This document shows positions 1 to 64,000 of a stretch of DNA of 64,000 nt, one piece after another; the first letter of the stretch is position 1; every line of letters begins with the position of its first letter. The notes under the pieces are model-generated. The model was not told where the DNA came from and ran no database searches. It saw only the letters and a program-made list of their open reading frames with translations. The stretch lies in contig NZ_JAGE01000001.1 of NCBI RefSeq assembly GCF_000526495.1, positions 1,702,501-1,766,500 of the forward strand, written 5' to 3'. Source of the DNA: Ruminiclostridium josui JCM 17888. GTDB taxonomy: Bacteria > Bacillota > Clostridia > Acetivibrionales > DSM-1351. Position numbers and translations under genes: made by a program.

Positions 1-863
1 CATGCAAAATGCGGTGTTATTATGCAGTTTTTTGCACCAAGCAAAGGGTTATCTCCTGTTATTGGCTCAACAGACACCACATCTGTTCCTAAGCCCGCGA
101 GTTTTCCTGTTTTAAGAGCGTCTGCCACATCGTTTTCGTCAATAACTGGTCCTCTTGATGTATTTATAAGAAAAGCCCCATTCTTCATTTTAGATATTGT
201 AACCTTGTTTATTAGTCCTTTTGTATGCTCTGTCAGAGGACAGTGTACTGTTATAAAATCTGACTCGGCAAGTACCTTCTCCAATTTAGCATATTTTATA
301 TTATCCGTTTCAAGGTTAGGTTTTGATGTTCTGCTGTAAAACAATACTTTCATACCGAATATCTCTGCTATTTTGGCTACTCTTTGTCCTATGGCGCCAA
401 ACCCGATTATACCTAAAGTTTTATTTTTTATTTCAATAAGAGGATAGTCCCAAAATGAAAAATCAATGTTCTTTGTCCACTTTCCTGCATGGACAGCTCT
501 ATTATGTTCACCAACGTGGTGACAGAACTCTAGTATAAACGCAAATACCATTTGAGCTACTGAATCCGTACTGTATGCAGGTACATTTGTCACAATTATT
601 CCGAGTTCCTTTGCACATTGAATATCAACTACGTTATATCCTGTCGCCATTACGCCAATATATTTAACTGATGGGGTTTTTTCTAATATTTCTTTTGTAA
701 GAATTACTTTGTTTGTAAGAACTATTTCTGCATTATCAATTCTTTCAATTATCTTGTCAGCCGGAGTTCTGTCGTATACTATCAATTCGCCGAGTTGTCC
801 CATTGCATCCCAGGACATATCTCCTGGATTCAGTGTATATCCGTCTAATACAACTATTTTCAT
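1..863 (-). CDS. D-2-hydroxyacid dehydrogenase, C-terminus cut by window edge
   Basis: NAD-dependent D-isomer-specific 2-hydroxyacid dehydrogenase, interconverting a 2-oxoacid and a 2-hydroxyacid in the cytoplasm. It begins MKIVVLDGYTL behind a GGAGG site. A Rossmann motif GIIGFGAIGQ lies near the middle. The catalytic Arg (INTSRG), Glu (DVVSVEP) and His (TPHFA) of the family are all visible. About 287 codons are present, and roughly 30 more should lie beyond the left edge. It follows metI on the same strand after about 190 bp containing a terminator-like hairpin, so it probably has its own promoter. The exact substrate (glycerate, phenylpyruvate or another) cannot be read from the sequence. 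Confidence 0.85.
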   Translation of the reverse strand, partial: MKIVVLDGYTLNPGDMSWDAMGQLGELIVYDRTPADKIIERIDNAEIVLTNKVILTKEILEKTPSVKYIGVMATGYNVVDIQCAKELGIIVTNVPAYSTDSVAQMVFAFILEFCHHVGEHNRAVHAGKWTKNIDFSFWDYPLIEIKNKTLGIIGFGAIGQRVAKIAEIFGMKVLFYSRTSKPNLETDNIKYAKLEKVLAESDFITVHCPLTEHTKGLINKVTISKMKNGAFLINTSRGPVIDENDVADALKTGKLAGLGTDVVSVEPITGDNPLLGAKNCIITPHFA

Positions 864-909
864 GATTACCTCCAGTTAATGAGCTTATTTAGTATTAACC
901 CCTGTTCAA

Positions 910-968
910 AGGGAATTTATTCTAGCTATCATAATTTATTATACAATTATAATTCATATAAATTCCCT
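910..968. promoter_or_regulatory. Dyad flanking the dehydrogenase promoter region
   Basis: Two perfect 11-bp inverted arms, AGGGAATTTAT (910-920) and ATAAATTCCCT (958-968), flank an AT-rich stretch. On the minus strand that stretch contains TATAAT-like hexamers upstream of the dehydrogenase start. The spacing is too wide for a terminator. A regulator binding both arms is possible, but none is identified. Confidence 0.35.
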
Positions 969-984
969 GTTCCAGAGCATTTCT

Positions 985-1025
985 CAAATAAAAATAAAGA
1001 AGCTGCCTATCTATTGATGGGCAAC
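985..1025 (-). terminator. Probable terminator after metI
   Basis: On the minus strand GTTGCCCATC and GATAGGCAGC form an imperfect 10-bp stem with a 4-nt loop. A T-rich tract follows. It lies 30 bp past the metI stop. Confidence 0.5.
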
Positions 1026-1054
1026 TCCTCTATTGTTATTGTATAGGTACGTAT

Positions 1055-1714
1055 TTAATTTTTGGTTAACCGTTTCGCAATTTTTTCACCTGATACTTGG
1101 ATTATCTGGACAACAATTATTAATAAAATAACTGTTATAAACATTACATCCATCTGGTATCTATAGTAACCGAATCTGACTGCCAAATCGCCAATACCGC
1201 CTCCGCCGACAGTCCCTGCCATTGCCGAATATCCTATAATACTTATTATAGTTACTGTTAAAGCCCTTATTAAGGAAGGCAAAGCCTCCACCAGCAATAC
1301 ACCCGATACGATATGCTTTATTCCGCCTCCCATAGCTAAAGCTGCCTCTATCAAACCTTTATCAACCTCTTCAAAGGAAACTTCTGCAAGCCTTGCAAAA
1401 AATGCTATTGATGCAGCTGTCAATGGTACCGATGCCGCTTTTGGCCCTATAGTAGAGCCTACTAGCTTCAGTGTTACGGGAACTAAAAGTACCAGAAGAA
1501 TAACAAACGGTATGGATCTTATGATGTTTATGATAAAACCTGCAATAATATTAATTGTCCTGTTTTTATAAAGCAAGCTGTTGGAGGTTATGTAAAGAAT
1601 AAGTCCTAATAGTAGCCCTGCCACACAGCCAATAACTGTTGCAATAGACACCATCAATAAGGTTTCTTTTGCCGCTTTTCCCAGTTGGGATAAAAACTCT
1701 AAGCTATATTCCAT
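1055..1714 (-). CDS. metI: Methionine-type ABC transporter permease MetI
   Basis: Integral membrane permease of a D/L-methionine-type importer, 219 residues, the usual MetI length. Several hydrophobic helices are visible. The cytoplasmic coupling segment (EAALAMGGG, then VLLVEALPSLI) is where the ATPase docks. The start ATG overlaps the end of metN by 16 bp and is preceded by AAAGGAGA. It works with MetN and MetQ encoded just upstream. The transported substrate may be methionine or a related amino acid, and the operon neighbours leave that open. Confidence 0.9.
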   Translation of the reverse strand: MEYSLEFLSQLGKAAKETLLMVSIATVIGCVAGLLLGLILYITSNSLLYKNRTINIIAGFIINIIRSIPFVILLVLLVPVTLKLVGSTIGPKAASVPLTAASIAFFARLAEVSFEEVDKGLIEAALAMGGGIKHIVSGVLLVEALPSLIRALTVTIISIIGYSAMAGTVGGGGIGDLAVRFGYYRYQMDVMFITVILLIIVVQIIQVSGEKIAKRLTKN

Positions 1715-2736
1715 GCAGATTCTCCTTTCTTCCCATTGTAGTATGTAGTTATTTCTTCCACGTTGTCAGAAATAAACTGCTTTGCTCTCTCACATTCCTC
1801 CTGAGGCCCTTCAAGTGTCACGAAAAGTATACCTATTGGCTTCCCCTTAATATATTCTATTTTTCCGTGAAGTATATTGAGTATAATATCAAACTTTTTG
1901 TTTGCTAAAGATATAATGGGTTCTACGCTCTTATCTCCCTTGTATACAAGCTTTAGTATTTCACTCTCAAGAGATTCAACAATTTCTAAAGGCAGCTTTA
2001 TATTATCCTTTATAAGACTTTGTGTTATCTCATTTGATGGTGAAGCAAATATCTGATATGTATCGTTTTCTTCTATAATGACCCCCTGACTCATAACAGC
2101 TATTCTGTCAAATAGTGTTTTAGCTATCTCTAACTGATGTGTTATAAATACTATGGTTATTTCAAGTTCTCTGTTGATTTTCCTGAGAAGTTGTAAAATT
2201 TCCTCTGTTGTTTGAACATCCAAAGCCGAAGTAGCCTCATCGCACAGCAATACCTTTGGATTTGCTGCTAATGCTCTTGCTATTGCAACTCTTTGCTTTT
2301 GTCCTCCGCTCAGGTTGGCCGGATATACCTTTTCCTTATCAGATAGCCCAACTATTTCAAGGAGTTCCTTTACTCTTTTACTTCTATCCTGTTTGGGGTA
2401 ATTCTGAATTTTTAATGCAAATTCAATATTCTGACCTACTGTTTTTCTTGAGATAAGGTTAAAGTGTTGAAAAATCATTCCTATTTTTCTTCTAATATTT
2501 CGCAGGTTTTTGCCTTTTGCATTTGTTATATCTTCTCCATCCACAAATACCCTGCCTTGGGTGGGCTTTTGCAAACCGTTGAGAGTTCTTATAAGACTGC
2601 TTTTGCCCGCCCCGCTGGTGCCTACTATTCCGAATATCTCCCCTTTACGGATATGCAGTGAAACGTCTTTTACTGCTACAACATCTTTTTCTTTTTTCTG
2701 TTTGAATTCTACACTTACGTTTTCAAGTCTTATCAT
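1699..2736 (-). CDS. metN: Methionine-type ABC transporter ATP-binding protein MetN
   Basis: Cytoplasmic ATPase of the MetNIQ importer, about 345 residues. Walker A is GTSGAGKSS, the signature is LSGGQKQRVAIARAL, and Walker B is VLLCDEATSALD. The C-terminal ~75 residues form the NIL regulatory domain that in known MetN proteins binds methionine and inhibits transport. The start chosen is the ATG giving MIRLENVSVEF, because GGGGAGAGG sits just before it. An upstream in-frame ATG at 2760 has no good ribosome site. Confidence 0.92.
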   Translation of the reverse strand: MIRLENVSVEFKQKKEKDVVAVKDVSLHIRKGEIFGIVGTSGAGKSSLIRTLNGLQKPTQGRVFVDGEDITNAKGKNLRNIRRKIGMIFQHFNLISRKTVGQNIEFALKIQNYPKQDRSKRVKELLEIVGLSDKEKVYPANLSGGQKQRVAIARALAANPKVLLCDEATSALDVQTTEEILQLLRKINRELEITIVFITHQLEIAKTLFDRIAVMSQGVIIEENDTYQIFASPSNEITQSLIKDNIKLPLEIVESLESEILKLVYKGDKSVEPIISLANKKFDIILNILHGKIEYIKGKPIGILFVTLEGPQEECERAKQFISDNVEEITTYYNGKKGESAWNIA

Positions 2737-2790
2737 ATGACCTCTCCCCTCTTTAACCACGATAGCTTTTACTGATGAAACGGTAAGTTC

Positions 2791-3672
2791 CTATTTGCTG
2801 AACCATTCGGGGAAATCAAAATCCTTGAATATATTTTTATCGTCTTCTATTACGTTTCTAAATGCCTGTGATTTAACTATTTCTTCTATGTCCTTTACAA
2901 ACTTGGTTTCTTTATCTTGTGTCCTTACAGCTATAACATTTTTATAAGGTTCATCTAACTTTTCCTTGGCAACAGCTTCTGAAAGTTTCAATCCGGCTGA
3001 TATAGCAAAATTACCGTTTACTATTGCTATGTCTGCACTGTCCAGAGTTCTTGGAAGCTGTGCAGCTTCTGCCGGTGTAAAAACAAGTTTTTTAGGATTT
3101 TCGGCTATGTCATTTTCAGATGCCTTTGTTAAATCTATGTCAGGCTTTAAGGTTATAAGATTTACCTGTACAAGAAATCTTAGGGCTCTTGCCAGATTGG
3201 GAACATCATTTGGCAATGTAACTGTTGCTCCATCAGGTAATTCTTCAAGTTTTTTAATTTTTTTAGAAAATATCCCCATGCTAGCAGTTGGTATACTGAT
3301 TACTGGGCTAAGTTCAAGTTTGTGTTCTTTTGCAAAGTTCTCCAAATATACTGTATGCTGAAACAGATTAACGTTTACTTCTCCATTTCCAAGGGCAATG
3401 TTTGGTTGAACATAATCACTGAATTCCATAAGTTCAACATCATAGCCCTTTTTTTCAAGTTCAGGTTGTATAGCCAATTTAACCATATCTCCATATGGTC
3501 CCGGTGCTACCCCGAACACTATTTTCTTTTCACCGTCTTTACCTGCTGTCGACTGCTGCGATGATGATACGTTTGAATTTTGAGAAGAATTTGTACTGCC
3601 GCACGCTGCTACACCCAATCCCAATGCTAAAGTTAAAATACCTGCAATACTTGCTTTTATTATCTTTCTCAT
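2791..3672 (-). CDS. metQ: Methionine-type ABC transporter substrate-binding lipoprotein MetQ (NlpA family)
   Basis: Extracytoplasmic solute-binding lipoprotein of 293 residues. The signal peptide ends in a lipobox (GVAACG), so the mature protein starts at an acylated Cys near residue 24. A Ser/Gln/Asn-rich linker leads into the NlpA domain, with FGVAPGPYGDM at its first strand. It sits only 25 bp after the ferredoxin oxidoreductase beta gene on the same strand, so the transporter is probably co-transcribed with the catabolic genes. No S-box or T-box leader is seen in front of it. Confidence 0.9.
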   Translation of the reverse strand: MRKIIKASIAGILTLALGLGVAACGSTNSSQNSNVSSSQQSTAGKDGEKKIVFGVAPGPYGDMVKLAIQPELEKKGYDVELMEFSDYVQPNIALGNGEVNVNLFQHTVYLENFAKEHKLELSPVISIPTASMGIFSKKIKKLEELPDGATVTLPNDVPNLARALRFLVQVNLITLKPDIDLTKASENDIAENPKKLVFTPAEAAQLPRTLDSADIAIVNGNFAISAGLKLSEAVAKEKLDEPYKNVIAVRTQDKETKFVKDIEEIVKSQAFRNVIEDDKNIFKDFDFPEWFSK

Positions 3673-3697
3673 TTTAACACCCCTTTTTTCTAAAAAG

Positions 3698-4576
3698 TTA
3701 TATGTATCGTTCCTTTATAAATTTAATATGCTTATCTCTTTGCCTTTCAATTTTTTCAATATCTTTATCTGTCAAATGTTTGAAACGTCCTTGCCTTTTA
3801 AGATGTGCTCTAACGCTTGTGAACTCCTTCACATCTTTGTTAAGTTTGTACTTTCCGTCCTCATATTCTGCCAGATACCAAAGTCCGCATTCTATTGCTT
3901 CTCTTGCAATGTCTATGGTTTCACTGCTGTCTATCCCCCATCCTGTAGGACATGGTGCTGCAATGTGTATATATGATGTGCCATTGGTGTTTTTTGCTTT
4001 CTCCACCTTTCGGATATAATCTGGGATATTACCTATACTTGCTGTTGCAGCATATTTTATGTGGTGTGCCGCAACTATTTCAAACATATCTTTCTTGTTG
4101 TTTCTACTTCCATGTATGTGTTCACCGGGAGGAGTTGTTGTTGTTCTTGCACCATATGGTGTCAGGCTGCTTTGCTGAACTCCCGTGTTCATATAGGCTT
4201 CATTATCATAGCAAATATAGATAATTTTATCGCCTCGGTCTATTGCTCCTGATAATGCCTGAAGCCCGATATCTGCAGTACCTCCATCCCCTGCAAAGCC
4301 TACAACGTTACAATTCTCAATATTTAGTGAGTTAGCCGCCGCCCTGATTCCTGACAGCATGGCTGCTGTACTGGCAAAAGGTGATATCAATGCATTTACT
4401 CCAAAACAAAGCTGTGGGTATACAAATCCAACTGCAGACATACAACCGGCGGGGAGAACTACGAAAGTATTCTTGCCAAGCACCTTCAGCGCTAGCCTTA
4501 CTGCAAGGCTTCCACCACAGCCGCCACAGCCTTTATGCCCATAAAAGTATTCTTTTTTATCCAATTTATTTAGCAC
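3698..4576 (-). CDS. 2-oxoacid:ferredoxin oxidoreductase, beta (TPP-binding) subunit
   Basis: Thiamine-diphosphate-binding subunit, 292 residues, of a four-subunit anaerobic oxidoreductase (2-oxoacid + CoA + oxidised ferredoxin to acyl-CoA + CO2 + reduced ferredoxin). The N-terminus carries the CGGCGG cysteine cluster. The TPP motif is GDGGTADIG followed by DNEAYMNTG. It lies 2 bp from the alpha gene. The four-subunit layout fits pyruvate or branched-chain/aryl 2-oxoacid enzymes. Neighbouring aminotransferase and acyl-CoA ligase genes argue for an amino-acid-derived 2-oxoacid, but this is inference. Confidence 0.88.
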   Translation of the reverse strand: MLNKLDKKEYFYGHKGCGGCGGSLAVRLALKVLGKNTFVVLPAGCMSAVGFVYPQLCFGVNALISPFASTAAMLSGIRAAANSLNIENCNVVGFAGDGGTADIGLQALSGAIDRGDKIIYICYDNEAYMNTGVQQSSLTPYGARTTTTPPGEHIHGSRNNKKDMFEIVAAHHIKYAATASIGNIPDYIRKVEKAKNTNGTSYIHIAAPCPTGWGIDSSETIDIAREAIECGLWYLAEYEDGKYKLNKDVKEFTSVRAHLKRQGRFKHLTDKDIEKIERQRDKHIKFIKERYI

Positions 4577-4578
4577 CT

Positions 4579-5742
4579 CTACACCTCCAGTCCAATAAAA
4601 TTGACTGTACTTGTGTCTTTGTCAATATTTTTTAGTCGCCTGAATATTTTTTTAATATCTTGCTGGCTTATATTCTTCCCACCCAGACCGCCTATAAAGT
4701 TAAATATTTTTTTATTTGTATTCTTGAGGGCATCAGCGACATTTGTATAGACTGTTCCGTGATATCCGAAGGATATGTCTTTTTCCAGAACACCTATGAC
4801 AGCTGCATTACTGCAAAGCTCAAGTATTTCTTTTTCAGGGAAGGGTCTCATAAATCTAATTTTAACAACCCCTACCTTTTCACCTTGCAATCTCAGGACA
4901 TCTACTACGTCTTTCACCTGCCCTGTAATGCTTCCCAGCGTTACAAGTAAGGTATCCGCGTCCTCTGTTCTATAGCCTATGGCCAAACCCCCGTAACTTC
5001 TGCCTGTTATTTCTCCATATTGCTTGTCTAATTTTTCAATTATTTTACGTGAGTTTTCTATTGCTTGGTGTTGTTGAACTTTAAATCGTATATTATCCGC
5101 CGGACTTGATGAGAAAAATAAATTTTTGGGATTTTCTAAATCCATTTTTCCCTTAAGTTCAAAGCTCGGAAGAAATTTGTCTACCTGCTCTTCCTCGGGT
5201 ACCTCTATTGCTTCATATGTATGAGTCAACACAAAACCGTCCAAGTTTACCATAACAGGAGTCAATACCTCTTTGTGTTCAGCCAAAGCGTATGACTGTA
5301 TTATCATGTCAAGACTTTCCTGTGCATCTTCCACATAAACTTGTATCCACCCGCTGTCCAGCATTGCCAAAGAATCTCTCTGGTCTCCGAATATGCTCCA
5401 GGGAAGGGCCAGGGATCTATTGGCATTCATCATTACCAAGGGTACTCTCCCCCCGCTGGCGTAATGCATTACTTCTGCCATGTATAAAAGTCCCTGGGAG
5501 GATGTGGCTGTAAAAGTTCTGGCTCCAAGTACACTTGCGCCCATTACTGCTGATAATGCCGAGTGCTCCGACTCAACGTACATGTATTCCGCATTTAATT
5601 CCTGCCTTTCAACCATTTCAGCCAACCTTTCCACTACTATGGTTTGTGGTGTGATTGGATATGCGGCAATTACATTTGGCTTTGCAAGTTTTACACCGAT
5701 GGCTACTGCTTCATTTCCTGATACAAATACCTTGTTACTCAT
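4579..5742 (-). CDS. 2-oxoacid:ferredoxin oxidoreductase, alpha subunit
   Basis: Alpha subunit of the oxidoreductase, 387 residues. It has the N-terminal pyrimidine-binding domain (GNEAVAIG, AYPITPQT, E-H-S at YVESEHSALS) and a C-terminal transketolase-like domain (VTLGSITGQVKDV). The ATG giving MSNKVFVSG is chosen because AGGAGG lies 9 bp before it. An ATG three codons upstream overlaps that site. The gene start overlaps the end of the delta subunit gene, a sign of translational coupling. Confidence 0.88.
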   Translation of the reverse strand: MSNKVFVSGNEAVAIGVKLAKPNVIAAYPITPQTIVVERLAEMVERQELNAEYMYVESEHSALSAVMGASVLGARTFTATSSQGLLYMAEVMHYASGGRVPLVMMNANRSLALPWSIFGDQRDSLAMLDSGWIQVYVEDAQESLDMIIQSYALAEHKEVLTPVMVNLDGFVLTHTYEAIEVPEEEQVDKFLPSFELKGKMDLENPKNLFFSSSPADNIRFKVQQHQAIENSRKIIEKLDKQYGEITGRSYGGLAIGYRTEDADTLLVTLGSITGQVKDVVDVLRLQGEKVGVVKIRFMRPFPEKEILELCSNAAVIGVLEKDISFGYHGTVYTNVADALKNTNKKIFNFIGGLGGKNISQQDIKKIFRRLKNIDKDTSTVNFIGLEV

Positions 5743-6031
5743 TTGCCGCATCCTCCTTTTGCATTGTTATTGCATTCCTTCTACATTCTTTGGCACAAAT
5801 ACCGCATCCCTTGCAAAAGCTATAGTCTATGTCCATTTTGTTTTCTTCACTGAAAATTACTCCCTCGGGACATACAAGGTAACATAACCCGCAATTATTG
5901 CAAATAGTATTGTTTATAACAGGTCTTGCGTTTCTCCAGCCTTCCAGGGTTTCTGTGAGATGCATTGCAGGCCCGTAGGTACCCTCGGTTATTTCACCGG
6001 AAAAGTCTGTTTTCACAGTTGGTCTGCTCAT
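5735..6031 (-). CDS. 2-oxoacid:ferredoxin oxidoreductase, delta (2x[4Fe-4S]) subunit
   Basis: Small electron-transfer subunit of 98 residues. Two ferredoxin motifs are visible, CNNCGLCYLVCP and CKGCGICAKECRR. The second lacks the usual Pro after the last Cys but keeps all four ligands. It passes electrons from the TPP site to ferredoxin. The gene overlaps both neighbours by a few bases, so it belongs to one translation unit with the gamma and alpha subunits. Confidence 0.9.
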   Translation of the reverse strand: MSRPTVKTDFSGEITEGTYGPAMHLTETLEGWRNARPVINNTICNNCGLCYLVCPEGVIFSEENKMDIDYSFCKGCGICAKECRRNAITMQKEDAANE

Positions 6032-6558
6032 AATCTCACTCCCTTTGTATATGTGAATATATATTCTACAAGTTTTTGATTCTTTGATGCTATCCTCTCC
6101 GGCATATCATATTGGATTGCCGCTAATAGGCTGTCTTTTGACACTAGCTGAGTATTCGCTACAAGTACTGTAAGCATAGCAGTATTAGTTATTGGTACAC
6201 CGAGATATTCCTGTGCAACTTTAGTAGCATCAAAACTTATAATTTCAGAGTTGCTCTTTTCTTTGGAGGTATTGAGAATTAATTTTCCACCGGGTTTTAA
6301 TTTATTATGTAAACTTTCATGATAAAGACTTTCATCCAATATAACGATGTAATCGCTGAACTCACATTGGCTTCTGTTTCTAATAGGTACTTTATCTATT
6401 TTGGTATATGCAAATACCGGCGCACCACGCCTTTCGGGCCCGAAACTAGGAAAACTCAGTGCATACTTATTTTCATATAGACTTGCTGCTGCTCCAAGTA
6501 TTCTAGATGTAGTAAATGCACCCTGTCCGCCCCTACCTAAAAATGTTATTTCTATCAT
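6028..6558 (-). CDS. 2-oxoacid:ferredoxin oxidoreductase, gamma subunit
   Basis: Gamma subunit, about 176 residues, with the family signature FLGRGGQGAFTTSRIL near the N-terminus and the S-F-P-S-F-G-P-E-R-R-G-A-P segment typical of PorC/VorC proteins. The ATG giving MIEITFLG is chosen because AAAGGAGA lies 7 bp before it. An in-frame ATG ten codons upstream has no comparable site. It overlaps the delta subunit gene by 4 bp. Confidence 0.88.
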   Translation of the reverse strand: MIEITFLGRGGQGAFTTSRILGAAASLYENKYALSFPSFGPERRGAPVFAYTKIDKVPIRNRSQCEFSDYIVILDESLYHESLHNKLKPGGKLILNTSKEKSNSEIISFDATKVAQEYLGVPITNTAMLTVLVANTQLVSKDSLLAAIQYDMPERIASKNQKLVEYIFTYTKGVRL

Positions 6559-6590
6559 AAATACATCTCCTTTTGGTTTGCCAACCAAGG

Positions 6591-7748
6591 TTAAAAGAAT
6601 TTGCGGATGGTTTGCAGACGTTCCAGAGCCTTTTCCAGAGTTTCCTTTTTCTTTGCAAAGTGGAATCTTACATAGTTGTTTACATCCTCTTTAAAAAAAC
6701 TTGATCCCGGAACGGCCGCAACACCTACGTTTTTTGCAAGTCTTTCTGCAAACTCCCCGTCAGTTTTTATGCCGAACTCACTTATGTCTACCATTACATA
6801 ATAAGCCCCATCTGGCTTATGGTATTTAAGGCCTATTGAGTCCAGTCCCTTAAGAAAAAGCTCTCTTTTTTCTGCATACAGTCCTGCAAGTTCCCTGTAA
6901 TAGTCATCGCCAAAAGCCAATCCTGCCAGTGCCGCCTTCTGCAAGGGAGCTGCAGCACCAACTGTCAGAAAATCGTGAACCTTCTTGCAATTGTCTATTA
7001 CATTTTTCGGTCCTATTACATACCCCAGTCTCCATCCGGTTATTGAATATGTTTTTGACAAAGAACTGCAGGAGATGGTTCTTTCGAACATACCAGGCAA
7101 TGACGCAAAATATATATGTTTGCTTGGTTCATATACTATATGCTCGTAAACTTCATCAGTTATTACAAAAGCATCATATTTTGTAACCAATTCTGAAATA
7201 AATATTAGTTCTTCCTTTGTAAATACTTTTCCAATAGGATTTGAAGGGTTACACAGTATTAAAGCTTTTGCCCCCTCCTTGAATGCATTTTCCAGCTCTT
7301 CCTTATTAAATGTAAATTCCGGTGGATTCAGTGGAACATATATAGGTTTGGCGCCGCAAAGAATCGTATCTGCTGCGTAGTTTTCATAAAATGGTGAAAA
7401 TATAGCTACTTTTTCACCTGACTCACAAACTGACATCATTGCAGTCATCATGGCTTCTGTGCTTCCGCATGTTACCACTATGTTCTCGTCAGGGTTGAGT
7501 TTTATACCCATAAAATGTTCCTGTTTTTTTGCAACCGCTTCTCTAAAAAGAGGTGAGCCCCATGTTATTTCATACTGATGAGGGCCTTCTTCTGCTGCTT
7601 TTTTTAGGGCTTCAATTAATTGCTCCGGAGGGTCAAAATCCGGGAAGCCCTGTGAAAGATTTATTGCACCATATTGGTTAGCTATTCTTGTCATTTTCCT
7701 AATGATTGACTCTGAAAACCAGTCCAATCTTGTACTTAGTTTTGGCAT
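6591..7748 (-). CDS. Class I/II PLP-dependent aminotransferase
   Basis: Fold-type I aminotransferase, 385 residues. It has the N-terminal segment NLSQGFPDF, the NPSNPIGK loop, the Asp that contacts PLP (VITDEVYEHI), the Schiff-base Lys in SLSKTYSITGWRLGY, and the C-terminal Arg region VRFHFA. It resembles the aspartate/aromatic/methionine aminotransferases of the YbdL/kynurenine-transaminase type. It would turn an amino acid into the 2-oxoacid used by the oxidoreductase just downstream, or the reverse. The ATG is preferred over an in-frame GTG four codons earlier because GGAGGG lies directly before it. Confidence 0.88.
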   Translation of the reverse strand: MPKLSTRLDWFSESIIRKMTRIANQYGAINLSQGFPDFDPPEQLIEALKKAAEEGPHQYEITWGSPLFREAVAKKQEHFMGIKLNPDENIVVTCGSTEAMMTAMMSVCESGEKVAIFSPFYENYAADTILCGAKPIYVPLNPPEFTFNKEELENAFKEGAKALILCNPSNPIGKVFTKEELIFISELVTKYDAFVITDEVYEHIVYEPSKHIYFASLPGMFERTISCSSLSKTYSITGWRLGYVIGPKNVIDNCKKVHDFLTVGAAAPLQKAALAGLAFGDDYYRELAGLYAEKRELFLKGLDSIGLKYHKPDGAYYVMVDISEFGIKTDGEFAERLAKNVGVAAVPGSSFFKEDVNNYVRFHFAKKKETLEKALERLQTIRKFF

Positions 7749-7790
7749 TATTCCCTCCACAATACACTATTCTAGGATTTGCTTTCTGAT

Positions 7791-9107
7791 TTATTTTTCT
7801 GTTCTTATGTCTATAAGTCTTTTTGCCTTATGAGTTGCTCTTGGAAGTGCTCCTTCCGGATGTAAAATAACATCCTTCGGCTTTACTCCCAGATGGGTTT
7901 TAAGCTCATGGGTGATTATTTCTTTAAGCTCATCGTCCGCGATGTTTGAGCCTAATCTTTTTTCAACCTCTACACTAAATTTTGTAATGTGATTGTCTGT
8001 GAGTACTGTAACCCTGTACTCCCCTGTTAGATCCTTAATATTTCTTACGGTGTATTCTATATCGCTTGGGAATACATTCACACCGCCGCAAATAAACATA
8101 TCATCAACCCTACCAACTACATTTATTCTCTTATGGGTACGTCCGCATTTGCATTTCTTATTGGTATATGTAACAATGTCTCCCGTTCTAAAACGAATCA
8201 TAGGCCTAGCTTCTTTTCTTAGTGTTGTAAGAAGCATTTCTCCTCTTTCACCTTCTGCTACAGGTTCCCCCGTGTGCTCATCAACTACCTCCACCAGCAG
8301 ATGGTCTTCTGCAATATGAAGTCCTTCATGATACTCACATGCAGCAGCACATGCCCCGAATATATCCGAGATTCCATAAAAATCATATACATCTGCTCCC
8401 CATAAGTCCTCAATTGCTTTTCTGGTTGTCGGGATTGAACCACCCGGTTCTCCTGCAACTATTATTGTTCTGATGGATAAGTCTTTTTTTATGTCTATGC
8501 CCTTTTCTCTTGCAGTTTCCCCCAGATACCATGCATAAGACGGTGTTGTCCAGATTATGTTTGGTTGGTATTCCTGCAATATGAACAGTAGCCTGTCAGT
8601 AGGAATAGTCCCTGCCCATATACACAGTGCTCCAAGGTTTTGTGCCCCTATTACATCGGGCCCTCCCACAAAAAGTGAAAAATTAAGTGCATGTATGTAT
8701 CTGTCTTTTGGTCTCATTCCTGCTTGCCAAAACAATCTGCTCTCAACATCTTGAAATTCATCAAAATCTACTTTGCTAAAAGGGCTGGCAGTGGGCTTTC
8801 CTGTAGAGCCGCTGGAAGACGATATAAATACCACTTTTTCTTCATCCACCGTTATCAAGTCACCTAATATTGGCTTCTCATTCTGTCTCTCTCTAATTGT
8901 ATACTTTGTCAATATGGGGAACTTTCGTATATCGTCTAGAGTTTTTATACTATCCGGTGTAACTCCTGCTTTTTCAAAACTTTCTCTATAATATGGTGAT
9001 TTTTCATATGCCAGCTTTATCTGAGACTTTACACGCTCCAACTGGTAATCCTCCAGCTTTTCTCTGTCTATAGTTTCAATTTCTTCTGACCAATATTTTT
9101 TTTCCAT
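7791..9107 (-). CDS. Phenylacetate-CoA ligase family (AMP-forming acyl-CoA ligase)
   Basis: ATP + acid + CoA to acyl-CoA + AMP + PPi, 438 residues, the normal PaaK length. Visible motifs are the P-loop SSSSGSTGKPT, YGISDIFG, and the hinge region RFRTGDIVTY followed by a CKCGRTH segment typical of the family. It is the first gene of a tight minus-strand run (ligase, aminotransferase, oxidoreductase, metQNI). Phenylacetate, indoleacetate or a similar acid is plausible, but the substrate is not fixed by sequence. Confidence 0.85.
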   Translation of the reverse strand: MEKKYWSEEIETIDREKLEDYQLERVKSQIKLAYEKSPYYRESFEKAGVTPDSIKTLDDIRKFPILTKYTIRERQNEKPILGDLITVDEEKVVFISSSSGSTGKPTASPFSKVDFDEFQDVESRLFWQAGMRPKDRYIHALNFSLFVGGPDVIGAQNLGALCIWAGTIPTDRLLFILQEYQPNIIWTTPSYAWYLGETAREKGIDIKKDLSIRTIIVAGEPGGSIPTTRKAIEDLWGADVYDFYGISDIFGACAAACEYHEGLHIAEDHLLVEVVDEHTGEPVAEGERGEMLLTTLRKEARPMIRFRTGDIVTYTNKKCKCGRTHKRINVVGRVDDMFICGGVNVFPSDIEYTVRNIKDLTGEYRVTVLTDNHITKFSVEVEKRLGSNIADDELKEIITHELKTHLGVKPKDVILHPEGALPRATHKAKRLIDIRTEK

Positions 9108-9378
9108 TTTTTAAACCTCCGATTTTGGCAACAGTTCTCGGTACCTTAAAAACTACACGCCTCTATTTACAATAATTTCATTAATTTATCACTCTGTTGT
9201 CTAATTCATAGTAATATTATATGTTTGCTATTATATAATCTGAATTATTTTGTGTCAATAGAATATTTCAAAATTAATATTTTTATATTAATAGTTATTT
9301 TAAATATAATTCTGTATAGTTATGCTATATGGAAATTATATTTTAAGCTCGAATCATTATTGAATTGAAGTAATTGAC
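9108..9378. promoter_or_regulatory. Upstream region of the ligase-oxidoreductase operon
   Basis: AT-rich non-coding stretch between the ligase start and the terminator of the GH4 gene. It must contain the ligase promoter. I see no riboswitch, T-box or S-box consensus and no convincing small ORF. The ribosome site is CGGAGG just before 9107. Confidence 0.4.
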
Positions 9379-9417
9379 AAAAAAATAACTTTAAACAAAG
9401 TTTAAAGTTATTTTTTT
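9379..9417 (-). terminator. Terminator after the GH4 gene, symmetrical
   Basis: A perfect 17-bp stem (AAAAAATAACTTTAAAC and its complement) with a 3-nt loop. Both strands end in a T-run. It lies 20 bp past the GH4 stop. Confidence 0.8.
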
Positions 9418-9436
9418 GATTGCTATTCAACTGTTA

Positions 9437-10762
9437 TTATTTAAATTTGGGAAACCAACTTCCATGTGCCTCTATTAGCTCATCAACCATTTTAACTATA
9501 TTATCAAGAGTCATTTCAGCTCCCGTGTGTGGATCCAACATAGCTGCATGATAGATATGCTCTTTCTTTCTTGTAACTGCGGCTTCAATAGTTATAAGCT
9601 GGACATTAATATTGGTCATATTCATGGCAGCCAATTGTACCGGCAGCCGTCCTACCCGGCACGGATTAACACCCATGCCATCAACCATACAAGGCACTTC
9701 AACACATGCTTCGTAGGGAAGGTTTTCAATCAGCCCTCCTTTATTAATAACATTTCCACCGATTTTAAAAGGTTTATTTGTGACTATTGCCTCCATAATG
9801 TAGGATGCATATTCCCTTGATCTAATATGGTTTAGAGCCTGATTACTCATTAACTCATCCCTGCGTTTATTCCACTCTTCTATCTGATAGACACATCTTC
9901 TGGGGTATTCATCGAGAGGTATATTATATTTATCTATAAGTTCAGGATATGAAGATTTAATAAAGTAGGGATTGTACTCCGCATTGTGTTCACTTGACTC
10001 AGTGCAATAATATCCTAACTTGTCTATATACTCATATCTTACCATGTCATGATGCTTCTGGTTTTGATTTTTCTCTTTTGCACGTCTTCTAATCTCAGGG
10101 TAAAGGTCGTTTCCGTTTTTGTCATATATTTCCAGCAACCATCCCATGTGATTTATACCCGCTATCAGTTCCTTTCTTCCTTCCAATCGGTCTTCCATGC
10201 CCAAGGATTTTAGCAAATCCTCAGAACAAATTTGAACACTGTGGCATAATCCTACCGTTTTTACTCCGGTGTATCTTTGCATATATCCAGACAACATAGC
10301 CATTGGATTTGTATAATTCAGAAACCACGCGTTGGGACAAACTTCTTCCATATCCCTTGCAAAGTCTTCCATAACCGGTATTGTCCTAAGTGTACGCATT
10401 ATTCCGCCGATTCCCAGTGTATCCGCAATTGTTTGCCTTAATCCATACTTTTTGGGAATTTCAAAATCAATGATTGTACATGGATCATATCCCCCAACTT
10501 GTATTGCATTTATAACGAAGTCTGCATCCCGAAGGGCCTCCTTTCTGTTTTCCACTCCTAAATAGGTTTTTATTTTGGCCCTTCCTTTGTTTACATTCCT
10601 ATTTATCGCCTCCAGCATAATTTGAGACTCTTTGAGTCTATCACCTGCAATGTCATACAGTCGTATTTCACCATCTGCCAGAGCCTCCGTACACATACTG
10701 TCACCCAGTACATTTTTTGCAAATACAGTACTTCCTGCTCCCATAAATGTTATTTTGACCAT
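9437..10762 (-). CDS. melA: GH4 alpha-galactosidase (MelA type)
   Basis: Glycoside hydrolase family 4, 441 residues. It uses NAD and a divalent metal to cleave galactosides such as melibiose or raffinose fragments. The N-terminal Rossmann motif is TFMGAGSTVFAKN. The metal-binding Cys lies in GLCHSVQ and the His in GINHMGW. NYTNPMAM and the long insert typical of MelA are present. No signal peptide, so cytoplasmic. It is transcribed away from an AraC-type gene and ends in its own terminator. GH4 members also include alpha-glucosidases and galacturonidases, so the sugar is a family-level inference. Confidence 0.82.
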   Translation of the reverse strand: MVKITFMGAGSTVFAKNVLGDSMCTEALADGEIRLYDIAGDRLKESQIMLEAINRNVNKGRAKIKTYLGVENRKEALRDADFVINAIQVGGYDPCTIIDFEIPKKYGLRQTIADTLGIGGIMRTLRTIPVMEDFARDMEEVCPNAWFLNYTNPMAMLSGYMQRYTGVKTVGLCHSVQICSEDLLKSLGMEDRLEGRKELIAGINHMGWLLEIYDKNGNDLYPEIRRRAKEKNQNQKHHDMVRYEYIDKLGYYCTESSEHNAEYNPYFIKSSYPELIDKYNIPLDEYPRRCVYQIEEWNKRRDELMSNQALNHIRSREYASYIMEAIVTNKPFKIGGNVINKGGLIENLPYEACVEVPCMVDGMGVNPCRVGRLPVQLAAMNMTNINVQLITIEAAVTRKKEHIYHAAMLDPHTGAEMTLDNIVKMVDELIEAHGSWFPKFK

Positions 10763-10825
10763 TATTGAATCCCTCCATGCTTTTTAACTCTATCTATAGC
10801 ATACCAGAAATACATAATCCGAAAA

Positions 10826-10855
10826 TTGAATAATGTAACTTATATTTGTTATAAT
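10826..10855 (+). promoter_or_regulatory. Promoter for the AraC-type gene
   Basis: TTGAAT (10826-10831) and TATAAT (10850-10855) separated by 18 bp, about 75 bp before the start of the regulator. Confidence 0.55.
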
Positions 10856-10860
10856 GTAAC
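10831..10860. promoter_or_regulatory. Direct repeat, possible AraC-family operator
   Basis: TAATGTAAC occurs at 10831-10839 and again at 10852-10860, a 21-bp period on the same face of the helix. This is the layout expected for the two half-sites of an AraC-family dimer. The repeats overlap the regulator promoter and lie about 70-100 bp from the melA start. Confidence 0.45.
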
Positions 10861-10930
10861 CATTGCACTACTGAATATATAAAAATTTCAGTATTTGAAA
10901 GTTATTTAATACACTAAGGGAGCGTTTTAA

Positions 10931-11728
10931 ATGCACAATATTCCTCTACTGAATAAAGGTTTCAATGATATCAATCCTTTGATATGTGGGTGGGAATCAT
11001 GTAATAAGGGACATTTTTTCGGCCCTGCTTCGCGTGAATATTATCTAATTCACTATATCGTTTCAGGAAGTGGTATTTTTGAGAGAGCCGGGAAACATTA
11101 CTATTTATCCAAGGATTGTCTGTTTTTGATACGGCCCTACGAATTGACTTTTTATAAGGCCGATAATGAAAATCCGTGGGAATATATATGGATTGGGTTT
11201 AACGGAAGTTTAGCTCCTGATTTACTGAAAAACAGTGGGTTTTCTGATGATATTTGCACAATGTATATACCTTCTCTCAGAAACACATTTTTAAGCATGA
11301 AGGATGCTGAGAACATGCAGCACTCTTCAGAATTATATTTGTGCGGTAAAATCTTTGAGATGTTTTCATATTTAACGGAAGAATTCAGTCCCACCCCCAG
11401 AGGATCTGCACCAAATGTTTACTGTAAACGTGCAAAGGATTATATTATGGCCAATTACGCAAGCCATATATCTGTAGAAAGTATAGCAAATATGCTTGGT
11501 ATTGATAGAAGATATCTTTGTAGGATTTTTCGTAAACACACCAGGAATACGCCACAGGACTTTATTGTCAATTACAGGCTTGAGAAAGCGGCACTTCTTC
11601 TATCCAAACATGGGTATTCAGTAGCAGAGGCAGGAAGAAGTGCCGGTTATGACGATATTTACAATTTCTCTAAAATGTTCAAGAAAAAATATGGAATCCC
11701 CCCGTCACTTTACAGAAGTAACTTGTAA
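10931..11728 (+). CDS. AraC-family transcriptional regulator
   Basis: 265 residues. The N-terminal ~140 residues resemble an AraC-type cupin that senses a sugar (HYIVSGSGIFERAG, then FLIRPYELTFY). The C-terminal ~100 residues hold the two helix-turn-helix units (VESIANMLGIDRRYLCRIF and SVAEAGRSAGYDDIYNFSK). It is divergent from the GH4 gene and so probably controls it, in the manner of MsmR/RafR regulators. The ribosome site AAGGGAG precedes the ATG. Confidence 0.88.
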   Translation: MHNIPLLNKGFNDINPLICGWESCNKGHFFGPASREYYLIHYIVSGSGIFERAGKHYYLSKDCLFLIRPYELTFYKADNENPWEYIWIGFNGSLAPDLLKNSGFSDDICTMYIPSLRNTFLSMKDAENMQHSSELYLCGKIFEMFSYLTEEFSPTPRGSAPNVYCKRAKDYIMANYASHISVESIANMLGIDRRYLCRIFRKHTRNTPQDFIVNYRLEKAALLLSKHGYSVAEAGRSAGYDDIYNFSKMFKKKYGIPPSLYRSNL

Positions 11729-11829
11729 GCAATTTTGCTGGCTTTTTTTTAATTTGATTTTGTTGGTGACATGACAAAATTATAGGTCTATAATAATAGT
11801 TTAAATACTTTTTATACGAGGTCATATTC

Positions 11830-13191
11830 ATGAAAAAGTTTAGGCTAAATAAAGAAATTGACAAAGAAATTATCGGTCTTGCCTGGCCTTCTATAACTGA
11901 GCAAATTCTGGAAATGCTAGTAGGTATTATTTCTACTGTATTCATGAGCTGGATTGGTACTCAAGCCCTGGCAGGGGTCGGTATGGTCAACATGCTCATC
12001 AACTTCCTGCAGACTGTCTTTTCAGGCTTATCAATAGGTACCACAGTCGTTATAGCAAGGGTAACCGGGGAAGGAAATCACGCAGAGGCCAAAAGGACTT
12101 TGGTTCAGTCCGGATACATGGCTCTCGTTGTAGGAATATTTCTAATGGTAACAGGAAAAATCTTTTCTAATCCTATTCTCAATTTATTTCTAGGTAAAGC
12201 AGAGATACAGGTTTTTAACCATGGACTAACTTATTTTAATATTATTTTATTTAGTCTTCCATTTTTTGTTCTTGACATTATTGTATCAGGAGCAATGAGA
12301 GGTGCCGGGGATACAAAGACTCCTATGTATATTACAGGAGGAGTAAACATAATAAATATAATACTTAATACTATTTTGATTTTTGGTGTACCGTTTCTTA
12401 ATATACCAGGTATGGGTGTGGCTGGGTCTGCCATTGCCGTAACTGCTTCCAGAATCATCGGTGTAACTGCAAGGGTCCTCGTCCTTTACAATCGAAAGGG
12501 ACTCAAACTTAATCTAAGTCTAAAAGATGACTACAGCATAAAACCGCAGTTAATGAAAAGAATTGTAAATATTGGTGTCCCGGGATTTATTGAGCAGGCA
12601 GTAATGCAAGGCGGTTTCCTAGTTCTTCAGCTTATTATTGTAACCATGGGTACAGTTGCCATGGCGGCCTACCAAATCGGAATCAACATCAATGCCATTG
12701 CATTTTTCCCCATATTCGGGTTTGCCATAGCAAATACAACCCTTGTTGGGCAGAGCCTTGGTGAAAAGAACTATGACAAAGCAAATAATTATTCCTATGA
12801 GAGCTTAAAAATCACCATTCTCTTTGGCTTTGTTCTTGGTATTCTTATGTTTGTATTTGCTCCTCTATTGGCCCGAATATATTCCGATGAGCCAGAAGTA
12901 ATAAAGGAATCTGTTATGATTGTAAGGACTTTTGGTGTTCTGGAACCTCTCCTTGCCGTTCTCAATATTTGTTCGGCAACGCTGAAAGCTGCCGGTGATA
13001 TTAATTATGTTATGATTACATCTTTTGTAGGTTTATGGGTTCTAAGAGTATTGCCTTCATACACCCTGGACAGGGTTCTTGGTTTAGGGCTTATCGCTGT
13101 TATGATTGGTATCTTTTTGGATTTCTGTACACGTTCTGTTATGTACCTTTTGCGAATGAATAAAGGCGATTGGAAATATTTAAAAGTATAA
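11830..13191 (+). CDS. MATE-family multidrug/cation efflux transporter
   Basis: Integral membrane antiporter of 453 residues with about 12 hydrophobic helices in two similar halves, the MatE layout. WPSITEQILEMLVG lies at the N-terminus and SGAMRGAGDTKTPM, the family signature region, in the first half. It would export organic cations or metabolites using a Na+ or H+ gradient. It begins about 100 bp after the AraC gene on the same strand and has its own GAGG site. A link to galactoside use is not obvious. Confidence 0.88.
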   Translation: MKKFRLNKEIDKEIIGLAWPSITEQILEMLVGIISTVFMSWIGTQALAGVGMVNMLINFLQTVFSGLSIGTTVVIARVTGEGNHAEAKRTLVQSGYMALVVGIFLMVTGKIFSNPILNLFLGKAEIQVFNHGLTYFNIILFSLPFFVLDIIVSGAMRGAGDTKTPMYITGGVNIINIILNTILIFGVPFLNIPGMGVAGSAIAVTASRIIGVTARVLVLYNRKGLKLNLSLKDDYSIKPQLMKRIVNIGVPGFIEQAVMQGGFLVLQLIIVTMGTVAMAAYQIGININAIAFFPIFGFAIANTTLVGQSLGEKNYDKANNYSYESLKITILFGFVLGILMFVFAPLLARIYSDEPEVIKESVMIVRTFGVLEPLLAVLNICSATLKAAGDINYVMITSFVGLWVLRVLPSYTLDRVLGLGLIAVMIGIFLDFCTRSVMYLLRMNKGDWKYLKV

Positions 13192-13203
13192 CTCATAAAA
13201 AAA

Positions 13204-13238
13204 CCCCCTACGTATGGATTTCTTCATGCGTAGGGATT
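13204..13238 (+). terminator. Terminator after the MATE gene
   Basis: CCCTACGTATG and CATGCGTAGGG pair around a short loop, followed by ATTTT. It lies 13 bp past the MATE stop. Confidence 0.65.
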
Positions 13239-13360
13239 TTAGAAGGAAATATATCTATTTTTAGTTGGTTTTCAGATATGGTTTTTACAGGTTCTAATCC
13301 AAAAATATTTAACCTGTCTAAAATAGACCTACTGCTTTCTATTTGGTTCTTTATAAGCAA
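13208..13360 (-). pseudogene. Possible 50-codon remnant or small ORF, unrecognised
   Basis: An open frame from TTG at 13360 to TAG at 13208. It reads like protein (for example SRSILDRLNIFGLEPVKTI), but has no ribosome site and a stop immediately before the TTG. Its end overlaps the MATE terminator hairpin. It could be a leftover C-terminus of a lost gene or chance. I do not recognise it. Confidence 0.2.
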
Positions 13361-13612
13361 TTAGGAATTATTATATTTTTATAACCATATTGAATGTGAG
13401 GAATATATAATACGAAAGGTAATTTCAAAACTTACTGATAAGTGTTACGAAAAATTTCAATAAATAATATAGAAAATTAGTAATCTATGTAACAATATAT
13501 ATTTTATACCATTTAATGTAATTGTGCAAGACTTTTTCTCTGTCTTTTATAATACACTTTTAGTAATTGTAATTAATTACCATTTCAGCTTAAAATTGTT
13601 ACTCTGTGAGTT
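13361..13612. other. AT-rich non-coding gap between MATE and xylA
   Basis: No gene, RNA motif or repeat is apparent here. The two flanking genes converge on this gap, so no promoter is required. Confidence 0.4.
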
Positions 13613-13650
13613 AAAGAACCTCTTGAACAATAGCGTTCAAGAGGTTCTTT
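13613..13650 (-). terminator. Terminator of the xyl operon
   Basis: A 16-bp perfect stem (AAAGAACCTCTTGAAC and its complement) around a 6-nt loop, 16 bp past the xylA stop on the minus strand. Confidence 0.8.
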
Positions 13651-13666
13651 CTTATAAGTTTAAAGC

Positions 13667-14983
13667 TTATGCTTCGAGAATATATTGATTTAATAAAGCT
13701 TCCAACATTTCCTGACGTCCGGACTTGTTCTGAATCTTTACGTTGAGTGCGTGTTGCTCTAATTCTTTAAAGCCAACTTTTCCTTCAACGATATCTTTTC
13801 CGATACCTGTTGTGTAGCTTGAATATCTGTCTGCAACAAATGCATCAAACTTACCGTCTTCTATGATCTTGTTAGCTATGATCAGACCTTTTGCAAAAGT
13901 ATCCATACCTGCAATATGTCCGTAGAACAAGTCAACGGGTTCAAACGATCCTCTTCTAACTTTTGAGTCAAAGTTCAGACCACCCTTTTTCAATCCGCCG
14001 GCTTTTAATACTTCCACCATTGCAAGAGTTGCATCATACAGGTTTGTTGGGAATTGGTCTGTATCCCATCCGAGCATTACGTCACCTTGGTTAGCATCGA
14101 TACTTCCAAGCATATTGTTGATTCTACACATAGCAAGCTCATGCTGGAATGTATGTCCTGCTAAAGTAGCATGGTTAGCTTCAATGTTCATCTTGAAGTA
14201 TGGGTCTAATCCGTATGTCTTCAAGAAACCGATAACTGTAGCTGTATCAAAGTCATATTGATGCTTAGTTGGTTCCTTTGGCTTTGGCTCGATTAAGAAC
14301 TGTCCATCAAAACCAATTTCCTTAGCATAGTCAACAGCCATTTTTAAGAATCTTGCCAAATTGTCAAGTTCCAACTTCATATCTGTATTCAATAGAGTTT
14401 CGTAACCTTCTCTACCACCCCAGAATACGTAGTTTTCTCCGCCTAATTCTTTTGTAATTTCCATTGCCTTCTTTACCTGAGCTGCTGCATATGCAAATAT
14501 GTCAGCATTTGGTGAAGTTGAAGCACCATGCATAAATCTAGGATTTCCGAAAGCATTTGTAGTTCCCCATAATAATTTTACTGGGCTTGATTTCATTCTA
14601 TCTTTTATTACTGAAACTATTACATCAAGATTTTTGTTAGTTTCAGCGAGTGTGTCACCTTCTGGAGCGATATCTCTGTCATGGAAAGCGAAGAAAGGAG
14701 CTCCAAGCTTTTCAATGAATTCAAAGTTTGCTTCAACTTTGTATTTTGCAATTTCCAGTGGATCAGACATTGTGTTCCAAGGTCTTACATATGATCCTGC
14801 ACCGAACATGTCCGCACCCGGTGCTGCAAAAGTGTGCCAATACGCTACTGCAAATCTCAGATGTTCTTCCATTGTCTTTCCGCCAATAACTGCTTTAGGA
14901 TCGTAATACTTAAATGCTAATGGATTATCCGATCCGCTTCCTTCAAACTTGATTTTTGAAATACCGCTAAATACTTCTGACAT
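13667..14983 (-). CDS. xylA: Xylose isomerase
   Basis: D-xylose to D-xylulose, cytoplasmic, metal-dependent TIM barrel of 438 residues, the size of class II xylose isomerases. Visible signatures are [12 protein letters not shown] (catalytic His/Asp), [29 protein letters not shown] and [10 protein letters not shown] (metal ligands). The start is the ATG giving [10 protein letters not shown], since CGGAGGG precedes it. The frame stays open upstream into the end of xylR but has no ribosome site there. It is the last gene of xylB-xylR-xylA. Confidence 0.96.
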
Positions 14984-15041
14984 ATTAAATCCCTCCGTTT
15001 GATTATTTTTTTGTTTCCTAACACTTTCAAATATATTAAAC

Positions 15042-16241
15042 CTATAGCCTGTAGCCAAAGAGCTTTTTTAATGGAATTATAGCTGCACCCAAAGCCGATG
15101 AATCCTCTCCGATTTTTGATGCTACTATTTCTACTCTGGAGGCCGGATACTTGAGTGCCTTAGCTGATGCAATACTTTTTATATGCTCCATGATATCTTC
15201 TGAAAATTTGGCCAATTCTTTTCCAAGAACTATTTTAGAAGGATTTACAGTATTTATAAGGTTTGCTATTGCAAGTCCCAAATATCCCGCTGACTCTACC
15301 AGAATTATTCTGGCTGACTCGTTTCCTTCACCTGCCAGTCTAAAAATATCATCCACAGTTATTGCTTCAATGTTATCAAAATCTGTTATCAAACCTTGCC
15401 TTACCAATTTTTGTGCCTTTTCTACCATAGTTCTTGCCGAAACTAATGCTTCAAGGCAACCATAGTTTCCGCAGGCACATCTTGGCCCGTTCTGGTCAAC
15501 TGTTATATGACCTATTTCACCTGCACTTCCACAACATCCCCTATACAGATTTCCGGCTGCAAATATACTGGAGCCAATTCCTGACTTCATATTTATGCAT
15601 ACAAAATCGCCTTCATCTATACAGCATCCTATCCAATTTTCACATATTGCAGAACACATTGCTTCATTGTCAACATATATAGGAAAGTCACCTATTCTAT
15701 CCATCATGTGTTCCAAATCTACCCGCTCCCAACCAAGATTTGGGGCAAATATTATCTCATGTGTAAAATTGTCAACCATACCCGGAACGGATACTCCCAC
15801 TCCCAGTAATCTTTCATGTTCAATGTTGTGGTTATTAATAATTTCAGATATCTTTTCATCTATAAGCTGTATTGACTCTGAGGGAGCATGGGCAAAATCA
15901 CAAGAGATCTTATCTCTGAATTCAACCTGCCCGGTGATATCCATTAAAATAAAACGAATATAATCAATGTCAATGTCCACACCTATGGAAAAATAGCTTC
16001 CCGGGGTTAATTCATACAGTATTGGCCTCCTGCCGCCCTTGGATGTTCCTATTCCTGCTTCACGAATGTACCCTTTGTCAAGCAGATTTGTAACTATTGT
16101 CCCACATGCAGTAGGTGAAAGTCCGGTTATTTGTGCAAGCTCAGCTTTTGACACCTGCTTGTTTTTTCTTATCAATTCAAGTAATGATGTCTCATTAATC
16201 TCTTTTAATAGCTTATTATTTCCGGCTTTACCCAACCTCAT
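15042..16241 (-). CDS. xylR: ROK-family transcriptional regulator, XylR type
   Basis: 399 residues. The N-terminal winged helix ([23 protein letters not shown]) is followed by a ROK sugar-kinase-like domain ([25 protein letters not shown], and the zinc site [11 protein letters not shown]). Such proteins repress xylose genes until xylose binds. Its place between xylulokinase and xylose isomerase supports that role. GGGGG precedes the ATG. Candidate operators are described at 17842-17874 and 17918-17938. Confidence 0.88.
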
Positions 16242-16265
16242 AAATCAACCCCCATATACTGTAAC

Positions 16266-16287
16266 TTATACAGAACTAACTGTATAA
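16266..16287. promoter_or_regulatory. Inverted repeat between xylB and xylR
   Basis: TTATACAG (16266-16273) and CTGTATAA (16280-16287) form perfect 8-bp arms with a 6-bp spacer, just past the xylB stop and 25 bp before xylR. It may be an internal operator for xylR or a weak RNA hairpin. Confidence 0.3.
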
Positions 16288-16290
16288 ATC

Positions 16291-17820
16291 TTATTTCAAT
16301 ATTGTGCTTAGCTGGGTAAAATCATCTTTTAATGATTTGTAAAGTTTAGTGTATAGTTTATAGAAATCATCATATTGGCTTATTCTTTCTTGTATTGGAG
16401 CAAGTGTATCCTTTACCTTTATTACATCTTCACAGGCTTGAGGAACACTGTCATATATACCTGCACCAACTCCTGCAAGAATTGCTACACCTAAAGCTGG
16501 TCCTTCATCAGAACGAATACGATTTATATTTGTTCCGAATACATCAGCCTGCATTTGTCTCCAGATTCCGCTTTTTACGCCTCCACCTGAAGCTCTTACC
16601 TCTGATACATCTACTCCCATTCCTTTAATGATTTCAAGACAATCCCTCAAGCTGAAGGTTACTCCTTCCATTATTGAACGGATAAAGTGAGGTTTTGTGT
16701 GCTTTGCAGTAAGACCGAAGAATACACCTTTTGCGTTTGGATCAAGGTGAGGAGTTCTTTCTCCCATCAAATATGGAAGATAAATAAGTCCTTCACTGCA
16801 AGGTTTTATAGTTTCAGCTTCCGCATCAAGGAGCTTATATACATCAATGTCTGATAGTTCAGAAGTCATCATTTCTTCCATGCAGAAGGTATCCCTGAAC
16901 CATTTCAGTGAAAGTCCCGCACCTTGTGTAACACCCATTACATGGTAGGTATTAGGTACAGCATGGCAGAATGTATGCACTCTTCCAAGAGGGTCTATTG
17001 TAAGCTTGTCTGTATAAGCAAAAACAACACCTGATGTTCCGATTGTCGATGATACTATACCTGATTTAACAATACCGTTTCCAACTGCACCTGCAGCCTG
17101 GTCGCCAGCACCGCCTACTACAATTGTTCCAGCATTAAGTCCTGTCTGTTCTGCTGCTGATGAAGTAACCTTTCCGGTAACTTCCTGAGATTCGTACATT
17201 TTACCAAGCATTGAAGTTGATAATCCCAATTTATCGAGAACTTCTGTACTCCATTCTCTCTTTGCGATATTCATCAACTGCATACCACTGGCATCAGAAA
17301 CCTCAGTAGCGTATTCTCCTGTTAATCTGAATCTGATATAGTCTTTTGGTAACAATATCTTTGCAACCTTTTCGAATATCTGGGGTTCGTTATTCTTAAC
17401 CCACATGATTTTTGAAGCAGTAAAACCTGTAAGTGCTGGGTTTGCAGTAATTTCTATCAATCTTTCTTTACCGATGAGGTCAGTAATCTGATCACATTCA
17501 GCAGCACTTCTCTGATCGCACCAAATTATTGCATTTCTTAATACTTTGTCATCCTTATCCAGTAAAACGGCTCCATGCATCTGTCCGGACAATCCAACGC
17601 CCTTAACCTCTCTTTTATCAACGCCACTTTTTAACATGACATTATTTATACTTTCGCATGTGCCTTTCCACCATTCTTCAGGATCCTGTTCAGCCCAGCC
17701 AAGGTCAGGCTGATAAAGAGGATATTCAACTGTAGAGCTTGCAACAGGCTTTCCTGCCTCATCAAATAATACTGTTTTTACACCCGATGTTCCTAGATCA
17801 ATACCAATAAGAAAAGACAA
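16291..17820 (-). CDS. xylB: Xylulokinase
   Basis: ATP + D-xylulose to xylulose 5-phosphate, 509 residues, FGGY family. The N-terminal motif IGIDLGTSGVKTVLFD binds phosphate. GLSGQMHGAVLLD and the IIWCDQRS segment are typical xylulokinase signatures. The C-terminal GGGVKSGIWRQM region binds ATP. The start codon appears to be TTG at 17820, 8 bp after GGGGG. It is first in the xylB-xylR-xylA operon. Confidence 0.95.
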   Translation of the reverse strand: MSFLIGIDLGTSGVKTVLFDEAGKPVASSTVEYPLYQPDLGWAEQDPEEWWKGTCESINNVMLKSGVDKREVKGVGLSGQMHGAVLLDKDDKVLRNAIIWCDQRSAAECDQITDLIGKERLIEITANPALTGFTASKIMWVKNNEPQIFEKVAKILLPKDYIRFRLTGEYATEVSDASGMQLMNIAKREWSTEVLDKLGLSTSMLGKMYESQEVTGKVTSSAAEQTGLNAGTIVVGGAGDQAAGAVGNGIVKSGIVSSTIGTSGVVFAYTDKLTIDPLGRVHTFCHAVPNTYHVMGVTQGAGLSLKWFRDTFCMEEMMTSELSDIDVYKLLDAEAETIKPCSEGLIYLPYLMGERTPHLDPNAKGVFFGLTAKHTKPHFIRSIMEGVTFSLRDCLEIIKGMGVDVSEVRASGGGVKSGIWRQMQADVFGTNINRIRSDEGPALGVAILAGVGAGIYDSVPQACEDVIKVKDTLAPIQERISQYDDFYKLYTKLYKSLKDDFTQLSTILK

Positions 17821-17841
17821 TGTTTAGTCCCCCTCTCCAAA

Positions 17842-17874
17842 GTATACTTTATAATATTATATTATAAAGTATAC
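17842..17874. promoter_or_regulatory. 33-bp palindrome over the xyl promoter -10 region
   Basis: Perfect 16-bp arms (GTATACTTTATAATAT and its complement) around one central base. It covers the -10 hexamer and the expected transcription start. Only about half would be in the mRNA, so it is more likely a DNA operator than an RNA hairpin. Confidence 0.6.
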
Positions 17875-17896
17875 CAAGCTATGATAGATTTGTCAA
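17868..17896 (-). promoter_or_regulatory. Promoter of the xylB-xylR-xylA operon
   Basis: On the minus strand TTGACA (17891-17896) and TATACT (17868-17873) are separated by exactly 17 bp. The xylB start lies about 48 bp downstream. Confidence 0.75.
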
Positions 17897-17917
17897 AATA
17901 TATTTCGGTTTTACAGC

Positions 17918-17938
17918 TTAGTTTTTGTACAAACTTTA
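17918..17938. promoter_or_regulatory. Candidate XylR operator upstream of the -35
   Basis: The site TTAGTTTTTGTACAAACTTTA has a central perfect 10-bp palindrome TTTGTACAAA. It resembles the TTAGTTTG...CAAACTAA-type sites I recall for Firmicute ROK XylR proteins. The match is by eye only. Confidence 0.45.
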
Positions 17939-18082
17939 CAAAGAATCCTAATCAGATATTCATGTTTATGGTTTGCAAATTTTTTATTTAAATACATAAA
18001 TCATAACTTTTTTTGTGATAAAAATAAAAAAGAGCAGAACCATTAGTTCCACCCCATAGTAATAATAAAATGTATTTTTGTT

Positions 18083-18340
18083 TTAAAATAATGTTATTTC
18101 GAACTTGTCAAATTTAATTTCCTCACCGAAGTGATCTCCATTAAAACTGGTTTTTCTATATAATCCAAAATCCGTGGTATTCTTTTTAAGCCAAATGGGA
18201 ACTTCTATATCAAGTTTTTTGCAAACCTGAATAAGGCATTCCTCCAGTTGGTCCCTGAAATCCTCGGATGTTCCCTGTGGTTCAGCCCACGCTTCATTTA
18301 TAAGTTTTCCTTGCTTAATTATTCTGCCATAGAGCTTCAA
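18083..18340 (-). CDS. Conserved-looking hypothetical protein, 85 aa
   Basis: A small soluble protein without signal peptide or membrane helix. It likely starts at TTG 18340, 10 bp after AAGGGG. Charged and hydrophobic residues alternate in a compact-domain manner (DFRDQLEECLIQVCKKLDIEVPIWL). It lies about 100 bp downstream of cimA on the same strand and could be its last operon member. I do not recognise the family and assign no function. Confidence 0.6.
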   Translation of the reverse strand: MKLYGRIIKQGKLINEAWAEPQGTSEDFRDQLEECLIQVCKKLDIEVPIWLKKNTTDFGLYRKTSFNGDHFGEEIKFDKFEITLF

Positions 18341-18443
18341 TTGATTTGATCCCCTTATATATTAGTTTTACTTTTAATACTATTATACAGTAAATCAAAA
18401 AAAATTCAGCCCACATTTATATATATTTGTAAAAATTGTTATT

Positions 18444-20015
18444 CTAAATATCCGACTTCATCAGTTTGTGCTCTACCGAATCAACCAACGCTAGCCAACT
18501 GGCTTCAATTATGTCAGAAGATACTCCGACAGTGGTCCATACTTCCTGTCCGTCAGTACTTTCTATCAAAACCCTAACTTTTGATGCAGTGGCAAAATTA
18601 GAATCCAACACTCTAACCTTGTAGTCAGTAAGCTTCATCTCCGCTATTTGAGGATAAAACCTCTCCAGAGCTTTTCTCAAAGCTTTATCAAGTGCATTTA
18701 CAGGTCCGTCTCCTTCTGCTGCCGTTATCTCTGTCTGCTCGCCTACAACTATTTTTATCATGGCAGATGAATTTACACTATTTATGGTTGGCTCATTTAC
18801 TATAACTTTAAATTCTTTCAATTCAAAGAAAGATTTGTACTTACCAAGCATTTTCCTTATAACAAGTTCAAATGAACTTTCCGCACCTTCATACTGGTAA
18901 CCCTCATATTCAAGTTCTTTCAATCTTTCAATTATCTTTTTGGTTTCAGGGGAATCCTTTGTTATAGTGCTGTCTATCTTGTTTATGATGCTCATAATCG
19001 CACTTCTGCCTGCTACTTCAGACATAAGAATTACACGCTGATTTCCTACAGCCTCCGGATTTATCATTTCATATGCAGAAGTGTTCTTATTTACTGCATC
19101 CGCATGCATTCCGGCTTTGTGCGCAAAGGCACAGTTTCCAACGAAAGGTGCCCTTTCGTCATGTATTATATTTGCAACCTCACTTACAAACCTTGCTGTA
19201 GACGTAAGATATGACATATTATCACTGGGTATACACTGATATCCCATTCTAAGCTGAAGGTTTGGGATAATTGTACAAAGATTTGCATTCCCGCATCTTT
19301 CACCAAACCCGTTAATTGTTCCCTGTATTTGTACAGCTCCTGCTTCAACTGCAGAAATGGAGCCTGCTACGGCCATTCCGTTATCATTATGACAGTGAAT
19401 TCCTATTGCACAATCAACTGCTTCCCTAACTATTTTTGTGATTCTAGCTATATGGGAAGGTAGGCTTCCCCCTTTTGTATCGCAGAGACATATTGTATCG
19501 GCCCCTGCTTTACATGCGCTTTTTAGGGTTTCAATAGCATATTCTGGATTTGCGTCATAGCCGTCAAAGAAATGTTCTGCATCATAAACAACAGTTTTGC
19601 CTTTTTCTTTTAGATATTTAATTGTGTCATATATCATATTAAGATTTTCGTCTAGAGTAGTTTTTAAAATATCAGTAACCTGAAAGTCCCATGATTTTCC
19701 AAATACAGCTATTGCCTCGGTACCTGCACATAGAAGGGACTGTATATTACCATCATCTTCAACCTTTATATTTGCTCTTCTGGTTGAGCCAAAAGCAATT
19801 ATTTTAGAAGTCCTCAATTTCAATTTTAAAACTCTTTCAAAAAACTCAAGATCTTTGGGATTTGAACCAGGGTTGCCGGCTTCGATATAGTCAATACCAA
19901 GTTCATCAAGTTTTCTTACTATCTTCAGTTTATCCTCAACTGTAAACGATATTCCCAGCGCCTGAGCCCCATCTCTCAAAGTTGAATCGTACATGATTAT
20001 TTTGTTGCTTTCCAT
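18444..20015 (-). CDS. cimA: (R)-citramalate synthase
   Basis: Acetyl-CoA + pyruvate to (R)-citramalate, the first step of the threonine-independent route to 2-oxobutyrate and isoleucine. 523 residues. The N-terminal HMGL-like barrel has YDSTLRDGAQALGISFT and the metal-binding HCHNDNGMAVA. The C-terminal LeuA-dimer regulatory domain (GDGPVNALDKALRKAL) senses an end product. The ALGIS segment and the second-half sequence separate it from true LeuA, encoded just upstream. A terminator lies between the two genes, so cimA may have its own promoter or rely on read-through. Confidence 0.9.
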   Translation of the reverse strand: MESNKIIMYDSTLRDGAQALGISFTVEDKLKIVRKLDELGIDYIEAGNPGSNPKDLEFFERVLKLKLRTSKIIAFGSTRRANIKVEDDGNIQSLLCAGTEAIAVFGKSWDFQVTDILKTTLDENLNMIYDTIKYLKEKGKTVVYDAEHFFDGYDANPEYAIETLKSACKAGADTICLCDTKGGSLPSHIARITKIVREAVDCAIGIHCHNDNGMAVAGSISAVEAGAVQIQGTINGFGERCGNANLCTIIPNLQLRMGYQCIPSDNMSYLTSTARFVSEVANIIHDERAPFVGNCAFAHKAGMHADAVNKNTSAYEMINPEAVGNQRVILMSEVAGRSAIMSIINKIDSTITKDSPETKKIIERLKELEYEGYQYEGAESSFELVIRKMLGKYKSFFELKEFKVIVNEPTINSVNSSAMIKIVVGEQTEITAAEGDGPVNALDKALRKALERFYPQIAEMKLTDYKVRVLDSNFATASKVRVLIESTDGQEVWTTVGVSSDIIEASWLALVDSVEHKLMKSDI

Positions 20016-20081
20016 ATAATTTCTCCTTTCTTTTAAAATAATTTAACCCGTCTTTCTCGGGAATATCAGGTATTCAAAGAT

Positions 20082-20113
20082 AAAAAAGCAGCCCTTAAAG
20101 GGGCTGCTTTTTT
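20082..20113 (-). terminator. Terminator after leuA
   Basis: GCAGCCC and GGGGCTGC pair around a short loop, flanked by A and T runs, 14 bp past the leuA stop and before cimA. Confidence 0.75.
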
Positions 20114-20126
20114 ATAAAAGCTCCCC

Positions 20127-21653
20127 TTACTGGCTAATTATGCTTTCTCCAATTTCGCTTATTGATCTATTTATTGCATTCAGGTACGCCTTAACACTGG
20201 CTTCAATGATGTCGGTGCTAACACCCTTGCCCATAAATACGCTGCCATTATGGGATATTTTTACAGTAACTTCGCCAAGAGCATCCTTTCCTTCCGTTAC
20301 CGCCTTTATGCTATAATGAACCAACTCTGCATTAACCCCAGTGGCACGCTCAATTGCATTGAATGCGGCATCTACAGGGCCATCTCCCGTTGCAGCTTCA
20401 GTTATGATTTCTTCGTCTTTTCTAATGCTGACTGTTGAAGTTGATATCATTTTATTTCCGCTGTTTATCTGGAAACTGTCTATTACATAGATTTCTGGAA
20501 CCGCAATGTTTTCATCTACCAGCGCTTCAATATCCCTGTCAGTAACTACCTTTTTCTTGTCAGCCAAGTCTTTGAATTTTGTAAAAGCAGCTTTTACTTC
20601 CTCATCAGACAGTGAATAACCCATCTCTTTCAATCTTTCTTCAAAAGCGTGATGCCCTGAAAGTTTACCCAGAACCATTCTGTTCTTACCCATTCCTACT
20701 GATTCTGGAGTCATAATCTCGTAAGTGGTCTTTTCAGAAAGAACACCATGCTGATGAATTCCTGATTCATGTGCAAAAGCGTTTGCTCCCACGATTGCCT
20801 TATTTGGCTGTACATTCACACCGGTAAGACTTGAAACAAGTCTGCTTGCCCTGTATATTTGGGTTGTGTCAATATTGTGTGTTATGCCATAATAGTCTTT
20901 TCTTGTATTTATACCCATAATTATTTCTTCTATTGCTGCATTTCCAGCCCTTTCACCGAGACCATTAATTGTACACTCTACCTGTACAGCCCCGTTTTCA
21001 ACTGCCGCAAGTGAATTAGCTACAGCAAGGCCTAAATCATTATGACAGTGAACGCTTATGTCTGCCTTGTCAATATTGGGTACATTGTTTCTTATATTTC
21101 TTATAAGTCTTCCAAATTCCTGAGGAGTTGAATATCCTACCGTATCGGGAATGTTTACTGTTGTGGCTCCAGCATTGATAACAGCTTCTACTATACGGTA
21201 CAAAAATTCCTCTCGGGTTCTGCTGGCATCTTCTGCTGAAAATTCAACATTGGAACAATAGCCTTTTGCATGTTTGACCATGGCTATAGCCCTTTCAAGA
21301 ACCTCTTCCTCTGTCATTTTCAGCTTGTATTTCATATGGATATCCGAAGTAGCAATAAATGTGTGTATTCTTGGGCTTTCTGCATATTGAACCGCCTCCC
21401 AAGCTCTGTCTATATCTTTTTCTACGGCACGGCACAAACTTGCTATTGTAACCCCTTTAAGATTCTTGGAAAGCGTCATTATTGATTCAAAGTCACCGGG
21501 GGAGGCAATGGCAAATCCGCCCTCAATAATGTCTACACCCAGCCTTACCAGTTGTTTTGCTATTTCCATCTTCTCCTGGAGATTAAGGTTAACTCCGGGT
21601 GTTTGCTCTCCATCCCTTAATGTAGTATCAAATATCTTAATGGTTCTGGCCAT
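20127..21653 (-). CDS. leuA: 2-isopropylmalate synthase
   Basis: Acetyl-CoA + 2-oxoisovalerate to 2-isopropylmalate, the first committed step of leucine synthesis. 508 residues. The catalytic barrel has [16 protein letters not shown], the metal ligands in [15 protein letters not shown], and [10 protein letters not shown]. The C-terminal regulatory domain ([15 protein letters not shown]) is the leucine feedback site in this family. It follows ilvC after about 140 bp containing a long hairpin. Confidence 0.94.
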
Positions 21654-21713
21654 AGTAATTCCCCCTTACATTCTCATATTCATAAACGTCTAAAATAAAA
21701 AATTACTTACTTT

Positions 21714-21775
21714 AAGAATATTCTTTTGGTGGATTAGTAATGGTTTATATTAACTAACCCACCAAACATATTCTT
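21714..21775. other. Long imperfect hairpin between ilvC and leuA
   Basis: Arms 21714-21738 and 21753-21775 pair over more than 20 bases (core TTGGTGGATTAGT with ACTAACCCACCAA) around a 14-nt loop. No clean T-run follows on the minus strand. It may be a processing or stability element between two operon genes, or a weak terminator. Confidence 0.55.
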
Positions 21776-21796
21776 TATATATTTTTATATATTGTT

Positions 21797-22792
21797 TTAT
21801 TTCTTTAACCAGCTCATCATTTTTCTAAGTTCTGCTCCTACTGTCTCCAACTGGTGTTCAGATTCATTTCTTCTCATTGATATAAAGTTTGCTCTTCCAG
21901 CTGCCTTGTTTTCCATTATCCAGTTAGCAGCAAATTTACCGTCTTGAATCTCTTTAAGTACCTTTTTCATTTCTTTTCTGGTTTCGTCTGTGATTATTCT
22001 CTTTCCTGTTACATAGTCACCATATTCTGCAGTGTCGCTAATAGAATATCTCATTTCCCCGAAACCACCCTGATTGATAAGGTCTACAATCAGCTTCATT
22101 TCATGTATACACTCAAAATAAGCTATTTCAGGTTGATAACCTGCTTCAACCAATGTTTCAAAACCAGCCTTCATTAATTCTGTTACACCGCCGCAAAGTA
22201 CAGCCTGTTCACCGAACAAGTCAGTTTCTGTCTCTTCTCTGAAGGTTGTTTCAAGTATCCCGGCTCTGCCTGCTCCAATTCCTGAAGCATATGCCAAAGC
22301 ATATTCCTTTGCTTTTCCGGAAGCATCCTTTTCAACAGCTATAAGTGCAGGAACACCTCTTCCTTCCTTATACTGACTTCTTACAGTGTGTCCAGGGCCC
22401 TTTGGTGCAACCATTATTACATCAACATCAGCCGGAGCAACTATCTGCTTAAAGTTTATATTGAAGCCATGTGCAAACATAAGTATGTTTCCTGCTTCAA
22501 GGTTAGGTGCTATACATTCCTCATACATTGCCGCCTGTTTTTCATCAGGAATGAGGATCATTATGATATCAGCTTTTTTCGCTGCCTCCGCAGTATCAAA
22601 TACCTTCAAGCCATCAGCCTCAACCTGTTTTCTTCTTGCAGATGTCGGAGTAAGTCCTACTATTACATTAACTCCGCTGTCCTTTAGGTTCTGTGCATGC
22701 GCATGTCCCTGGCTTCCGTATCCTATAACCGCTACTGTTTTTCCCTCCAGTAGTTTCAAATTGCAGTCACTGTCATAATACATCTTTGCCAT
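21797..22792 (-). CDS. ilvC: Ketol-acid reductoisomerase
   Basis: NAD(P)H-dependent isomerisation and reduction of acetolactate in valine, leucine and isoleucine synthesis. 331 residues, the short class I form. The Rossmann motif is [17 protein letters not shown] and the catalytic region [12 protein letters not shown]. Metal ligands lie in [10 protein letters not shown] and the later E-x-x-H-E-M-K segment. GGGAGG precedes the ATG. It is the third gene after ilvB and ilvN. Confidence 0.96.
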
Positions 22793-22853
22793 ATTTTTTA
22801 GCCTCCCATATTTTAATCAGTGCAATTCTATATAATTGCATTGTTTTTGTTAA

Positions 22854-23366
22854 TTACATTTCTTCCGTACTTCCTGCTTTAATATATTTATTGCCTCTTT
22901 CAATAGCAATTGTACCTGTTCTTACAATTTCTTTTATACCAAACTGCCTTAGCATATCCTCAAGAGCCCTTACTTTATCTCCGGAGCCTGATATTTCAAC
23001 TGTTAGTGTGTTCTTTGATACATCTACAATTTTTGCTCTAAATATCTCTACTATCTGGACTATTTCTGACCTTGTAGAGGATGTTGCATTAACCTTTATC
23101 AAAGCAAGTTCCCGACTGACGGAATCAGAATCTTCCAAAGCCCTTATTTTGATTATGTCAATTAACTTGTTAAGCTGTTTGCTTACCTGCTCAACGGTGT
23201 ATTCATCTCCGTCCACTACAATAGTCATTCGTGATACTTCAGGATTCTCTGTTACCCCTACTGCAAGGCTATCAATATTAAACCCTCTTCTGCTGAATAA
23301 ACCTGCTACTCTGGACAATACTCCAGAGCGGTTTTCAACCAGTACAGAAAGTATATGCTTTGCCAT
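22854..23366 (-). CDS. ilvN: Acetolactate synthase small (regulatory) subunit
   Basis: Regulatory subunit, 170 residues. The N-terminal ACT domain (LSVLVENRSGVLSRVAGLFSRRGFNI) binds valine in known homologues. The C-terminal ALS_ss_C domain follows. It lies 16 bp after ilvB and is translated with it. The name ilvH is used equally for this family. Confidence 0.93.
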   Translation of the reverse strand: MAKHILSVLVENRSGVLSRVAGLFSRRGFNIDSLAVGVTENPEVSRMTIVVDGDEYTVEQVSKQLNKLIDIIKIRALEDSDSVSRELALIKVNATSSTRSEIVQIVEIFRAKIVDVSKNTLTVEISGSGDKVRALEDMLRQFGIKEIVRTGTIAIERGNKYIKAGSTEEM

Positions 23367-23382
23367 TTCTTATCCCCCCCGC

Positions 23383-25005
23383 CTAAACCGTTTCTTCTTC
23401 AGGATCAATACTACATTCCAGCAGATATGCGTTATCATCAGCTAAGAATCTTTCCAATGCACTGTCTATCTGCGAATTACAGGATATCTTTTCAGATTTG
23501 AATCCATAAGCTTCCGCTATTTTAACAAAGTCAGGATTATCATCAAGAAATACCTGTGAATATCTCTTCTTATATTTGTTCTTCTGTATTTCACGAACCA
23601 TACCAAGTCTGTTGTTATTGAGTATTAGGATTTTTACTCCAAGCCTGTTTTGCTTTATGGTACCCATTTCCGGCATTGACATTTGAAAACTTCCGTCACC
23701 GCCTATAACAACTACAGTACTTTCAGGTCTGCCTATCTTGGCTCCAATACCTGCTGGAAGGCCATAGCCCATAGTTCCCAGTCCACCCGAGGTAATAAAA
23801 GATCCTGGTTTTCTTGCAATAAAGTTGTTTGCGGCCCATATTTGATTCTGTCCGACTTCCGTAACTACTATTGCATTATCATAAAGTCTTTTTGAAAGTT
23901 CTGCTAGTAGTTTCTTAGGGTTTACATAACTACTTTGCTCTTTTAATTTAACTTTGTTCTTTTTAACAGCCTGCTGCAAGCTCTCCAGCCATTGTGAAGT
24001 ATTGCAGTTTTGAATAGACTTATACAAGTCCTCAAGAATCAACCCCGCATCTCCTACTACAGGTATCGTAGTACTTACGTTTTTCCCTATCTCAGCAGGA
24101 TCAATATCAATATGAATTATTCCTGCCTTTTCTGCTATCTTGCCAGCAGTTCCTAACGCACGATCTCCCACTCTAGCCCCAACTATTATAAGGAGATCTG
24201 TGTTGTGTACCGCATAATTGGCGGCATATACTCCGTGAGAGCCTAACATTCCCATGTTCAAAGGATGGTCAGCGGGTATTGCTCCAATTCCCATTAAAGT
24301 AGTTACTACAGGTATTTGATATTTCTCTGCAAGCCTTGTCATTATTTCTGAAGCTTTTGCAGAAATAACTCCTCCTCCTGCACATATAACGGGTCTTTGT
24401 GAGCTAGCAACTGCCTCAGCAATCTTTTTTATCTGCTGTGGATGGCCTTTGTAATTTGGCTTATATCCTTTGATATCTACCTCATCTGGATATATGAAAT
24501 CAAGTGTATCTGTCTGTATATCCACAGGTACATCTATCAGCACCGGTCCAGGTCTTCCGGTAGAAGCAATGTGAAAAGCTTCTTTTACTATCCTAGGTAA
24601 ATCTTTAACATTCTTCACCAGGTAGTTATGCTTGCAGAAGGGTTCTGTAGCTCCTGTAATATCCACCTCTTGAAAGACATCTCTTCCTATCAAATCAAGG
24701 GATACCTGCCCTGTAATAGCTACCATCGGAATTGAATCCGAATATGCGGTTGCAATCCCCGTTATAAGGTTTGTTGCACCAGGCCCCGAGGTAGCCACAC
24801 AAACGCCCGTTTTCCCGGTAACTCTCGAATATCCGCTGGCAGCATGTGCTGCTCCTTGCTCGTTTCTCGTAAGTATATGCTTGATATCTGAATCCAGCAG
24901 TGCATCATAAAATGGACAGATTGCCGCACCGGGATATCCGAAAATCGTAGTTACATTTTCTAACTCAAGTGCCTTTACCAACCCTTGAGCTCCTGTTATT
25001 TTCAA
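23383..25005 (-). CDS. ilvB: Acetolactate synthase large (catalytic) subunit
   Basis: TPP- and FAD-dependent condensation of pyruvate to acetolactate or acetohydroxybutyrate, about 540 residues. The N-terminal activating Glu lies in RNEQGAAHAASGYSR. GRPGPVLIDVPVDIQ is in the middle. The TPP motif is GDGSFQMSMPE with the following NNNRLGMV. The likely start is TTG at 25005 (reading MKITGAQG), 7 bp after AAGGAGG. A TTG two codons upstream is too close to the site. It is first in ilvB-ilvN-ilvC-leuA, behind a T-box leader. Confidence 0.95.
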   Translation of the reverse strand: MKITGAQGLVKALELENVTTIFGYPGAAICPFYDALLDSDIKHILTRNEQGAAHAASGYSRVTGKTGVCVATSGPGATNLITGIATAYSDSIPMVAITGQVSLDLIGRDVFQEVDITGATEPFCKHNYLVKNVKDLPRIVKEAFHIASTGRPGPVLIDVPVDIQTDTLDFIYPDEVDIKGYKPNYKGHPQQIKKIAEAVASSQRPVICAGGGVISAKASEIMTRLAEKYQIPVVTTLMGIGAIPADHPLNMGMLGSHGVYAANYAVHNTDLLIIVGARVGDRALGTAGKIAEKAGIIHIDIDPAEIGKNVSTTIPVVGDAGLILEDLYKSIQNCNTSQWLESLQQAVKKNKVKLKEQSSYVNPKKLLAELSKRLYDNAIVVTEVGQNQIWAANNFIARKPGSFITSGGLGTMGYGLPAGIGAKIGRPESTVVVIGGDGSFQMSMPEMGTIKQNRLGVKILILNNNRLGMVREIQKNKYKKRYSQVFLDDNPDFVKIAEAYGFKSEKISCNSQIDSALERFLADDNAYLLECSIDPEEETV

Positions 25006-25049
25006 TGGCAATCCTCCTTTTCACTATAATTCTATACTCAGATTAGTTA

Positions 25050-25320
25050 TAAAAAACCCCCCCATCTCTGCCATTACGCAGGGACGAGGGGATAACTCCG
25101 CCGTGGTACCACCCTGATTTAATACAGTTAATCAACTGCATCCTCAGTGAGCAACCGGACAAATGTCCGTGCTCCATAGCTATATCGTTGCCAACGCCGA
25201 CACTTAATCAATCTGACTCTTTGGGTATCGGGCCTCCGGAATGAGTTATACATGTATTTATTGTACCGTCTTCCACCAACCGCCGGCTCTCTTTAACAAA
25301 TCAATACATCTTGTTTTCCA
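25050..25320 (-). ncRNA. T-box riboswitch, leucine type, for the ilv-leu operon
   Basis: On the minus strand the conserved T-box AGGGTGGTACCACGG lies at about 25100-25115. It is followed by a terminator stem whose arms lie near 25062-25095 and a T-run. Upstream is a stem I with the AGAG and GGTGGAA elements. The triplet placed like a specifier, just before the CATTCCGGAGG segment, is CTC (25243-25245), a leucine codon. Uncharged tRNA-Leu would favour read-through into ilvB. Confidence 0.88.
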
Positions 25321-25382
25321 TCATAAGCTATATATTTAGATATTAATCCCTTACAAAAGTTGTAAGCCTTAGTTTAGAAATA

Positions 25383-25411
25383 ATTATAGCATCATATTCA
25401 TAGAGCGTCAA
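25383..25411 (-). promoter_or_regulatory. Promoter of the ilv-leu operon
   Basis: Minus-strand TTGACG (25406-25411) and TATAAT (25383-25388) with a 17-bp spacer, directly upstream of the T-box leader. Confidence 0.75.
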
Positions 25412-25486
25412 TAAAAGGCATTTAACGTTTTCTGACCAGTTTAGCTTGAGTTTTTAATGTTTTATGTTGTTGGATAACTTCTTGGC

Positions 25487-27046
25487 TTATAATCCTGAAT
25501 ATTCAAATAAATCAAAATCAGCCGTATTTTTGCTGTCATGCCCATTACTGCTGGCAAACATCCCTACATATGTCCCGATAAATCCTCCCGCTACATCAGT
25601 ACTCAGTATTCTTCCATCTACATTTACAGCCAACTCCCACAGTTGGTTATCATCACCGAAGTAAAAACTGTAATCCTGACCACATGCCTTTACAACCATA
25701 TGAATGCGTTTTTTGGTAATTTCCTTTTGCCCTATGACGTTTTCCTTTCCGTCGTTACATACAACCAACCTTATTACATTCTTTTCTCCAAAGCAGGTAC
25801 ACTCAAATCTCATGTGATAATTGTTATTTTGTATTAGTAATATGCCTGCTGCCTCATTTTCATTCTCAGGAGAAAACTCCATTATTGCTTTTGCCATAAA
25901 ATTAATATGCTGCTGGCGTCTGCCAACAAAGCTTGGGTTCTTCTCCTCAGTAATTTTTACAGGTCTCAGCTTTAAACGTAAATATCCTGGTCTTTCAGTG
26001 AGACTGTAGAAATTTTCTCTTGGAGTACGCACGAAATTCCATATAAAGTCAAGCTTTTGGCTGTCAAAGTGGTCACAAACTGTTGCTTCAACCGGGTTGT
26101 CCGGAGGAAGTTTAGGTCTTTCATAGGTAAACTCAACTTTTCCACTTAAAGGACTTACTACCGGCCAGCCATCTTCCCATATTACTGGAATAAGAAATGT
26201 TTCACGGCCTAGGTTTCTATAGTAACCTCCATACGGTCTTGATGCAAGTGCAACCATCCACCACTCTCCGTTTTGGGTTTCAACAAGGTCGGCATGGCCT
26301 ACGTTTGCAATAGGGTATTTTCTTCCTAAGTGTCTATGGGTAAGAATAGGATTTCCTCTGCAGCCCTCATAAGGTCCTGTTATATTTTTGCTTCTGGCAA
26401 TTGTAACTGAATGATGATAATCCGTTCCGCCCTCAGCAATCATCAAATAATAATATCCGTTAATTTTATAGAGATGAGGGCCTTCAGGCCACACAGCATT
26501 TTTCATTGCACCTCTCCACAAACCATATCTTGGCCCTGTAAGCTGCATTTTCGCAGTGTCAAGTTCTCTCATCCAGATTTCATTATCTCCGTAATATGTT
26601 CCGTCCGGTGCATCATATGTGCCCATAAAATATACTTTTCCGTCATCATCAAAGAAAAGTGACGGGTCAATACCTGGCGCATCTTCCAGCCAGTATGGCT
26701 CTGACCACGGGCCCTCTGGTTTTTCAGCCGTAATTATGAAATTGCCCTTTTTTCCTACATTGGTACATGCAATATAAAACAGTCCTTTATTGTATCTGAT
26801 AGTTGGAGCATATATTCCCTGTGACTGTTCAAGTTCATCTAAATCGAGCTGAGTGGTTCTGTCCAGAGCATGACCTATTTGTTTCCAATTAACTAAATCT
26901 TTACTGTGGAAAACCGGTAGTCCCGGAAAATATGTAAAGCTTGATGTAACAAGATAATAGTCATCGTTCACACGGCATATTGAAGGATCGGGATAAAACC
27001 CCGGCAATATTGGATTACTGAAATAATTACAGTCTTTTTTTGTCAA
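25487..27046 (-). CDS. GH43 beta-xylosidase / alpha-arabinofuranosidase
   Basis: Five-bladed beta-propeller glycosidase, 519 residues. The catalytic base Asp lies in NPILPGFYPDPSI, the pKa-modulating Asp in GIDPSLFFDDDG, and the acid Glu in WPEGPHLYKI. The C-terminal ~200 residues form the extra beta-sandwich typical of the XynB-like GH43 subfamilies. No signal peptide, so it likely acts on imported xylo- or arabino-oligosaccharides and feeds the xyl genes nearby. The start is TTG at 27046, 7 bp after AGGAGG. Confidence 0.88.
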   Translation of the reverse strand: MTKKDCNYFSNPILPGFYPDPSICRVNDDYYLVTSSFTYFPGLPVFHSKDLVNWKQIGHALDRTTQLDLDELEQSQGIYAPTIRYNKGLFYIACTNVGKKGNFIITAEKPEGPWSEPYWLEDAPGIDPSLFFDDDGKVYFMGTYDAPDGTYYGDNEIWMRELDTAKMQLTGPRYGLWRGAMKNAVWPEGPHLYKINGYYYLMIAEGGTDYHHSVTIARSKNITGPYEGCRGNPILTHRHLGRKYPIANVGHADLVETQNGEWWMVALASRPYGGYYRNLGRETFLIPVIWEDGWPVVSPLSGKVEFTYERPKLPPDNPVEATVCDHFDSQKLDFIWNFVRTPRENFYSLTERPGYLRLKLRPVKITEEKNPSFVGRRQQHINFMAKAIMEFSPENENEAAGILLIQNNNYHMRFECTCFGEKNVIRLVVCNDGKENVIGQKEITKKRIHMVVKACGQDYSFYFGDDNQLWELAVNVDGRILSTDVAGGFIGTYVGMFASSNGHDSKNTADFDLFEYSGL

Positions 27047-27096
27047 ATATAACGCCTCCTAAAAAATATTTAATTTGAAGCATATAAAATCCGGGA

Positions 27097-27127
27097 ATGT
27101 ATCATCCTCAAAACAAGGATGATACAT
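27097..27127. promoter_or_regulatory. 12-bp palindrome upstream of GH43
   Basis: Perfect arms ATGTATCATCCT (27097-27108) and AGGATGATACAT (27116-27127) with a 7-nt loop. No T-run follows on the minus strand. It could end the thioredoxin-like transcript or act as an operator for GH43. Confidence 0.45.
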
Positions 27128-27170
27128 ATTAATAAAGATAGTTTAACATAGTTTTATAAGTATTTTTCAT

Positions 27171-27530
27171 TTATTGTCCTATAATTTCCATAAACCTATC
27201 CTTGGATATATAATTTGTCTCTTCTATCAAGGCTCCGTTCCTATAGAACCTTAAGTAAGGTATCTCTGAATTTCCCAGCTGCTCTTCCTTGAATTTTCTG
27301 AATTCTTCAAAATAGTCGGTGGTATTATACACTAACTCATATACATCAATATCTATTTTCACATCAGTGCTATCATATAACCAAGTTCTCAGGGCCTGCC
27401 ACTGGGGACACCAGTCCTGTGTTAATATTATAAGTACTATTTCCTTTGAAGCTGTTATACTCTTGTCGAAATCACCCTTCTGTATAGCATTTAAAGCCTG
27501 TTCCTTTTGCATCTCTATTCTATTTACCAT
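27171..27530 (-). CDS. Thioredoxin-fold protein with a single active-site cysteine
   Basis: 119 residues, cytoplasmic. The region VLIILTQDWCPQWQALRTWL lines up with the thioredoxin active site, but the motif is W-C-P-Q-W, so the second Cys of CxxC is missing. The cis-Pro loop is present (SEIPYLRFYRNG). A dithiol reductase role is therefore unlikely; a monothiol or binding role is possible. It lies 32 bp downstream of tadA on the same strand. Confidence 0.7.
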   Translation of the reverse strand: MVNRIEMQKEQALNAIQKGDFDKSITASKEIVLIILTQDWCPQWQALRTWLYDSTDVKIDIDVYELVYNTTDYFEEFRKFKEEQLGNSEIPYLRFYRNGALIEETNYISKDRFMEIIGQ

Positions 27531-27562
27531 ATGAGTTCCCGTCCTTTAATTTAAGTTGTTAT

Positions 27563-28021
27563 TTAAGTTTTTCTTAACTGCTTAAAGAATTCCGTTAATA
27601 TATTTCCACATTCCTCAAACATTAATCCATATACTACGTCAACTTTGTGATTAAATTGTGGAACTCTAAATAAATCTACCACTGACCCTGCTGCACCTGC
27701 TTTTTTGTCCATTGCTCCTATATAAAGTGTTTTTATTCTTGATTGAATAATAGCTCCTGCACACATTGGACACGGCTCCAGAGTAACGTACATGTCACAT
27801 CCTTCCAGTTTCCAGGTTCCAAGCGCCTTTGCCGCTTTTTTTATAGCTTCTATTTCAGCATGAGATGTAACATCCAGCTTTTCTTCCTTTTGATTTCGGC
27901 CCCTAGCAATTATCTTTCCATCCTTTACTATAATTGCTCCTACCGGTGATTCGCCATTTTCGTATGCCTTTTTTGCCTGATTGATTGCCTCAAGCATAAA
28001 CTGCTCGTTTCTGGTGTACAT
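27563..28021 (-). CDS. tadA: tRNA adenosine(34) deaminase
   Basis: Deaminates adenosine 34 to inosine in tRNA-Arg(ACG), needed to read CGN codons. 152 residues. The zinc site is HAEIEAI (His ligand and catalytic Glu) plus PCPMCAGAI (two Cys ligands). The usual TadA C-terminal helix with FFKQLRK is present. GGAGG precedes the ATG. It forms a two-gene unit with the thioredoxin-like gene. Confidence 0.93.
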   Translation of the reverse strand: MYTRNEQFMLEAINQAKKAYENGESPVGAIIVKDGKIIARGRNQKEEKLDVTSHAEIEAIKKAAKALGTWKLEGCDMYVTLEPCPMCAGAIIQSRIKTLYIGAMDKKAGAAGSVVDLFRVPQFNHKVDVVYGLMFEECGNILTEFFKQLRKT

Positions 28022-28183
28022 TAGGGTACCTCCATTATTTTTATTAATTATATTATAACTTCGAGAGTAAAAAATTAAATATTTTTATAAGTCAGTACCA
28101 TAATGAACTTTCAAACATATTATGTTATCAGAATGTCAGCTTTTTTAGCTGCGTTAGTATTTGTACAAAAAGGAGATGTATAC

Positions 28184-29215
28184 ATGAAAAAAGCTTTAAT
28201 TACAGGAATAACAGGGCAAGATGGCTCATATCTGTCTGAGTTTTTATTAAATAAAGGTTACGAGGTTCATGGTATTGTCAGAAGAAGCAGCAGCCTAAAT
28301 ACTCAGAGGATATCCCATCTTCTCGGTGATGAAACTGGGGAAAATTCACAGATTTCTCTTCACTTCGGGGATTTATCCGACTCCGGCAGTCTGAGTAAAC
28401 TTCTTTATAAGATAGAACCCGATGAAGTTTACAATCTGGGTGCTCAAAGTCATGTCAAAGTATCCTTTGATGTTCCCGAATATACCGGAGATGTGGATGC
28501 ATTGGGAACTGTACGACTTTTAGAAAGCATCAGGGAAATTAATCCGAGTATTAAGTTCTACCAGGCCTCCTCAAGTGAATTATTCGGTAAGGTAAGAGAA
28601 ACTCCTCAAAGTGAGACCACTCCCTTCTATCCGAGAAGTCCGTATGGTGTGTCTAAAATGTATGCATACTGGATTACAGTAAACTACCGTGATGCATATA
28701 ATCTTTTTGCCTGTAACGGAATCCTTTTTAACCATGAGTCTCCCAGACGCGGAGAAACTTTTGTAACCCGTAAGATAACCAAAGGTATAGCTGACATAGT
28801 ACATGGGAAAACGGACAAACTGTACCTTGGTAACATTGATGCAAAAAGAGATTGGGGTTTTGCAGGGGATTATGTAGAAGCAATGTGGCTCATGCTTCAG
28901 CAGGATGAACCCGACGATTACGTTATAGCAACAGGGGAAACTCATACTGTAAGAGAATTCTGTAATCTTGCATTTAAGCATGTAGGAATAACATTGGAGT
29001 GGCAAGGCTCCGGAGAACAAGAAAAGGCTGTAGACAGGGTTACGGGGAAAGAACTTATTAATATCAGCAGTAAATTCTTCCGGCCTACGGAAGTAGATTT
29101 GCTTTTGGGGAATCCATCTAAAGCCAAAAGTAAACTCAATTGGAAACAAAGAGTTTCTTTTGAAGAGCTTGTAAAAATGATGGTTGAAAGTGATTTAAAT
29201 GAGGAGATGAAATAA
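28184..29215 (+). CDS. gmd: GDP-mannose 4,6-dehydratase
   Basis: GDP-D-mannose to GDP-4-keto-6-deoxymannose, the first step to GDP-L-fucose. 343 residues, extended SDR. The N-terminal motif is [19 protein letters not shown]. The catalytic T/S-YxxxK elements are visible as [10 protein letters not shown] and [15 protein letters not shown]. The signature [17 protein letters not shown] is specific to Gmd. The start at 28184 has AAAGGAG before it; the frame is open for 27 more codons upstream without a site. It overlaps fcl by one base (TAATG). Confidence 0.95.
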
Positions 29216-30153
29216 TGAATAAGGATAGTAAAATTTATGTAGCCGGACACAGCGGAATGGTTGGCTCTGCAATCGTAAGGAGACTTCAAAAGAACGGATA
29301 TGAAAATATTTTATGTAAAAGTCATAAAGAACTTGACCTTACAAACCAAGCCTTAACAGAACAGTTCTTTATGGATGAAAAACCGGAATATGTTTTTATT
29401 GCAGCCGCAAAAGTTGGCGGAATACATGCCAACAACTCCTTTCCTGCTGATTTTATAATGGAAAATATGCTTATTGAGTGCAATGTAATAAAAAGTGCTT
29501 TTAAAAGCGGAGTCAAAAAGCTTCTGTTCTTAGGCAGTTCGTGTATATACCCTAAATTATGTCCCCAACCCATAAAGGAGGAATATTTGCTGACTGGTGA
29601 ACTTGAGCCTACTAATGAAGCATACGCTTTGGCAAAAATATCTGGAATAAAAATGTGCCAGTCCTATAATAAGCAATATGGAACACGGTTCATTTCCGCC
29701 ATGCCTGCAAGTCTTTATGGTGTTAATGACAGATTTGATATTAATAATTCCCATGTTATTCCTGCAATGATTATTAAATTTCACGAAGCAAAAGTGAAAA
29801 ATAAGCCTTATGTTGAATTGTGGGGTACAGGAAATCCTCTAAGGGAATTTCTTTACGTTGATGACATGGCAGATGCATGCTTGTATCTTATGCAGAATTA
29901 TGAAGGAAACGAATTTGTCAATATCGGTTCAGGCAAGGAAATCAGTATACGTGAGCTTGCCGAAACAATTAAGCGAGTAACGGAATACACCGGAGAACTT
30001 GTTTTTGATACAACCAAACCTGATGGCACACCCAGACGTGTATTGGACAACAGTAAGATACATAAGACAGGGTGGGTACCTCAAGTTGAAATTGAAGAAG
30101 GTCTTCGCAGGGAGTATGAATACTATCTTAATAATGTTTTATCAAAAAAATAA
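29215..30153 (+). CDS. fcl: GDP-L-fucose synthase
   Basis: Epimerase-reductase that turns GDP-4-keto-6-deoxymannose into GDP-L-fucose using NADPH. 312 residues. The N-terminal motif is [17 protein letters not shown]. The catalytic part is [11 protein letters not shown] with Y-A-L-A-K-I-S-G. The fcl-typical [12 protein letters not shown]-like segment ([12 protein letters not shown]) is present. Translation is coupled to gmd through a TAATG overlap. Its product is the expected donor for the fucosyltransferase-like genes on the opposite strand. Confidence 0.95.
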
Positions 30154-30179
30154 CTCTTTTTGCATTCTCTATAAAAAAT

Positions 30180-30213
30180 GAGGCAGTATCAACTTTGAAC
30201 TGCCTCTCTTTTA
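30180..30213 (+). terminator. Terminator after fcl, convergent with the DivIVA-like gene
   Basis: GAGGCAGT (30180-30187) pairs with ACTGCCTC (30199-30206) and is followed by TCTTTTATT. It sits between two convergent genes and may serve both. Confidence 0.7.
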
Positions 30214-30215
30214 TT

Positions 30216-30692
30216 CTACCCTTTATTTTCTTCACTATTTTCCTCACTGAATAATTGCTTTAATACATCCAGTTGAGCATTTATCAATGCCTCGGACTTT
30301 GTTTTAAATGAATATAACTGCCCCTTTATTTCATCCAGCTTCCCTTTTGCCTTAATTACCTCAAGGTTTGCAGTTTCAATAATCCTTTGTGCACTTAGCT
30401 CTGCCTCATCAGTTATATTTTTTGCTTTCTCACATGCATTTGTTTTTATTTGTTCACTTGTATGCTGTGCAACTATTATAGAATGCTGTAATGATTCCTC
30501 AAGTACTTTATAGTGTTGAACGGTTTCATTAAGTAAATTTATTTTGCTTTTCATTTCCTCGTTTTCTTTAGCCATACTTATGTAGTCCTCACCCACTTGG
30601 GCAAGGATCGCATCAACCTGTTTTCTGCAATATCCGTTAATCAGGGACTTTTTTATGCAAAGACATTTAAAATCTTCGGGAGTATAATACAT
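30216..30692 (-). CDS. DivIVA-family coiled-coil protein
   Basis: 158 residues from the ATG giving MYYTPEDFKCLC, chosen because AGGAG lies 9 bp before it. The N-terminus matches the DivIVA membrane-targeting pattern (TPEDF, then YCRKQVDAILAQVGEDY). The rest is a long predicted coiled coil rich in Glu, Lys and Ala, with SEQIKTNACEKAKNI-type heptads. DivIVA proteins mark poles and septa and recruit wall machinery. This one is shorter at the C-terminus than the canonical cell-division protein, so it may be a paralogue. It is last in the minus-strand run after the kinase-like gene. Confidence 0.7.
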   Translation of the reverse strand: MYYTPEDFKCLCIKKSLINGYCRKQVDAILAQVGEDYISMAKENEEMKSKINLLNETVQHYKVLEESLQHSIIVAQHTSEQIKTNACEKAKNITDEAELSAQRIIETANLEVIKAKGKLDEIKGQLYSFKTKSEALINAQLDVLKQLFSEENSEENKG

Positions 30693-30791
30693 ATCGCTCA
30701 TCTCCTAAAATTACTCTCTCATCATAATATATTCCCGTTATGGCAATATATTCTCTATTTGAGTAACCATATGAATGAATAATGTATATTT

Positions 30792-31694
30792 TTACCACCT
30801 AAAACCAATAGGCATTATATCCCTTTCCCTGATATTAAACCTAAAGTTGGTAAAATCTCTGGTTGTAATCATATCTGCAATGTCTCTAACCCACAGTATA
30901 TCATTCAAAGTTGCATAAAACCTTGCCCTGTCAAGTAGACTTTCCAGACTAGGATAATACCTCGCCACACGTTTTAAAAAAGCTTCTCCCAGATTATCAA
31001 GAAGTATCCCTACATCATAGGCAGGGTCACCTAATCCCGAAAGGGCAAAACCTATTACACCCGTTAATTTCTTTAGTCTGCTGTCTATAAGCAAGTGATA
31101 AGCAGAAAGATCTCCGTGAATAAGAGAAGGTTCGTAGGACAAAAAATCATCATCATTTTCAACAGGTTTAAATACCTGTTTTATATATTCCTTTGTATAG
31201 TCGGAACAATATGGGAATACCTTTCTATATATTTCATCAACAAATTGCTCCCATCCATTTTGGTCTATAGGATTTTGAAATTCGCCGATTCCCATATTTT
31301 CAGCCTCTTCGACTGGTATTGTGTGAAGTGATTTAAGGAAAGTTCCTATCTGCTGTGCTAAAGTTTCCTGGTGTTTGCCATTTAATTGCAGCAGCAGGTT
31401 CCTTAATATAGGTTTTCCCTTTATTATGTTATATTTTACCATTTCTCTCCCAAGGGGTTCATGAGCAGGAACAAGGGGTTCTATACGGTTACGAATGAAA
31501 TTAGTAACCTTTGCCTCGTTATCTAAATAAGCAACACTCCAGTCGTATCTGGCAAATTTGAAAATGTAAGTGTCATTTATAATAATTACATCATTATATC
31601 TACCCTCATTTATCAGGTATTCCACTTTTGTTATATTAATCTGAGGGCATCTGCTTCTTATAAGCCCCATATACATATTCTTCTTTTCGTCCAT
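30792..31694 (-). CDS. Aminoglycoside-phosphotransferase-fold protein with altered catalytic residues
   Basis: 300 residues of the APH/choline-kinase fold. The ATP-site Lys appears in YIFKFAR. The Brenner motif is LIHGDLSAYHLLID, where the usual metal-binding Asn is Tyr. The DFG-equivalent is GVIGFALSGLGDPAYD, where the usual IDF Asp is Gly. The catalytic Asp of HGD remains. It may be inactive as a kinase or use another mode. It follows three fucosyltransferase-like genes by about 40 bp, so a role on a sugar or lipid-linked intermediate is possible. Not a likely antibiotic-resistance gene. Confidence 0.7.
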   Translation of the reverse strand: MDEKKNMYMGLIRSRCPQINITKVEYLINEGRYNDVIIINDTYIFKFARYDWSVAYLDNEAKVTNFIRNRIEPLVPAHEPLGREMVKYNIIKGKPILRNLLLQLNGKHQETLAQQIGTFLKSLHTIPVEEAENMGIGEFQNPIDQNGWEQFVDEIYRKVFPYCSDYTKEYIKQVFKPVENDDDFLSYEPSLIHGDLSAYHLLIDSRLKKLTGVIGFALSGLGDPAYDVGILLDNLGEAFLKRVARYYPSLESLLDRARFYATLNDILWVRDIADMITTRDFTNFRFNIRERDIMPIGFRW

Positions 31695-31732
31695 ACAGAT
31701 TTTTCACCACCCATAAGCTTTAAACCCTTTTA

Positions 31733-32692
31733 TCAATATAAAAGCTTTATATTTGATTCAGGCCAGTCCCTCAGTCTTAATACAGTATTTGAAAGACTTG
31801 AATATCCATTTCCAATAAAGAAATCACATTTTGAAGCTATATACGTATCCTTTATTATCTCTATTGTATCCTTTACAAGTTCAACACCTTTGTGTCTTTT
31901 GTTAGGATAACTAAGTAAAGCAGTGGGAATACGCTCTTTGAGAGGTACCTTTTTACTGTCGGTATATATCAGCATATCATTTTTGCTATATAACTTCTTG
32001 TATTGCTTAAATATAGTGTTAGAATCAGTTATTAAAAACAAGTGCCTTGTGTTGTACTTTACAATAAATTGCCATATATTCGGCTTGTAAAACTCATTCA
32101 AGTCATATAATTGAGCTACCTCGTTCACTATTGCCTTCTCTCTTACATGTACTCCCAAAATAGGTCTCTCATCCCTAAAATCTGGATTTGTATTTATAAA
32201 TTTTTTAATCTCTCTTTGTATTGGAGGCTGTAGCTTTATATAATTGTCAAACATGTACCTATATATTTGATACGGAGTTTTTCCGTATGACCAATGGTTG
32301 CTTCTTACATATGGTAAAAGTGCTCTCAATGGGTAATAAGTATCACTTACAACAACATTAGCATCACTTCTCATCATACCACTTAGCTCTCTATTTTCCA
32401 TTTTAAATCTGTCTGTATCTTCCGCCAGGACGTTTTCAAATCTCCATACCTTGGGATAGTAGGAATACTCCGGACGCACTACATCGTGGAAAGTATATGG
32501 GGATACAGGTTCAAAAAATGATTCAAATGAGTTTGTATCAACGGATTCACTGTAGAGGCTTTCCATTCCCCAATATACTACCGGAATCCGGTTTGTCAGT
32601 TCAGCGGCAAATATCTGACATATCACATGGTCCACATCTTTCCATATGCTGCCTCCCAGTGACTTTATCAGAAGAAATCTACTATTCGACAT
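31733..32692 (-). CDS. Fucosyltransferase-like protein 1 (GT23/NodZ-like), degenerate motif
   Basis: 319 residues from the ATG giving MSNSRFLLIKS, in line with its paralogues. The shared N-terminal block is FLLIKSLGGSIWKDVDHV followed by AAELTNRIPVVYWG. The conserved donor-binding motif expected as HxRGxDK reads VHVREKAIV here, lacking the acidic residue. The C-terminal block SKCDFFIGNGYSSLSNTVLRL is intact. No signal peptide or membrane helix. It overlaps the preceding paralogue by 11 bp. The fucosyltransferase call rests on the motif family and on gmd/fcl nearby; activity of this copy is doubtful. Confidence 0.6.
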   Translation of the reverse strand: MSNSRFLLIKSLGGSIWKDVDHVICQIFAAELTNRIPVVYWGMESLYSESVDTNSFESFFEPVSPYTFHDVVRPEYSYYPKVWRFENVLAEDTDRFKMENRELSGMMRSDANVVVSDTYYPLRALLPYVRSNHWSYGKTPYQIYRYMFDNYIKLQPPIQREIKKFINTNPDFRDERPILGVHVREKAIVNEVAQLYDLNEFYKPNIWQFIVKYNTRHLFLITDSNTIFKQYKKLYSKNDMLIYTDSKKVPLKERIPTALLSYPNKRHKGVELVKDTIEIIKDTYIASKCDFFIGNGYSSLSNTVLRLRDWPESNIKLLY

Positions 32693-33743
32693 ATGTGTTA
32701 ACACCTCCATAAAATTCCGGGTACTCCAACCTGTGATTTTTGCTTTCCAGCAGCCTTCTTTTCCCCTCTTCCTTTACTCTTCTTTTAGCAAGTTTTACTT
32801 CATTTTTTAAATCTCTGTAAAAAAGAATAATGTTTTGCTCCGGCCAGTCTTTCAGCCTTTTTATTGTATATGAAACATTGGAATATCCGTTTCCAATAAA
32901 GAAATTACATTTTGCTCCAAGATAGGTATCTTTGATAATCTCTATTCCCTTACGTCTTTTTGCTGAATAATCCTGCAGATGAGGTGCATCCTCTGTTGCA
33001 CTTAACGCTCCTCTTCTGCAGTCTGTATAAACCACTTTGTCTCCATACAGTTTTAAAAATTCTTTCAAAATGTCTTCACAATCCGTAAGTAGTAGTATTT
33101 TTCCTATATCATATCTGGCACTGAAGTTTTCTATTTCCTTATAGTATCGTTTGTTCAAGCGGCCAAGATTCTCAACTTCTCTTACTTTATCCCCGCCTCT
33201 AATGTGAACAGCTAGGGTTAGTCCTTTATCCTTTAGCTTTTCATCATAAAATTCCTGAATCTCCTGTTCAATATCAGGTTTAAGCTTAAGATATTTATCA
33301 AATAAGGTCCGGTAAATCTCATGTGCAGTCATACCGTAAGCCCAATGGCTCCTTGTTATATAATTAATCAAAGGCCTTATAAAATAGTGAACATCGCTTA
33401 CCAGCACATTTGCATCACTATTCATCATCTCACCAAGATTTCGGTATGTCCATGTTACCTTATCTAAATCCTCAATCATTACATTGTCATAATTCCATAC
33501 AGGAGGAAAATAAGTATAATTGTATTTTATTACGTCTTTTATACTATAGTCAGAGACCGGTTCAAAGTATAGATCAAAGGCATTTGTCTTGAATGATTCT
33601 GCATACAGACTATTCGGCCCCCAATATATAACAGGAATTCTGTTGGTAAGTTCAGCAGCTAGCAACTGACCCATTACGTGATCCACGTCTGACCAAAAGC
33701 CGCATCCCCATGACTTTATTAGCAAAAACCTGTCATTTGGCAT
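32682..33743 (-). CDS. Fucosyltransferase-like protein 2 (GT23/NodZ-like)
   Basis: 353 residues, starting MPNDRFLLIKSWG behind GAGGTG. It keeps the full nucleotide-sugar motif HIRGGDK (about residues 180-186), as in NodZ/FUT8-type alpha-1,6-fucosyltransferases (HxRxxDK). A C-terminal block NFFIGNGYSNVSYTIKRL follows, then a basic tail of about 40 residues that could bind membrane or partner. It overlaps both neighbours and is translated with them. Acceptor unknown. Confidence 0.68.
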   Translation of the reverse strand: MPNDRFLLIKSWGCGFWSDVDHVMGQLLAAELTNRIPVIYWGPNSLYAESFKTNAFDLYFEPVSDYSIKDVIKYNYTYFPPVWNYDNVMIEDLDKVTWTYRNLGEMMNSDANVLVSDVHYFIRPLINYITRSHWAYGMTAHEIYRTLFDKYLKLKPDIEQEIQEFYDEKLKDKGLTLAVHIRGGDKVREVENLGRLNKRYYKEIENFSARYDIGKILLLTDCEDILKEFLKLYGDKVVYTDCRRGALSATEDAPHLQDYSAKRRKGIEIIKDTYLGAKCNFFIGNGYSNVSYTIKRLKDWPEQNIILFYRDLKNEVKLAKRRVKEEGKRRLLESKNHRLEYPEFYGGVNTYVE

Positions 33744-34920
33744 TTAACTCACCTCTGCTCTCCTTATTCTTTTTGAACCTATTAAAAAGCTTTTTAACCC
33801 TTTGTGCTGTACGGGTAAAAATACTGGGTTTATCACTTTTTACCACAACCATTGCATTTATAGGGTACTTTCTCCTTTTAAATGTCCAGTACATCATTTT
33901 TACATTTTTATCTGCCCAATCCTTTATACGTGTAATTCCATGAGATACATTTGAAAAGTCATTCCCTATGAAAAAGTCACATTTTGCAGCAATATATGCA
34001 TCTTTAACAATTTCAATTCCTCTGCGCCTTACCACCATCGGATTTTCAATATGATATACGGGCTCGTCGTTTTTGATTCTTTTACAATTTGTATATACAA
34101 GCATGGAGCCGTATATGTTCTTATACTCATTCAATGTATCCTCGCAGTCGGTAAGTAAAAATATCTTCTTTATATTATATTTATTTATATATTTCTTTAT
34201 TTCCTTATGGTAGCCTCTGTTAGGCTCCTTAAACTTTCCCTTTGCAAATAGCCTATATAACTTTTTCCCCTTTTTTTGAGGTTTCTGTTTATATTTTTTA
34301 TAAATTTTATTCCAATACTGGTTTCCGTTTTTCTTAGAATCTCTGGTATCAAACACCATATCTTTTTCAGCTCTCCTGACGTGAACTGCAAGTACAGGAT
34401 GGTTACCTTTAAGCCACGAATTATAAAAACCCTGGACTTCCATGTTTATATCTGACCTCAGCTTTATATATTTATTGAATAAGTATCTGTATATTTGATG
34501 AGAACTCATTCCGTATGCTGGGTGATTCTTTTTTATAAACGGAATTAATTCATGTATGTTATAATATACATCTGCTACTACAACATTTTCTTGGCTGCTA
34601 AGTAAGTCCCCTATATTTCGGTAAATCCAAGTATCTTTATTCTGATCCTCAATAAATAGGTTTTCATAATTCCATATTGGCGGATAATATGTGTACTCAG
34701 GCTTTGCTACGTCAAAGATAGTGTAGTTGGAAACAGGTTCAAAGTACAATTCAAAGCCGTTAGTCAAGATATATCCATTGTGTAGACAATGTGTAGGCCA
34801 ATATACAACCGGTATCCTGTTGGTGAGTTCAGCTACAAGAAGTTGACCAAGCACATGATCTACATCCCCCCAAAGGATATAGCTCCAGCTCTTTATAAGC
34901 AGGAATCTGTCATTAGACAT
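33733..34920 (-). CDS. Fucosyltransferase-like protein 3, with a lysine-rich insert
   Basis: About 395 residues from the ATG giving MSNDRFLLIKSW, preceded by GAGGTG. It shares the N- and C-terminal blocks of its paralogues. The donor motif is VHVRRAEKDMV, an altered form of HxRGxDK. Right after it comes a Lys/Tyr-rich insert of about 60 residues (including YWNKIYKKYKQKPQKKGKK) not found in the others. The C-terminus is also basic. It is the first gene of the four-gene unit that ends with the kinase-like gene. Confidence 0.62.
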   Translation of the reverse strand: MSNDRFLLIKSWSYILWGDVDHVLGQLLVAELTNRIPVVYWPTHCLHNGYILTNGFELYFEPVSNYTIFDVAKPEYTYYPPIWNYENLFIEDQNKDTWIYRNIGDLLSSQENVVVADVYYNIHELIPFIKKNHPAYGMSSHQIYRYLFNKYIKLRSDINMEVQGFYNSWLKGNHPVLAVHVRRAEKDMVFDTRDSKKNGNQYWNKIYKKYKQKPQKKGKKLYRLFAKGKFKEPNRGYHKEIKKYINKYNIKKIFLLTDCEDTLNEYKNIYGSMLVYTNCKRIKNDEPVYHIENPMVVRRRGIEIVKDAYIAAKCDFFIGNDFSNVSHGITRIKDWADKNVKMMYWTFKRRKYPINAMVVVKSDKPSIFTRTAQRVKKLFNRFKKNKESRGELNAK

Positions 34921-35000
34921 TATTATTATCACCTCAATATAAATGCATTTCATGTTATTTTATGTAAGCCTATGCTGATATGTGATAATAAAAAATAAAA

Positions 35001-35025
35001 AACCCACGGGAAATCCCTGTGGGTT
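35001..35025 (-). terminator. Terminator after the subtilase gene
   Basis: AACCCACAGGG and CCCGTGGGTT pair around a 4-nt loop on the minus strand, followed by a long T-run. It lies 15 bp past the subtilase stop and splits the glycan locus into two transcripts. Confidence 0.8.
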
Positions 35026-35039
35026 CTTATTTAGAGCAA

Positions 35040-36221
35040 TTAGTTCTCTTCTTTTTCGAATAGCTCCAGTATGTAAGAATATAATTTTTCTAATTGATTA
35101 TAATTGAAGTCTCTAAAAAACCGAATTCCGTATGAGCTCTTTACTTCTAACTCATAAGTACTTTTTGCACATATTTCAATGTCGTAATCCACCGCCGTTA
35201 TATCCGACATTGGTATATTGTCACTTTTCTGATTGTCATATGAAAGAAGTAATATGTCAGGATCAAATATATCACTTATGTTATAGAAGCAATTATTCAA
35301 GGTGTATTTTTCCTTTAAAAAATCTCCCGCATATATGTAACCGTTACTGATATCAGGCTCTATTTTGTTTACAAAAACGCATAACGCATTATACCCATCT
35401 CTCCTGAATTTTTGTGTCAGCCCTTTTTCAAAATCATGGAGGCTATTATTGTTAAATAAAATGATGGGTATATCTATATCTTTACGTTTTTCCCATGAAT
35501 GTGAGTACTCTGCATTCTCTTTGTATGCTTCTTGTCTTAACACAGCTTTTATTTCATCGACTCCCATATTGGGACTATTCCTTAAAAGATTGTGCACATG
35601 GGCTGTAATCATTGGTGCCGCATAGCTGTTACATTCGTTTGTTACTTTACCCGTTCCGTCATACTTCTTGAGGCTATGTTTCGCGCATGCACATATATCT
35701 ATACCGTCCATTGGGTCTTTATTAAATATGTATTGTCCTTCTTCTAATAATCCATCCAAATCACACTTTACCCCAATAACCTTTTCAAATGATGCAGGAC
35801 ACGTAAAAATATTGCGGTTATTGCATGCGGCAACCACTATTACATTTTTCTCTAATGCATAATCTAATGCTTCCTTTACTTCACTAAAATCTCTGTAATC
35901 TATAGTCCCAAGACTCAAATTTACAATACGTATGTTATTATCTGCACACCATTTCAATCCGTGAATTAGCTGTGTTTTCACTCCTGTTCTTGAATTAGAA
36001 TCCAATATTTTTACACTGCCTATATCAGCTTCCGGAGAGTACTTTTTTATTATTGCAGCACAAGTTGTACCATGAGACGGAGAATGAGGGTCATAATCCA
36101 ACCTGTCACAAACAGCTAAATCACGAGTTATTTCCAGATTGTACGAAAGTCTTCCCATTTGATAGTACTTCTCGTTAACTCCGTCATCTATGATTGCAAT
36201 ATTAATAGGTACTGTATTCAT
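35040..36221 (-). CDS. Intracellular subtilase-family (S8) peptidase with an extra C-terminal domain
   Basis: 393 residues from the ATG giving MNTVPINIAIIDDG; AGGAGGG lies 11 bp upstream. The triad is visible: Asp12 in AIIDDGV, His50 in SHGTTCA, Ser199 in CNSYAAP. The oxyanion Asn lies in AACNNRN. The standard GTSxAxP is here NSYAAP. No signal peptide or propeptide is seen, so it should act inside the cell. The last ~140 residues, from IPIILFNN, form a separate alpha/beta-looking domain that I do not recognise. Intracellular S8 peptidases occur in some peptide-maturation clusters; here it sits in a glycan locus, so its target is unknown. Confidence 0.78.
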   Translation of the reverse strand: MNTVPINIAIIDDGVNEKYYQMGRLSYNLEITRDLAVCDRLDYDPHSPSHGTTCAAIIKKYSPEADIGSVKILDSNSRTGVKTQLIHGLKWCADNNIRIVNLSLGTIDYRDFSEVKEALDYALEKNVIVVAACNNRNIFTCPASFEKVIGVKCDLDGLLEEGQYIFNKDPMDGIDICACAKHSLKKYDGTGKVTNECNSYAAPMITAHVHNLLRNSPNMGVDEIKAVLRQEAYKENAEYSHSWEKRKDIDIPIILFNNNSLHDFEKGLTQKFRRDGYNALCVFVNKIEPDISNGYIYAGDFLKEKYTLNNCFYNISDIFDPDILLLSYDNQKSDNIPMSDITAVDYDIEICAKSTYELEVKSSYGIRFFRDFNYNQLEKLYSYILELFEKEEN

Positions 36222-36302
36222 CTTTGGCACTGCCCTCCTGCCTCATATCCTTTGTATACTTTTCCATTTGTTCAATTAAATTACATATAATATATCATTC
36301 AT

Positions 36303-37355
36303 TTATTTCATTTGCAAATTCCACTTATCTTTATTCCATTCAACAGTTCTTTCAAGCCCTTCTCTGAATGGCTTAAAAGATATAATCCCAAATTCGGATA
36401 AAATCTTACTTATATCAAGCTGTACTTTATCAGGAGATACCTTTATTTCTTCAATAGTCTGTTTTTTCTGCTGATTGTCAATGGTAAGAGTGCTTCCGGT
36501 AATAGAGCAAACTTCTTGGGCAAGTGTCTTTATACTGATACTGTCCTGGCCCCCCACGTTATACACAAAGTCCTTTCCATATGCAATAATGTGCATGAGC
36601 ATCAGGGCACAGTCTGCTATATAGCAGAAAGTTCTTACTTTACTTCCGTCATCCAGCATGGTAATATTTTTTTGCTCTAACCCTCGTCTTATAAACTGTC
36701 CAAGAACACGTTCATCGTCTCCTTTTACTCCCGGGCCGTAAGTCATGGATATTCTAGCGACTTTCGCGTCTACCCCTTCATAGTGCCTGTAAGCAAAGCA
36801 CAAAGTTTCCCCCATCCTTTTTGACTCTGAATATACGGCCCTTACATTTATCGGAGAGCAAAAGCCTGGGTAACTCTCGGGTGTAGGTATGTTGTCAATA
36901 TCCGGTTCACCGTAAATTTCTGAGGAGCTAAGGAATAGTATGACTGAATTATCTTTCTTTGCCCTTTGCAGAAGCTTTTCAGTAACAATAGTATTTAAAT
37001 GAATAGTATCCAGATAGTTTCTAAGGAATTTGCCGGGCTGTGCGTATGTTGCGCCATGTATGATATAATCAATCTTTACTTTTAACTTATCAATATCCAT
37101 ACTGTTTAGGTCTTCAGAATAGAAACTGTAATTTTGCTCAAATATATCAGTCAGGGCCTCGCAAGGCTTACTTCTGCTTACAGCATAAATTTTAATTTCA
37201 CCGCCCTTTAAAATGTTGGCAAGATGAAGCATATATATGATATAAGTTCCTATTAATCCATTTGCTCCTGTAATTAGTACTGTTTTGTTATAAAGAGGTG
37301 ATAAATCTATCTTTTTTAAATATTCCATGCAGTCTTCTTTAATATATTTATCCAA
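36303..37355 (-). CDS. Extended SDR, NAD-dependent epimerase/dehydratase
   Basis: Nucleotide-sugar-modifying enzyme, about 350 residues. The NAD motif is VLITGANGLIGTYII. The catalytic Ser and Tyr-Lys pair are in LSSSEIYG and YSESKRMGE. It resembles UDP-glucuronate decarboxylases and dTDP-glucose dehydratases more than Fcl. The likely start is TTG at 37355, 7 bp after AAAGGGGG. An in-frame ATG at 37373 overlapping the previous stop is the alternative. It follows the E1 beta gene directly, which suggests both act on one sugar. Confidence 0.8.
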   Translation of the reverse strand: MDKYIKEDCMEYLKKIDLSPLYNKTVLITGANGLIGTYIIYMLHLANILKGGEIKIYAVSRSKPCEALTDIFEQNYSFYSEDLNSMDIDKLKVKIDYIIHGATYAQPGKFLRNYLDTIHLNTIVTEKLLQRAKKDNSVILFLSSSEIYGEPDIDNIPTPESYPGFCSPINVRAVYSESKRMGETLCFAYRHYEGVDAKVARISMTYGPGVKGDDERVLGQFIRRGLEQKNITMLDDGSKVRTFCYIADCALMLMHIIAYGKDFVYNVGGQDSISIKTLAQEVCSITGSTLTIDNQQKKQTIEEIKVSPDKVQLDISKILSEFGIISFKPFREGLERTVEWNKDKWNLQMK

Positions 37356-37372
37356 AAGGAAGCCCCCTTTCA

Positions 37373-38413
37373 TTATTTCATTAATTCAACAGCCTTTTCA
37401 CATATAGTTTCAGAGTCAGGATAAAAGGCTTTTTCCTGTAAATCTCCGGCTGGAGTCGGTATATCCGGGCAACAAACTCTTACAACAGGCTTTTTCAGTA
37501 AATGAAAAGCTTTCTCAGCAACAAGAGCTGCAATTTCCGCAGCAACGCCGCCTGTCTTCCATCCGGTATCAGTTATTATAAGTTTGCCTGTCTTTGCAAG
37601 GGATTCAAATATAATGTCTTCGTCTATTGGTTTTATTGTCCTTAAATCTATAACCTCAGCTGATATGTTTTGAGCTTGAAGCTTCTCTGCTGCCTTTAAG
37701 GCTTCAATCAGCATATAGGACACTGCAACAATAGTAACGTCCTTCCCCGGTCTTCTTACAACGCCCTTTCCAAATGGTATAGAGTATAATGTGTCTGGGA
37801 CATTTCCCATTGTTTTGTAAAGCCATCTATGTTCAACAAATAGCACAGGATTATTGTCAATTATGCTTGAGATGAGTAATCCCTTGGCATCATAAGGTGT
37901 AGCTGGAGCTGCGATTTTCAGTCCCGGAGCATTCATAAGCATTCCTTGCAAACATTGTGAATGCTGGGCTCCTGATCCCCATCCTCGGGCACTAACTGTC
38001 CTTACCACCAAAGGAACACTTACCTTTCCTCCGGTCATATAGCTCCATTTCGCAGCGTGGTTTACCAGTTGATCCAAAGAGAGTAGTAAAAAATCCATTC
38101 TGCTGTGAACAAAAACAGGTCTTAATCCTGCCATTGCAGCTCCTGTGGCTATCCCCGTCAGGGAATTTTCTGCAATAGGCGTGTCAAAAACCCTGTCACG
38201 GCCATACTTTTCATGCAATCCCTTTGTAGTTCCAAAAACTCCGCCGGGGTCGTCTACGCCCTCTCCCATAATAAAAACCCTTGAATCCCTTGCAAGGGAT
38301 TGGTCCATTGCTTCATATAAAGCATCTTTATATGAAATCATTCTGCCATTTTGGGAATCATCAGTTATTATAAATTTATCCTGTTTCTCAACTTCAATTG
38401 TAGTCCAGGGCAT
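37373..38413 (-). CDS. TPP-dependent 2-oxoacid dehydrogenase E1, beta subunit
   Basis: 346 residues, transketolase-like pyrimidine and C-terminal domains. Visible are MGEGVDDPGGVFGTTKGL, FDTPIAENSLTGIATGAAMAG with the Glu that activates TPP, and the C-terminal DTGWKTGGVAAEI. An N-terminal extension of about 25 residues precedes the usual start. It pairs with the alpha gene just upstream. No E2 acyltransferase or E3 gene is nearby, so the pair may transfer an acyl or C2 unit from a 2-oxoacid onto a sugar rather than to CoA. Confidence 0.82.
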   Translation of the reverse strand: MPWTTIEVEKQDKFIITDDSQNGRMISYKDALYEAMDQSLARDSRVFIMGEGVDDPGGVFGTTKGLHEKYGRDRVFDTPIAENSLTGIATGAAMAGLRPVFVHSRMDFLLLSLDQLVNHAAKWSYMTGGKVSVPLVVRTVSARGWGSGAQHSQCLQGMLMNAPGLKIAAPATPYDAKGLLISSIIDNNPVLFVEHRWLYKTMGNVPDTLYSIPFGKGVVRRPGKDVTIVAVSYMLIEALKAAEKLQAQNISAEVIDLRTIKPIDEDIIFESLAKTGKLIITDTGWKTGGVAAEIAALVAEKAFHLLKKPVVRVCCPDIPTPAGDLQEKAFYPDSETICEKAVELMK

Positions 38414-38450
38414 GTAATATACCTCCTATCAGTGTACATAATGAACTGTA

Positions 38451-39416
38451 TTAATCCGCATAAACAAAATCAAGTAATTCTTCTGGCTGTGGTTTAGGAG
38501 AATTAACTGCAAATTCAAAAGCATCCTTTATCACTTTGTCTATTTCCTCATGTATGGATTTTTCTAACTGCTCATTAAGAATATTTCTACTTTCAAGATA
38601 GCTTTTATACCATTTGATTGGACACTTTGAAACCCAATAGTCATATTCCTCCTGGGGTCTGTATCCTACACCCAGGTCATCAACGGTGCCAATATGCCCC
38701 TTCCATCTGTAGCTTATACACTCCAGCAAAACAGGTCCCTCACCATTTCTGCACTTTTCAATAGCCTTTTCTGCATACTCGGAAACTTTAAGCACATCAT
38801 TCCCGTCTATCTGATATGAGGGAATTCCATATCCCTGAGCAATTTTACATATATTGTCTCCTGGCTGTCTAGCATTTTGATGGGAGTTTATAGCATAGAA
38901 ATTATTTTCACATACATATATAACCGGAAGCTTTTTAAGGGATGCGAAATTCAGGCTTTCATGAAAAGTTCCTTCGTCTGCCGCTCCATCTCCGAAAAAA
39001 ACAGCAGTAACCCTATCATTTTTTTGAATTTTGGATGCCAGAGCGGCTCCCGTTCCAAGAGGCAGGCTACCTCCGACTATGGCAGTGGAGCCAAAAATCC
39101 CTATTTCCGGAGCCATCAAGTGCATGGAGCCTCCTCTGCCGGAAGTACACCCTGTCTTACGAAGATACAATTCTGCTATCATTTTATTGATATCTCCACC
39201 TTTTGCTATATAGTGGGCATGACTCCTATGAGTTCCAAAAAGATAATCCTCCTTACGAAGGTGTATACAAACCCCTGCCGCAATTGCCTCCTGCCCTATG
39301 GAAAGATGAATAGGGGTTTTCATTTCGTCATTTTTATATTCTTCCTCGATTTTGCGTTCCACACTGCGTATGGTCTGCATTACTCTATACAACTCAATAA
39401 GTTTCTCATTTTCCAT
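38451..39416 (-). CDS. TPP-dependent 2-oxoacid dehydrogenase E1, alpha subunit
   Basis: 321 residues, closest in look to acetoin/pyruvate dehydrogenase alpha subunits. The TPP motif runs from GDGAADEGTFHESLNFA to CENNFYAI. The HRSHAHYIAKGG and GRGGSMHLMAPE segments form the active-site loops. AGGCTGG precedes the ATG. It is the first of the E1 alpha, E1 beta, SDR and subtilase run on the minus strand. The absence of E2 and E3 genes is the odd feature. Confidence 0.84.
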   Translation of the reverse strand: MENEKLIELYRVMQTIRSVERKIEEEYKNDEMKTPIHLSIGQEAIAAGVCIHLRKEDYLFGTHRSHAHYIAKGGDINKMIAELYLRKTGCTSGRGGSMHLMAPEIGIFGSTAIVGGSLPLGTGAALASKIQKNDRVTAVFFGDGAADEGTFHESLNFASLKKLPVIYVCENNFYAINSHQNARQPGDNICKIAQGYGIPSYQIDGNDVLKVSEYAEKAIEKCRNGEGPVLLECISYRWKGHIGTVDDLGVGYRPQEEYDYWVSKCPIKWYKSYLESRNILNEQLEKSIHEEIDKVIKDAFEFAVNSPKPQPEELLDFVYAD

Positions 39417-39464
39417 ATATACCAGCCTCCGAAATTCTCAATAATATACTTTTTATGAGCAATA

Positions 39465-40289
39465 TCAATAAAGCAGTGTTACATTCTGGTCTTGCCAGTC
39501 TTTTAGTTCGTATACTGCTCTGGATACGTTTGAGAATCCATTTCCTATAAAATAGTCACATTTTGCTGCAAGCCATGTGTCTTTTATAATTTCAACTCCT
39601 TTCAGCCTGTTGTCATCATATTTCTGAAAGTGAACTCCCCCTTGGTTTTTCAAAACCCTCTTACAGTCAGTATTAATTAACCTGTCACCATATATGTTTT
39701 TATACTCCTCCAATATGTCTCTGCAATCAGTCATAAGAAAAATATGTGCATTAGGTCTTTCTTTCAAATAATTTTCTATTTTCGCCGGGTAAAGCTTGTT
39801 CAGTTCATGTAGATGACTAACTTCCAATATCTTGTCACTTCCTCTTAAATGTACTGCAATAATTTCTTTGCCGGTCATATTTATGTCATAGAAATCATTT
39901 ATCTCCTTTTCAATTTCCGGTCGCAGCCGTATATACTTTTTAAGCATAATCCTGTAAATCTCTGTGGAATTCAATCCGAAATACGGACATGTATCATCCA
40001 TGCGGCATATAGTACCATCAATATCCATATATTTATTTGCTACCTCTACGTCCTCATTAATACCTATATTATCCATTAATTTATCCATGCCGTATTTGGA
40101 TACAGGGAAAAAGTACTGTTCAAACGCGTTTGAGGCTTCATCTGTGCTGTACATACTCTTGCTACCCCAATAAACAACAGGAATCCTTTGCGTTATTTCG
40201 GCATGCAATATATTTGAAAGCGTGTGGTGCATATCATACCAAAACCCATCCCCCGTTGTATTAATAAGTAAGAATTTATCCTTCTTCAA
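39465..40289 (-). CDS. Fucosyltransferase-like protein 4 (GT23/NodZ-like)
   Basis: About 274 residues, the shortest paralogue. The start chosen is TTG at 40289 (reading MKKDKFLLINTTG), because GAGGGGAGGG lies just before it. An in-frame ATG at 40340 would overlap the end of manC. The donor motif HLRGSDK is intact. The N-terminal block (AEITQRIPVVYWGSKSMY) and the C-terminal block (KCDYFIGNGFSNVSRAVYEL) match the other three. Together with copy 2 it is the most likely active enzyme. Confidence 0.66.
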   Translation of the reverse strand: MKKDKFLLINTTGDGFWYDMHHTLSNILHAEITQRIPVVYWGSKSMYSTDEASNAFEQYFFPVSKYGMDKLMDNIGINEDVEVANKYMDIDGTICRMDDTCPYFGLNSTEIYRIMLKKYIRLRPEIEKEINDFYDINMTGKEIIAVHLRGSDKILEVSHLHELNKLYPAKIENYLKERPNAHIFLMTDCRDILEEYKNIYGDRLINTDCKRVLKNQGGVHFQKYDDNRLKGVEIIKDTWLAAKCDYFIGNGFSNVSRAVYELKDWQDQNVTLLY

Positions 40290-40317
40290 ATTATCCCTCC
40301 CCTCACATACCAGGCTG

Positions 40318-41391
40318 TTACAGGAAACTTTTGAATTCACTCTTTTTAATTATTTCAACCAGATCTTTAACTTCCTGTGCTCTTCCTCTAGGACAAACAA
40401 TAACAGCCTCATTTGTACCTGCAACTATCATATTGTCTAACCCTATTGCTGCAATAAGTATTCCATCAGCATAAATTACAGAATTAGTAGTTCCCAGAGT
40501 TACATAGTTGCCCTTCCAATAGTTATTGTCCTTATCTTTTTGTAGAGTTCCCGACAATGTATCAATGCTTCCTATATCATCCCAGTCAAAGGAAGCCTTT
40601 ATCACATAAATGTCTTTACTTTTTTCCAGTACAGCATTGTCAAATGAAATATCCTGTATTTCATTATATGCAGTCGTTATATATGTGTTAAAATTTTCAC
40701 TTCCCTCATGCATAAGTGCATCTGCGATGGATGTATAATGTTTAGGTATATGTTGTCTGATTTGATTAATTATTGTCTTTGATGTTCCGGCCAGAATACC
40801 TCCGTTCCACAAGTATTCACCTGATTCAAACATTGAGCGTGCTGTATCTTCTTTTGGTTTTTCAGTAAACTTATTAACTTTAAAAATTTGTCCTTCTAAG
40901 TCTTTCTCCTTATCTATTTTTATATAGCCGTAAGCGGTAGAGGGATACGAAGGGTTAATTCCTATTACAACAAGGCTATCCTTTTCTTCCACTGCATTAA
41001 AGGCAAGATTTATTGTATCAGCATAACCCTGCCGGTCTTTGACATAACCGTCAGCCGGTACAAAACATAGTATTGATTCTCCCAATTTTTTATCAAGAAG
41101 CATTGTAGTATATGCAATACATGCAGCAGTATTCTTCTTCACGGGCTCCGAAATTATATTTGTAGGCGGAATTATATCCTTCACAACTTCTTTGGTCATT
41201 TCTACAAGACTTTGATTAGTTACAATAAAGCAATTGGATGGGGCAACGCTCTGGCATACGCGGTTAATTGTCTGAACCAGCATACATTCGCCGTCATCAA
41301 CAGATATAAACTGTTTAGGCTTCTTTTCTTTTGACAGAGGCCATAATCTTGTTCCTGAGCCACCTGCCATAATAACGACAAATTTCTCCAT
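40318..41391 (-). CDS. manC: Mannose-1-phosphate guanylyltransferase
   Basis: GTP + mannose 1-phosphate to GDP-mannose, the precursor used by gmd and fcl. About 357 residues, nucleotidyltransferase domain only, without the isomerase half found in fused forms. The signature is VIMAGGSGTRLWPLSKEKKPKQF; FTEKP and YLWNGGI are also visible. The start is the ATG giving MEKFVVIMAGG, 8 bp after GGAG. It heads the minus-strand glycan transcript. Confidence 0.93.
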   Translation of the reverse strand: MEKFVVIMAGGSGTRLWPLSKEKKPKQFISVDDGECMLVQTINRVCQSVAPSNCFIVTNQSLVEMTKEVVKDIIPPTNIISEPVKKNTAACIAYTTMLLDKKLGESILCFVPADGYVKDRQGYADTINLAFNAVEEKDSLVVIGINPSYPSTAYGYIKIDKEKDLEGQIFKVNKFTEKPKEDTARSMFESGEYLWNGGILAGTSKTIINQIRQHIPKHYTSIADALMHEGSENFNTYITTAYNEIQDISFDNAVLEKSKDIYVIKASFDWDDIGSIDTLSGTLQKDKDNNYWKGNYVTLGTTNSVIYADGILIAAIGLDNMIVAGTNEAVIVCPRGRAQEVKDLVEIIKKSEFKSFL

Positions 41392-41518
41392 CTCCAAAAC
41401 TCCAAAAATATTATTATAATCTATTTTATGTAAATTACTTGAATATGTTCATACGTATTTATACTGAATTTTAGGGAAATAATACAATTTACTAAATCTA
41501 TAATATGGAGCGGCATAA

Positions 41519-41860
41519 ATGCAGGGTAAATATATATTGCTAACAATTTTAAATTCAGTACTTATTGTCTTTGGACAAACACTGTGGAAATTGGGACTTA
41601 TTAAATCTCAGGAGTATAGTTTAAAACTGCTGCTAAGTCCTCTAATCATTGCCGGAGTCCTTACTTATGGCATATCTACGATTTTATGGCTATATATACT
41701 TTCAAAACTTCCGTTTTCCACCGCATATCCTTTAAATAGCATTGCCTATGCCCTTAGCCTATTTGTGGGCTTTTTCATATTTAAGGAATATATTGATATG
41801 CAAAAAATATTTGGTACTATACTCATTCTGGCAGGAGTATTTTATATAGCTAGAGGGTAA
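41519..41860 (+). CDS. Small EamA/SMR-type membrane protein (flippase-subunit-like)
   Basis: 113 residues with four hydrophobic helices, the small multidrug resistance/EamA half-domain layout. ILNSVLIVFGQTLWKLGL lies in helix 1. AYPLNSIAYALSLFVGFFIFKE resembles ArnE/ArnF-type subunits that flip undecaprenyl-phosphate sugars. It starts a three-gene plus-strand unit with a GT2 enzyme and a DUF2304 protein, which supports a lipid-linked sugar role. It faces away from manC. Confidence 0.7.
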   Translation: MQGKYILLTILNSVLIVFGQTLWKLGLIKSQEYSLKLLLSPLIIAGVLTYGISTILWLYILSKLPFSTAYPLNSIAYALSLFVGFFIFKEYIDMQKIFGTILILAGVFYIARG

Positions 41861-41896
41861 AATAGATTAGGATGAATACAGGCTTCGGAGGAATAA

Positions 41897-42607
41897 ATGA
41901 AAAGCATAATAATAATACCTGCTTACAATGAACAGGATAATATTCTTGATGTCATAAATGATATAGAGCAAAACGCTGCAGGATACCATTACGTGGTTAT
42001 AAATGACGGTTCATCAGACAAAACAGATTTAATGTTGCAGGAAAATCACATTCCCCATATAAATCTTCCATTTAACATAGGTATAGGTGGAGCCGTACAA
42101 ACTGGCTACAAATATGCATATGAAAAAGGCTACGACATTGTTGTACAGTTTGACGGTGACGGTCAGCACAAAGCATCTTACATCCCTGAAATGATAAATA
42201 TTCTAGAAAAAGGTACCGCAGACATGGTTATTGGCTCTAGATTTTTGGACAAAAGGGGGTACCAGTCTACTTTTATAAGAAGATTGGGAATAAAGTACTT
42301 TCGTTTTTTAATATGGCTATTATCAGGGTCAAGAGTGACGGACTCAACTTCTGGTTTCAGAGCCTGCAACAGAAAAATTATTGATTTGTTTTCAAAACGC
42401 TACCCACAGGACTATCCTGAGCCTGAATCCATAATGATTTTAAAACAGAATAAACTAAAAATAGTGGAAGTGCCTGTAGAAATGAGGAAAAGGACCCGAG
42501 GGAATTCTTCAATAAACAGGTCTCTATCCGTTTACTATATGGTCAAAGTTACATTGGCTATAATTTTAAGTCGCATGAGACCGCGTATAAGACGGTTTTC
42601 CAATTAA
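41897..42607 (+). CDS. GT2 glycosyltransferase, polyprenyl-phosphate sugar type
   Basis: 236 residues. The GT-A fold shows IIIPAYNEQDNILDVI, then NDGSSDKT, the metal-binding DGDGQH, and GSRFLDKRG. The pattern is that of dolichol/polyprenyl-phosphate mannosyl- or glucosyltransferases without the C-terminal membrane helices. It probably charges a lipid phosphate for the SMR-type protein to flip. CGGAGG precedes the ATG. Confidence 0.82.
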   Translation: MKSIIIIPAYNEQDNILDVINDIEQNAAGYHYVVINDGSSDKTDLMLQENHIPHINLPFNIGIGGAVQTGYKYAYEKGYDIVVQFDGDGQHKASYIPEMINILEKGTADMVIGSRFLDKRGYQSTFIRRLGIKYFRFLIWLLSGSRVTDSTSGFRACNRKIIDLFSKRYPQDYPEPESIMILKQNKLKIVEVPVEMRKRTRGNSSINRSLSVYYMVKVTLAIILSRMRPRIRRFSN

Positions 42608-42630
42608 ATTTTTTTACGGAAGGTAAAAAT

Positions 42631-42975
42631 ATGAACGTACGATTACAGATAAGTATTCTTCTTATAGGATTTATTTTGCTTACAACAATTCTTAAAATGG
42701 TTCAGAAAACCAAATTGGAACTCAAGTACAGTATTCTTTGGATTGTATCTTCTGTAATGTTTATAATAATTGCTGCTTTCCCTGCTATCACTGATTGGTT
42801 TGCAAGCCTTATAGGAATAATCGAACCTGCAAATGCAGTATTTCTTGTACTTATTTTATTTGAGCTAGGTATAAACCTTAACCTTACCATAACTATCTCC
42901 AAACAAACCAACAAGGTTAAAAATATGGCACAGTACATTGCCTTGATGGAGAACCAAAACCGTGAAAAAAGTTGA
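42631..42975 (+). CDS. DUF2304-family membrane protein
   Basis: 114 residues with about three hydrophobic helices and a charged C-terminal tail. The layout (ISILLIGFILL..., YSILWIVSSVMFIIIAAFPAI, then a helix before TKQTNKVKNM) matches DUF2304 proteins that are usually encoded next to GT2 polyprenyl-phosphate transferases. It may anchor the GT2 enzyme. It lies 23 bp after the GT2 gene with its own GGAAGG site. Confidence 0.75.
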   Translation: MNVRLQISILLIGFILLTTILKMVQKTKLELKYSILWIVSSVMFIIIAAFPAITDWFASLIGIIEPANAVFLVLILFELGINLNLTITISKQTNKVKNMAQYIALMENQNREKS

Positions 42976-43059
42976 AATAATCGAACTATTATGATAAGCT
43001 AATATAGATTGTACTGTAAATTATTTATTTAATTACTTATTAAAGTTATGAAGCGGAGT

Positions 43060-43262
43060 AGTAAAGGAAAATTTAGTCACTAAAGAGAGCTGCATATTGG
43101 GTGAAATTGTAGCTGATTACGTTCTTTGAACTCGCCGTGGAGCTGCTGATATAAAAATTCAGCCGTAGGTCTTTCGTTACAGGACTTTTGAGTGAGCCTC
43201 CAAGGCTAACAAGAGTGGTACCGCGGATTAACCCGTCTCTTTTACTAAGAGACGGGTTTTTA
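43060..43262 (+). ncRNA. T-box riboswitch, leucine type, for leuS
   Basis: The T-box core AGAGTGGTACCGCGG lies at 43212-43225. It is followed by a terminator stem (ACCCGTCTCT with AGAGACGGGT) and a T-run ending near 43262. The specifier-like triplet CTC (43131-43133) sits before GCCGTGGAGC, the expected end of the specifier loop. It matches leucine, the amino acid of the downstream synthetase. The leader starts after an AT-rich stretch that must hold the promoter. Confidence 0.92.
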
Positions 43263-43307
43263 TAAGTTATTGATATCGATATTAAATAATATAAAGGAGT
43301 TGATAAA

Positions 43308-45752
43308 ATGCCATACTCAGCAGATATAGATAGGAAGTGGCAAAGTAAATGGGCAGAGACAGATATCTACAAGTTCAATCCCGAAAACACCGACAAAAAA
43401 CTATACTGTCTGGAAATGTTTTCATACCCATCAGGCGCCAACCTTCATGTAGGACATTGGTACAATTACGGTTTGACTGATTCCTGGGCCAGAATGAAAA
43501 GAATGCAGGGTTACAATGTGTTCCACCCAATGGGATTTGATGCTTTCGGACTTCCTGCGGAAAATTACGCAATTAAAACAGGTATTCATCCACAAGACTC
43601 TACTCTTAAAAATATAGAGACTATGGAAGGTCAGCTCAAGGAAATGGGTGCTACCTTTGATTGGAATTATGAAATAAAAACCTGTATGCCCGACTATTAT
43701 AAATGGACACAGTGGTTGTTCCTTCAATTGTATAAGTCAGGCCTTGCATATAGAAAAAATGCACCTGTTAACTGGTGCCCCAAGTGTAACACAGTTCTCG
43801 CAAATGAACAGGTCGTTGACGGATGCTGTGAAAGATGTGATACAGAAGTAACAAAGCGTGACCTTACTCAATGGTTCTTTAAAATTACCGCTTACGCACA
43901 GGAACTTCTGGACAAGCTGGATACCATTGACTGGCCTGAAAAAACAAAAAAGATTCAGACAAACTGGATAGGACGTTCAGAAGGTGCTGAGATATCTTTT
44001 AAAATCGCCGACACAGACATTGAGTTCCAAGTGTTTACCACCAGAGCCGATACTCTTTATGGCGTAACATATGTTGTTTTGGCGCCTGAAAATCCTATAG
44101 TTGAAAAAATAACAAAACCAGAATATTCTGAAGCAGTTGAAAAGTATAAAAACGATACAAAGAAGCAGACTGAAATAGAAAGACTTTCAACAACCAAAGA
44201 AAAAACCGGTGTATTTACCGGCAGTTATGCAATTCACCCTATCACAGGAGAAAAAGTGCCTGTGTGGATTGCAGATTATGTTCTTGCAAGCTATGGTACT
44301 GGATGTGTAATGGCTGTTCCGTCCCATGATGAACGTGACTTTGAATTTGCAAAGAAATATAACCTGCCTATTAAGAGGGTTATAAAAAGTGCTGACGGTT
44401 CAAATGACGAGCTTCCATTCTGCGAATATGGCGTTCTGGTTAATAGTGCAGAATTTGACGGTGTATCCTCAGCAGAGGCAAGAACTGCTATAATAAAGAA
44501 GCTGGAAGCAGACGGCAAAGGAAGTTTAAAAATAAACTACAGATTGAGAGACTGGCTTGTTTCAAGACAAAGGTACTGGGGTGCTCCTATTCCAATAGTT
44601 TACTGTGAACACTGTGGTGAAGTTCCAGTTCCGGAAGAACAACTGCCTGTTGCTCTTCCTTACAACGTTGAGTTTAAACCTGACGGAGAATCCCCTCTTA
44701 AAAAGAGTCAGGAGTTTATGAATACCGTTTGTCCGAAATGCGGTGCTCCGGCTAAGAGAGATCCAGATACACTGGATACATTTGTTTGCTCGTCATGGTA
44801 CTATCTCAGATATCCTGACAGCCAGAACACTGATAAGCCATTTGACACTGAATGGATAAACAAGATGCTTCCCGTTGACAAGTATGTAGGCGGTGCTGAA
44901 CATGCCGCAATGCATTTGCTATATGCACGATTTATAACCAAGGCATTGAGGGACCTGGGCTTCCTGAACTTTGACGAACCATTCCTATCACTTGTACATC
45001 AGGGTACAATACTTGGTCCGGATGGAAACAGAATGAGTAAATCCAGAGGAAATACCATTTCTCCTGATGATTATGTAAGAAAGTACGGTTCAGATATATT
45101 CAGAATGTATCTTGGCTTTGGTTTTAATTACGTTGACGGTGGCCCATGGAGCGACGATGGAATAAAAGCTATTTCAAGATTTGCAAGCAGAATAGAACGG
45201 CTTGTTGAAAGTCTTGCAGAGCAAAAGTCAAATCCATCAAGAACTGATGTTGATAAAGATGACAAAGAACTTAACTTCGTACGTCATACGGCTATAAAAG
45301 GAGCCACTCAGGACACCGATAGATTCCAGTTCAACACTGCAATATCACGTTGTATGGAACTGGTAAATGCACTTTACAAGTATGATGCAGAAGTCAAAGT
45401 TAAGAATATAAATCTTTTTGAGGATACCATTAAAGACTTAGTAAAGCTTGTTTCTCCTTTTGCACCTCATTTTGCTGAGGAAATGTGGGAACAGTTGGGC
45501 TATGAATATTCCATATTCAATCAGAAATGGCCTGAATTTGATGAAAATGCATTAGTTAAAGACACTATAGAATTGGCCGTGCAGGTTAATGGTACAGTCA
45601 GGGGTAAAATAGTAATTTCCGCTGATGCTGACAATAGTGAAGCAGAGGCCGCTGCTTTAGCTGATGAAAAAATAAAACCTTTCCTTGATGAAAAAGAAAT
45701 TAAGAAAGTTATAGTAGTAAAAGGAAGACTTGTTAATATTGTTGCTAAATAA
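43308..45752 (+). CDS. leuS: Leucyl-tRNA synthetase
   Basis: Charges tRNA-Leu, 814 residues, class Ia bacterial type. The HIGH motif is [10 protein letters not shown] and the KMSKS motif is NRMSKSRGN. An editing domain lies between them ([18 protein letters not shown]). Zinc-binding Cys pairs are seen in [12 protein letters not shown]. The C-terminal anticodon-binding and LeuS-specific tail is present. AAAGGAG precedes the ATG. Expression is under the T-box. Confidence 0.97.
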
Positions 45753-45763
45753 TAATAATTTAA

Positions 45764-45814
45764 AATGCAATAAGAGATATTCCCCTACCAGATTGTCTCT
45801 TATTGTATTTTTTT
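45764..45814 (+). terminator. Terminator after leuS
   Basis: AATGCAATAAGAGA pairs with TCTCTTATTGTATT around an 18-nt loop and runs into a T-tract, 12 bp past the leuS stop. Confidence 0.75.
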
Positions 45815-45885
45815 GATATTTACTGTAAAATGCTCTCATAATATGATAATATTAACTGATAATTTCATGGACGGAGAGCATAATT

Positions 45886-46452
45886 ATGAATATTACTTTT
45901 TATAGAAAGCTAGCATACAAAGTAGCTGATTCAGTCACAAGGAATGGGCAGTACACAGAGACGGAGATTAGCAATATTCGTTACGGACTGGTATGTATCT
46001 TTTCAGATTTGTATAAAACCCTTCTATACTTATTAATATTTACTGTTTTCTCTCTGACAAAGGAATTTGTATTAGCGTTTATTGCTTTTCTTCTGATTCG
46101 GCCCTTTCTTGGAGGTTATCATTTTAAAAGTGAGTTTGTATGCATTATAATGTCATTTCTGACCATGGTAATAGCTATATTCGCAGGTAAAATAATTATA
46201 ATCCCCTTCTACATACAGTTGGTGCTTATTGTATTACTTCCGATTCTGGGGTTTTTAATTACACCTGTCAAAGACAATCAAAAAAAAGAAGACCGGAAAA
46301 GAACAGGGATTTTAACAGGAGCAATTACAGTTTTACTTCTACTGTTAGACTGTTTCTATTTGCCCGGTAACATAATTACCTGGTCTGTTATAGAAGTTTA
46401 TGTACTATCTATATATCAACTACTAATTATCAAATATTTGCATAAAATGTAA
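45886..46452 (+). CDS. agrB: AgrB-family peptide-processing membrane protease
   Basis: Membrane cysteine endopeptidase of 188 residues with about five helices. In known systems AgrB cleaves the C-terminal tail of AgrD and forms the thiolactone or lactone ring. The catalytic His and Cys are visible in GGYHFKSEFVC, with the family spacing of seven. The N-terminal amphipathic region AYKVADSVTRNG is typical. CGGAGAG precedes the ATG. It is first of agrB-agrD-agrC. Confidence 0.9.
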   Translation: MNITFYRKLAYKVADSVTRNGQYTETEISNIRYGLVCIFSDLYKTLLYLLIFTVFSLTKEFVLAFIAFLLIRPFLGGYHFKSEFVCIIMSFLTMVIAIFAGKIIIIPFYIQLVLIVLLPILGFLITPVKDNQKKEDRKRTGILTGAITVLLLLLDCFYLPGNIITWSVIEVYVLSIYQLLIIKYLHKM

Positions 46453-46537
46453 TATATTTTGTAAAATATATTGACTTTTCCTGTAGAATGTTAGAATATT
46501 AAGTTGATAATTATAATTTTTTTAAGGAGTGACTTTG

Positions 46538-46645
46538 ATGAAAAAAAATTTACTAAAAACAGTTGGGAAAGTATCATTAATAGTTACAGGTTTGATTACC
46601 GGGGCAGCTTCTAAAATACTATGGTTATATCAACCCGAAAAGTAA
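46538..46645 (+). CDS. agrD: AgrD-like autoinducer precursor without cysteine, 35 aa
   Basis: A 35-codon gene between agrB and the kinase, with AAGGAG 8 bp before ATG. It starts MKKNLLKTVGKVSL and ends TGAASKILWLYQPEK. The amphipathic leader and the C-terminal aromatic-YQP segment match clostridial AgrD. The Cys that normally forms the thiolactone, about six residues before the Gln-Pro, is absent. Ser25 is the closest residue able to form a lactone, as known for some staphylococcal AIPs. The tail after QP is very short (two residues). Confidence 0.75.
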   Translation: MKKNLLKTVGKVSLIVTGLITGAASKILWLYQPEK

Positions 46646-46674
46646 TTTGATGAATTGATTTCTTTGGAATTTTG

Positions 46675-46720
46675 CTCTAATAATTAGAGTTTTCCTCAAA
46701 TTATTAGAGTGTTTCTTTGT
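46675..46720 (+). terminator. Hairpin between agrD and agrC, partial terminator
   Basis: CTCTAATAATT (46675-46685) and AATTATTAGAG (46699-46709) pair around a 13-nt loop and are followed by TGTTTCTTTG. It may reduce kinase transcripts relative to the peptide. Confidence 0.55.
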
Positions 46721-46773
46721 TTTTACATTTTAAGTTAAAGATGGGATAATCGTCCTCTGGAAGGATGTGTAAA

Positions 46774-48117
46774 TTGGTGTGTATGTTGCATATAAGGTCT
46801 TTTTTACTGTTATTGACTGTTGTTGAAGGATTTATTTTTATATTAGCTTTTTATCTTCTGTCAGGCCAGCGTAAATTCATAAAAAATAATTATATACGGA
46901 TTGCCTGCTTTGTATGTATTTATACAATATATACGTACTGGATTACCAAGTTTTTGCCGTCAGGGCTGCATTCAATTTTAATTGCATCCCTTACATGTTT
47001 TATTCTAAATTATATACTTAACGGAACTCTCTTAAAAAGTTTTGTCAAAGTTCTAATTATTTTTTTGGGAATAGCTATTATAGAAAGTCTCATTGGTCTG
47101 GCATGTACGACCATCTTAGGCAAGCCAATGTCAGAATTGATTCAAAATAAAGAAATACTGCTAATATTAGGTACTATTGCAAAGCTGATTCAAAGTACTA
47201 TTGTATTAATATTATACAAGTCCCACGAAGGATTTTCCTGGTTGAAGGACGGAAATCCCTATCAGTCCAGATACAAGCAGACTCTTATAATGATTTTTGC
47301 AGTACTATTCTTTATGATAGGAACAAATATTTATATTTCCAGAGACCCTCAAAATCTACTTCTATATAATATTTTTACCTTTGTTATATACATAGTTTTG
47401 ATTATTTCAATGATCTCTGCCTTTCGAGAAGGTTCAAAGCTTGAAATTCTTCAATATGCGAATGAACTGAAAAAAGAAAATGTTTATCAGTTAATAGCAT
47501 TTAACGAAATGGTGGCTAAAGAAAGACACGAGTATAAAAACCATTTAAATACTATTTATGGCCTTTGTACCTTAAACAGGCCTGATTTAAGCGATAAAGT
47601 CAAGCAATATATAAACAATTATGCCAATAACAGTGAAGCCATGAATATAAATGTATGTTCAGGTAACGACTTTGTTGACGCCATTATAAGTGTAAAATAT
47701 AATAACGCCATAAAAAAAGATATAGAAATTTTTATTGACTTTGAAGAACCCTTATCAAGTGCAGTAATAGATGAGGATACTGCTGTAACTGTTATCTCTA
47801 ACATTATTGATAATGCTTATGAATCTATAGTAGAAATAGATAAAGAAAAAAAGTTTATACGACTTGAAACATATATTGAAAATGATACTTACTATATGTC
47901 TATTTCCAACAACGGTCCAATGATTCCCGAAGCAATTATTAAGAAAATTTTTAGTGCAGGGTATTCAACTAAAGAGAATACGTCCAAAAAACGCGGATTC
48001 GGACTTAGTATAGTACGATCACAGATAGATAAATGTGGAGGCAGTATCCATATTAACAGTAACGAAGAACTCACAGAATTCCTTATATCTCTAAAAGTAA
48101 ATAATCAGGTAAGTTGA
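46774..48117 (+). CDS. agrC: AgrC-type sensor histidine kinase
   Basis: About 447 residues. The N-terminal ~210 residues hold six or seven membrane helices, as in AgrC-type peptide receptors. The histidine region is AKERHEYKNHLNTIYGL. The GHKL ATPase domain has DNAYESI (N box) and RGFGLSIV (G box). Start is uncertain: TTG 46774 lies 9 bp after GGAAGG, but GTG 46777 and ATG 46765 or 46783 are in frame. It should sense the peptide made by agrB/agrD. No LytTR-type AgrA response regulator is found beside it. Confidence 0.85.
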   Translation: MVCMLHIRSFLLLLTVVEGFIFILAFYLLSGQRKFIKNNYIRIACFVCIYTIYTYWITKFLPSGLHSILIASLTCFILNYILNGTLLKSFVKVLIIFLGIAIIESLIGLACTTILGKPMSELIQNKEILLILGTIAKLIQSTIVLILYKSHEGFSWLKDGNPYQSRYKQTLIMIFAVLFFMIGTNIYISRDPQNLLLYNIFTFVIYIVLIISMISAFREGSKLEILQYANELKKENVYQLIAFNEMVAKERHEYKNHLNTIYGLCTLNRPDLSDKVKQYINNYANNSEAMNINVCSGNDFVDAIISVKYNNAIKKDIEIFIDFEEPLSSAVIDEDTAVTVISNIIDNAYESIVEIDKEKKFIRLETYIENDTYYMSISNNGPMIPEAIIKKIFSAGYSTKENTSKKRGFGLSIVRSQIDKCGGSIHINSNEELTEFLISLKVNNQVS

Positions 48118-48203
48118 CCGTTATTTATGTAAAAACTACACATTCTTCTTCAAATTGGTTATAATAATATGATAGCTTATTTTATTATACTTTGGAGAAA
48201 ATG

Positions 48204-51200
48204 ATGTTTAAAATTTCTAAAGACACTATATATTACTTGTCTACACCTATGAGATATAAGAAGGGCATGGACTATTTCAGAGATAAACGTATCAAATCCT
48301 TGTCCTTTAATCAGGAAATGCTGTTGTTTGACGCAACAGTTTTAGGGACTCGCCCGTATAATGTACAAGTACGGTTTACCAAGTCCGGTGGTCTTACCGA
48401 TTTTTTATGTACTTGCTCGGATTATGAAAAGACAGGAAAAGGATGTAAGCACATTGCCGCAGTTCTTTTCTTAGTTAAGGAAAAGGATGAGCAGGGTTTT
48501 TTTAATTCTATTGTCCACAAGAAAGCAGCAAAAGATATTTTTCAATTTTTTTCAGATAAAAGCTCAAGTGTAAAGATTCCAGTTAATGTTGAATTTAATC
48601 TTGAATTTATTGGTAGACGGTTTTCTATTACCAAAAAGGGACCCCTTGCCTCCCTATCTCTTCGTATAGGCACTGACAGACTTTACGTGGTGAGAAATAT
48701 ACGTCAGCTGTTGGAAAGTCTTAAAACCGGTAATGAAATTGTATTTGGGAAAGGTTTTACCTTTGACCCTGTGATACACGACTTTAAAGAGAGCGATAAG
48801 CCTGTTATTTCATATCTTCAGGAATTATTGCAGAACGAGAATCTATTATACTATTTTATAGGTGATTCAAGTAAGAATAGTACATTTATAGATAAAGATA
48901 TTTTTCTATCCGAAGCAGCTCTTAAAAGGCTTCTTCAGCTTTTACAAGATATCCCTTTTAATATAATAAATAATAATATAAAAATTAAAAACGTTTTAAT
49001 ACAAAATGAGAATATCCCTTTGGAGTTCTCATTGACCGGAAATGCTTCATCTATCGATTTAAATATAAATACAAAACTGCCTCTTTACCAGATAACCTCT
49101 GACTTTGAATATTTTTTACACGGTGAAACTGTTTATAGGGTGTCAGAAGCCCAAAGAGAATACTTTAAACCCTTTTTTAACTATATGCAGCAGGAAAATA
49201 CTAATAGAATAACCTTTATAGAAAAAGATAAGGAACGTTTCTTTTCAGAGGTACTTCCTTATGTTGAAAAAACTGGACAGATATACATAGATGAAAATGT
49301 TCAGGAAATGGTTCTGCGAGTGGACTTAGAGCCTGAAATATATCTGGACAAGTTTGAAGATATTATAACTGCTGATGTTAAATTTAAATATGGAGATCGT
49401 ATAATAAATCCATTCTCTGCCTTTGAAAATCAGGTCCCTACCGGCAAAATTCTTGTACGGAACATGGAAAAAGAGAGAATTATTATTGACATACTTGGGG
49501 AAAGTGATTTTAAAGTTAACGGTAACAGAATATATTTGGATGAGGAAGAAAAGATATTTGATTTTGTAAATACAATTATTCCTAAACTACAGGAGTATGC
49601 ACAAATATTTTATTCCGATAGCTTTAAAGCAATGACCATAAGAAGGCTTCCTTCATTTTCTGGATTTTTAAGACTAAATACACTGAATAATTTTCTCGAG
49701 TTCAGTTTTGATATGGAAGGTATAGACCGTGCTGAGCTATCGTCCATATTCCAAAATGTAAGAGAAAAGAAGAAGTATTTCCGTTTAAAAAATGGAGCGT
49801 TTCTTCCTCTCGATTCAGAGGGCCTTATAACTATGTCTGAAATAATAGATCAACTTGATCTGACTTGGGAAGACTTAGATAATGAGCTTGTTCAACTACC
49901 AATGTACAGAGCGTTTTTTATAGACGGTATGCTTAAAGAAAATGGAATGAAGTTCTTTGAACGCAATAAGGCCTTTAAAGATTTAGTTCATGACATTCAC
50001 GAACCCTCCGAGACTGAATTTCAAATTCCCGAAACCCTTAAAGGAACTCTAAGGAATTATCAAAAGCTTGGATTCAAATGGCTCAAAACTCTGTCCACAT
50101 ACGGTCTTGGAGGAATCCTTGCTGACGATATGGGTTTAGGAAAAACCTTACAGATTATTACTTTACTCCAGTATGATAAAAATGTTTCAGGACATGGGAC
50201 ATCTATTGTTATTGTTCCTACATCCCTTATTTACAACTGGTGCTCGGAAGTTGAAAAATTTGCACCGGATTTGAAAATAACTGCTGTTGTTGGAAACAAA
50301 ACAGAACGTGAGGAACTAATAAAAGAAGGCGCCAACTCCGATGTAATAGTCACATCTTATGCTCTTATCAGACGTGATATTGACAACTACAAAGATTATT
50401 TGTTCAGATATTGTATACTGGACGAAGCTCAGCACATTAAAAATCCGAGCTCTCAGGCAGCTAAAGCCGTAAAACAGCTTGTATCTCAACACAGGTTCGC
50501 ACTTACAGGAACCCCTATGGAAAATAATCTTACGGAATTGTGGTCAGTTTTTGATTTTATTTTACCAGGATATCTAAGATCACATGGGAAATTTGTTGAA
50601 AAGTTCGAATCACCTATTTCAAAGGGAGACCGTACAGCATTAACTTCTCTGAGCAAGCAATTAAAACCTTTTATTCTCAGAAGGCTTAAACAGGATGTTC
50701 TTAAGGAATTACCCGAAAAAATTGAGCATATCATTAAGGCAGACCTTACTGAGGAACAGAAAAAGCTTTATGTTGCTTACCTTGAACAAGCCAAAGGAGA
50801 TATTTTTAAAGAAATAAACGAAAATGGCTATGAACGGAGTCAAATAAAGATTTTATCCGTACTTACCCGATTAAGACAGCTATGCTGCCACCCCTCTCTA
50901 TTTGTAGACAACTATGATGGTGATAGCGGTAAGCTGCTGTTGCTTAAAGAAATAGTAGTAGACTCACTTACCTCTGGACACAGGATACTTCTATTCTCGC
51001 AGTTTACATCAATGTTGGCAATTATAAAGCAATGGCTGCAAGAAGATGGAATAGACTATTTGTACCTTGATGGGTCAACTCCTGCTGAAGAAAGATTAAA
51101 AATGGTTAAAAACTTTAATAACGGGCAAGGCCAAATTTTCCTTCTGTCCTTAAAGTCGGGAGGAACTGGTCTTAATCTCACAGGTGCAGATACAGTTATT

Positions 51201-51437
51201 CACTATGACCCGTGGTGGAATCCAGCTGTAGAAGACCAGGCAACTGACCGTGCTTACCGCATAGGTCAACTAAAGACCGTCCATGTAATGAAATTGGTTA
51301 CACACGGTACAATAGAAGAAAAAATATTACGACTTAAGGATAAGAAAAAACAGTTGGTTGATGCAGTTATCCAATCCGGGGAAACACTTATTACTAAAAT
51401 GACTAAAGAAGAATTAGAAGAGCTTTTCGAGATGTAA
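48204..51437 (+). CDS. SNF2-family helicase with N-terminal SWIM zinc finger
   Basis: About 1077 residues. A SWIM finger lies near residues 65-85 (CTCSDYEKTGKGCKH). A long middle region of the bacterial SNF2 type follows. The helicase core has ADDMGLGKTLQ (Walker A), LDEAQHIKNP (DEAH-like box), SQFTSML, and GGTGLNLTGADTVIHYDPWWNPAVEDQA with the following RAYRIGQ. Such proteins move on double-stranded DNA and are found in many Firmicutes with no clear role. ATG 48204 is chosen, 6 bp after TGGAG; ATG 48201 is the alternative. Confidence 0.9.
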   Translation: MFKISKDTIYYLSTPMRYKKGMDYFRDKRIKSLSFNQEMLLFDATVLGTRPYNVQVRFTKSGGLTDFLCTCSDYEKTGKGCKHIAAVLFLVKEKDEQGFFNSIVHKKAAKDIFQFFSDKSSSVKIPVNVEFNLEFIGRRFSITKKGPLASLSLRIGTDRLYVVRNIRQLLESLKTGNEIVFGKGFTFDPVIHDFKESDKPVISYLQELLQNENLLYYFIGDSSKNSTFIDKDIFLSEAALKRLLQLLQDIPFNIINNNIKIKNVLIQNENIPLEFSLTGNASSIDLNINTKLPLYQITSDFEYFLHGETVYRVSEAQREYFKPFFNYMQQENTNRITFIEKDKERFFSEVLPYVEKTGQIYIDENVQEMVLRVDLEPEIYLDKFEDIITADVKFKYGDRIINPFSAFENQVPTGKILVRNMEKERIIIDILGESDFKVNGNRIYLDEEEKIFDFVNTIIPKLQEYAQIFYSDSFKAMTIRRLPSFSGFLRLNTLNNFLEFSFDMEGIDRAELSSIFQNVREKKKYFRLKNGAFLPLDSEGLITMSEIIDQLDLTWEDLDNELVQLPMYRAFFIDGMLKENGMKFFERNKAFKDLVHDIHEPSETEFQIPETLKGTLRNYQKLGFKWLKTLSTYGLGGILADDMGLGKTLQIITLLQYDKNVSGHGTSIVIVPTSLIYNWCSEVEKFAPDLKITAVVGNKTEREELIKEGANSDVIVTSYALIRRDIDNYKDYLFRYCILDEAQHIKNPSSQAAKAVKQLVSQHRFALTGTPMENNLTELWSVFDFILPGYLRSHGKFVEKFESPISKGDRTALTSLSKQLKPFILRRLKQDVLKELPEKIEHIIKADLTEEQKKLYVAYLEQAKGDIFKEINENGYERSQIKILSVLTRLRQLCCHPSLFVDNYDGDSGKLLLLKEIVVDSLTSGHRILLFSQFTSMLAIIKQWLQEDGIDYLYLDGSTPAEERLKMVKNFNNGQGQIFLLSLKSGGTGLNLTGADTVIHYDPWWNPAVEDQATDRAYRIGQLKTVHVMKLVTHGTIEEKILRLKDKKKQLVDAVIQSGETLITKMTKEELEELFEM

Positions 51438-51450
51438 AAATATAGGAGTG

Positions 51451-51471
51451 TGTGAAGGTTTTTCTGTAAAT
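51451..51471 (+). repeat. IS256-type terminal inverted repeat, left
   Basis: 21-bp end matching the right end at 15 positions; the first six and last nine bases are identical. Confidence 0.65.
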
Positions 51472-51603
51472 ACAGCTTTCTATGATAATTTTTGATGAGT
51501 CACCCATAATATAAATGGAGTTCTCTTTATTAATAAATATAATAATTAAAGAATGGCATGTCAAGTACACCCTCTGTTGGGTTGTTGATATGCCATTTAT
51601 CGT

Positions 51604-52833
51604 TTATTCTGGTAATCTGCCTTCGTACATGATCGACAGTTCTCCATATACCTTACCCCAGTTTCTGAGCTGATTTGTCCACTTTTTCGTGGCCTCAAAG
51701 GTTGCCAGATACAGGGATTTCAGCAGGGCTGTTCCGCTCGGGAAAACACTCCGTTGGCTGTTCAAACGACGATATGTACTATTTAGGCTTTCTATAGCAT
51801 TTGTAGTGTATATGACCTTACGGACATCTGCAGAAAATTTGAATATAGGGCTGATGGCATCCCAGTTTTTCTGCCAGCTTCTCATTGCGTTAGGATATTT
51901 TTCGCCCCATTTCTCAGAAACTTCCTCCAGGCGATTTAAGCCGGTTTCTTCTGAAGGGGCATGATATATCTTCTTCAGATCTTCAGCAAATTCTTTCTTG
52001 TCTTTGTCCGCTACATACTTTAGGGTATTTCGTACTTGATGTACAATACAGCGCTGATATTCCGTATTTGGAAAGGCTACTCCTATTGATTCCTTAATTC
52101 CCGTAAGGCCGTCAGCACAGATGATTAGAATATCCTTAACTCCACGATTCTTAAGTTCATTTAATACACTAAGCCAATACTTGCTGCTTTCGTTTTCACC
52201 AACTTGAATCGATAATACCTCTTTTTTACCATTTTCGCTTATGCCGAGAATAATATAGGCTGCGAGCTTCTTAATAACGTTATTGTCCCTGACAGAGAAA
52301 TGTACGGCATCTATGTATATGATGGGATAAATAGTTTCTAGTGGACGTTGTTGCCATTGCTCAATCTCCGGTAACAAACGATCAGTAATATCAGAGACCA
52401 TTCCTTCACTAATTTCAAAACCATAAATATCTTCTATCTGCTCAGATATCTGCCGTGTAGTCATGCCCTTGGCATACATTGATATGATTTTATCGTCAAT
52501 TCCAGAAATATCTTTCTGACGCTTCTTAACGATTTTCGGCTCAAATGAACTTTCACGATCCTGAGGAACATCAATGTCCATTTCTCCATATTTGCTACGG
52601 ATAGTTTTACTTTTTTTACCGTTGCGGGAGTTGGGGCTATCACTACGTTCATAAAGCTCATATCCCAAGTGATTATCCATTTCAGCCTCAAGCATTTGCT
52701 GAATAGTGTCTCCGAGTAGATCTTTCAATGCATCTTGAATATCCTCGGCTGACTTAATATCATACTCCTGAAGTAATCCTGCGATAATGTTCCTTTTGCC
52801 TTCACTCATTTGTTCTCTTTTTCTTCTTGCCAT
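51604..52833 (-). CDS. IS256-family DDE transposase
   Basis: 409 residues, full length for the Mutator-like family. The DDE residues lie in YIDAVHFSV, IICADGLTGI and TTNAIESLN. The conserved RCIVHQVRNTLKYV block is present. No frameshift or stop is seen, so it could be active. Divergent from the element neighbours and with an internal hairpin (51553-51597) just past its stop. Confidence 0.93.
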   Translation of the reverse strand: MARRKREQMSEGKRNIIAGLLQEYDIKSAEDIQDALKDLLGDTIQQMLEAEMDNHLGYELYERSDSPNSRNGKKSKTIRSKYGEMDIDVPQDRESSFEPKIVKKRQKDISGIDDKIISMYAKGMTTRQISEQIEDIYGFEISEGMVSDITDRLLPEIEQWQQRPLETIYPIIYIDAVHFSVRDNNVIKKLAAYIILGISENGKKEVLSIQVGENESSKYWLSVLNELKNRGVKDILIICADGLTGIKESIGVAFPNTEYQRCIVHQVRNTLKYVADKDKKEFAEDLKKIYHAPSEETGLNRLEEVSEKWGEKYPNAMRSWQKNWDAISPIFKFSADVRKVIYTTNAIESLNSTYRRLNSQRSVFPSGTALLKSLYLATFEATKKWTNQLRNWGKVYGELSIMYEGRLPE

Positions 52834-52879
52834 AAAAAACAGCCTCCTATGATCATAGAAAGCTGGTCATAATTTTCTA

Positions 52880-52900
52880 ATTTACAGACTTTATTTCACA
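52880..52900 (-). repeat. IS256-type terminal inverted repeat, right
   Basis: Right partner of the 51451-51471 end. Confidence 0.65.
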
Positions 52901-53010
52901 AGCTCATTGTATCAGCGATTACTTATTTTTATACAATTTATACGAAAATACAGATATTAAAAAGAAGCTTTCCGTCTTGCAACAGCCCTTTGTCTATATA
53001 AATACAGTTT

Positions 53011-54126
53011 TTATTTCAAATTGTCAGGATTTAGTCCCTGTAGTTCTTCTGGTACAAAAAGCCCATCTTTTCTTATAAGCTTATCATCAAACCATATTTC
53101 TCCTCCGCCATATTCAGGCCTCTGAATAAATACAAGATCCCAGTGAATTGAAGACTTATTTCCATTTGGACACTCATCATAACAGCTTCCAGGTGTAAAG
53201 TGTATACTTCCTCTTATCTTTTCGTCAAAGAGGGTATCCTTCATTGGAGTTTCAATATAAGGATTAACTCCTATTGCAAACTCTCCAACGTATCTTGCTG
53301 CTTCATCAGTATCAAAAATTTCATTTATTCGCTCAGTGTCATTTGCGGTAGCTTTAATAATCTTTCCATCCTTAAATTCAAGGCGGATGTTCTCAAAAGT
53401 AACACCCTGATATACTGCAGGACAGTTGTAGGATATTACGCCATTTACTGAGTCTTTAACTGGTGCTGTAAATACCTCTCCGTCTGGTATATTCATCTTA
53501 CCATCACACTTTATTGCAGGCAGTCCTTTTATTGAGAACGTCAAGTCTGTCCCTTTACCTGTAATTCTTACTTTGTCAGTAGCTTCCATAAGTTTTACAA
53601 GTGGATCCATTGCTTTTGACATTTTTGCATAATCCAAATTGCATACATTAAAGTAAAAATCTTCAAAATATTCTGTTGGAGTATTTGCAAGCTGTGCCAT
53701 TGAATGAGTTGGATATCTCATTACACACCATTTTGTGTGTTCAACACGCTGTTCAGAGTGTACAGGCTTTGAAAACAGTGACATGTATATTTTCATTTTG
53801 TCAGAGGGAACCGAAGCCTTTTCGCTTACATTATCCCCTGACCTGATACCAATATACGCATCCATGTCTTTCATTCTTGCTAATTCATACCGAGCCATAT
53901 CTTTCACTTGCTCCTCTGTACACTGTTCAAGGAGTACTCTTTCCAGTTCGGGATTCTTTATTGTAAGGTATGGAATTGCTCCCACCTTATATACTTCACG
54001 GATTAATGCTCTTGACAGTGGAACTTCGTTACCGATATTCTCAATAAGAATTTTCTCACCTTTTTTTAGCTCACATGAGTAGTTAATCAAATTATATGCC
54101 AGTTTTTCTATACGTGGATCGTTCAT
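53011..54126 (-). CDS. Aminopeptidase, M29 family (AmpS/PepS type)
   Basis: Metal-dependent aminopeptidase of 371 residues that would trim peptides in the cytoplasm. Typical blocks are KKGEKILIENIG near the N-terminus, KGTDLTFSIKG, DGKMNIPDGEVFTAPV with acidic metal ligands, GEFAIGVNP, and IHWDLVFI with its His and Asp. AACGGAGG precedes the ATG. It lies 39 bp downstream of pepF on the same strand, giving a peptide-use unit. Confidence 0.88.
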   Translation of the reverse strand: MNDPRIEKLAYNLINYSCELKKGEKILIENIGNEVPLSRALIREVYKVGAIPYLTIKNPELERVLLEQCTEEQVKDMARYELARMKDMDAYIGIRSGDNVSEKASVPSDKMKIYMSLFSKPVHSEQRVEHTKWCVMRYPTHSMAQLANTPTEYFEDFYFNVCNLDYAKMSKAMDPLVKLMEATDKVRITGKGTDLTFSIKGLPAIKCDGKMNIPDGEVFTAPVKDSVNGVISYNCPAVYQGVTFENIRLEFKDGKIIKATANDTERINEIFDTDEAARYVGEFAIGVNPYIETPMKDTLFDEKIRGSIHFTPGSCYDECPNGNKSSIHWDLVFIQRPEYGGGEIWFDDKLIRKDGLFVPEELQGLNPDNLK

Positions 54127-54165
54127 TACTATAGCCTCCGTTTGTTTTATGTTAATTAGTGTATA

Positions 54166-55971
54166 TTATACTAAAAGCTGCTCCAGTTCTTCCAGAGTTT
54201 TTTCAAATACGTTTAATGCATCCTGGATAGGTTGTGGTGATGAAAGGTCTACACCTGCTATTTTCAAAAGTTCTATTGGATAATTGGAACCTCCGCTTTT
54301 AAGGAACTCTATATATTTATCAACTGCCGGTTTGCCTTCTTTATATATTTTTTCTGCAATTGCAGTTGCAGCTGAGAATCCTGTAGCATACTTGTACACA
54401 TAGAAACTGCTGTAGAAGTGCGGAATTCTTGACCATTCCATTGCAATTTCCTTGTCAACGTTAACGGATTCTCCGAAGTATTTCTTATTCAGGTCATAAT
54501 AAATATCGCAGAGCTCCTGTGCATTCAGTGCCTCTCCCTGTTCTGTCTTTTGGTGTATAATCTTTTCAAATTCTGCGAACATTGTTTGTCTGAATACTGT
54601 TCCCCTAAACTCCTCAAGATAGTGATTCAGCAAATATGCCTTCTCTTGCTTGCTTTCAGATTTTGATAACATATACCTCATAAGCAAAGACTCATTTACT
54701 GTAGATGCAACCTCTGCTACAAATATCTTGTATTCGGAGTATACATAAGGCTGAGTCATGTTTGTATAATATGAATGGAGTGCATGTCCCATTTCATGAG
54801 CCAGAGTATATACATCATTTATATTGTCTTGATAATTAAGCAATACATAAGGGTGCGTTTTATAAGCTCCCCATGCATATGCTCCACTGGTTTTACCATC
54901 ATTTTCATAAATATCAATCCAGCCTGAATCAAAGCCCTTTTTAAGATATCCGATGTACTCCTGGCCAAGTGGTTTTAATCCTTCTTCTACAAGCTTCTTG
55001 GCCTCCTCATAGGTAACTTTCTTGTCAAATTCTTCAACCATGGGAACATATAAATCATACATATGGAGTTCATCCAGCTTTAATACTTTTTTTCTAAGCT
55101 TCAAATACCTGTCCAGCAAATGAAGATTTTTATTTACTGTTTCTATAAGGTTATCATATACTTTTACGGGTACATTGTCGTTATCCAATGATGCCTCTAA
55201 GGACGAAGGATATTTTCTCACAATGGAGTAAAACCTGTTTTTCTTTACATTACCTGTTAGTGACGCACCCAGTGTATTTTTCATTTTGGTATAAGTACTG
55301 TACACAGCCTCAAAAGCATCTTTGCGAACTCTTCTGTCCCTGCTTTCCAGAAATGTAGTATATCTGCCCTTTGTAACTTCTACTTCCTCTCCTTTTTCAT
55401 CCCGAATATATGGGAATTTTATATCTGCGTTATTGTACATGGTGAATATATCACCTGCTGTTCCAGATATTTCTGTGGAAAGTGCAAGTATCTGTTCTTC
55501 CTTCTCAGATAAAATGTGCTCTTTTTGTCTCAAGTTTTCCTGTACCATAAACATGTACACAGAAAGCTCTTTATTTGAATTCATAAAGGACATCAGCTTC
55601 TCTTCTGGTATTGCCAACATTTCAGGAATAATAAATGAAATTGCGGTATAAACCTCTGTAGCAAGTGTAGATGCTCTTTCTGTCAATGCCTGATAGGTTG
55701 AATTTCCGTTATCCTCATCCCTTTTCATTCTTGCATATACAAAAACTTTGTCATTAAGGGATAATAATTCATCACTTTTCTTAAAGCAGTCAAGAAGTGT
55801 ATCAGCACTATTCCCAAGCTTGCCCTTGAAGTCTCCCATCTGTACTGCTAATTCTTTAACTGTCTTGAAGTCCTTTTCCCACGAATCCGTGTCCTTGTAT
55901 ATATCCTCAAGTTTCCATTTAAACCTATCCTCAATATCTTTTCTCTTTGGAAGTGTCTTTCCTGAAGCCAT
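54166..55971 (-). CDS. pepF: Oligoendopeptidase F (M3B)
   Basis: Zinc endopeptidase that cuts short peptides inside the cell, 601 residues, the usual size. The zinc motif is LAHEMGHALHS, with the third ligand Glu in FVAEVASTVNE. The N-terminal helical domain and C-terminal block FYVYKYATGFSAA are typical. CGGAGG precedes the ATG. Confidence 0.95.
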   Translation of the reverse strand: MASGKTLPKRKDIEDRFKWKLEDIYKDTDSWEKDFKTVKELAVQMGDFKGKLGNSADTLLDCFKKSDELLSLNDKVFVYARMKRDEDNGNSTYQALTERASTLATEVYTAISFIIPEMLAIPEEKLMSFMNSNKELSVYMFMVQENLRQKEHILSEKEEQILALSTEISGTAGDIFTMYNNADIKFPYIRDEKGEEVEVTKGRYTTFLESRDRRVRKDAFEAVYSTYTKMKNTLGASLTGNVKKNRFYSIVRKYPSSLEASLDNDNVPVKVYDNLIETVNKNLHLLDRYLKLRKKVLKLDELHMYDLYVPMVEEFDKKVTYEEAKKLVEEGLKPLGQEYIGYLKKGFDSGWIDIYENDGKTSGAYAWGAYKTHPYVLLNYQDNINDVYTLAHEMGHALHSYYTNMTQPYVYSEYKIFVAEVASTVNESLLMRYMLSKSESKQEKAYLLNHYLEEFRGTVFRQTMFAEFEKIIHQKTEQGEALNAQELCDIYYDLNKKYFGESVNVDKEIAMEWSRIPHFYSSFYVYKYATGFSAATAIAEKIYKEGKPAVDKYIEFLKSGGSNYPIELLKIAGVDLSSPQPIQDALNVFEKTLEELEQLLV

Positions 55972-56198
55972 TTTTTTACCTCCGTTTTTCCTAATATAGT
56001 TTGAATTACTGGTTATTATATTAGCTCTATTATTTAATATCTCACTATATTTAATAATTATAAAACAACCTATTATCTTTTTCCATGCATTTCCTATATA
56101 AAGTTTATTTACAGTCTGATTTTAAATAAAAATAGCCTTGAAATGTTGAAAATTTTTTAGTATACTATGATAGTTATTAAAAGGAATTATTTGTTTAC

Positions 56199-56275
56199 GC
56201 GCCCGTAGCTCAGCAGGATAGAGCGTCGGTTTCCTAAACCGCAGGTCGCACGTTCGAATCGTGTCGGGCGTACCA
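56199..56275 (+). tRNA. tRNA-Arg(CCU)
   Basis: A full cloverleaf with acceptor GCGCCCG/CGGGCGT, D-arm GCTC...GAGC, and anticodon loop TTCCTAA (anticodon CCT at 56233-56235). The T-arm is GCACGTTCGAATCGTGT. The 3' CCA is encoded. One T-C mismatch opens the anticodon stem. It reads AGG codons. Confidence 0.93.
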
Positions 56276-56280
56276 AGTTA

Positions 56281-56322
56281 AAAAACCGCTTAACTTTAGA
56301 AATACAGATAAGCGGTTTTTTA
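56281..56322 (+). terminator. Terminator after tRNA-Arg
   Basis: AAAAACCGCTTA and TAAGCGGTTTTT pair around a 16-nt loop, 5 bp past the tRNA CCA end. Confidence 0.8.
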
Positions 56323-56348
56323 TTATCCTTTTGAAAGAAAGTGAAATT

Positions 56349-57293
56349 ATGATTGTAAGTGCAAGTAGAAGGACTGACATACCAGCGTATTATTCAGATT
56401 GGTTCTTTAATAGAATAAAAGAAAAATACGTTCTAGTCAGAAATCCAATGAATATACATCAGGTCAGCAAAATAAATTTATCACCAGATGTTGTAGATTG
56501 TATTGTTTTTTGGACTAAAAATCCTAAACCAATTATAAACAGACTTAATGAACTGGAAACTTATAATTACTATTTTCAGTTTACTATTACTTCATACAGT
56601 AATGATGTTGAAGAAAATTTACCATCTAAAAATAATGAGATAATTAAAACTTTTAAAACTTTATCCGATATAGTAGGTCCTGAAAAAGTTATATGGAGAT
56701 ATGATCCGATTTTTATTAATAACAAATATACATTAGATTACCATATTAATTATTTTGAAAAATTGGCAAAACATTTAGATAATTATACAAGAACGTGTAC
56801 AATCAGCTTTTTAGATTTCTATAGTAAAATAAAAAGCAATATTAAAACCCTTCAAGTTCAACCTGCTCAATTGTCTGAAAAAAGACTTATTGCAGAAAGC
56901 TTTTCAAAAATAGCTAAAAATCATAATATATCAATAAATACATGTGCCGAAGATATTAACCTTAATGACTTAGGTATAACACATGCGAAATGTATTGATG
57001 ATAAGCTAATTTCAAAAATTGTTGGGTGCCCTATAGAAGTTGGTAAGGACAAAAATCAAAGGCTAGAATGTGGCTGTGTAGCAAGCATTGATATTGGATT
57101 ATATAATACTTGCCTTAATGGTTGTAAATATTGCTATGCAAATCATAGCTTAAATACTGTCAAAAAGAATTATGATAACTATGATTCAAAATCACCACTG
57201 TTGTGTAGTAAACTCAGTGCCAATGATATTATAAGTATTAGAGAAGTAAAATCTTTTATAAATTCTCAATTAAACCTAATTGGGGAAACTTAA
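56349..57293 (+). CDS. DUF1848-family protein with a C-terminal radical-SAM-like cysteine motif
   Basis: 314 residues from ATG 56349 (MIVSASRRTDIPAYY). The N-terminal blocks ASRRTDIP and DCIVFWTKNPKP are typical of DUF1848. Near residue 260 come CGC and then CLNGCKYCYAN, a Cx3Cx2C cluster like the Fe-S site of radical SAM enzymes but at the opposite end of the protein. An Fe-S function is likely; the reaction is unknown. Base composition is a bit more AT-rich than its neighbours. Confidence 0.8.
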   Translation: MIVSASRRTDIPAYYSDWFFNRIKEKYVLVRNPMNIHQVSKINLSPDVVDCIVFWTKNPKPIINRLNELETYNYYFQFTITSYSNDVEENLPSKNNEIIKTFKTLSDIVGPEKVIWRYDPIFINNKYTLDYHINYFEKLAKHLDNYTRTCTISFLDFYSKIKSNIKTLQVQPAQLSEKRLIAESFSKIAKNHNISINTCAEDINLNDLGITHAKCIDDKLISKIVGCPIEVGKDKNQRLECGCVASIDIGLYNTCLNGCKYCYANHSLNTVKKNYDNYDSKSPLLCSKLSANDIISIREVKSFINSQLNLIGET

Positions 57294-57318
57294 GAAGGCT
57301 ATTTTAATCCCAGCCTGT

Positions 57319-58551
57319 TTATTCTGCAGTTTGTTGAACTTCGCCATCTACACTATATCTTATTTTTCTCTGATAAACATTGAAAACTACCATTGAAACC
57401 AGCAAAAGCACAGAACACACCATAAACATTACAGTGTAATTAAAATATTGAGAAATTCCTCCCCCAATAATAGGCCCCAATCCCTGCCCTATATCAGCCC
57501 CAATATAATACGTACTGGTTGCAACACCTACCCTGCTTGGACTTACTCTCTTGATACTCTCCGACTGAAGTGATACCTGACCGCCGCCTTGCCCGATAGA
57601 TTTTAATACGGATGCGACTATCAGCAGTCCGAGAGTGGGTGCAACTCCTATCAATACCATGGAAATCGCTGAAACTATAAGTGAAATATTAACTATTATA
57701 GCCAAGCCTGTTTTATCAACTATCCTCCCTACAAACAACCGTAAAAGAAAAACTACAACTGCCCCTACCGAAAAGAATATCCCAACATTTGCAATGTTTC
57801 TTTCTTTTCCTAAAAGAATTAAGAAGGAACTTACCACCCCGTTTCCAAAAGAAAACATACCACCAATTATGGCATAAATAATACCCTCTTTAGCAATTAA
57901 TGCATCAATAGTCAGCTTACTTCTTGCCCTTACATTTTCCATCTTGTTTTCCTCAGCTGGATACTTTAAACACAGCAGCAATGCAGCTCCTAAAAATGAC
58001 AACAAAGTAATAACAATAAACAACGTCTGGAACCCGTACTTGTCAACCACGTATATCCCTAAATTGGGCCCAATAATAGATGCCACTACCTGCCCAATTC
58101 CATAGTAGCCTATCCCTTCCCCCAAACGCTCCTTGGGAATAAACCTGGTAGCAAGAGCAATATTTACTGTACTACTGACACCAAAGGCAACTCCATGAAG
58201 CACCCTAAAGAAAAAAAGCACCGGAATACTTGAAGAAAAAAAGTATCCTATAACTGATAATCCAATAACTACGTTTGCCCCAATGCACAGGTACTTTTTA
58301 TTAAAAAAATCTGCCATCATTCCCGCAAATGGACGCATAACTAGTGCCGCAACAGAAAAAATTCCAGATATCACACCTGCCATAGCTAATGAGTTCTGAA
58401 TATCCATTGAATATTTAGAAATGACGGTATAAACCATATTAAAACCAGTAGCAGTTATAAGGCTTACAGCAATCAAAAAAATAAAAGCTCTGCTCCACAA
58501 TACGCTTATATTTTTTTCACTCTTATTATTTATATTGTCAGAAGAAGACAT
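57319..58551 (-). CDS. MFS transporter
   Basis: About 410 residues with 12 hydrophobic helices. The loop motifs RPFAGMMADFFNKK (between helices 2 and 3) and RLFVGRIVDKTG in the second half are the MFS signatures. It would export or import a small solute by proton coupling. The ATG at 58551 (MSSSDNINN) is used, although GGAGG lies 14 bp away, longer than usual. The frame is open 41 codons further; an AAGGAGG 9 bp before an ATT codon in that stretch is a second possibility. Substrate unknown. Confidence 0.8.
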   Translation of the reverse strand: MSSSDNINNKSEKNISVLWSRAFIFLIAVSLITATGFNMVYTVISKYSMDIQNSLAMAGVISGIFSVAALVMRPFAGMMADFFNKKYLCIGANVVIGLSVIGYFFSSSIPVLFFFRVLHGVAFGVSSTVNIALATRFIPKERLGEGIGYYGIGQVVASIIGPNLGIYVVDKYGFQTLFIVITLLSFLGAALLLCLKYPAEENKMENVRARSKLTIDALIAKEGIIYAIIGGMFSFGNGVVSSFLILLGKERNIANVGIFFSVGAVVVFLLRLFVGRIVDKTGLAIIVNISLIVSAISMVLIGVAPTLGLLIVASVLKSIGQGGGQVSLQSESIKRVSPSRVGVATSTYYIGADIGQGLGPIIGGGISQYFNYTVMFMVCSVLLLVSMVVFNVYQRKIRYSVDGEVQQTAE

Positions 58552-58734
58552 TCGTACCGGAACTACCTCCTCAGTGCAGGATATATCATTTTTTAAATGC
58601 TTTAAAATTAGAATATACCTCCTTGTACAATTATTTTGTATTAAATCAGTGACCAAAGCCACTGTTCGACCCATTAAAAGTCATAGTTAACATAACACTT
58701 CAAATTTTATTCTTTTCCAAACATCAAGCACATC

Positions 58735-59010
58735 ATCCGGCTTCACATCTTAGCCATTATGCCAGCGTTTGTTGGCCTGAACTTTGACAATCATGTATAA
58801 TATCTTCCGGACTTGGAAGGTGTGTGTTTCACCTCCTGGGACGGACCTTGGCGGGCCGATTACCCGTATGAAAGAGTATTTTTCCATTCCGGTAAGTCTA
58901 CATGATTTGGCTGGTTGAGGCCAGCTTTTTAGCTGGTTCCTCGTGTCACATGCAAGGTTGTTTGCTTACATGAGAAGGAATGGAGGCTTTTAAGTCCATT
59001 AATTTTTTAA
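58735..59010 (+). ncRNA. Candidate bridge RNA in the IS110 left end
   Basis: Non-coding and GC-richer than the surroundings, with several possible stems: CTTCC/GGAAG (58804-58819), AGGTG/CACCT (58818-58834), which compete with each other, CGGACC/GGGCCG near 58842-58857, and GCTGG/CCAGC near 58907. Recombinases of the IS110 family use an RNA from this region to pair with donor and target DNA. The exact ends and guide loops cannot be set by eye. Confidence 0.55.
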
Positions 59011-59022
59011 GGAGGCATTTTG

Positions 59023-60312
59023 ATGAATTTCAGACCTATTGCAGGAATCGATGTAGGTAAATTCTTCAGTGAGATGGCAATTCTTTCTCCATCCAATGAA
59101 GTGATTGCCCGCATGAAGATCCACCATGATTCCAGTTCTGACGTTGAAAGAGTCGTTGAATTACTGAAAAAAACGGAAAAGGACTTTGATTCTAGGCCTT
59201 TCGTCGTCATGGAATCCACCGGGCACTATCACAAAATCCTTTTCCATTCACTTTGTAAAGCTGGATTGGAGGTCTCCATCATAAACCCCATCCAGACTGA
59301 TTCTATCAAAAATATTGGAATCAGAAAAGTGAAAAATGATAAAGCTGATGCCCGGAAAATTGCCCTGCTATACAGATTTCAGGAGCTTAAAACTACTAAT
59401 ATCCCCGATGAGGATATTGAATGCCTGCGAAGTCTTTGCCGACAGTACTACAAGCTCTCTGACGAACTTACTGCCTACAAAAACAGGCTTACGGGTATTG
59501 TTGACCAACTCATGTTAAACTTCAAGGATGTATTCCCCAACATCTTTTCAAAGGCTGCTCTTGCAGTATTGGAGAAATATCCTACGCCTGCGCATATTCT
59601 TAAAGCGAACAGGAACAAGTTGATTGCACTGATCCAGAAGAATTCTCGCAGAAGCCTTAAGTGGTCAACTGCAAAGTATAATCTTTTGGTCTCCAAAGCC
59701 AGAGAGTTTGCGCCTTTGACTGTTCATAATTCCTCGAACATTGCTATGCTGGGTGTCTACATATCCATGATCAGAACTCTGGAAGATAACTTGGCGAAGG
59801 TCCTAAAAACCATTCATCTATTGATCGCTGAAGATATGGCAAAGGATATGCCCATGCTAGCATTAACTCTTGAACTTTTTCAGAGCCTGCCAGGTATTGG
59901 CCTTCTTACTGCTGCCACCATTCTAGCAGAAATCGGCGATTTTTCCGCTTTCTCTAAGCCGGGAAAACTGGTTGCTTACTTTGGCATTGACCCCTCTGTG
60001 ATGCAATCCGGAGAATTTACCGGCACACGGAATAAAATGTCCAAGAGAGGTTCCAGGCTACTTCGCAGGGTTCTTTTTACAACTGCTCTTGCCAATATCC
60101 GAACTAAGCGGAATAAAGAGGCTTGCAACCCTGTATTACTTGAATTCTACAAGCAAAAATGCCAGAGTAAACCTAAGAAGGTAGCTTTGGGAGCAGTTAT
60201 GCGTAAGATCATCATTTACATCTTTGCTGTTCTAAGGGACAGAAAACCGTACCAGTTACGCAGTCCTCAGGAACATGCTCAGATATTAGCAGCAAAGCAT
60301 ATAGCAGCTTAG
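59023..60312 (+). CDS. IS110-family DEDD recombinase
   Basis: 429 residues from ATG 59023, with GGAGG 7 bp before it. The RuvC-like N-terminal domain has Asp10 (AGIDVGK), Glu64 (VVMESTGHY), and Asp106 and Asp109 (NDKADARKIA). A coiled-coil middle follows. The C-terminal Tnp domain has SLPGIGLLTAATI and the serine region MQSGEFTG then SKRGSRLLRR. No disruption is seen, so it could be active. Confidence 0.93.
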   Translation: MNFRPIAGIDVGKFFSEMAILSPSNEVIARMKIHHDSSSDVERVVELLKKTEKDFDSRPFVVMESTGHYHKILFHSLCKAGLEVSIINPIQTDSIKNIGIRKVKNDKADARKIALLYRFQELKTTNIPDEDIECLRSLCRQYYKLSDELTAYKNRLTGIVDQLMLNFKDVFPNIFSKAALAVLEKYPTPAHILKANRNKLIALIQKNSRRSLKWSTAKYNLLVSKAREFAPLTVHNSSNIAMLGVYISMIRTLEDNLAKVLKTIHLLIAEDMAKDMPMLALTLELFQSLPGIGLLTAATILAEIGDFSAFSKPGKLVAYFGIDPSVMQSGEFTGTRNKMSKRGSRLLRRVLFTTALANIRTKRNKEACNPVLLEFYKQKCQSKPKKVALGAVMRKIIIYIFAVLRDRKPYQLRSPQEHAQILAAKHIAA

Positions 60313-60360
60313 CAGTACCTGCACTTGATGTTTAGTTTTCAAGGATCAGTATTTCATTTT

Positions 60361-60485
60361 AGACCAGCTATTTTATGTCTACTTCGCAAAGGTGGTCTTG
60401 TTGTTATGCATTTTTTCTATGTCAGGAGTTTTCAAAAATTCATAAAGCTTTTTCTTAAAAACTCTTGACTTTAATTAGCTGGTCT
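60361..60485. repeat. Distant inverted repeat right of the IS110 element
   Basis: AGACCAGCTA (60361-60370) and TAGCTGGTCT (60476-60485) are perfect 10-bp complements about 105 bp apart. A similar TAGCTGGT string lies in the IS110 left end (near 58930). Meaning unknown; it may be old insertion-sequence debris. Confidence 0.3.
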
Positions 60486-60745
60486 TATATTTAATGTCGG
60501 CATCTAAGAAAACTATCTGTCGGATGTATTATGTTAATGTGGGTATGAATACAAGATTCCGGGATAAAGAATCCCCTAATATTTATTAAAATAATAAATC
60601 TATTTCATAAAACATTCTAATAATAATAGGTTTGCTATTTCGTTTTACCAATAAAATTATTATAGTTATACTTCTATATCCTGTCAATCACAAGAGCTGA
60701 ATGTATCTTACCTGGCCTTAAAACATTGTACTTATTTCTATATAT

Positions 60746-60774
60746 TGACATTTGCAAAGGAATGATATACAATT
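60746..60774 (+). promoter_or_regulatory. Strong promoter upstream of the esterase gene
   Basis: TTGACA (60746-60751) and TACAAT (60769-60774) with a 17-bp spacer. It would give a leader of about 415 nt before the esterase ATG. Confidence 0.65.
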
Positions 60775-60783
60775 GCAATAAGG

Positions 60784-60803
60784 TTGCTAAAACGATATTG
60801 CAA
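60784..60803. promoter_or_regulatory. LacI-type operator candidate
   Basis: TTGCTAAAACGATATTGCAA, a 20-bp imperfect palindrome with a central CG and TTGC/GCAA ends, the form of LacI-family sites. It sits at or just past the transcription start of the promoter at 60746-60774. A LacI-type gene lies downstream of the esterase. Confidence 0.5.
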
Positions 60804-60887
60804 ATTTCTTAACTAAATGCTTCCAACTCTATTTTCAGTTTAGAACGACAGGAGTCTAATCTAATTTAGGATGAGTGATAAAATTGA

Positions 60888-61098
60888 GTTTAGTCTTAAA
60901 ACAATTTGAAGTACAAAGTAAAAAAAGAGATGCAAACAACATAAATTTTATAGCAGTGACACTCATGAAAATTACTACAACTTTGCATCAGCTCATGGTA
61001 AAGCCCAGGATGTCCATATAGTTGACGCTGAACTTGCTGGAAATTTATTTCCGGATTCCGCAGAAACCGGACGGTTCACTAAGCAACAGTCACAATAA
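60888..61098 (+). pseudogene. Possible coding remnant in the esterase leader
   Basis: Two short open frames overlap here. One, from a TTG near 60893, reads VLKQFEVQSKKRDANN. The other ends at a TAA near 61098 and reads NYYNFASAHGKAQDVHIV then ELAGNLFPDSAETGRF. They could be pieces of one gene broken by a frameshift, or chance. I do not recognise either. The rest of 60334-60887 shows no gene. Confidence 0.25.
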
Positions 61099-61136
61099 AG
61101 GTAATAATGTAAAAACATTTTTACAATAATTTATAA

Positions 61137-63257
<2,121 letters not shown>

Positions 63258-63309
63258 AAAATTACATATCTCCTCATTAATATGTAATTCATAAGTTGTA
63301 AAAAGAAAT

Positions 63310-63344
63310 AAGAAAAAGCACCCATAATAAGGGTGCTTTTTCTT
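63310..63344 (+). terminator. Terminator after the esterase gene
   Basis: AAGAAAAAGCACCC pairs with GGGTGCTTTTTCTT around a 7-nt loop, 53 bp past the esterase stop. Confidence 0.85.
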
Positions 63345-63435
63345 AAATACAATCTTTAATCTTAAATATCCTTTTAATTTACTTTAACTTACACATTATG
63401 ATAATATGTTAATATATATCTCTTAGGAGTGTAAC

Positions 63436-64000
63436 ATGGCTAATGCAAATATTAAGTTAATTGCTGAAAAAACAAATCTTTCACCGGGTACTGTATCCAT
63501 TGTTCTAAATGGACGTGGTGATAAAATGCGCATTTCCGAAAAGACTCAAAACCGGGTATGGGAAGAAGCAAAATTATTAGGCTATAAGCCAAATATATAT
63601 GCTCGCCGCTTAAGAAATCAATCTGCAGGGAATTCAGCTGCAATTATTGGTATTCTGTGGCCTTCTGTATATTCATCAGAATTAATAGTAAATTTCTTTG
63701 ATGGAATACAAAATAGCATTTTAAATGACAAATTGAATGTAGAGGTTGTTTATAAGCCTTATCAATATTCGGAAATCTGCAAAATGGAAGATATATTTAA
63801 AAATCAGTTATTTAACGGGGTAATAGTTGTTGGAGCCTCTGACCGCGATGTTGATTATCTATATAATATAAATTCTACAATGCCTATAATACTATTTAAC
63901 AGGCAAAATGATAAATATGCCACCGTGTGTGTTGATAATTATGCTACAGGTGAAAAAGTATCCCGATTACTTGCTGCTAGAGGTCATAAAAATGCAGCTT
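63436..64000 (+). CDS. LacI-family regulator, C-terminus cut by window edge
   Basis: 188 codons are present. The N-terminal helix-turn-helix reads IKLIAEKTNLSPGTVSIVLNG, with the hinge helix around YKPNIYARRLRNQ. The periplasmic-binding-like effector domain follows (AAIIGILWPSVY, GVIVVGAS, VCVDNYATGEK). TAGGAG precedes ATG 63436. It lies about 180 bp after the secreted esterase and probably controls plant-polysaccharide genes; a matching operator is proposed at 60784-60803. Confidence 0.88.
   Translation, partial: MANANIKLIAEKTNLSPGTVSIVLNGRGDKMRISEKTQNRVWEEAKLLGYKPNIYARRLRNQSAGNSAAIIGILWPSVYSSELIVNFFDGIQNSILNDKLNVEVVYKPYQYSEICKMEDIFKNQLFNGVIVVGASDRDVDYLYNINSTMPIILFNRQNDKYATVCVDNYATGEKVSRLLAARGHKNAA

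Follow-up and report, generated by a model that had tools for sequence, protein, structure and literature searches.

The DNA analyzed here is a 64,000-nucleotide stretch (the window) of the Ruminiclostridium josui JCM 17888 genome. Open reading frame (ORF) and family-profile analysis of the window recovered all of the genes named in an initial annotation of this DNA, which had proposed a GDP-mannose to GDP-L-fucose set (manC, gmd, and fcl) and four related transferases interleaved with an S8 peptidase, an SDR, thiamine pyrophosphate (TPP) E1 alpha and beta subunits, and a kinase-fold gene (Table 1). The gmd and fcl genes, named by sequence likeness, lie on the plus strand, just beyond the interval which that annotation covered (30792 to 41391). 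Likely starts (manC, GTd, GTc, and gmd) are our own reading of the nucleotide sequence. ManC scored 287 bits against TIGR01479, under the cutoff of that family. Together, ManC, Gmd, and Fcl would supply GDP-mannose and GDP-L-fucose.

Table 1. Features of the locus, in window coordinates
Feature	Position	Strand	Remarks
gmd, GDP-mannose 4,6-dehydratase	28103..29215	+	likely start 28184; conserved
fcl, GDP-L-fucose synthase	29215..30153	+	adjoins gmd; conserved
DivIVA-domain protein	30216..30701	-	PF05103, 129 bits; conserved neighbor, between fcl and APH-like gene
APH-fold protein, probably pseudokinase	30792..31694	-	family profile and aspartate motif comparison
GTa, same fold family as other three GTs	31733..32710	-	HxRGxDK lost
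GTb, NodZ/FUT8-like	32682..33743	-	HIRGGDK intact; structure model matches NodZ
GTc, O-FucT-like	33733..34953	-	likely start 34920; O-FucT 35.3 bits, cutoff 31.5; altered motif plus inserted loop
Candidate sigma-K-type promoter, GT triplet	34956..34984	-	CACA-N16-CATAAAATA
Terminator-like hairpin after S8	35001..35025	-	10-pair stem (listed for plus strand); T-rich tail read on minus strand
S8 subtilase plus C-terminal region without assigned family	35040..36230	-	Peptidase_S8, 59 bits
Extended SDR	36303..37373	-	nearest solved relative UDP-glucuronate decarboxylase, 139 bits
E1 beta, pyruvate dehydrogenase (PDH) type	37373..38413	-	family-profile matches
E1 alpha, PDH type	38451..39416	-	E1_dh, 264.6 bits
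GTd, FUT8/NodZ-like transferase	39465..40340	-	likely start 40289; HLRGSDK intact; FUT8_N_cat 45.6 bits, cutoff 27.6
manC, mannose-1-phosphate guanylyltransferase	40318..41397	-	likely ATG 41391; NTP_transferase and ManC beta-helix domains above cutoff
Candidate sigma-K-type promoter, manC unit	41422..41449	-	AAC-N-CATAAAATA; conserved in 20/24 loci

A neighborhood search found this gene set together across Ruminiclostridium and in other clostridia; a pattern in which the genes never occur together, which would speak against the initial annotation, was not seen. Paenibacillus keeps gmd-fcl-manC-GTc-GTb-GTa alone.

The four paralogs have the sequence blocks FLLIK..W.D and AE.T.RIPVVYW in common, and the other three are 50, 45, and 38% identical to GTa. 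These blocks hold up as described in the initial annotation, whereas the HxRGxDK-like motif, which it had also attributed to all four, is preserved in just two of them, GTb (HIRGGDK) and GTd (HLRGSDK). The corresponding motif reads HVRRAEKD in GTc, which also has an inserted loop, and HVREKAI in GTa, where the arginine is replaced by lysine in R. cellobioparum (G001) and R. hungatei (G004). In the GT23/O-FucT superfamily, we take HxRxxDK to be the donor-binding motif. GTd has an internal gap of ~37 residues relative to R. hungatei and other families. A family profile matched NodZ with an E value of 8e-12, and a structure model of GTb, the one paralog modeled, was closest to NodZ (TM score of 0.67 to 0.71). 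Both results agree with the GT23/NodZ-like assignment made earlier. When we applied curated Pfam cutoffs (FUT8_N_cat, NodZ, and O-FucT), GTd passed for FUT8_N_cat and GTc for O-FucT, and GTa and GTb missed. The PF05830 profile gave no match in the organism's own genome, but the controls were equally silent, and hmmscan gave weak NodZ matches. All of the best profile and structure matches were fucosyltransferases, and placement outside fucosyltransferase folds was not seen. Collectively, sequence and model place the four proteins in the NodZ/FUT8/POFUT fold, with GDP-fucose transfer as their predicted activity. GTb, GTc, and, where present, GTd would transfer the sugars, and GTa would be a partner or an altered transferase. 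Use of GDP-mannose or a branched GDP-sugar in place of GDP-fucose would fit the distance of the fold match, the two of four proteins passing a curated cutoff, and the altered donor motifs of GTa and GTc; we consider it unlikely, given that the best matches are all fucosyltransferases and that fcl stays beside the GT triplet, in Paenibacillus too.

A sigma-K-type element precedes manC in 20 of 24 loci (0.18 expected) and GTc, at the GT triplet, in 20 of 28 (0.25 expected; 21 of 29 before removal of one duplicate genome). Before each of 18 other genes there were 0 matches, as there were for the reversed pattern. The element follows what we take to be the sigma-K consensus. Its pattern was at first [AC]AC[AC]-N13-17, then allowed any base at position 4, and was finally [AC]AC[ACT]-N15-17, the form used for the manC, GTc, and dpaA counts. 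T at position 4 was admitted after locus L049 and dpaA had been seen; it occurs in all 9 dpaA matches, which count only with the widened pattern, and in 1 of the 20 manC matches (L049). As a control, the same core was found before dpaA in 9 of 10 Ruminiclostridium loci. In the relevant part of PMC3789822, dpaA is described as sigma-K dependent in Clostridioides difficile and Bacillus subtilis, and the -10 type as common to sigma-E and sigma-K. The AC-N-CATANNNTA element, as found before dpaA, is kept at the manC and GTc units only. The sigma-K-type element precedes gmd in just 1 of 24 loci and fcl in none of 25, so these counts do not link GDP-fucose supply to sigma-K control. Neither Paenibacillus locus has the element before manC or GTc. 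The counts at manC and GTc suggest that sigma-K reads these two sites.

Other uses of promoter evidence were set aside. Genome-wide, the pattern gave 135 matches versus 136 for its reversed form and is therefore useless as a regulon finder; conservation at orthologous places was used instead. A stricter pattern gave 4 matches versus 3 for its control, with one match at GTc and one upstream of an Asn-rich, short ORF. The conserved block that precedes gmd was also considered as a sigma-E site, an interpretation rejected by eye because of the spacing. Presence of the sigma-K family was uninformative, since 38 of 40 relatives match, some of them, by our reading, through sigma-E-like paralogs.

Of the 40 relatives, 6 are carriers from outside the genus, and in all 6 the gene beyond gmd matched BclA_C (5 above cutoff); one Ruminiclostridium genome (G006) also has a BclA_C match beside gmd. 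The window's own genome gave no BclA_C match, and no sigma-K-type element lay within 400 bases upstream of the BclA_C genes (5 of 5 tested). Because both the promoters and the BclA_C linkage indicate the spore surface, the setting is likely the spore, and neither the scaffoldin nor the natural product suggested in the initial annotation is supported as the glycosylated target. Thus, with a probability of roughly 0.68, we interpret the genes as a late-sporulation mother-cell locus with two sigma-K-type promoters, which would place GDP-mannose/GDP-fucose-type sugars onto spore-surface material. The manC and GT-triplet units would be expressed late in the mother cell, and the NodZ/FUT8-like transferases would act in the cytosol to assemble sugars onto this material, the putative acceptor, with fucose as the putative donor sugar. 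Lipid-linked export would be unneeded, since the proteins of the spore coat and exosporium are assembled within the cytoplasm of the mother cell. The element's absence at gmd and fcl would also suit a vegetative cell-surface glycan, as would the GT2, EmrE-like, and DUF2304-like genes (named by eye) just past manC in the window and in loci L021 to L023. Such a glycan is nevertheless improbable, as is a cellulosomal scaffoldin as the glycosylated target: the sigma-K-type element sits on both transferase-bearing units, no flippase or polymerase was seen within the locus, and the locus is presumed to occur in clostridia and Paenibacillus irrespective of cellulosome production.

Within this putative spore locus, the E1 pair is an orphan, as the initial annotation held. 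A search for the E2 acyltransferase (PF00198) gave no match in the organism's own genome, whereas 10 of 14 control genomes matched, and E2 was missing from 10 of 11 genus genomes; the pair thus lacks the E2 partner of a pyruvate dehydrogenase complex. The E1a-E1b-SDR gene order is retained across families, and an E1-like pair, an SDR, and nucleotide-sugar genes together match the gene set of a two-carbon-branched sugar pathway, an activity predicted here. By analogy, the E1 pair may give a sugar its two-carbon branch: it would decarboxylate pyruvate and transfer the two-carbon unit onto a 4-keto nucleotide sugar that the UXS-like SDR would make or reduce. The chance that the pair instead catalyzes another reaction (yielding acyloin or acetate, or using an unknown acceptor), with the SDR acting on a different sugar, is only slightly short of even. 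E1 beta scored 338.6 bits against an NCBIfam PDH subfamily whose cutoff is 321; such pairs are widespread within the phylum, with an ORF matching this SDR best at 0 of 29 such loci (flanks of ~1.5 kb); and one of three E1-beta plasmid neighborhoods opened was not a sugar cluster. Against this alternative stand the E2-less genome, the conserved gene order, and the other two plasmid neighborhoods, both sugar clusters. One of the 29 phylum loci has an fcl-like ORF in its flank.

The S8 catalytic Asp, His53, and Ser202 are invariant in 12 of 12 sequences. With 98 bits against QhpE family NF049966 (cutoff of 165 bits), the protein falls outside that family. Its catalytic domain is 54 to 56% identical to S8 proteins beside TIGR04066 genes in G006 and G004, and its relatives adjoin RiPP genes (CcpM and TIGR04066). 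Since, in addition, S8 was not seen in the operon in non-Ruminiclostridium loci or in 4 of 11 genus genomes (G003, G004, G006, and G010), it is not a core member; it groups with RiPP-system proteases and is probably a hitchhiker outside the glycan pathway. A structure model built from two sequences was set aside (mean pLDDT of 44.8). The own genome has six over-cutoff TIGR04066 genes, away from the window S8. If S8 were instead the leader peptidase of a glyco-RiPP or other glycosylated natural product, these RiPP neighbors would fit, as would R. cellobioparum (G001), in which the locus is split in two around a TIGR04066 gene, a radical-SAM gene, and a Cys-rich peptide (identified partly by eye). 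We regard this alternative as very improbable, because the operon occurs without S8 in the loci and genomes above and the glycan genes are retained without RiPP genes. What is supported of the initial interpretation is the recurring set and the link between NodZ/FUT8-type transferases and a GDP-fucose route; the subtilase as a core member, like the scaffoldin and natural-product proposals, is not.

The APH-like protein keeps HGD and has IGF in place of IDF, and so lacks one of the two motif aspartates of an active APH(2'')-type kinase. In the comparison, 8 of 10 lack the IDF aspartate and 4 of 10 the HGD aspartate. This protein is probably a pseudokinase. CotS was not among the best 25 of 27 NCBIfam families for this gene.

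A fuller scheme, which we consider doubtful, would have bacterial cytosolic protein O-fucosylation by POFUT/FUT8-fold enzymes under sigma-K, in which proteins of the spore surface (in some relatives, those with a BclA_C domain) would receive an oligosaccharide that contains fucose and a two-carbon-branched sugar made with the E2-less PDH E1. A literature search for such a locus in Ruminiclostridium found no paper. With its GDP-fucose pathway, E1 pair, and four related transferases, the gene set is compact, conserved, and testable. Its study would reveal what role a stand-alone PDH-type E1 has when the genome lacks E2, and by what path a RiPP protease comes to reside in an unrelated operon.

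Several known systems resemble parts of this locus. The rhizobial nodulation fucosyltransferase NodZ (GT23) is the closest solved relative of the transferases by profile and fold, although identity is only ~20 to 22%, and here there are four paralogs, two with an altered donor motif. The BclA_C domain of the exosporium glycoprotein BclA is found in the gene beyond gmd of related genomes, but not in the window's own genome. Clostridial CcpM/TIGR04066 RiPP systems have S8 proteins resembling that of the window, which, unlike theirs, lies inside a glycan operon. Everninomicin (EvdS6 with EvdU5/EvdS3) and paulomycin (Plm8/Plm9) biosynthesis likewise pair a UXS-type SDR with a PDH-E1-like pair; those are antibiotic sugars, for which the acetyl branch is also a proposal in the sections on these enzymes in PMC10338323 and PMC4802897. 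Finally, the B. subtilis sps genes (spsI-L and spsM), under the control of sigma-K, make a 6-deoxysugar for the spore surface, whose polysaccharide influences water dispersal and adhesion, according to the part of PMC4191935 concerned with them. The control and destination predicted here are of the same type, but the sps product is rhamnose, whereas this locus combines an E1-SDR module with GDP-mannose/fucose and with four transferases of the NodZ/FUT8 fold.

The minus-strand run described in the initial annotation proved real. It reads manC, GTd, E1 alpha, E1 beta, SDR, S8, a hairpin, GTc, GTb, GTa, and an APH-fold (kinase-fold) protein, where GTa to GTd are four paralogous transferases of the NodZ/FUT8/POFUT fold, E1 alpha and E1 beta are a TPP E1 pair, SDR is an extended SDR, and S8 is a subtilase. 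A DivIVA-domain gene follows the APH-fold gene, and gmd-fcl, which together with manC are the GDP-fucose route genes, point towards it from the plus strand. The transferase profile matched 17 of 40 relatives (11 of 11 genomes of the genus and six of other genera) and only 8 of 291 genomes sampled from the class, six of these 8 being the window's own genome and its genus. The order manC-GTd-E1a-E1b-SDR-GTc-GTb-GTa-APH-DivIVA//fcl-gmd is common to the related genomes G012 (with an additional ORF between fcl and gmd), G015, G018, G020, and G031, and recurs with variations in MAGs. GTd was not called in the loci of G003 (R. sufflavum) and G006, nor was the APH-like gene in those of G002 and G006; the locus is in two parts in G001 and G008, and in G010 and G028 the contig ends inside it. 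The loci of Paenibacillus zanthoxyli and P. forsythiae consist of gmd-fcl-manC-GTc-GTb-GTa and contain no E1, SDR, GTd, APH, or S8 gene. Judged by this gene set, the triplet GTc-GTb-GTa travels with the genes for GDP-fucose supply, and E1/SDR/GTd looks like a module added to the locus.

Positions of features in the window, in its genome (G000), and in one Paenibacillus locus
Feature	Position	Remark
Near-palindrome AACATATTATGTT before gmd	window 28000-28184	kept in most Ruminiclostridium loci viewed
Hairpin between S8 and GTc	window 35001-35025	
GTd	window 39465-40340	~37 residues missing in the R. papyrosolvens group, compared with R. hungatei and other families
EmrE-like, GT2, and DUF2304-like genes (by eye)	window 41519-42975	divergent from manC; also in loci L021-L023
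48-residue Asn-rich ORF (L086)	G000:C1:1772546	outside the window; also preceded by the strict promoter pattern
sigK, in two pieces (L172)	G000:C1:3338635-3355696	outside the window; pieces ~16.4 kb apart
RpiR-type regulator-, NagB-, and NagA-like genes (by eye), 3' of GTa	L104 (P. zanthoxyli) 12210-14992	

Identity of the four TRANSFERASES to GTa was 38 to 50%, and the nearest named match of GTb, from R. papyrosolvens, was 96% identical. Against the PDB, a profile of 28 family members matched NodZ (E = 8e-12), FUT8 (4e-7), POFUT1 (2.5e-4), and POFUT2 (1.3e-3). The predicted structure of GTb (mean pLDDT, 83.6) likewise had its best match in NodZ (TM score of 0.67 to 0.71 by target length), followed by FUT8, POFUT2, and plant FUT1. 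Only two of the four, GTd (FUT8_N_cat) and GTc (O-FucT), exceeded a curated Pfam cut-off, and the HxRGxDK-like motif is retained in GTb and GTd, changed in GTc, and gone from GTa. In a 28-row tree, a supported branch separated each of GTa, GTc, and GTd from all other rows (100/100, 99/96, and 99/97, respectively). The 13 rows labelled GTb were not set apart in this way: two gammaproteobacterial rows joined GTd, and two Paenibacillus rows fell outside nine clostridial ones. Two loci from gammaproteobacterial MAGs (L107 and L108) hold relatives that are 37 to 38% identical and group with GTd, preceded in L107 by a TPR-like protein gene (by eye). Is GTd under relaxed constraint, as its ~37-residue gap and its absence from the G003 and G006 calls might suggest?

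Both manC and GTc are preceded by a sigma-K-type promoter element, [AC]AC[ACT]-N15-17-CATANNNTA. We scanned 32 loci, taking 200 bases upstream of and 60 inside each gene and excluding genes of <35% identity or with too short an upstream region. The element was found before manC in 20 of 24 loci (missing from L048, L091, L104, and L105) and before GTc in 21 of 29 (missing from L045, L046, L095, L099, L100, L103, L104, and L105), or 20 of 28 once L092 and L110, which are the same genome, are counted once; L025/L026 and L050/L051 are further near-duplicate pairs. It preceded gmd in 1 of 24 loci and none of 18 other genes across the scanned loci. First-order resampling gave expectations of 0.18 for manC and 0.25 for GTc, and the reversed pattern gave 0. 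The comparison gene dpaA is described as sigma-K dependent in Clostridioides difficile and Bacillus subtilis, and sigma-E and sigma-K as having similar -10 elements and differing at -35 (PMC3789822). The element preceded a dpaA-like gene in 9 of 10 Ruminiclostridium loci (G006 being the only miss, with one partial locus excluded), a gene that scores 254 to 265 bits, under the NCBIfam cut-off of 319.65, and whose model also matched, weakly or strongly, 14 of 14 control genomes. Position 4 of the pattern was opened to T after the first look; 9 dpaA matches and one manC match rest on T. The two pieces of sigK flank a serine recombinase and genes that exceed the SagB, SagC, and SagD cut-offs, a TOMM-type peptide cluster.

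The neighbors of the locus also point to the spore surface. Each of the six carriers from other genera has its sole match to the exosporium domain BclA_C directly beyond gmd (five over the cut-off); a Pfam scan of two such proteins placed BclA_C over the cut-off in both and CBM96 in one. A BclA_C match in G006 (42 bits) likewise adjoins gmd. Among the 40 relatives, BclA_C matched 12 of 17 carriers of the transferase profile versus 4 of 23 noncarriers; BclA_C had no match in the window's own genome, and the sigma-K-type element was absent from five of five BclA_C genes tested. The loci of G003 and G006 contain an inserted CBM96/DUF6385-type protein gene (Pfam, R. sufflavum copy) and, by eye, oxidoreductase-, acyltransferase-, and DegT-type aminotransferase-like genes.

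Profile matches identify the E1 pair as PDH type. No E2 acyltransferase was found in the window's own genome, and 10 of 11 genus genomes had no match; in the eleventh, G003, the match sits within a 2,392-residue frame. The closest solved relatives of the SDR are UDP-glucuronate decarboxylases, and all 12 orthologues compared share Ser-Glu (151-152), Tyr181, Lys185, and Arg247, which we take to be catalytic. An SDR of this type stood beside an E1 pair in 0 of 29 loci of the phylum. E1 beta matched 694 plasmid records, and three neighborhoods were examined. On a Solidesulfovibrio plasmid, E1 beta (53.7%) adjoins E1 alpha, GDP-L-fucose synthase, aminotransferase, and nucleotidyltransferase genes; the Azospirillum copy lies within a sugar cluster, and the neighborhood in Streptomyces griseofuscus is not a sugar cluster. 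For everninomicin, a UXS-type enzyme is described as yielding a 4-keto pentose, the proposed substrate for acetylation by a PDH-like pair (PMC10338323), and a comparable proposal exists for paulomycin (PMC4802897). We favor, with roughly even odds, C2 branching of a sugar as the reaction of the E1 pair.

All 12 relatives compared keep the Asp-His-Ser residues of S8. In G035 and G006, relatives of S8 are next to genes of a RiPP system, CcpM and TIGR04066, both over the cut-off. TIGR04066 is present in 11 of 11 genus genomes, with six genes over the cut-off in G000. In G003, G004, G006, and G010, the closest S8 adjoins TIGR04066 or lies at most ~3 kb from it, outside the glycan operon; in G000, G002, G005, G007, and G009, the glycan operon holds the sole S8 match of >35% identity and TIGR04066 is elsewhere. 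TIGR04066 is ~8 kb away from S8 in G001 and ~11 kb away in G008, in both cases between the two parts of the locus; in G001 a radical-SAM gene and a peptide rich in Cys (by eye) are found there as well. Across the 11 genomes, the two arrangements look complementary: S8 either neighbors TIGR04066 RiPP genes or occurs once, in the glycan operon. We infer that S8 is probably a protease left behind by a RiPP insertion; it may act in trans on TIGR04066-linked RiPP peptides.

Aligned with APH(2'') structures, the APH-fold protein has IGF at the site of IDF. The Asp of IDF is missing in 8 of 10 aligned orthologues and that of HGD also in 4 of 10; two, from R. cellobioparum and R. hungatei, seem intact. 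A structural or regulatory role seems likelier here than catalysis.

Collectively, the promoters and neighboring genes indicate that this is likely a spore-surface glycan locus, and as such of a known kind. This reading is weakest with regard to the acceptor, the missing element upstream of gmd-fcl, and the chemistry of the E1 pair. Compared with the sps genes of B. subtilis, the locus encodes a different set of enzymes.
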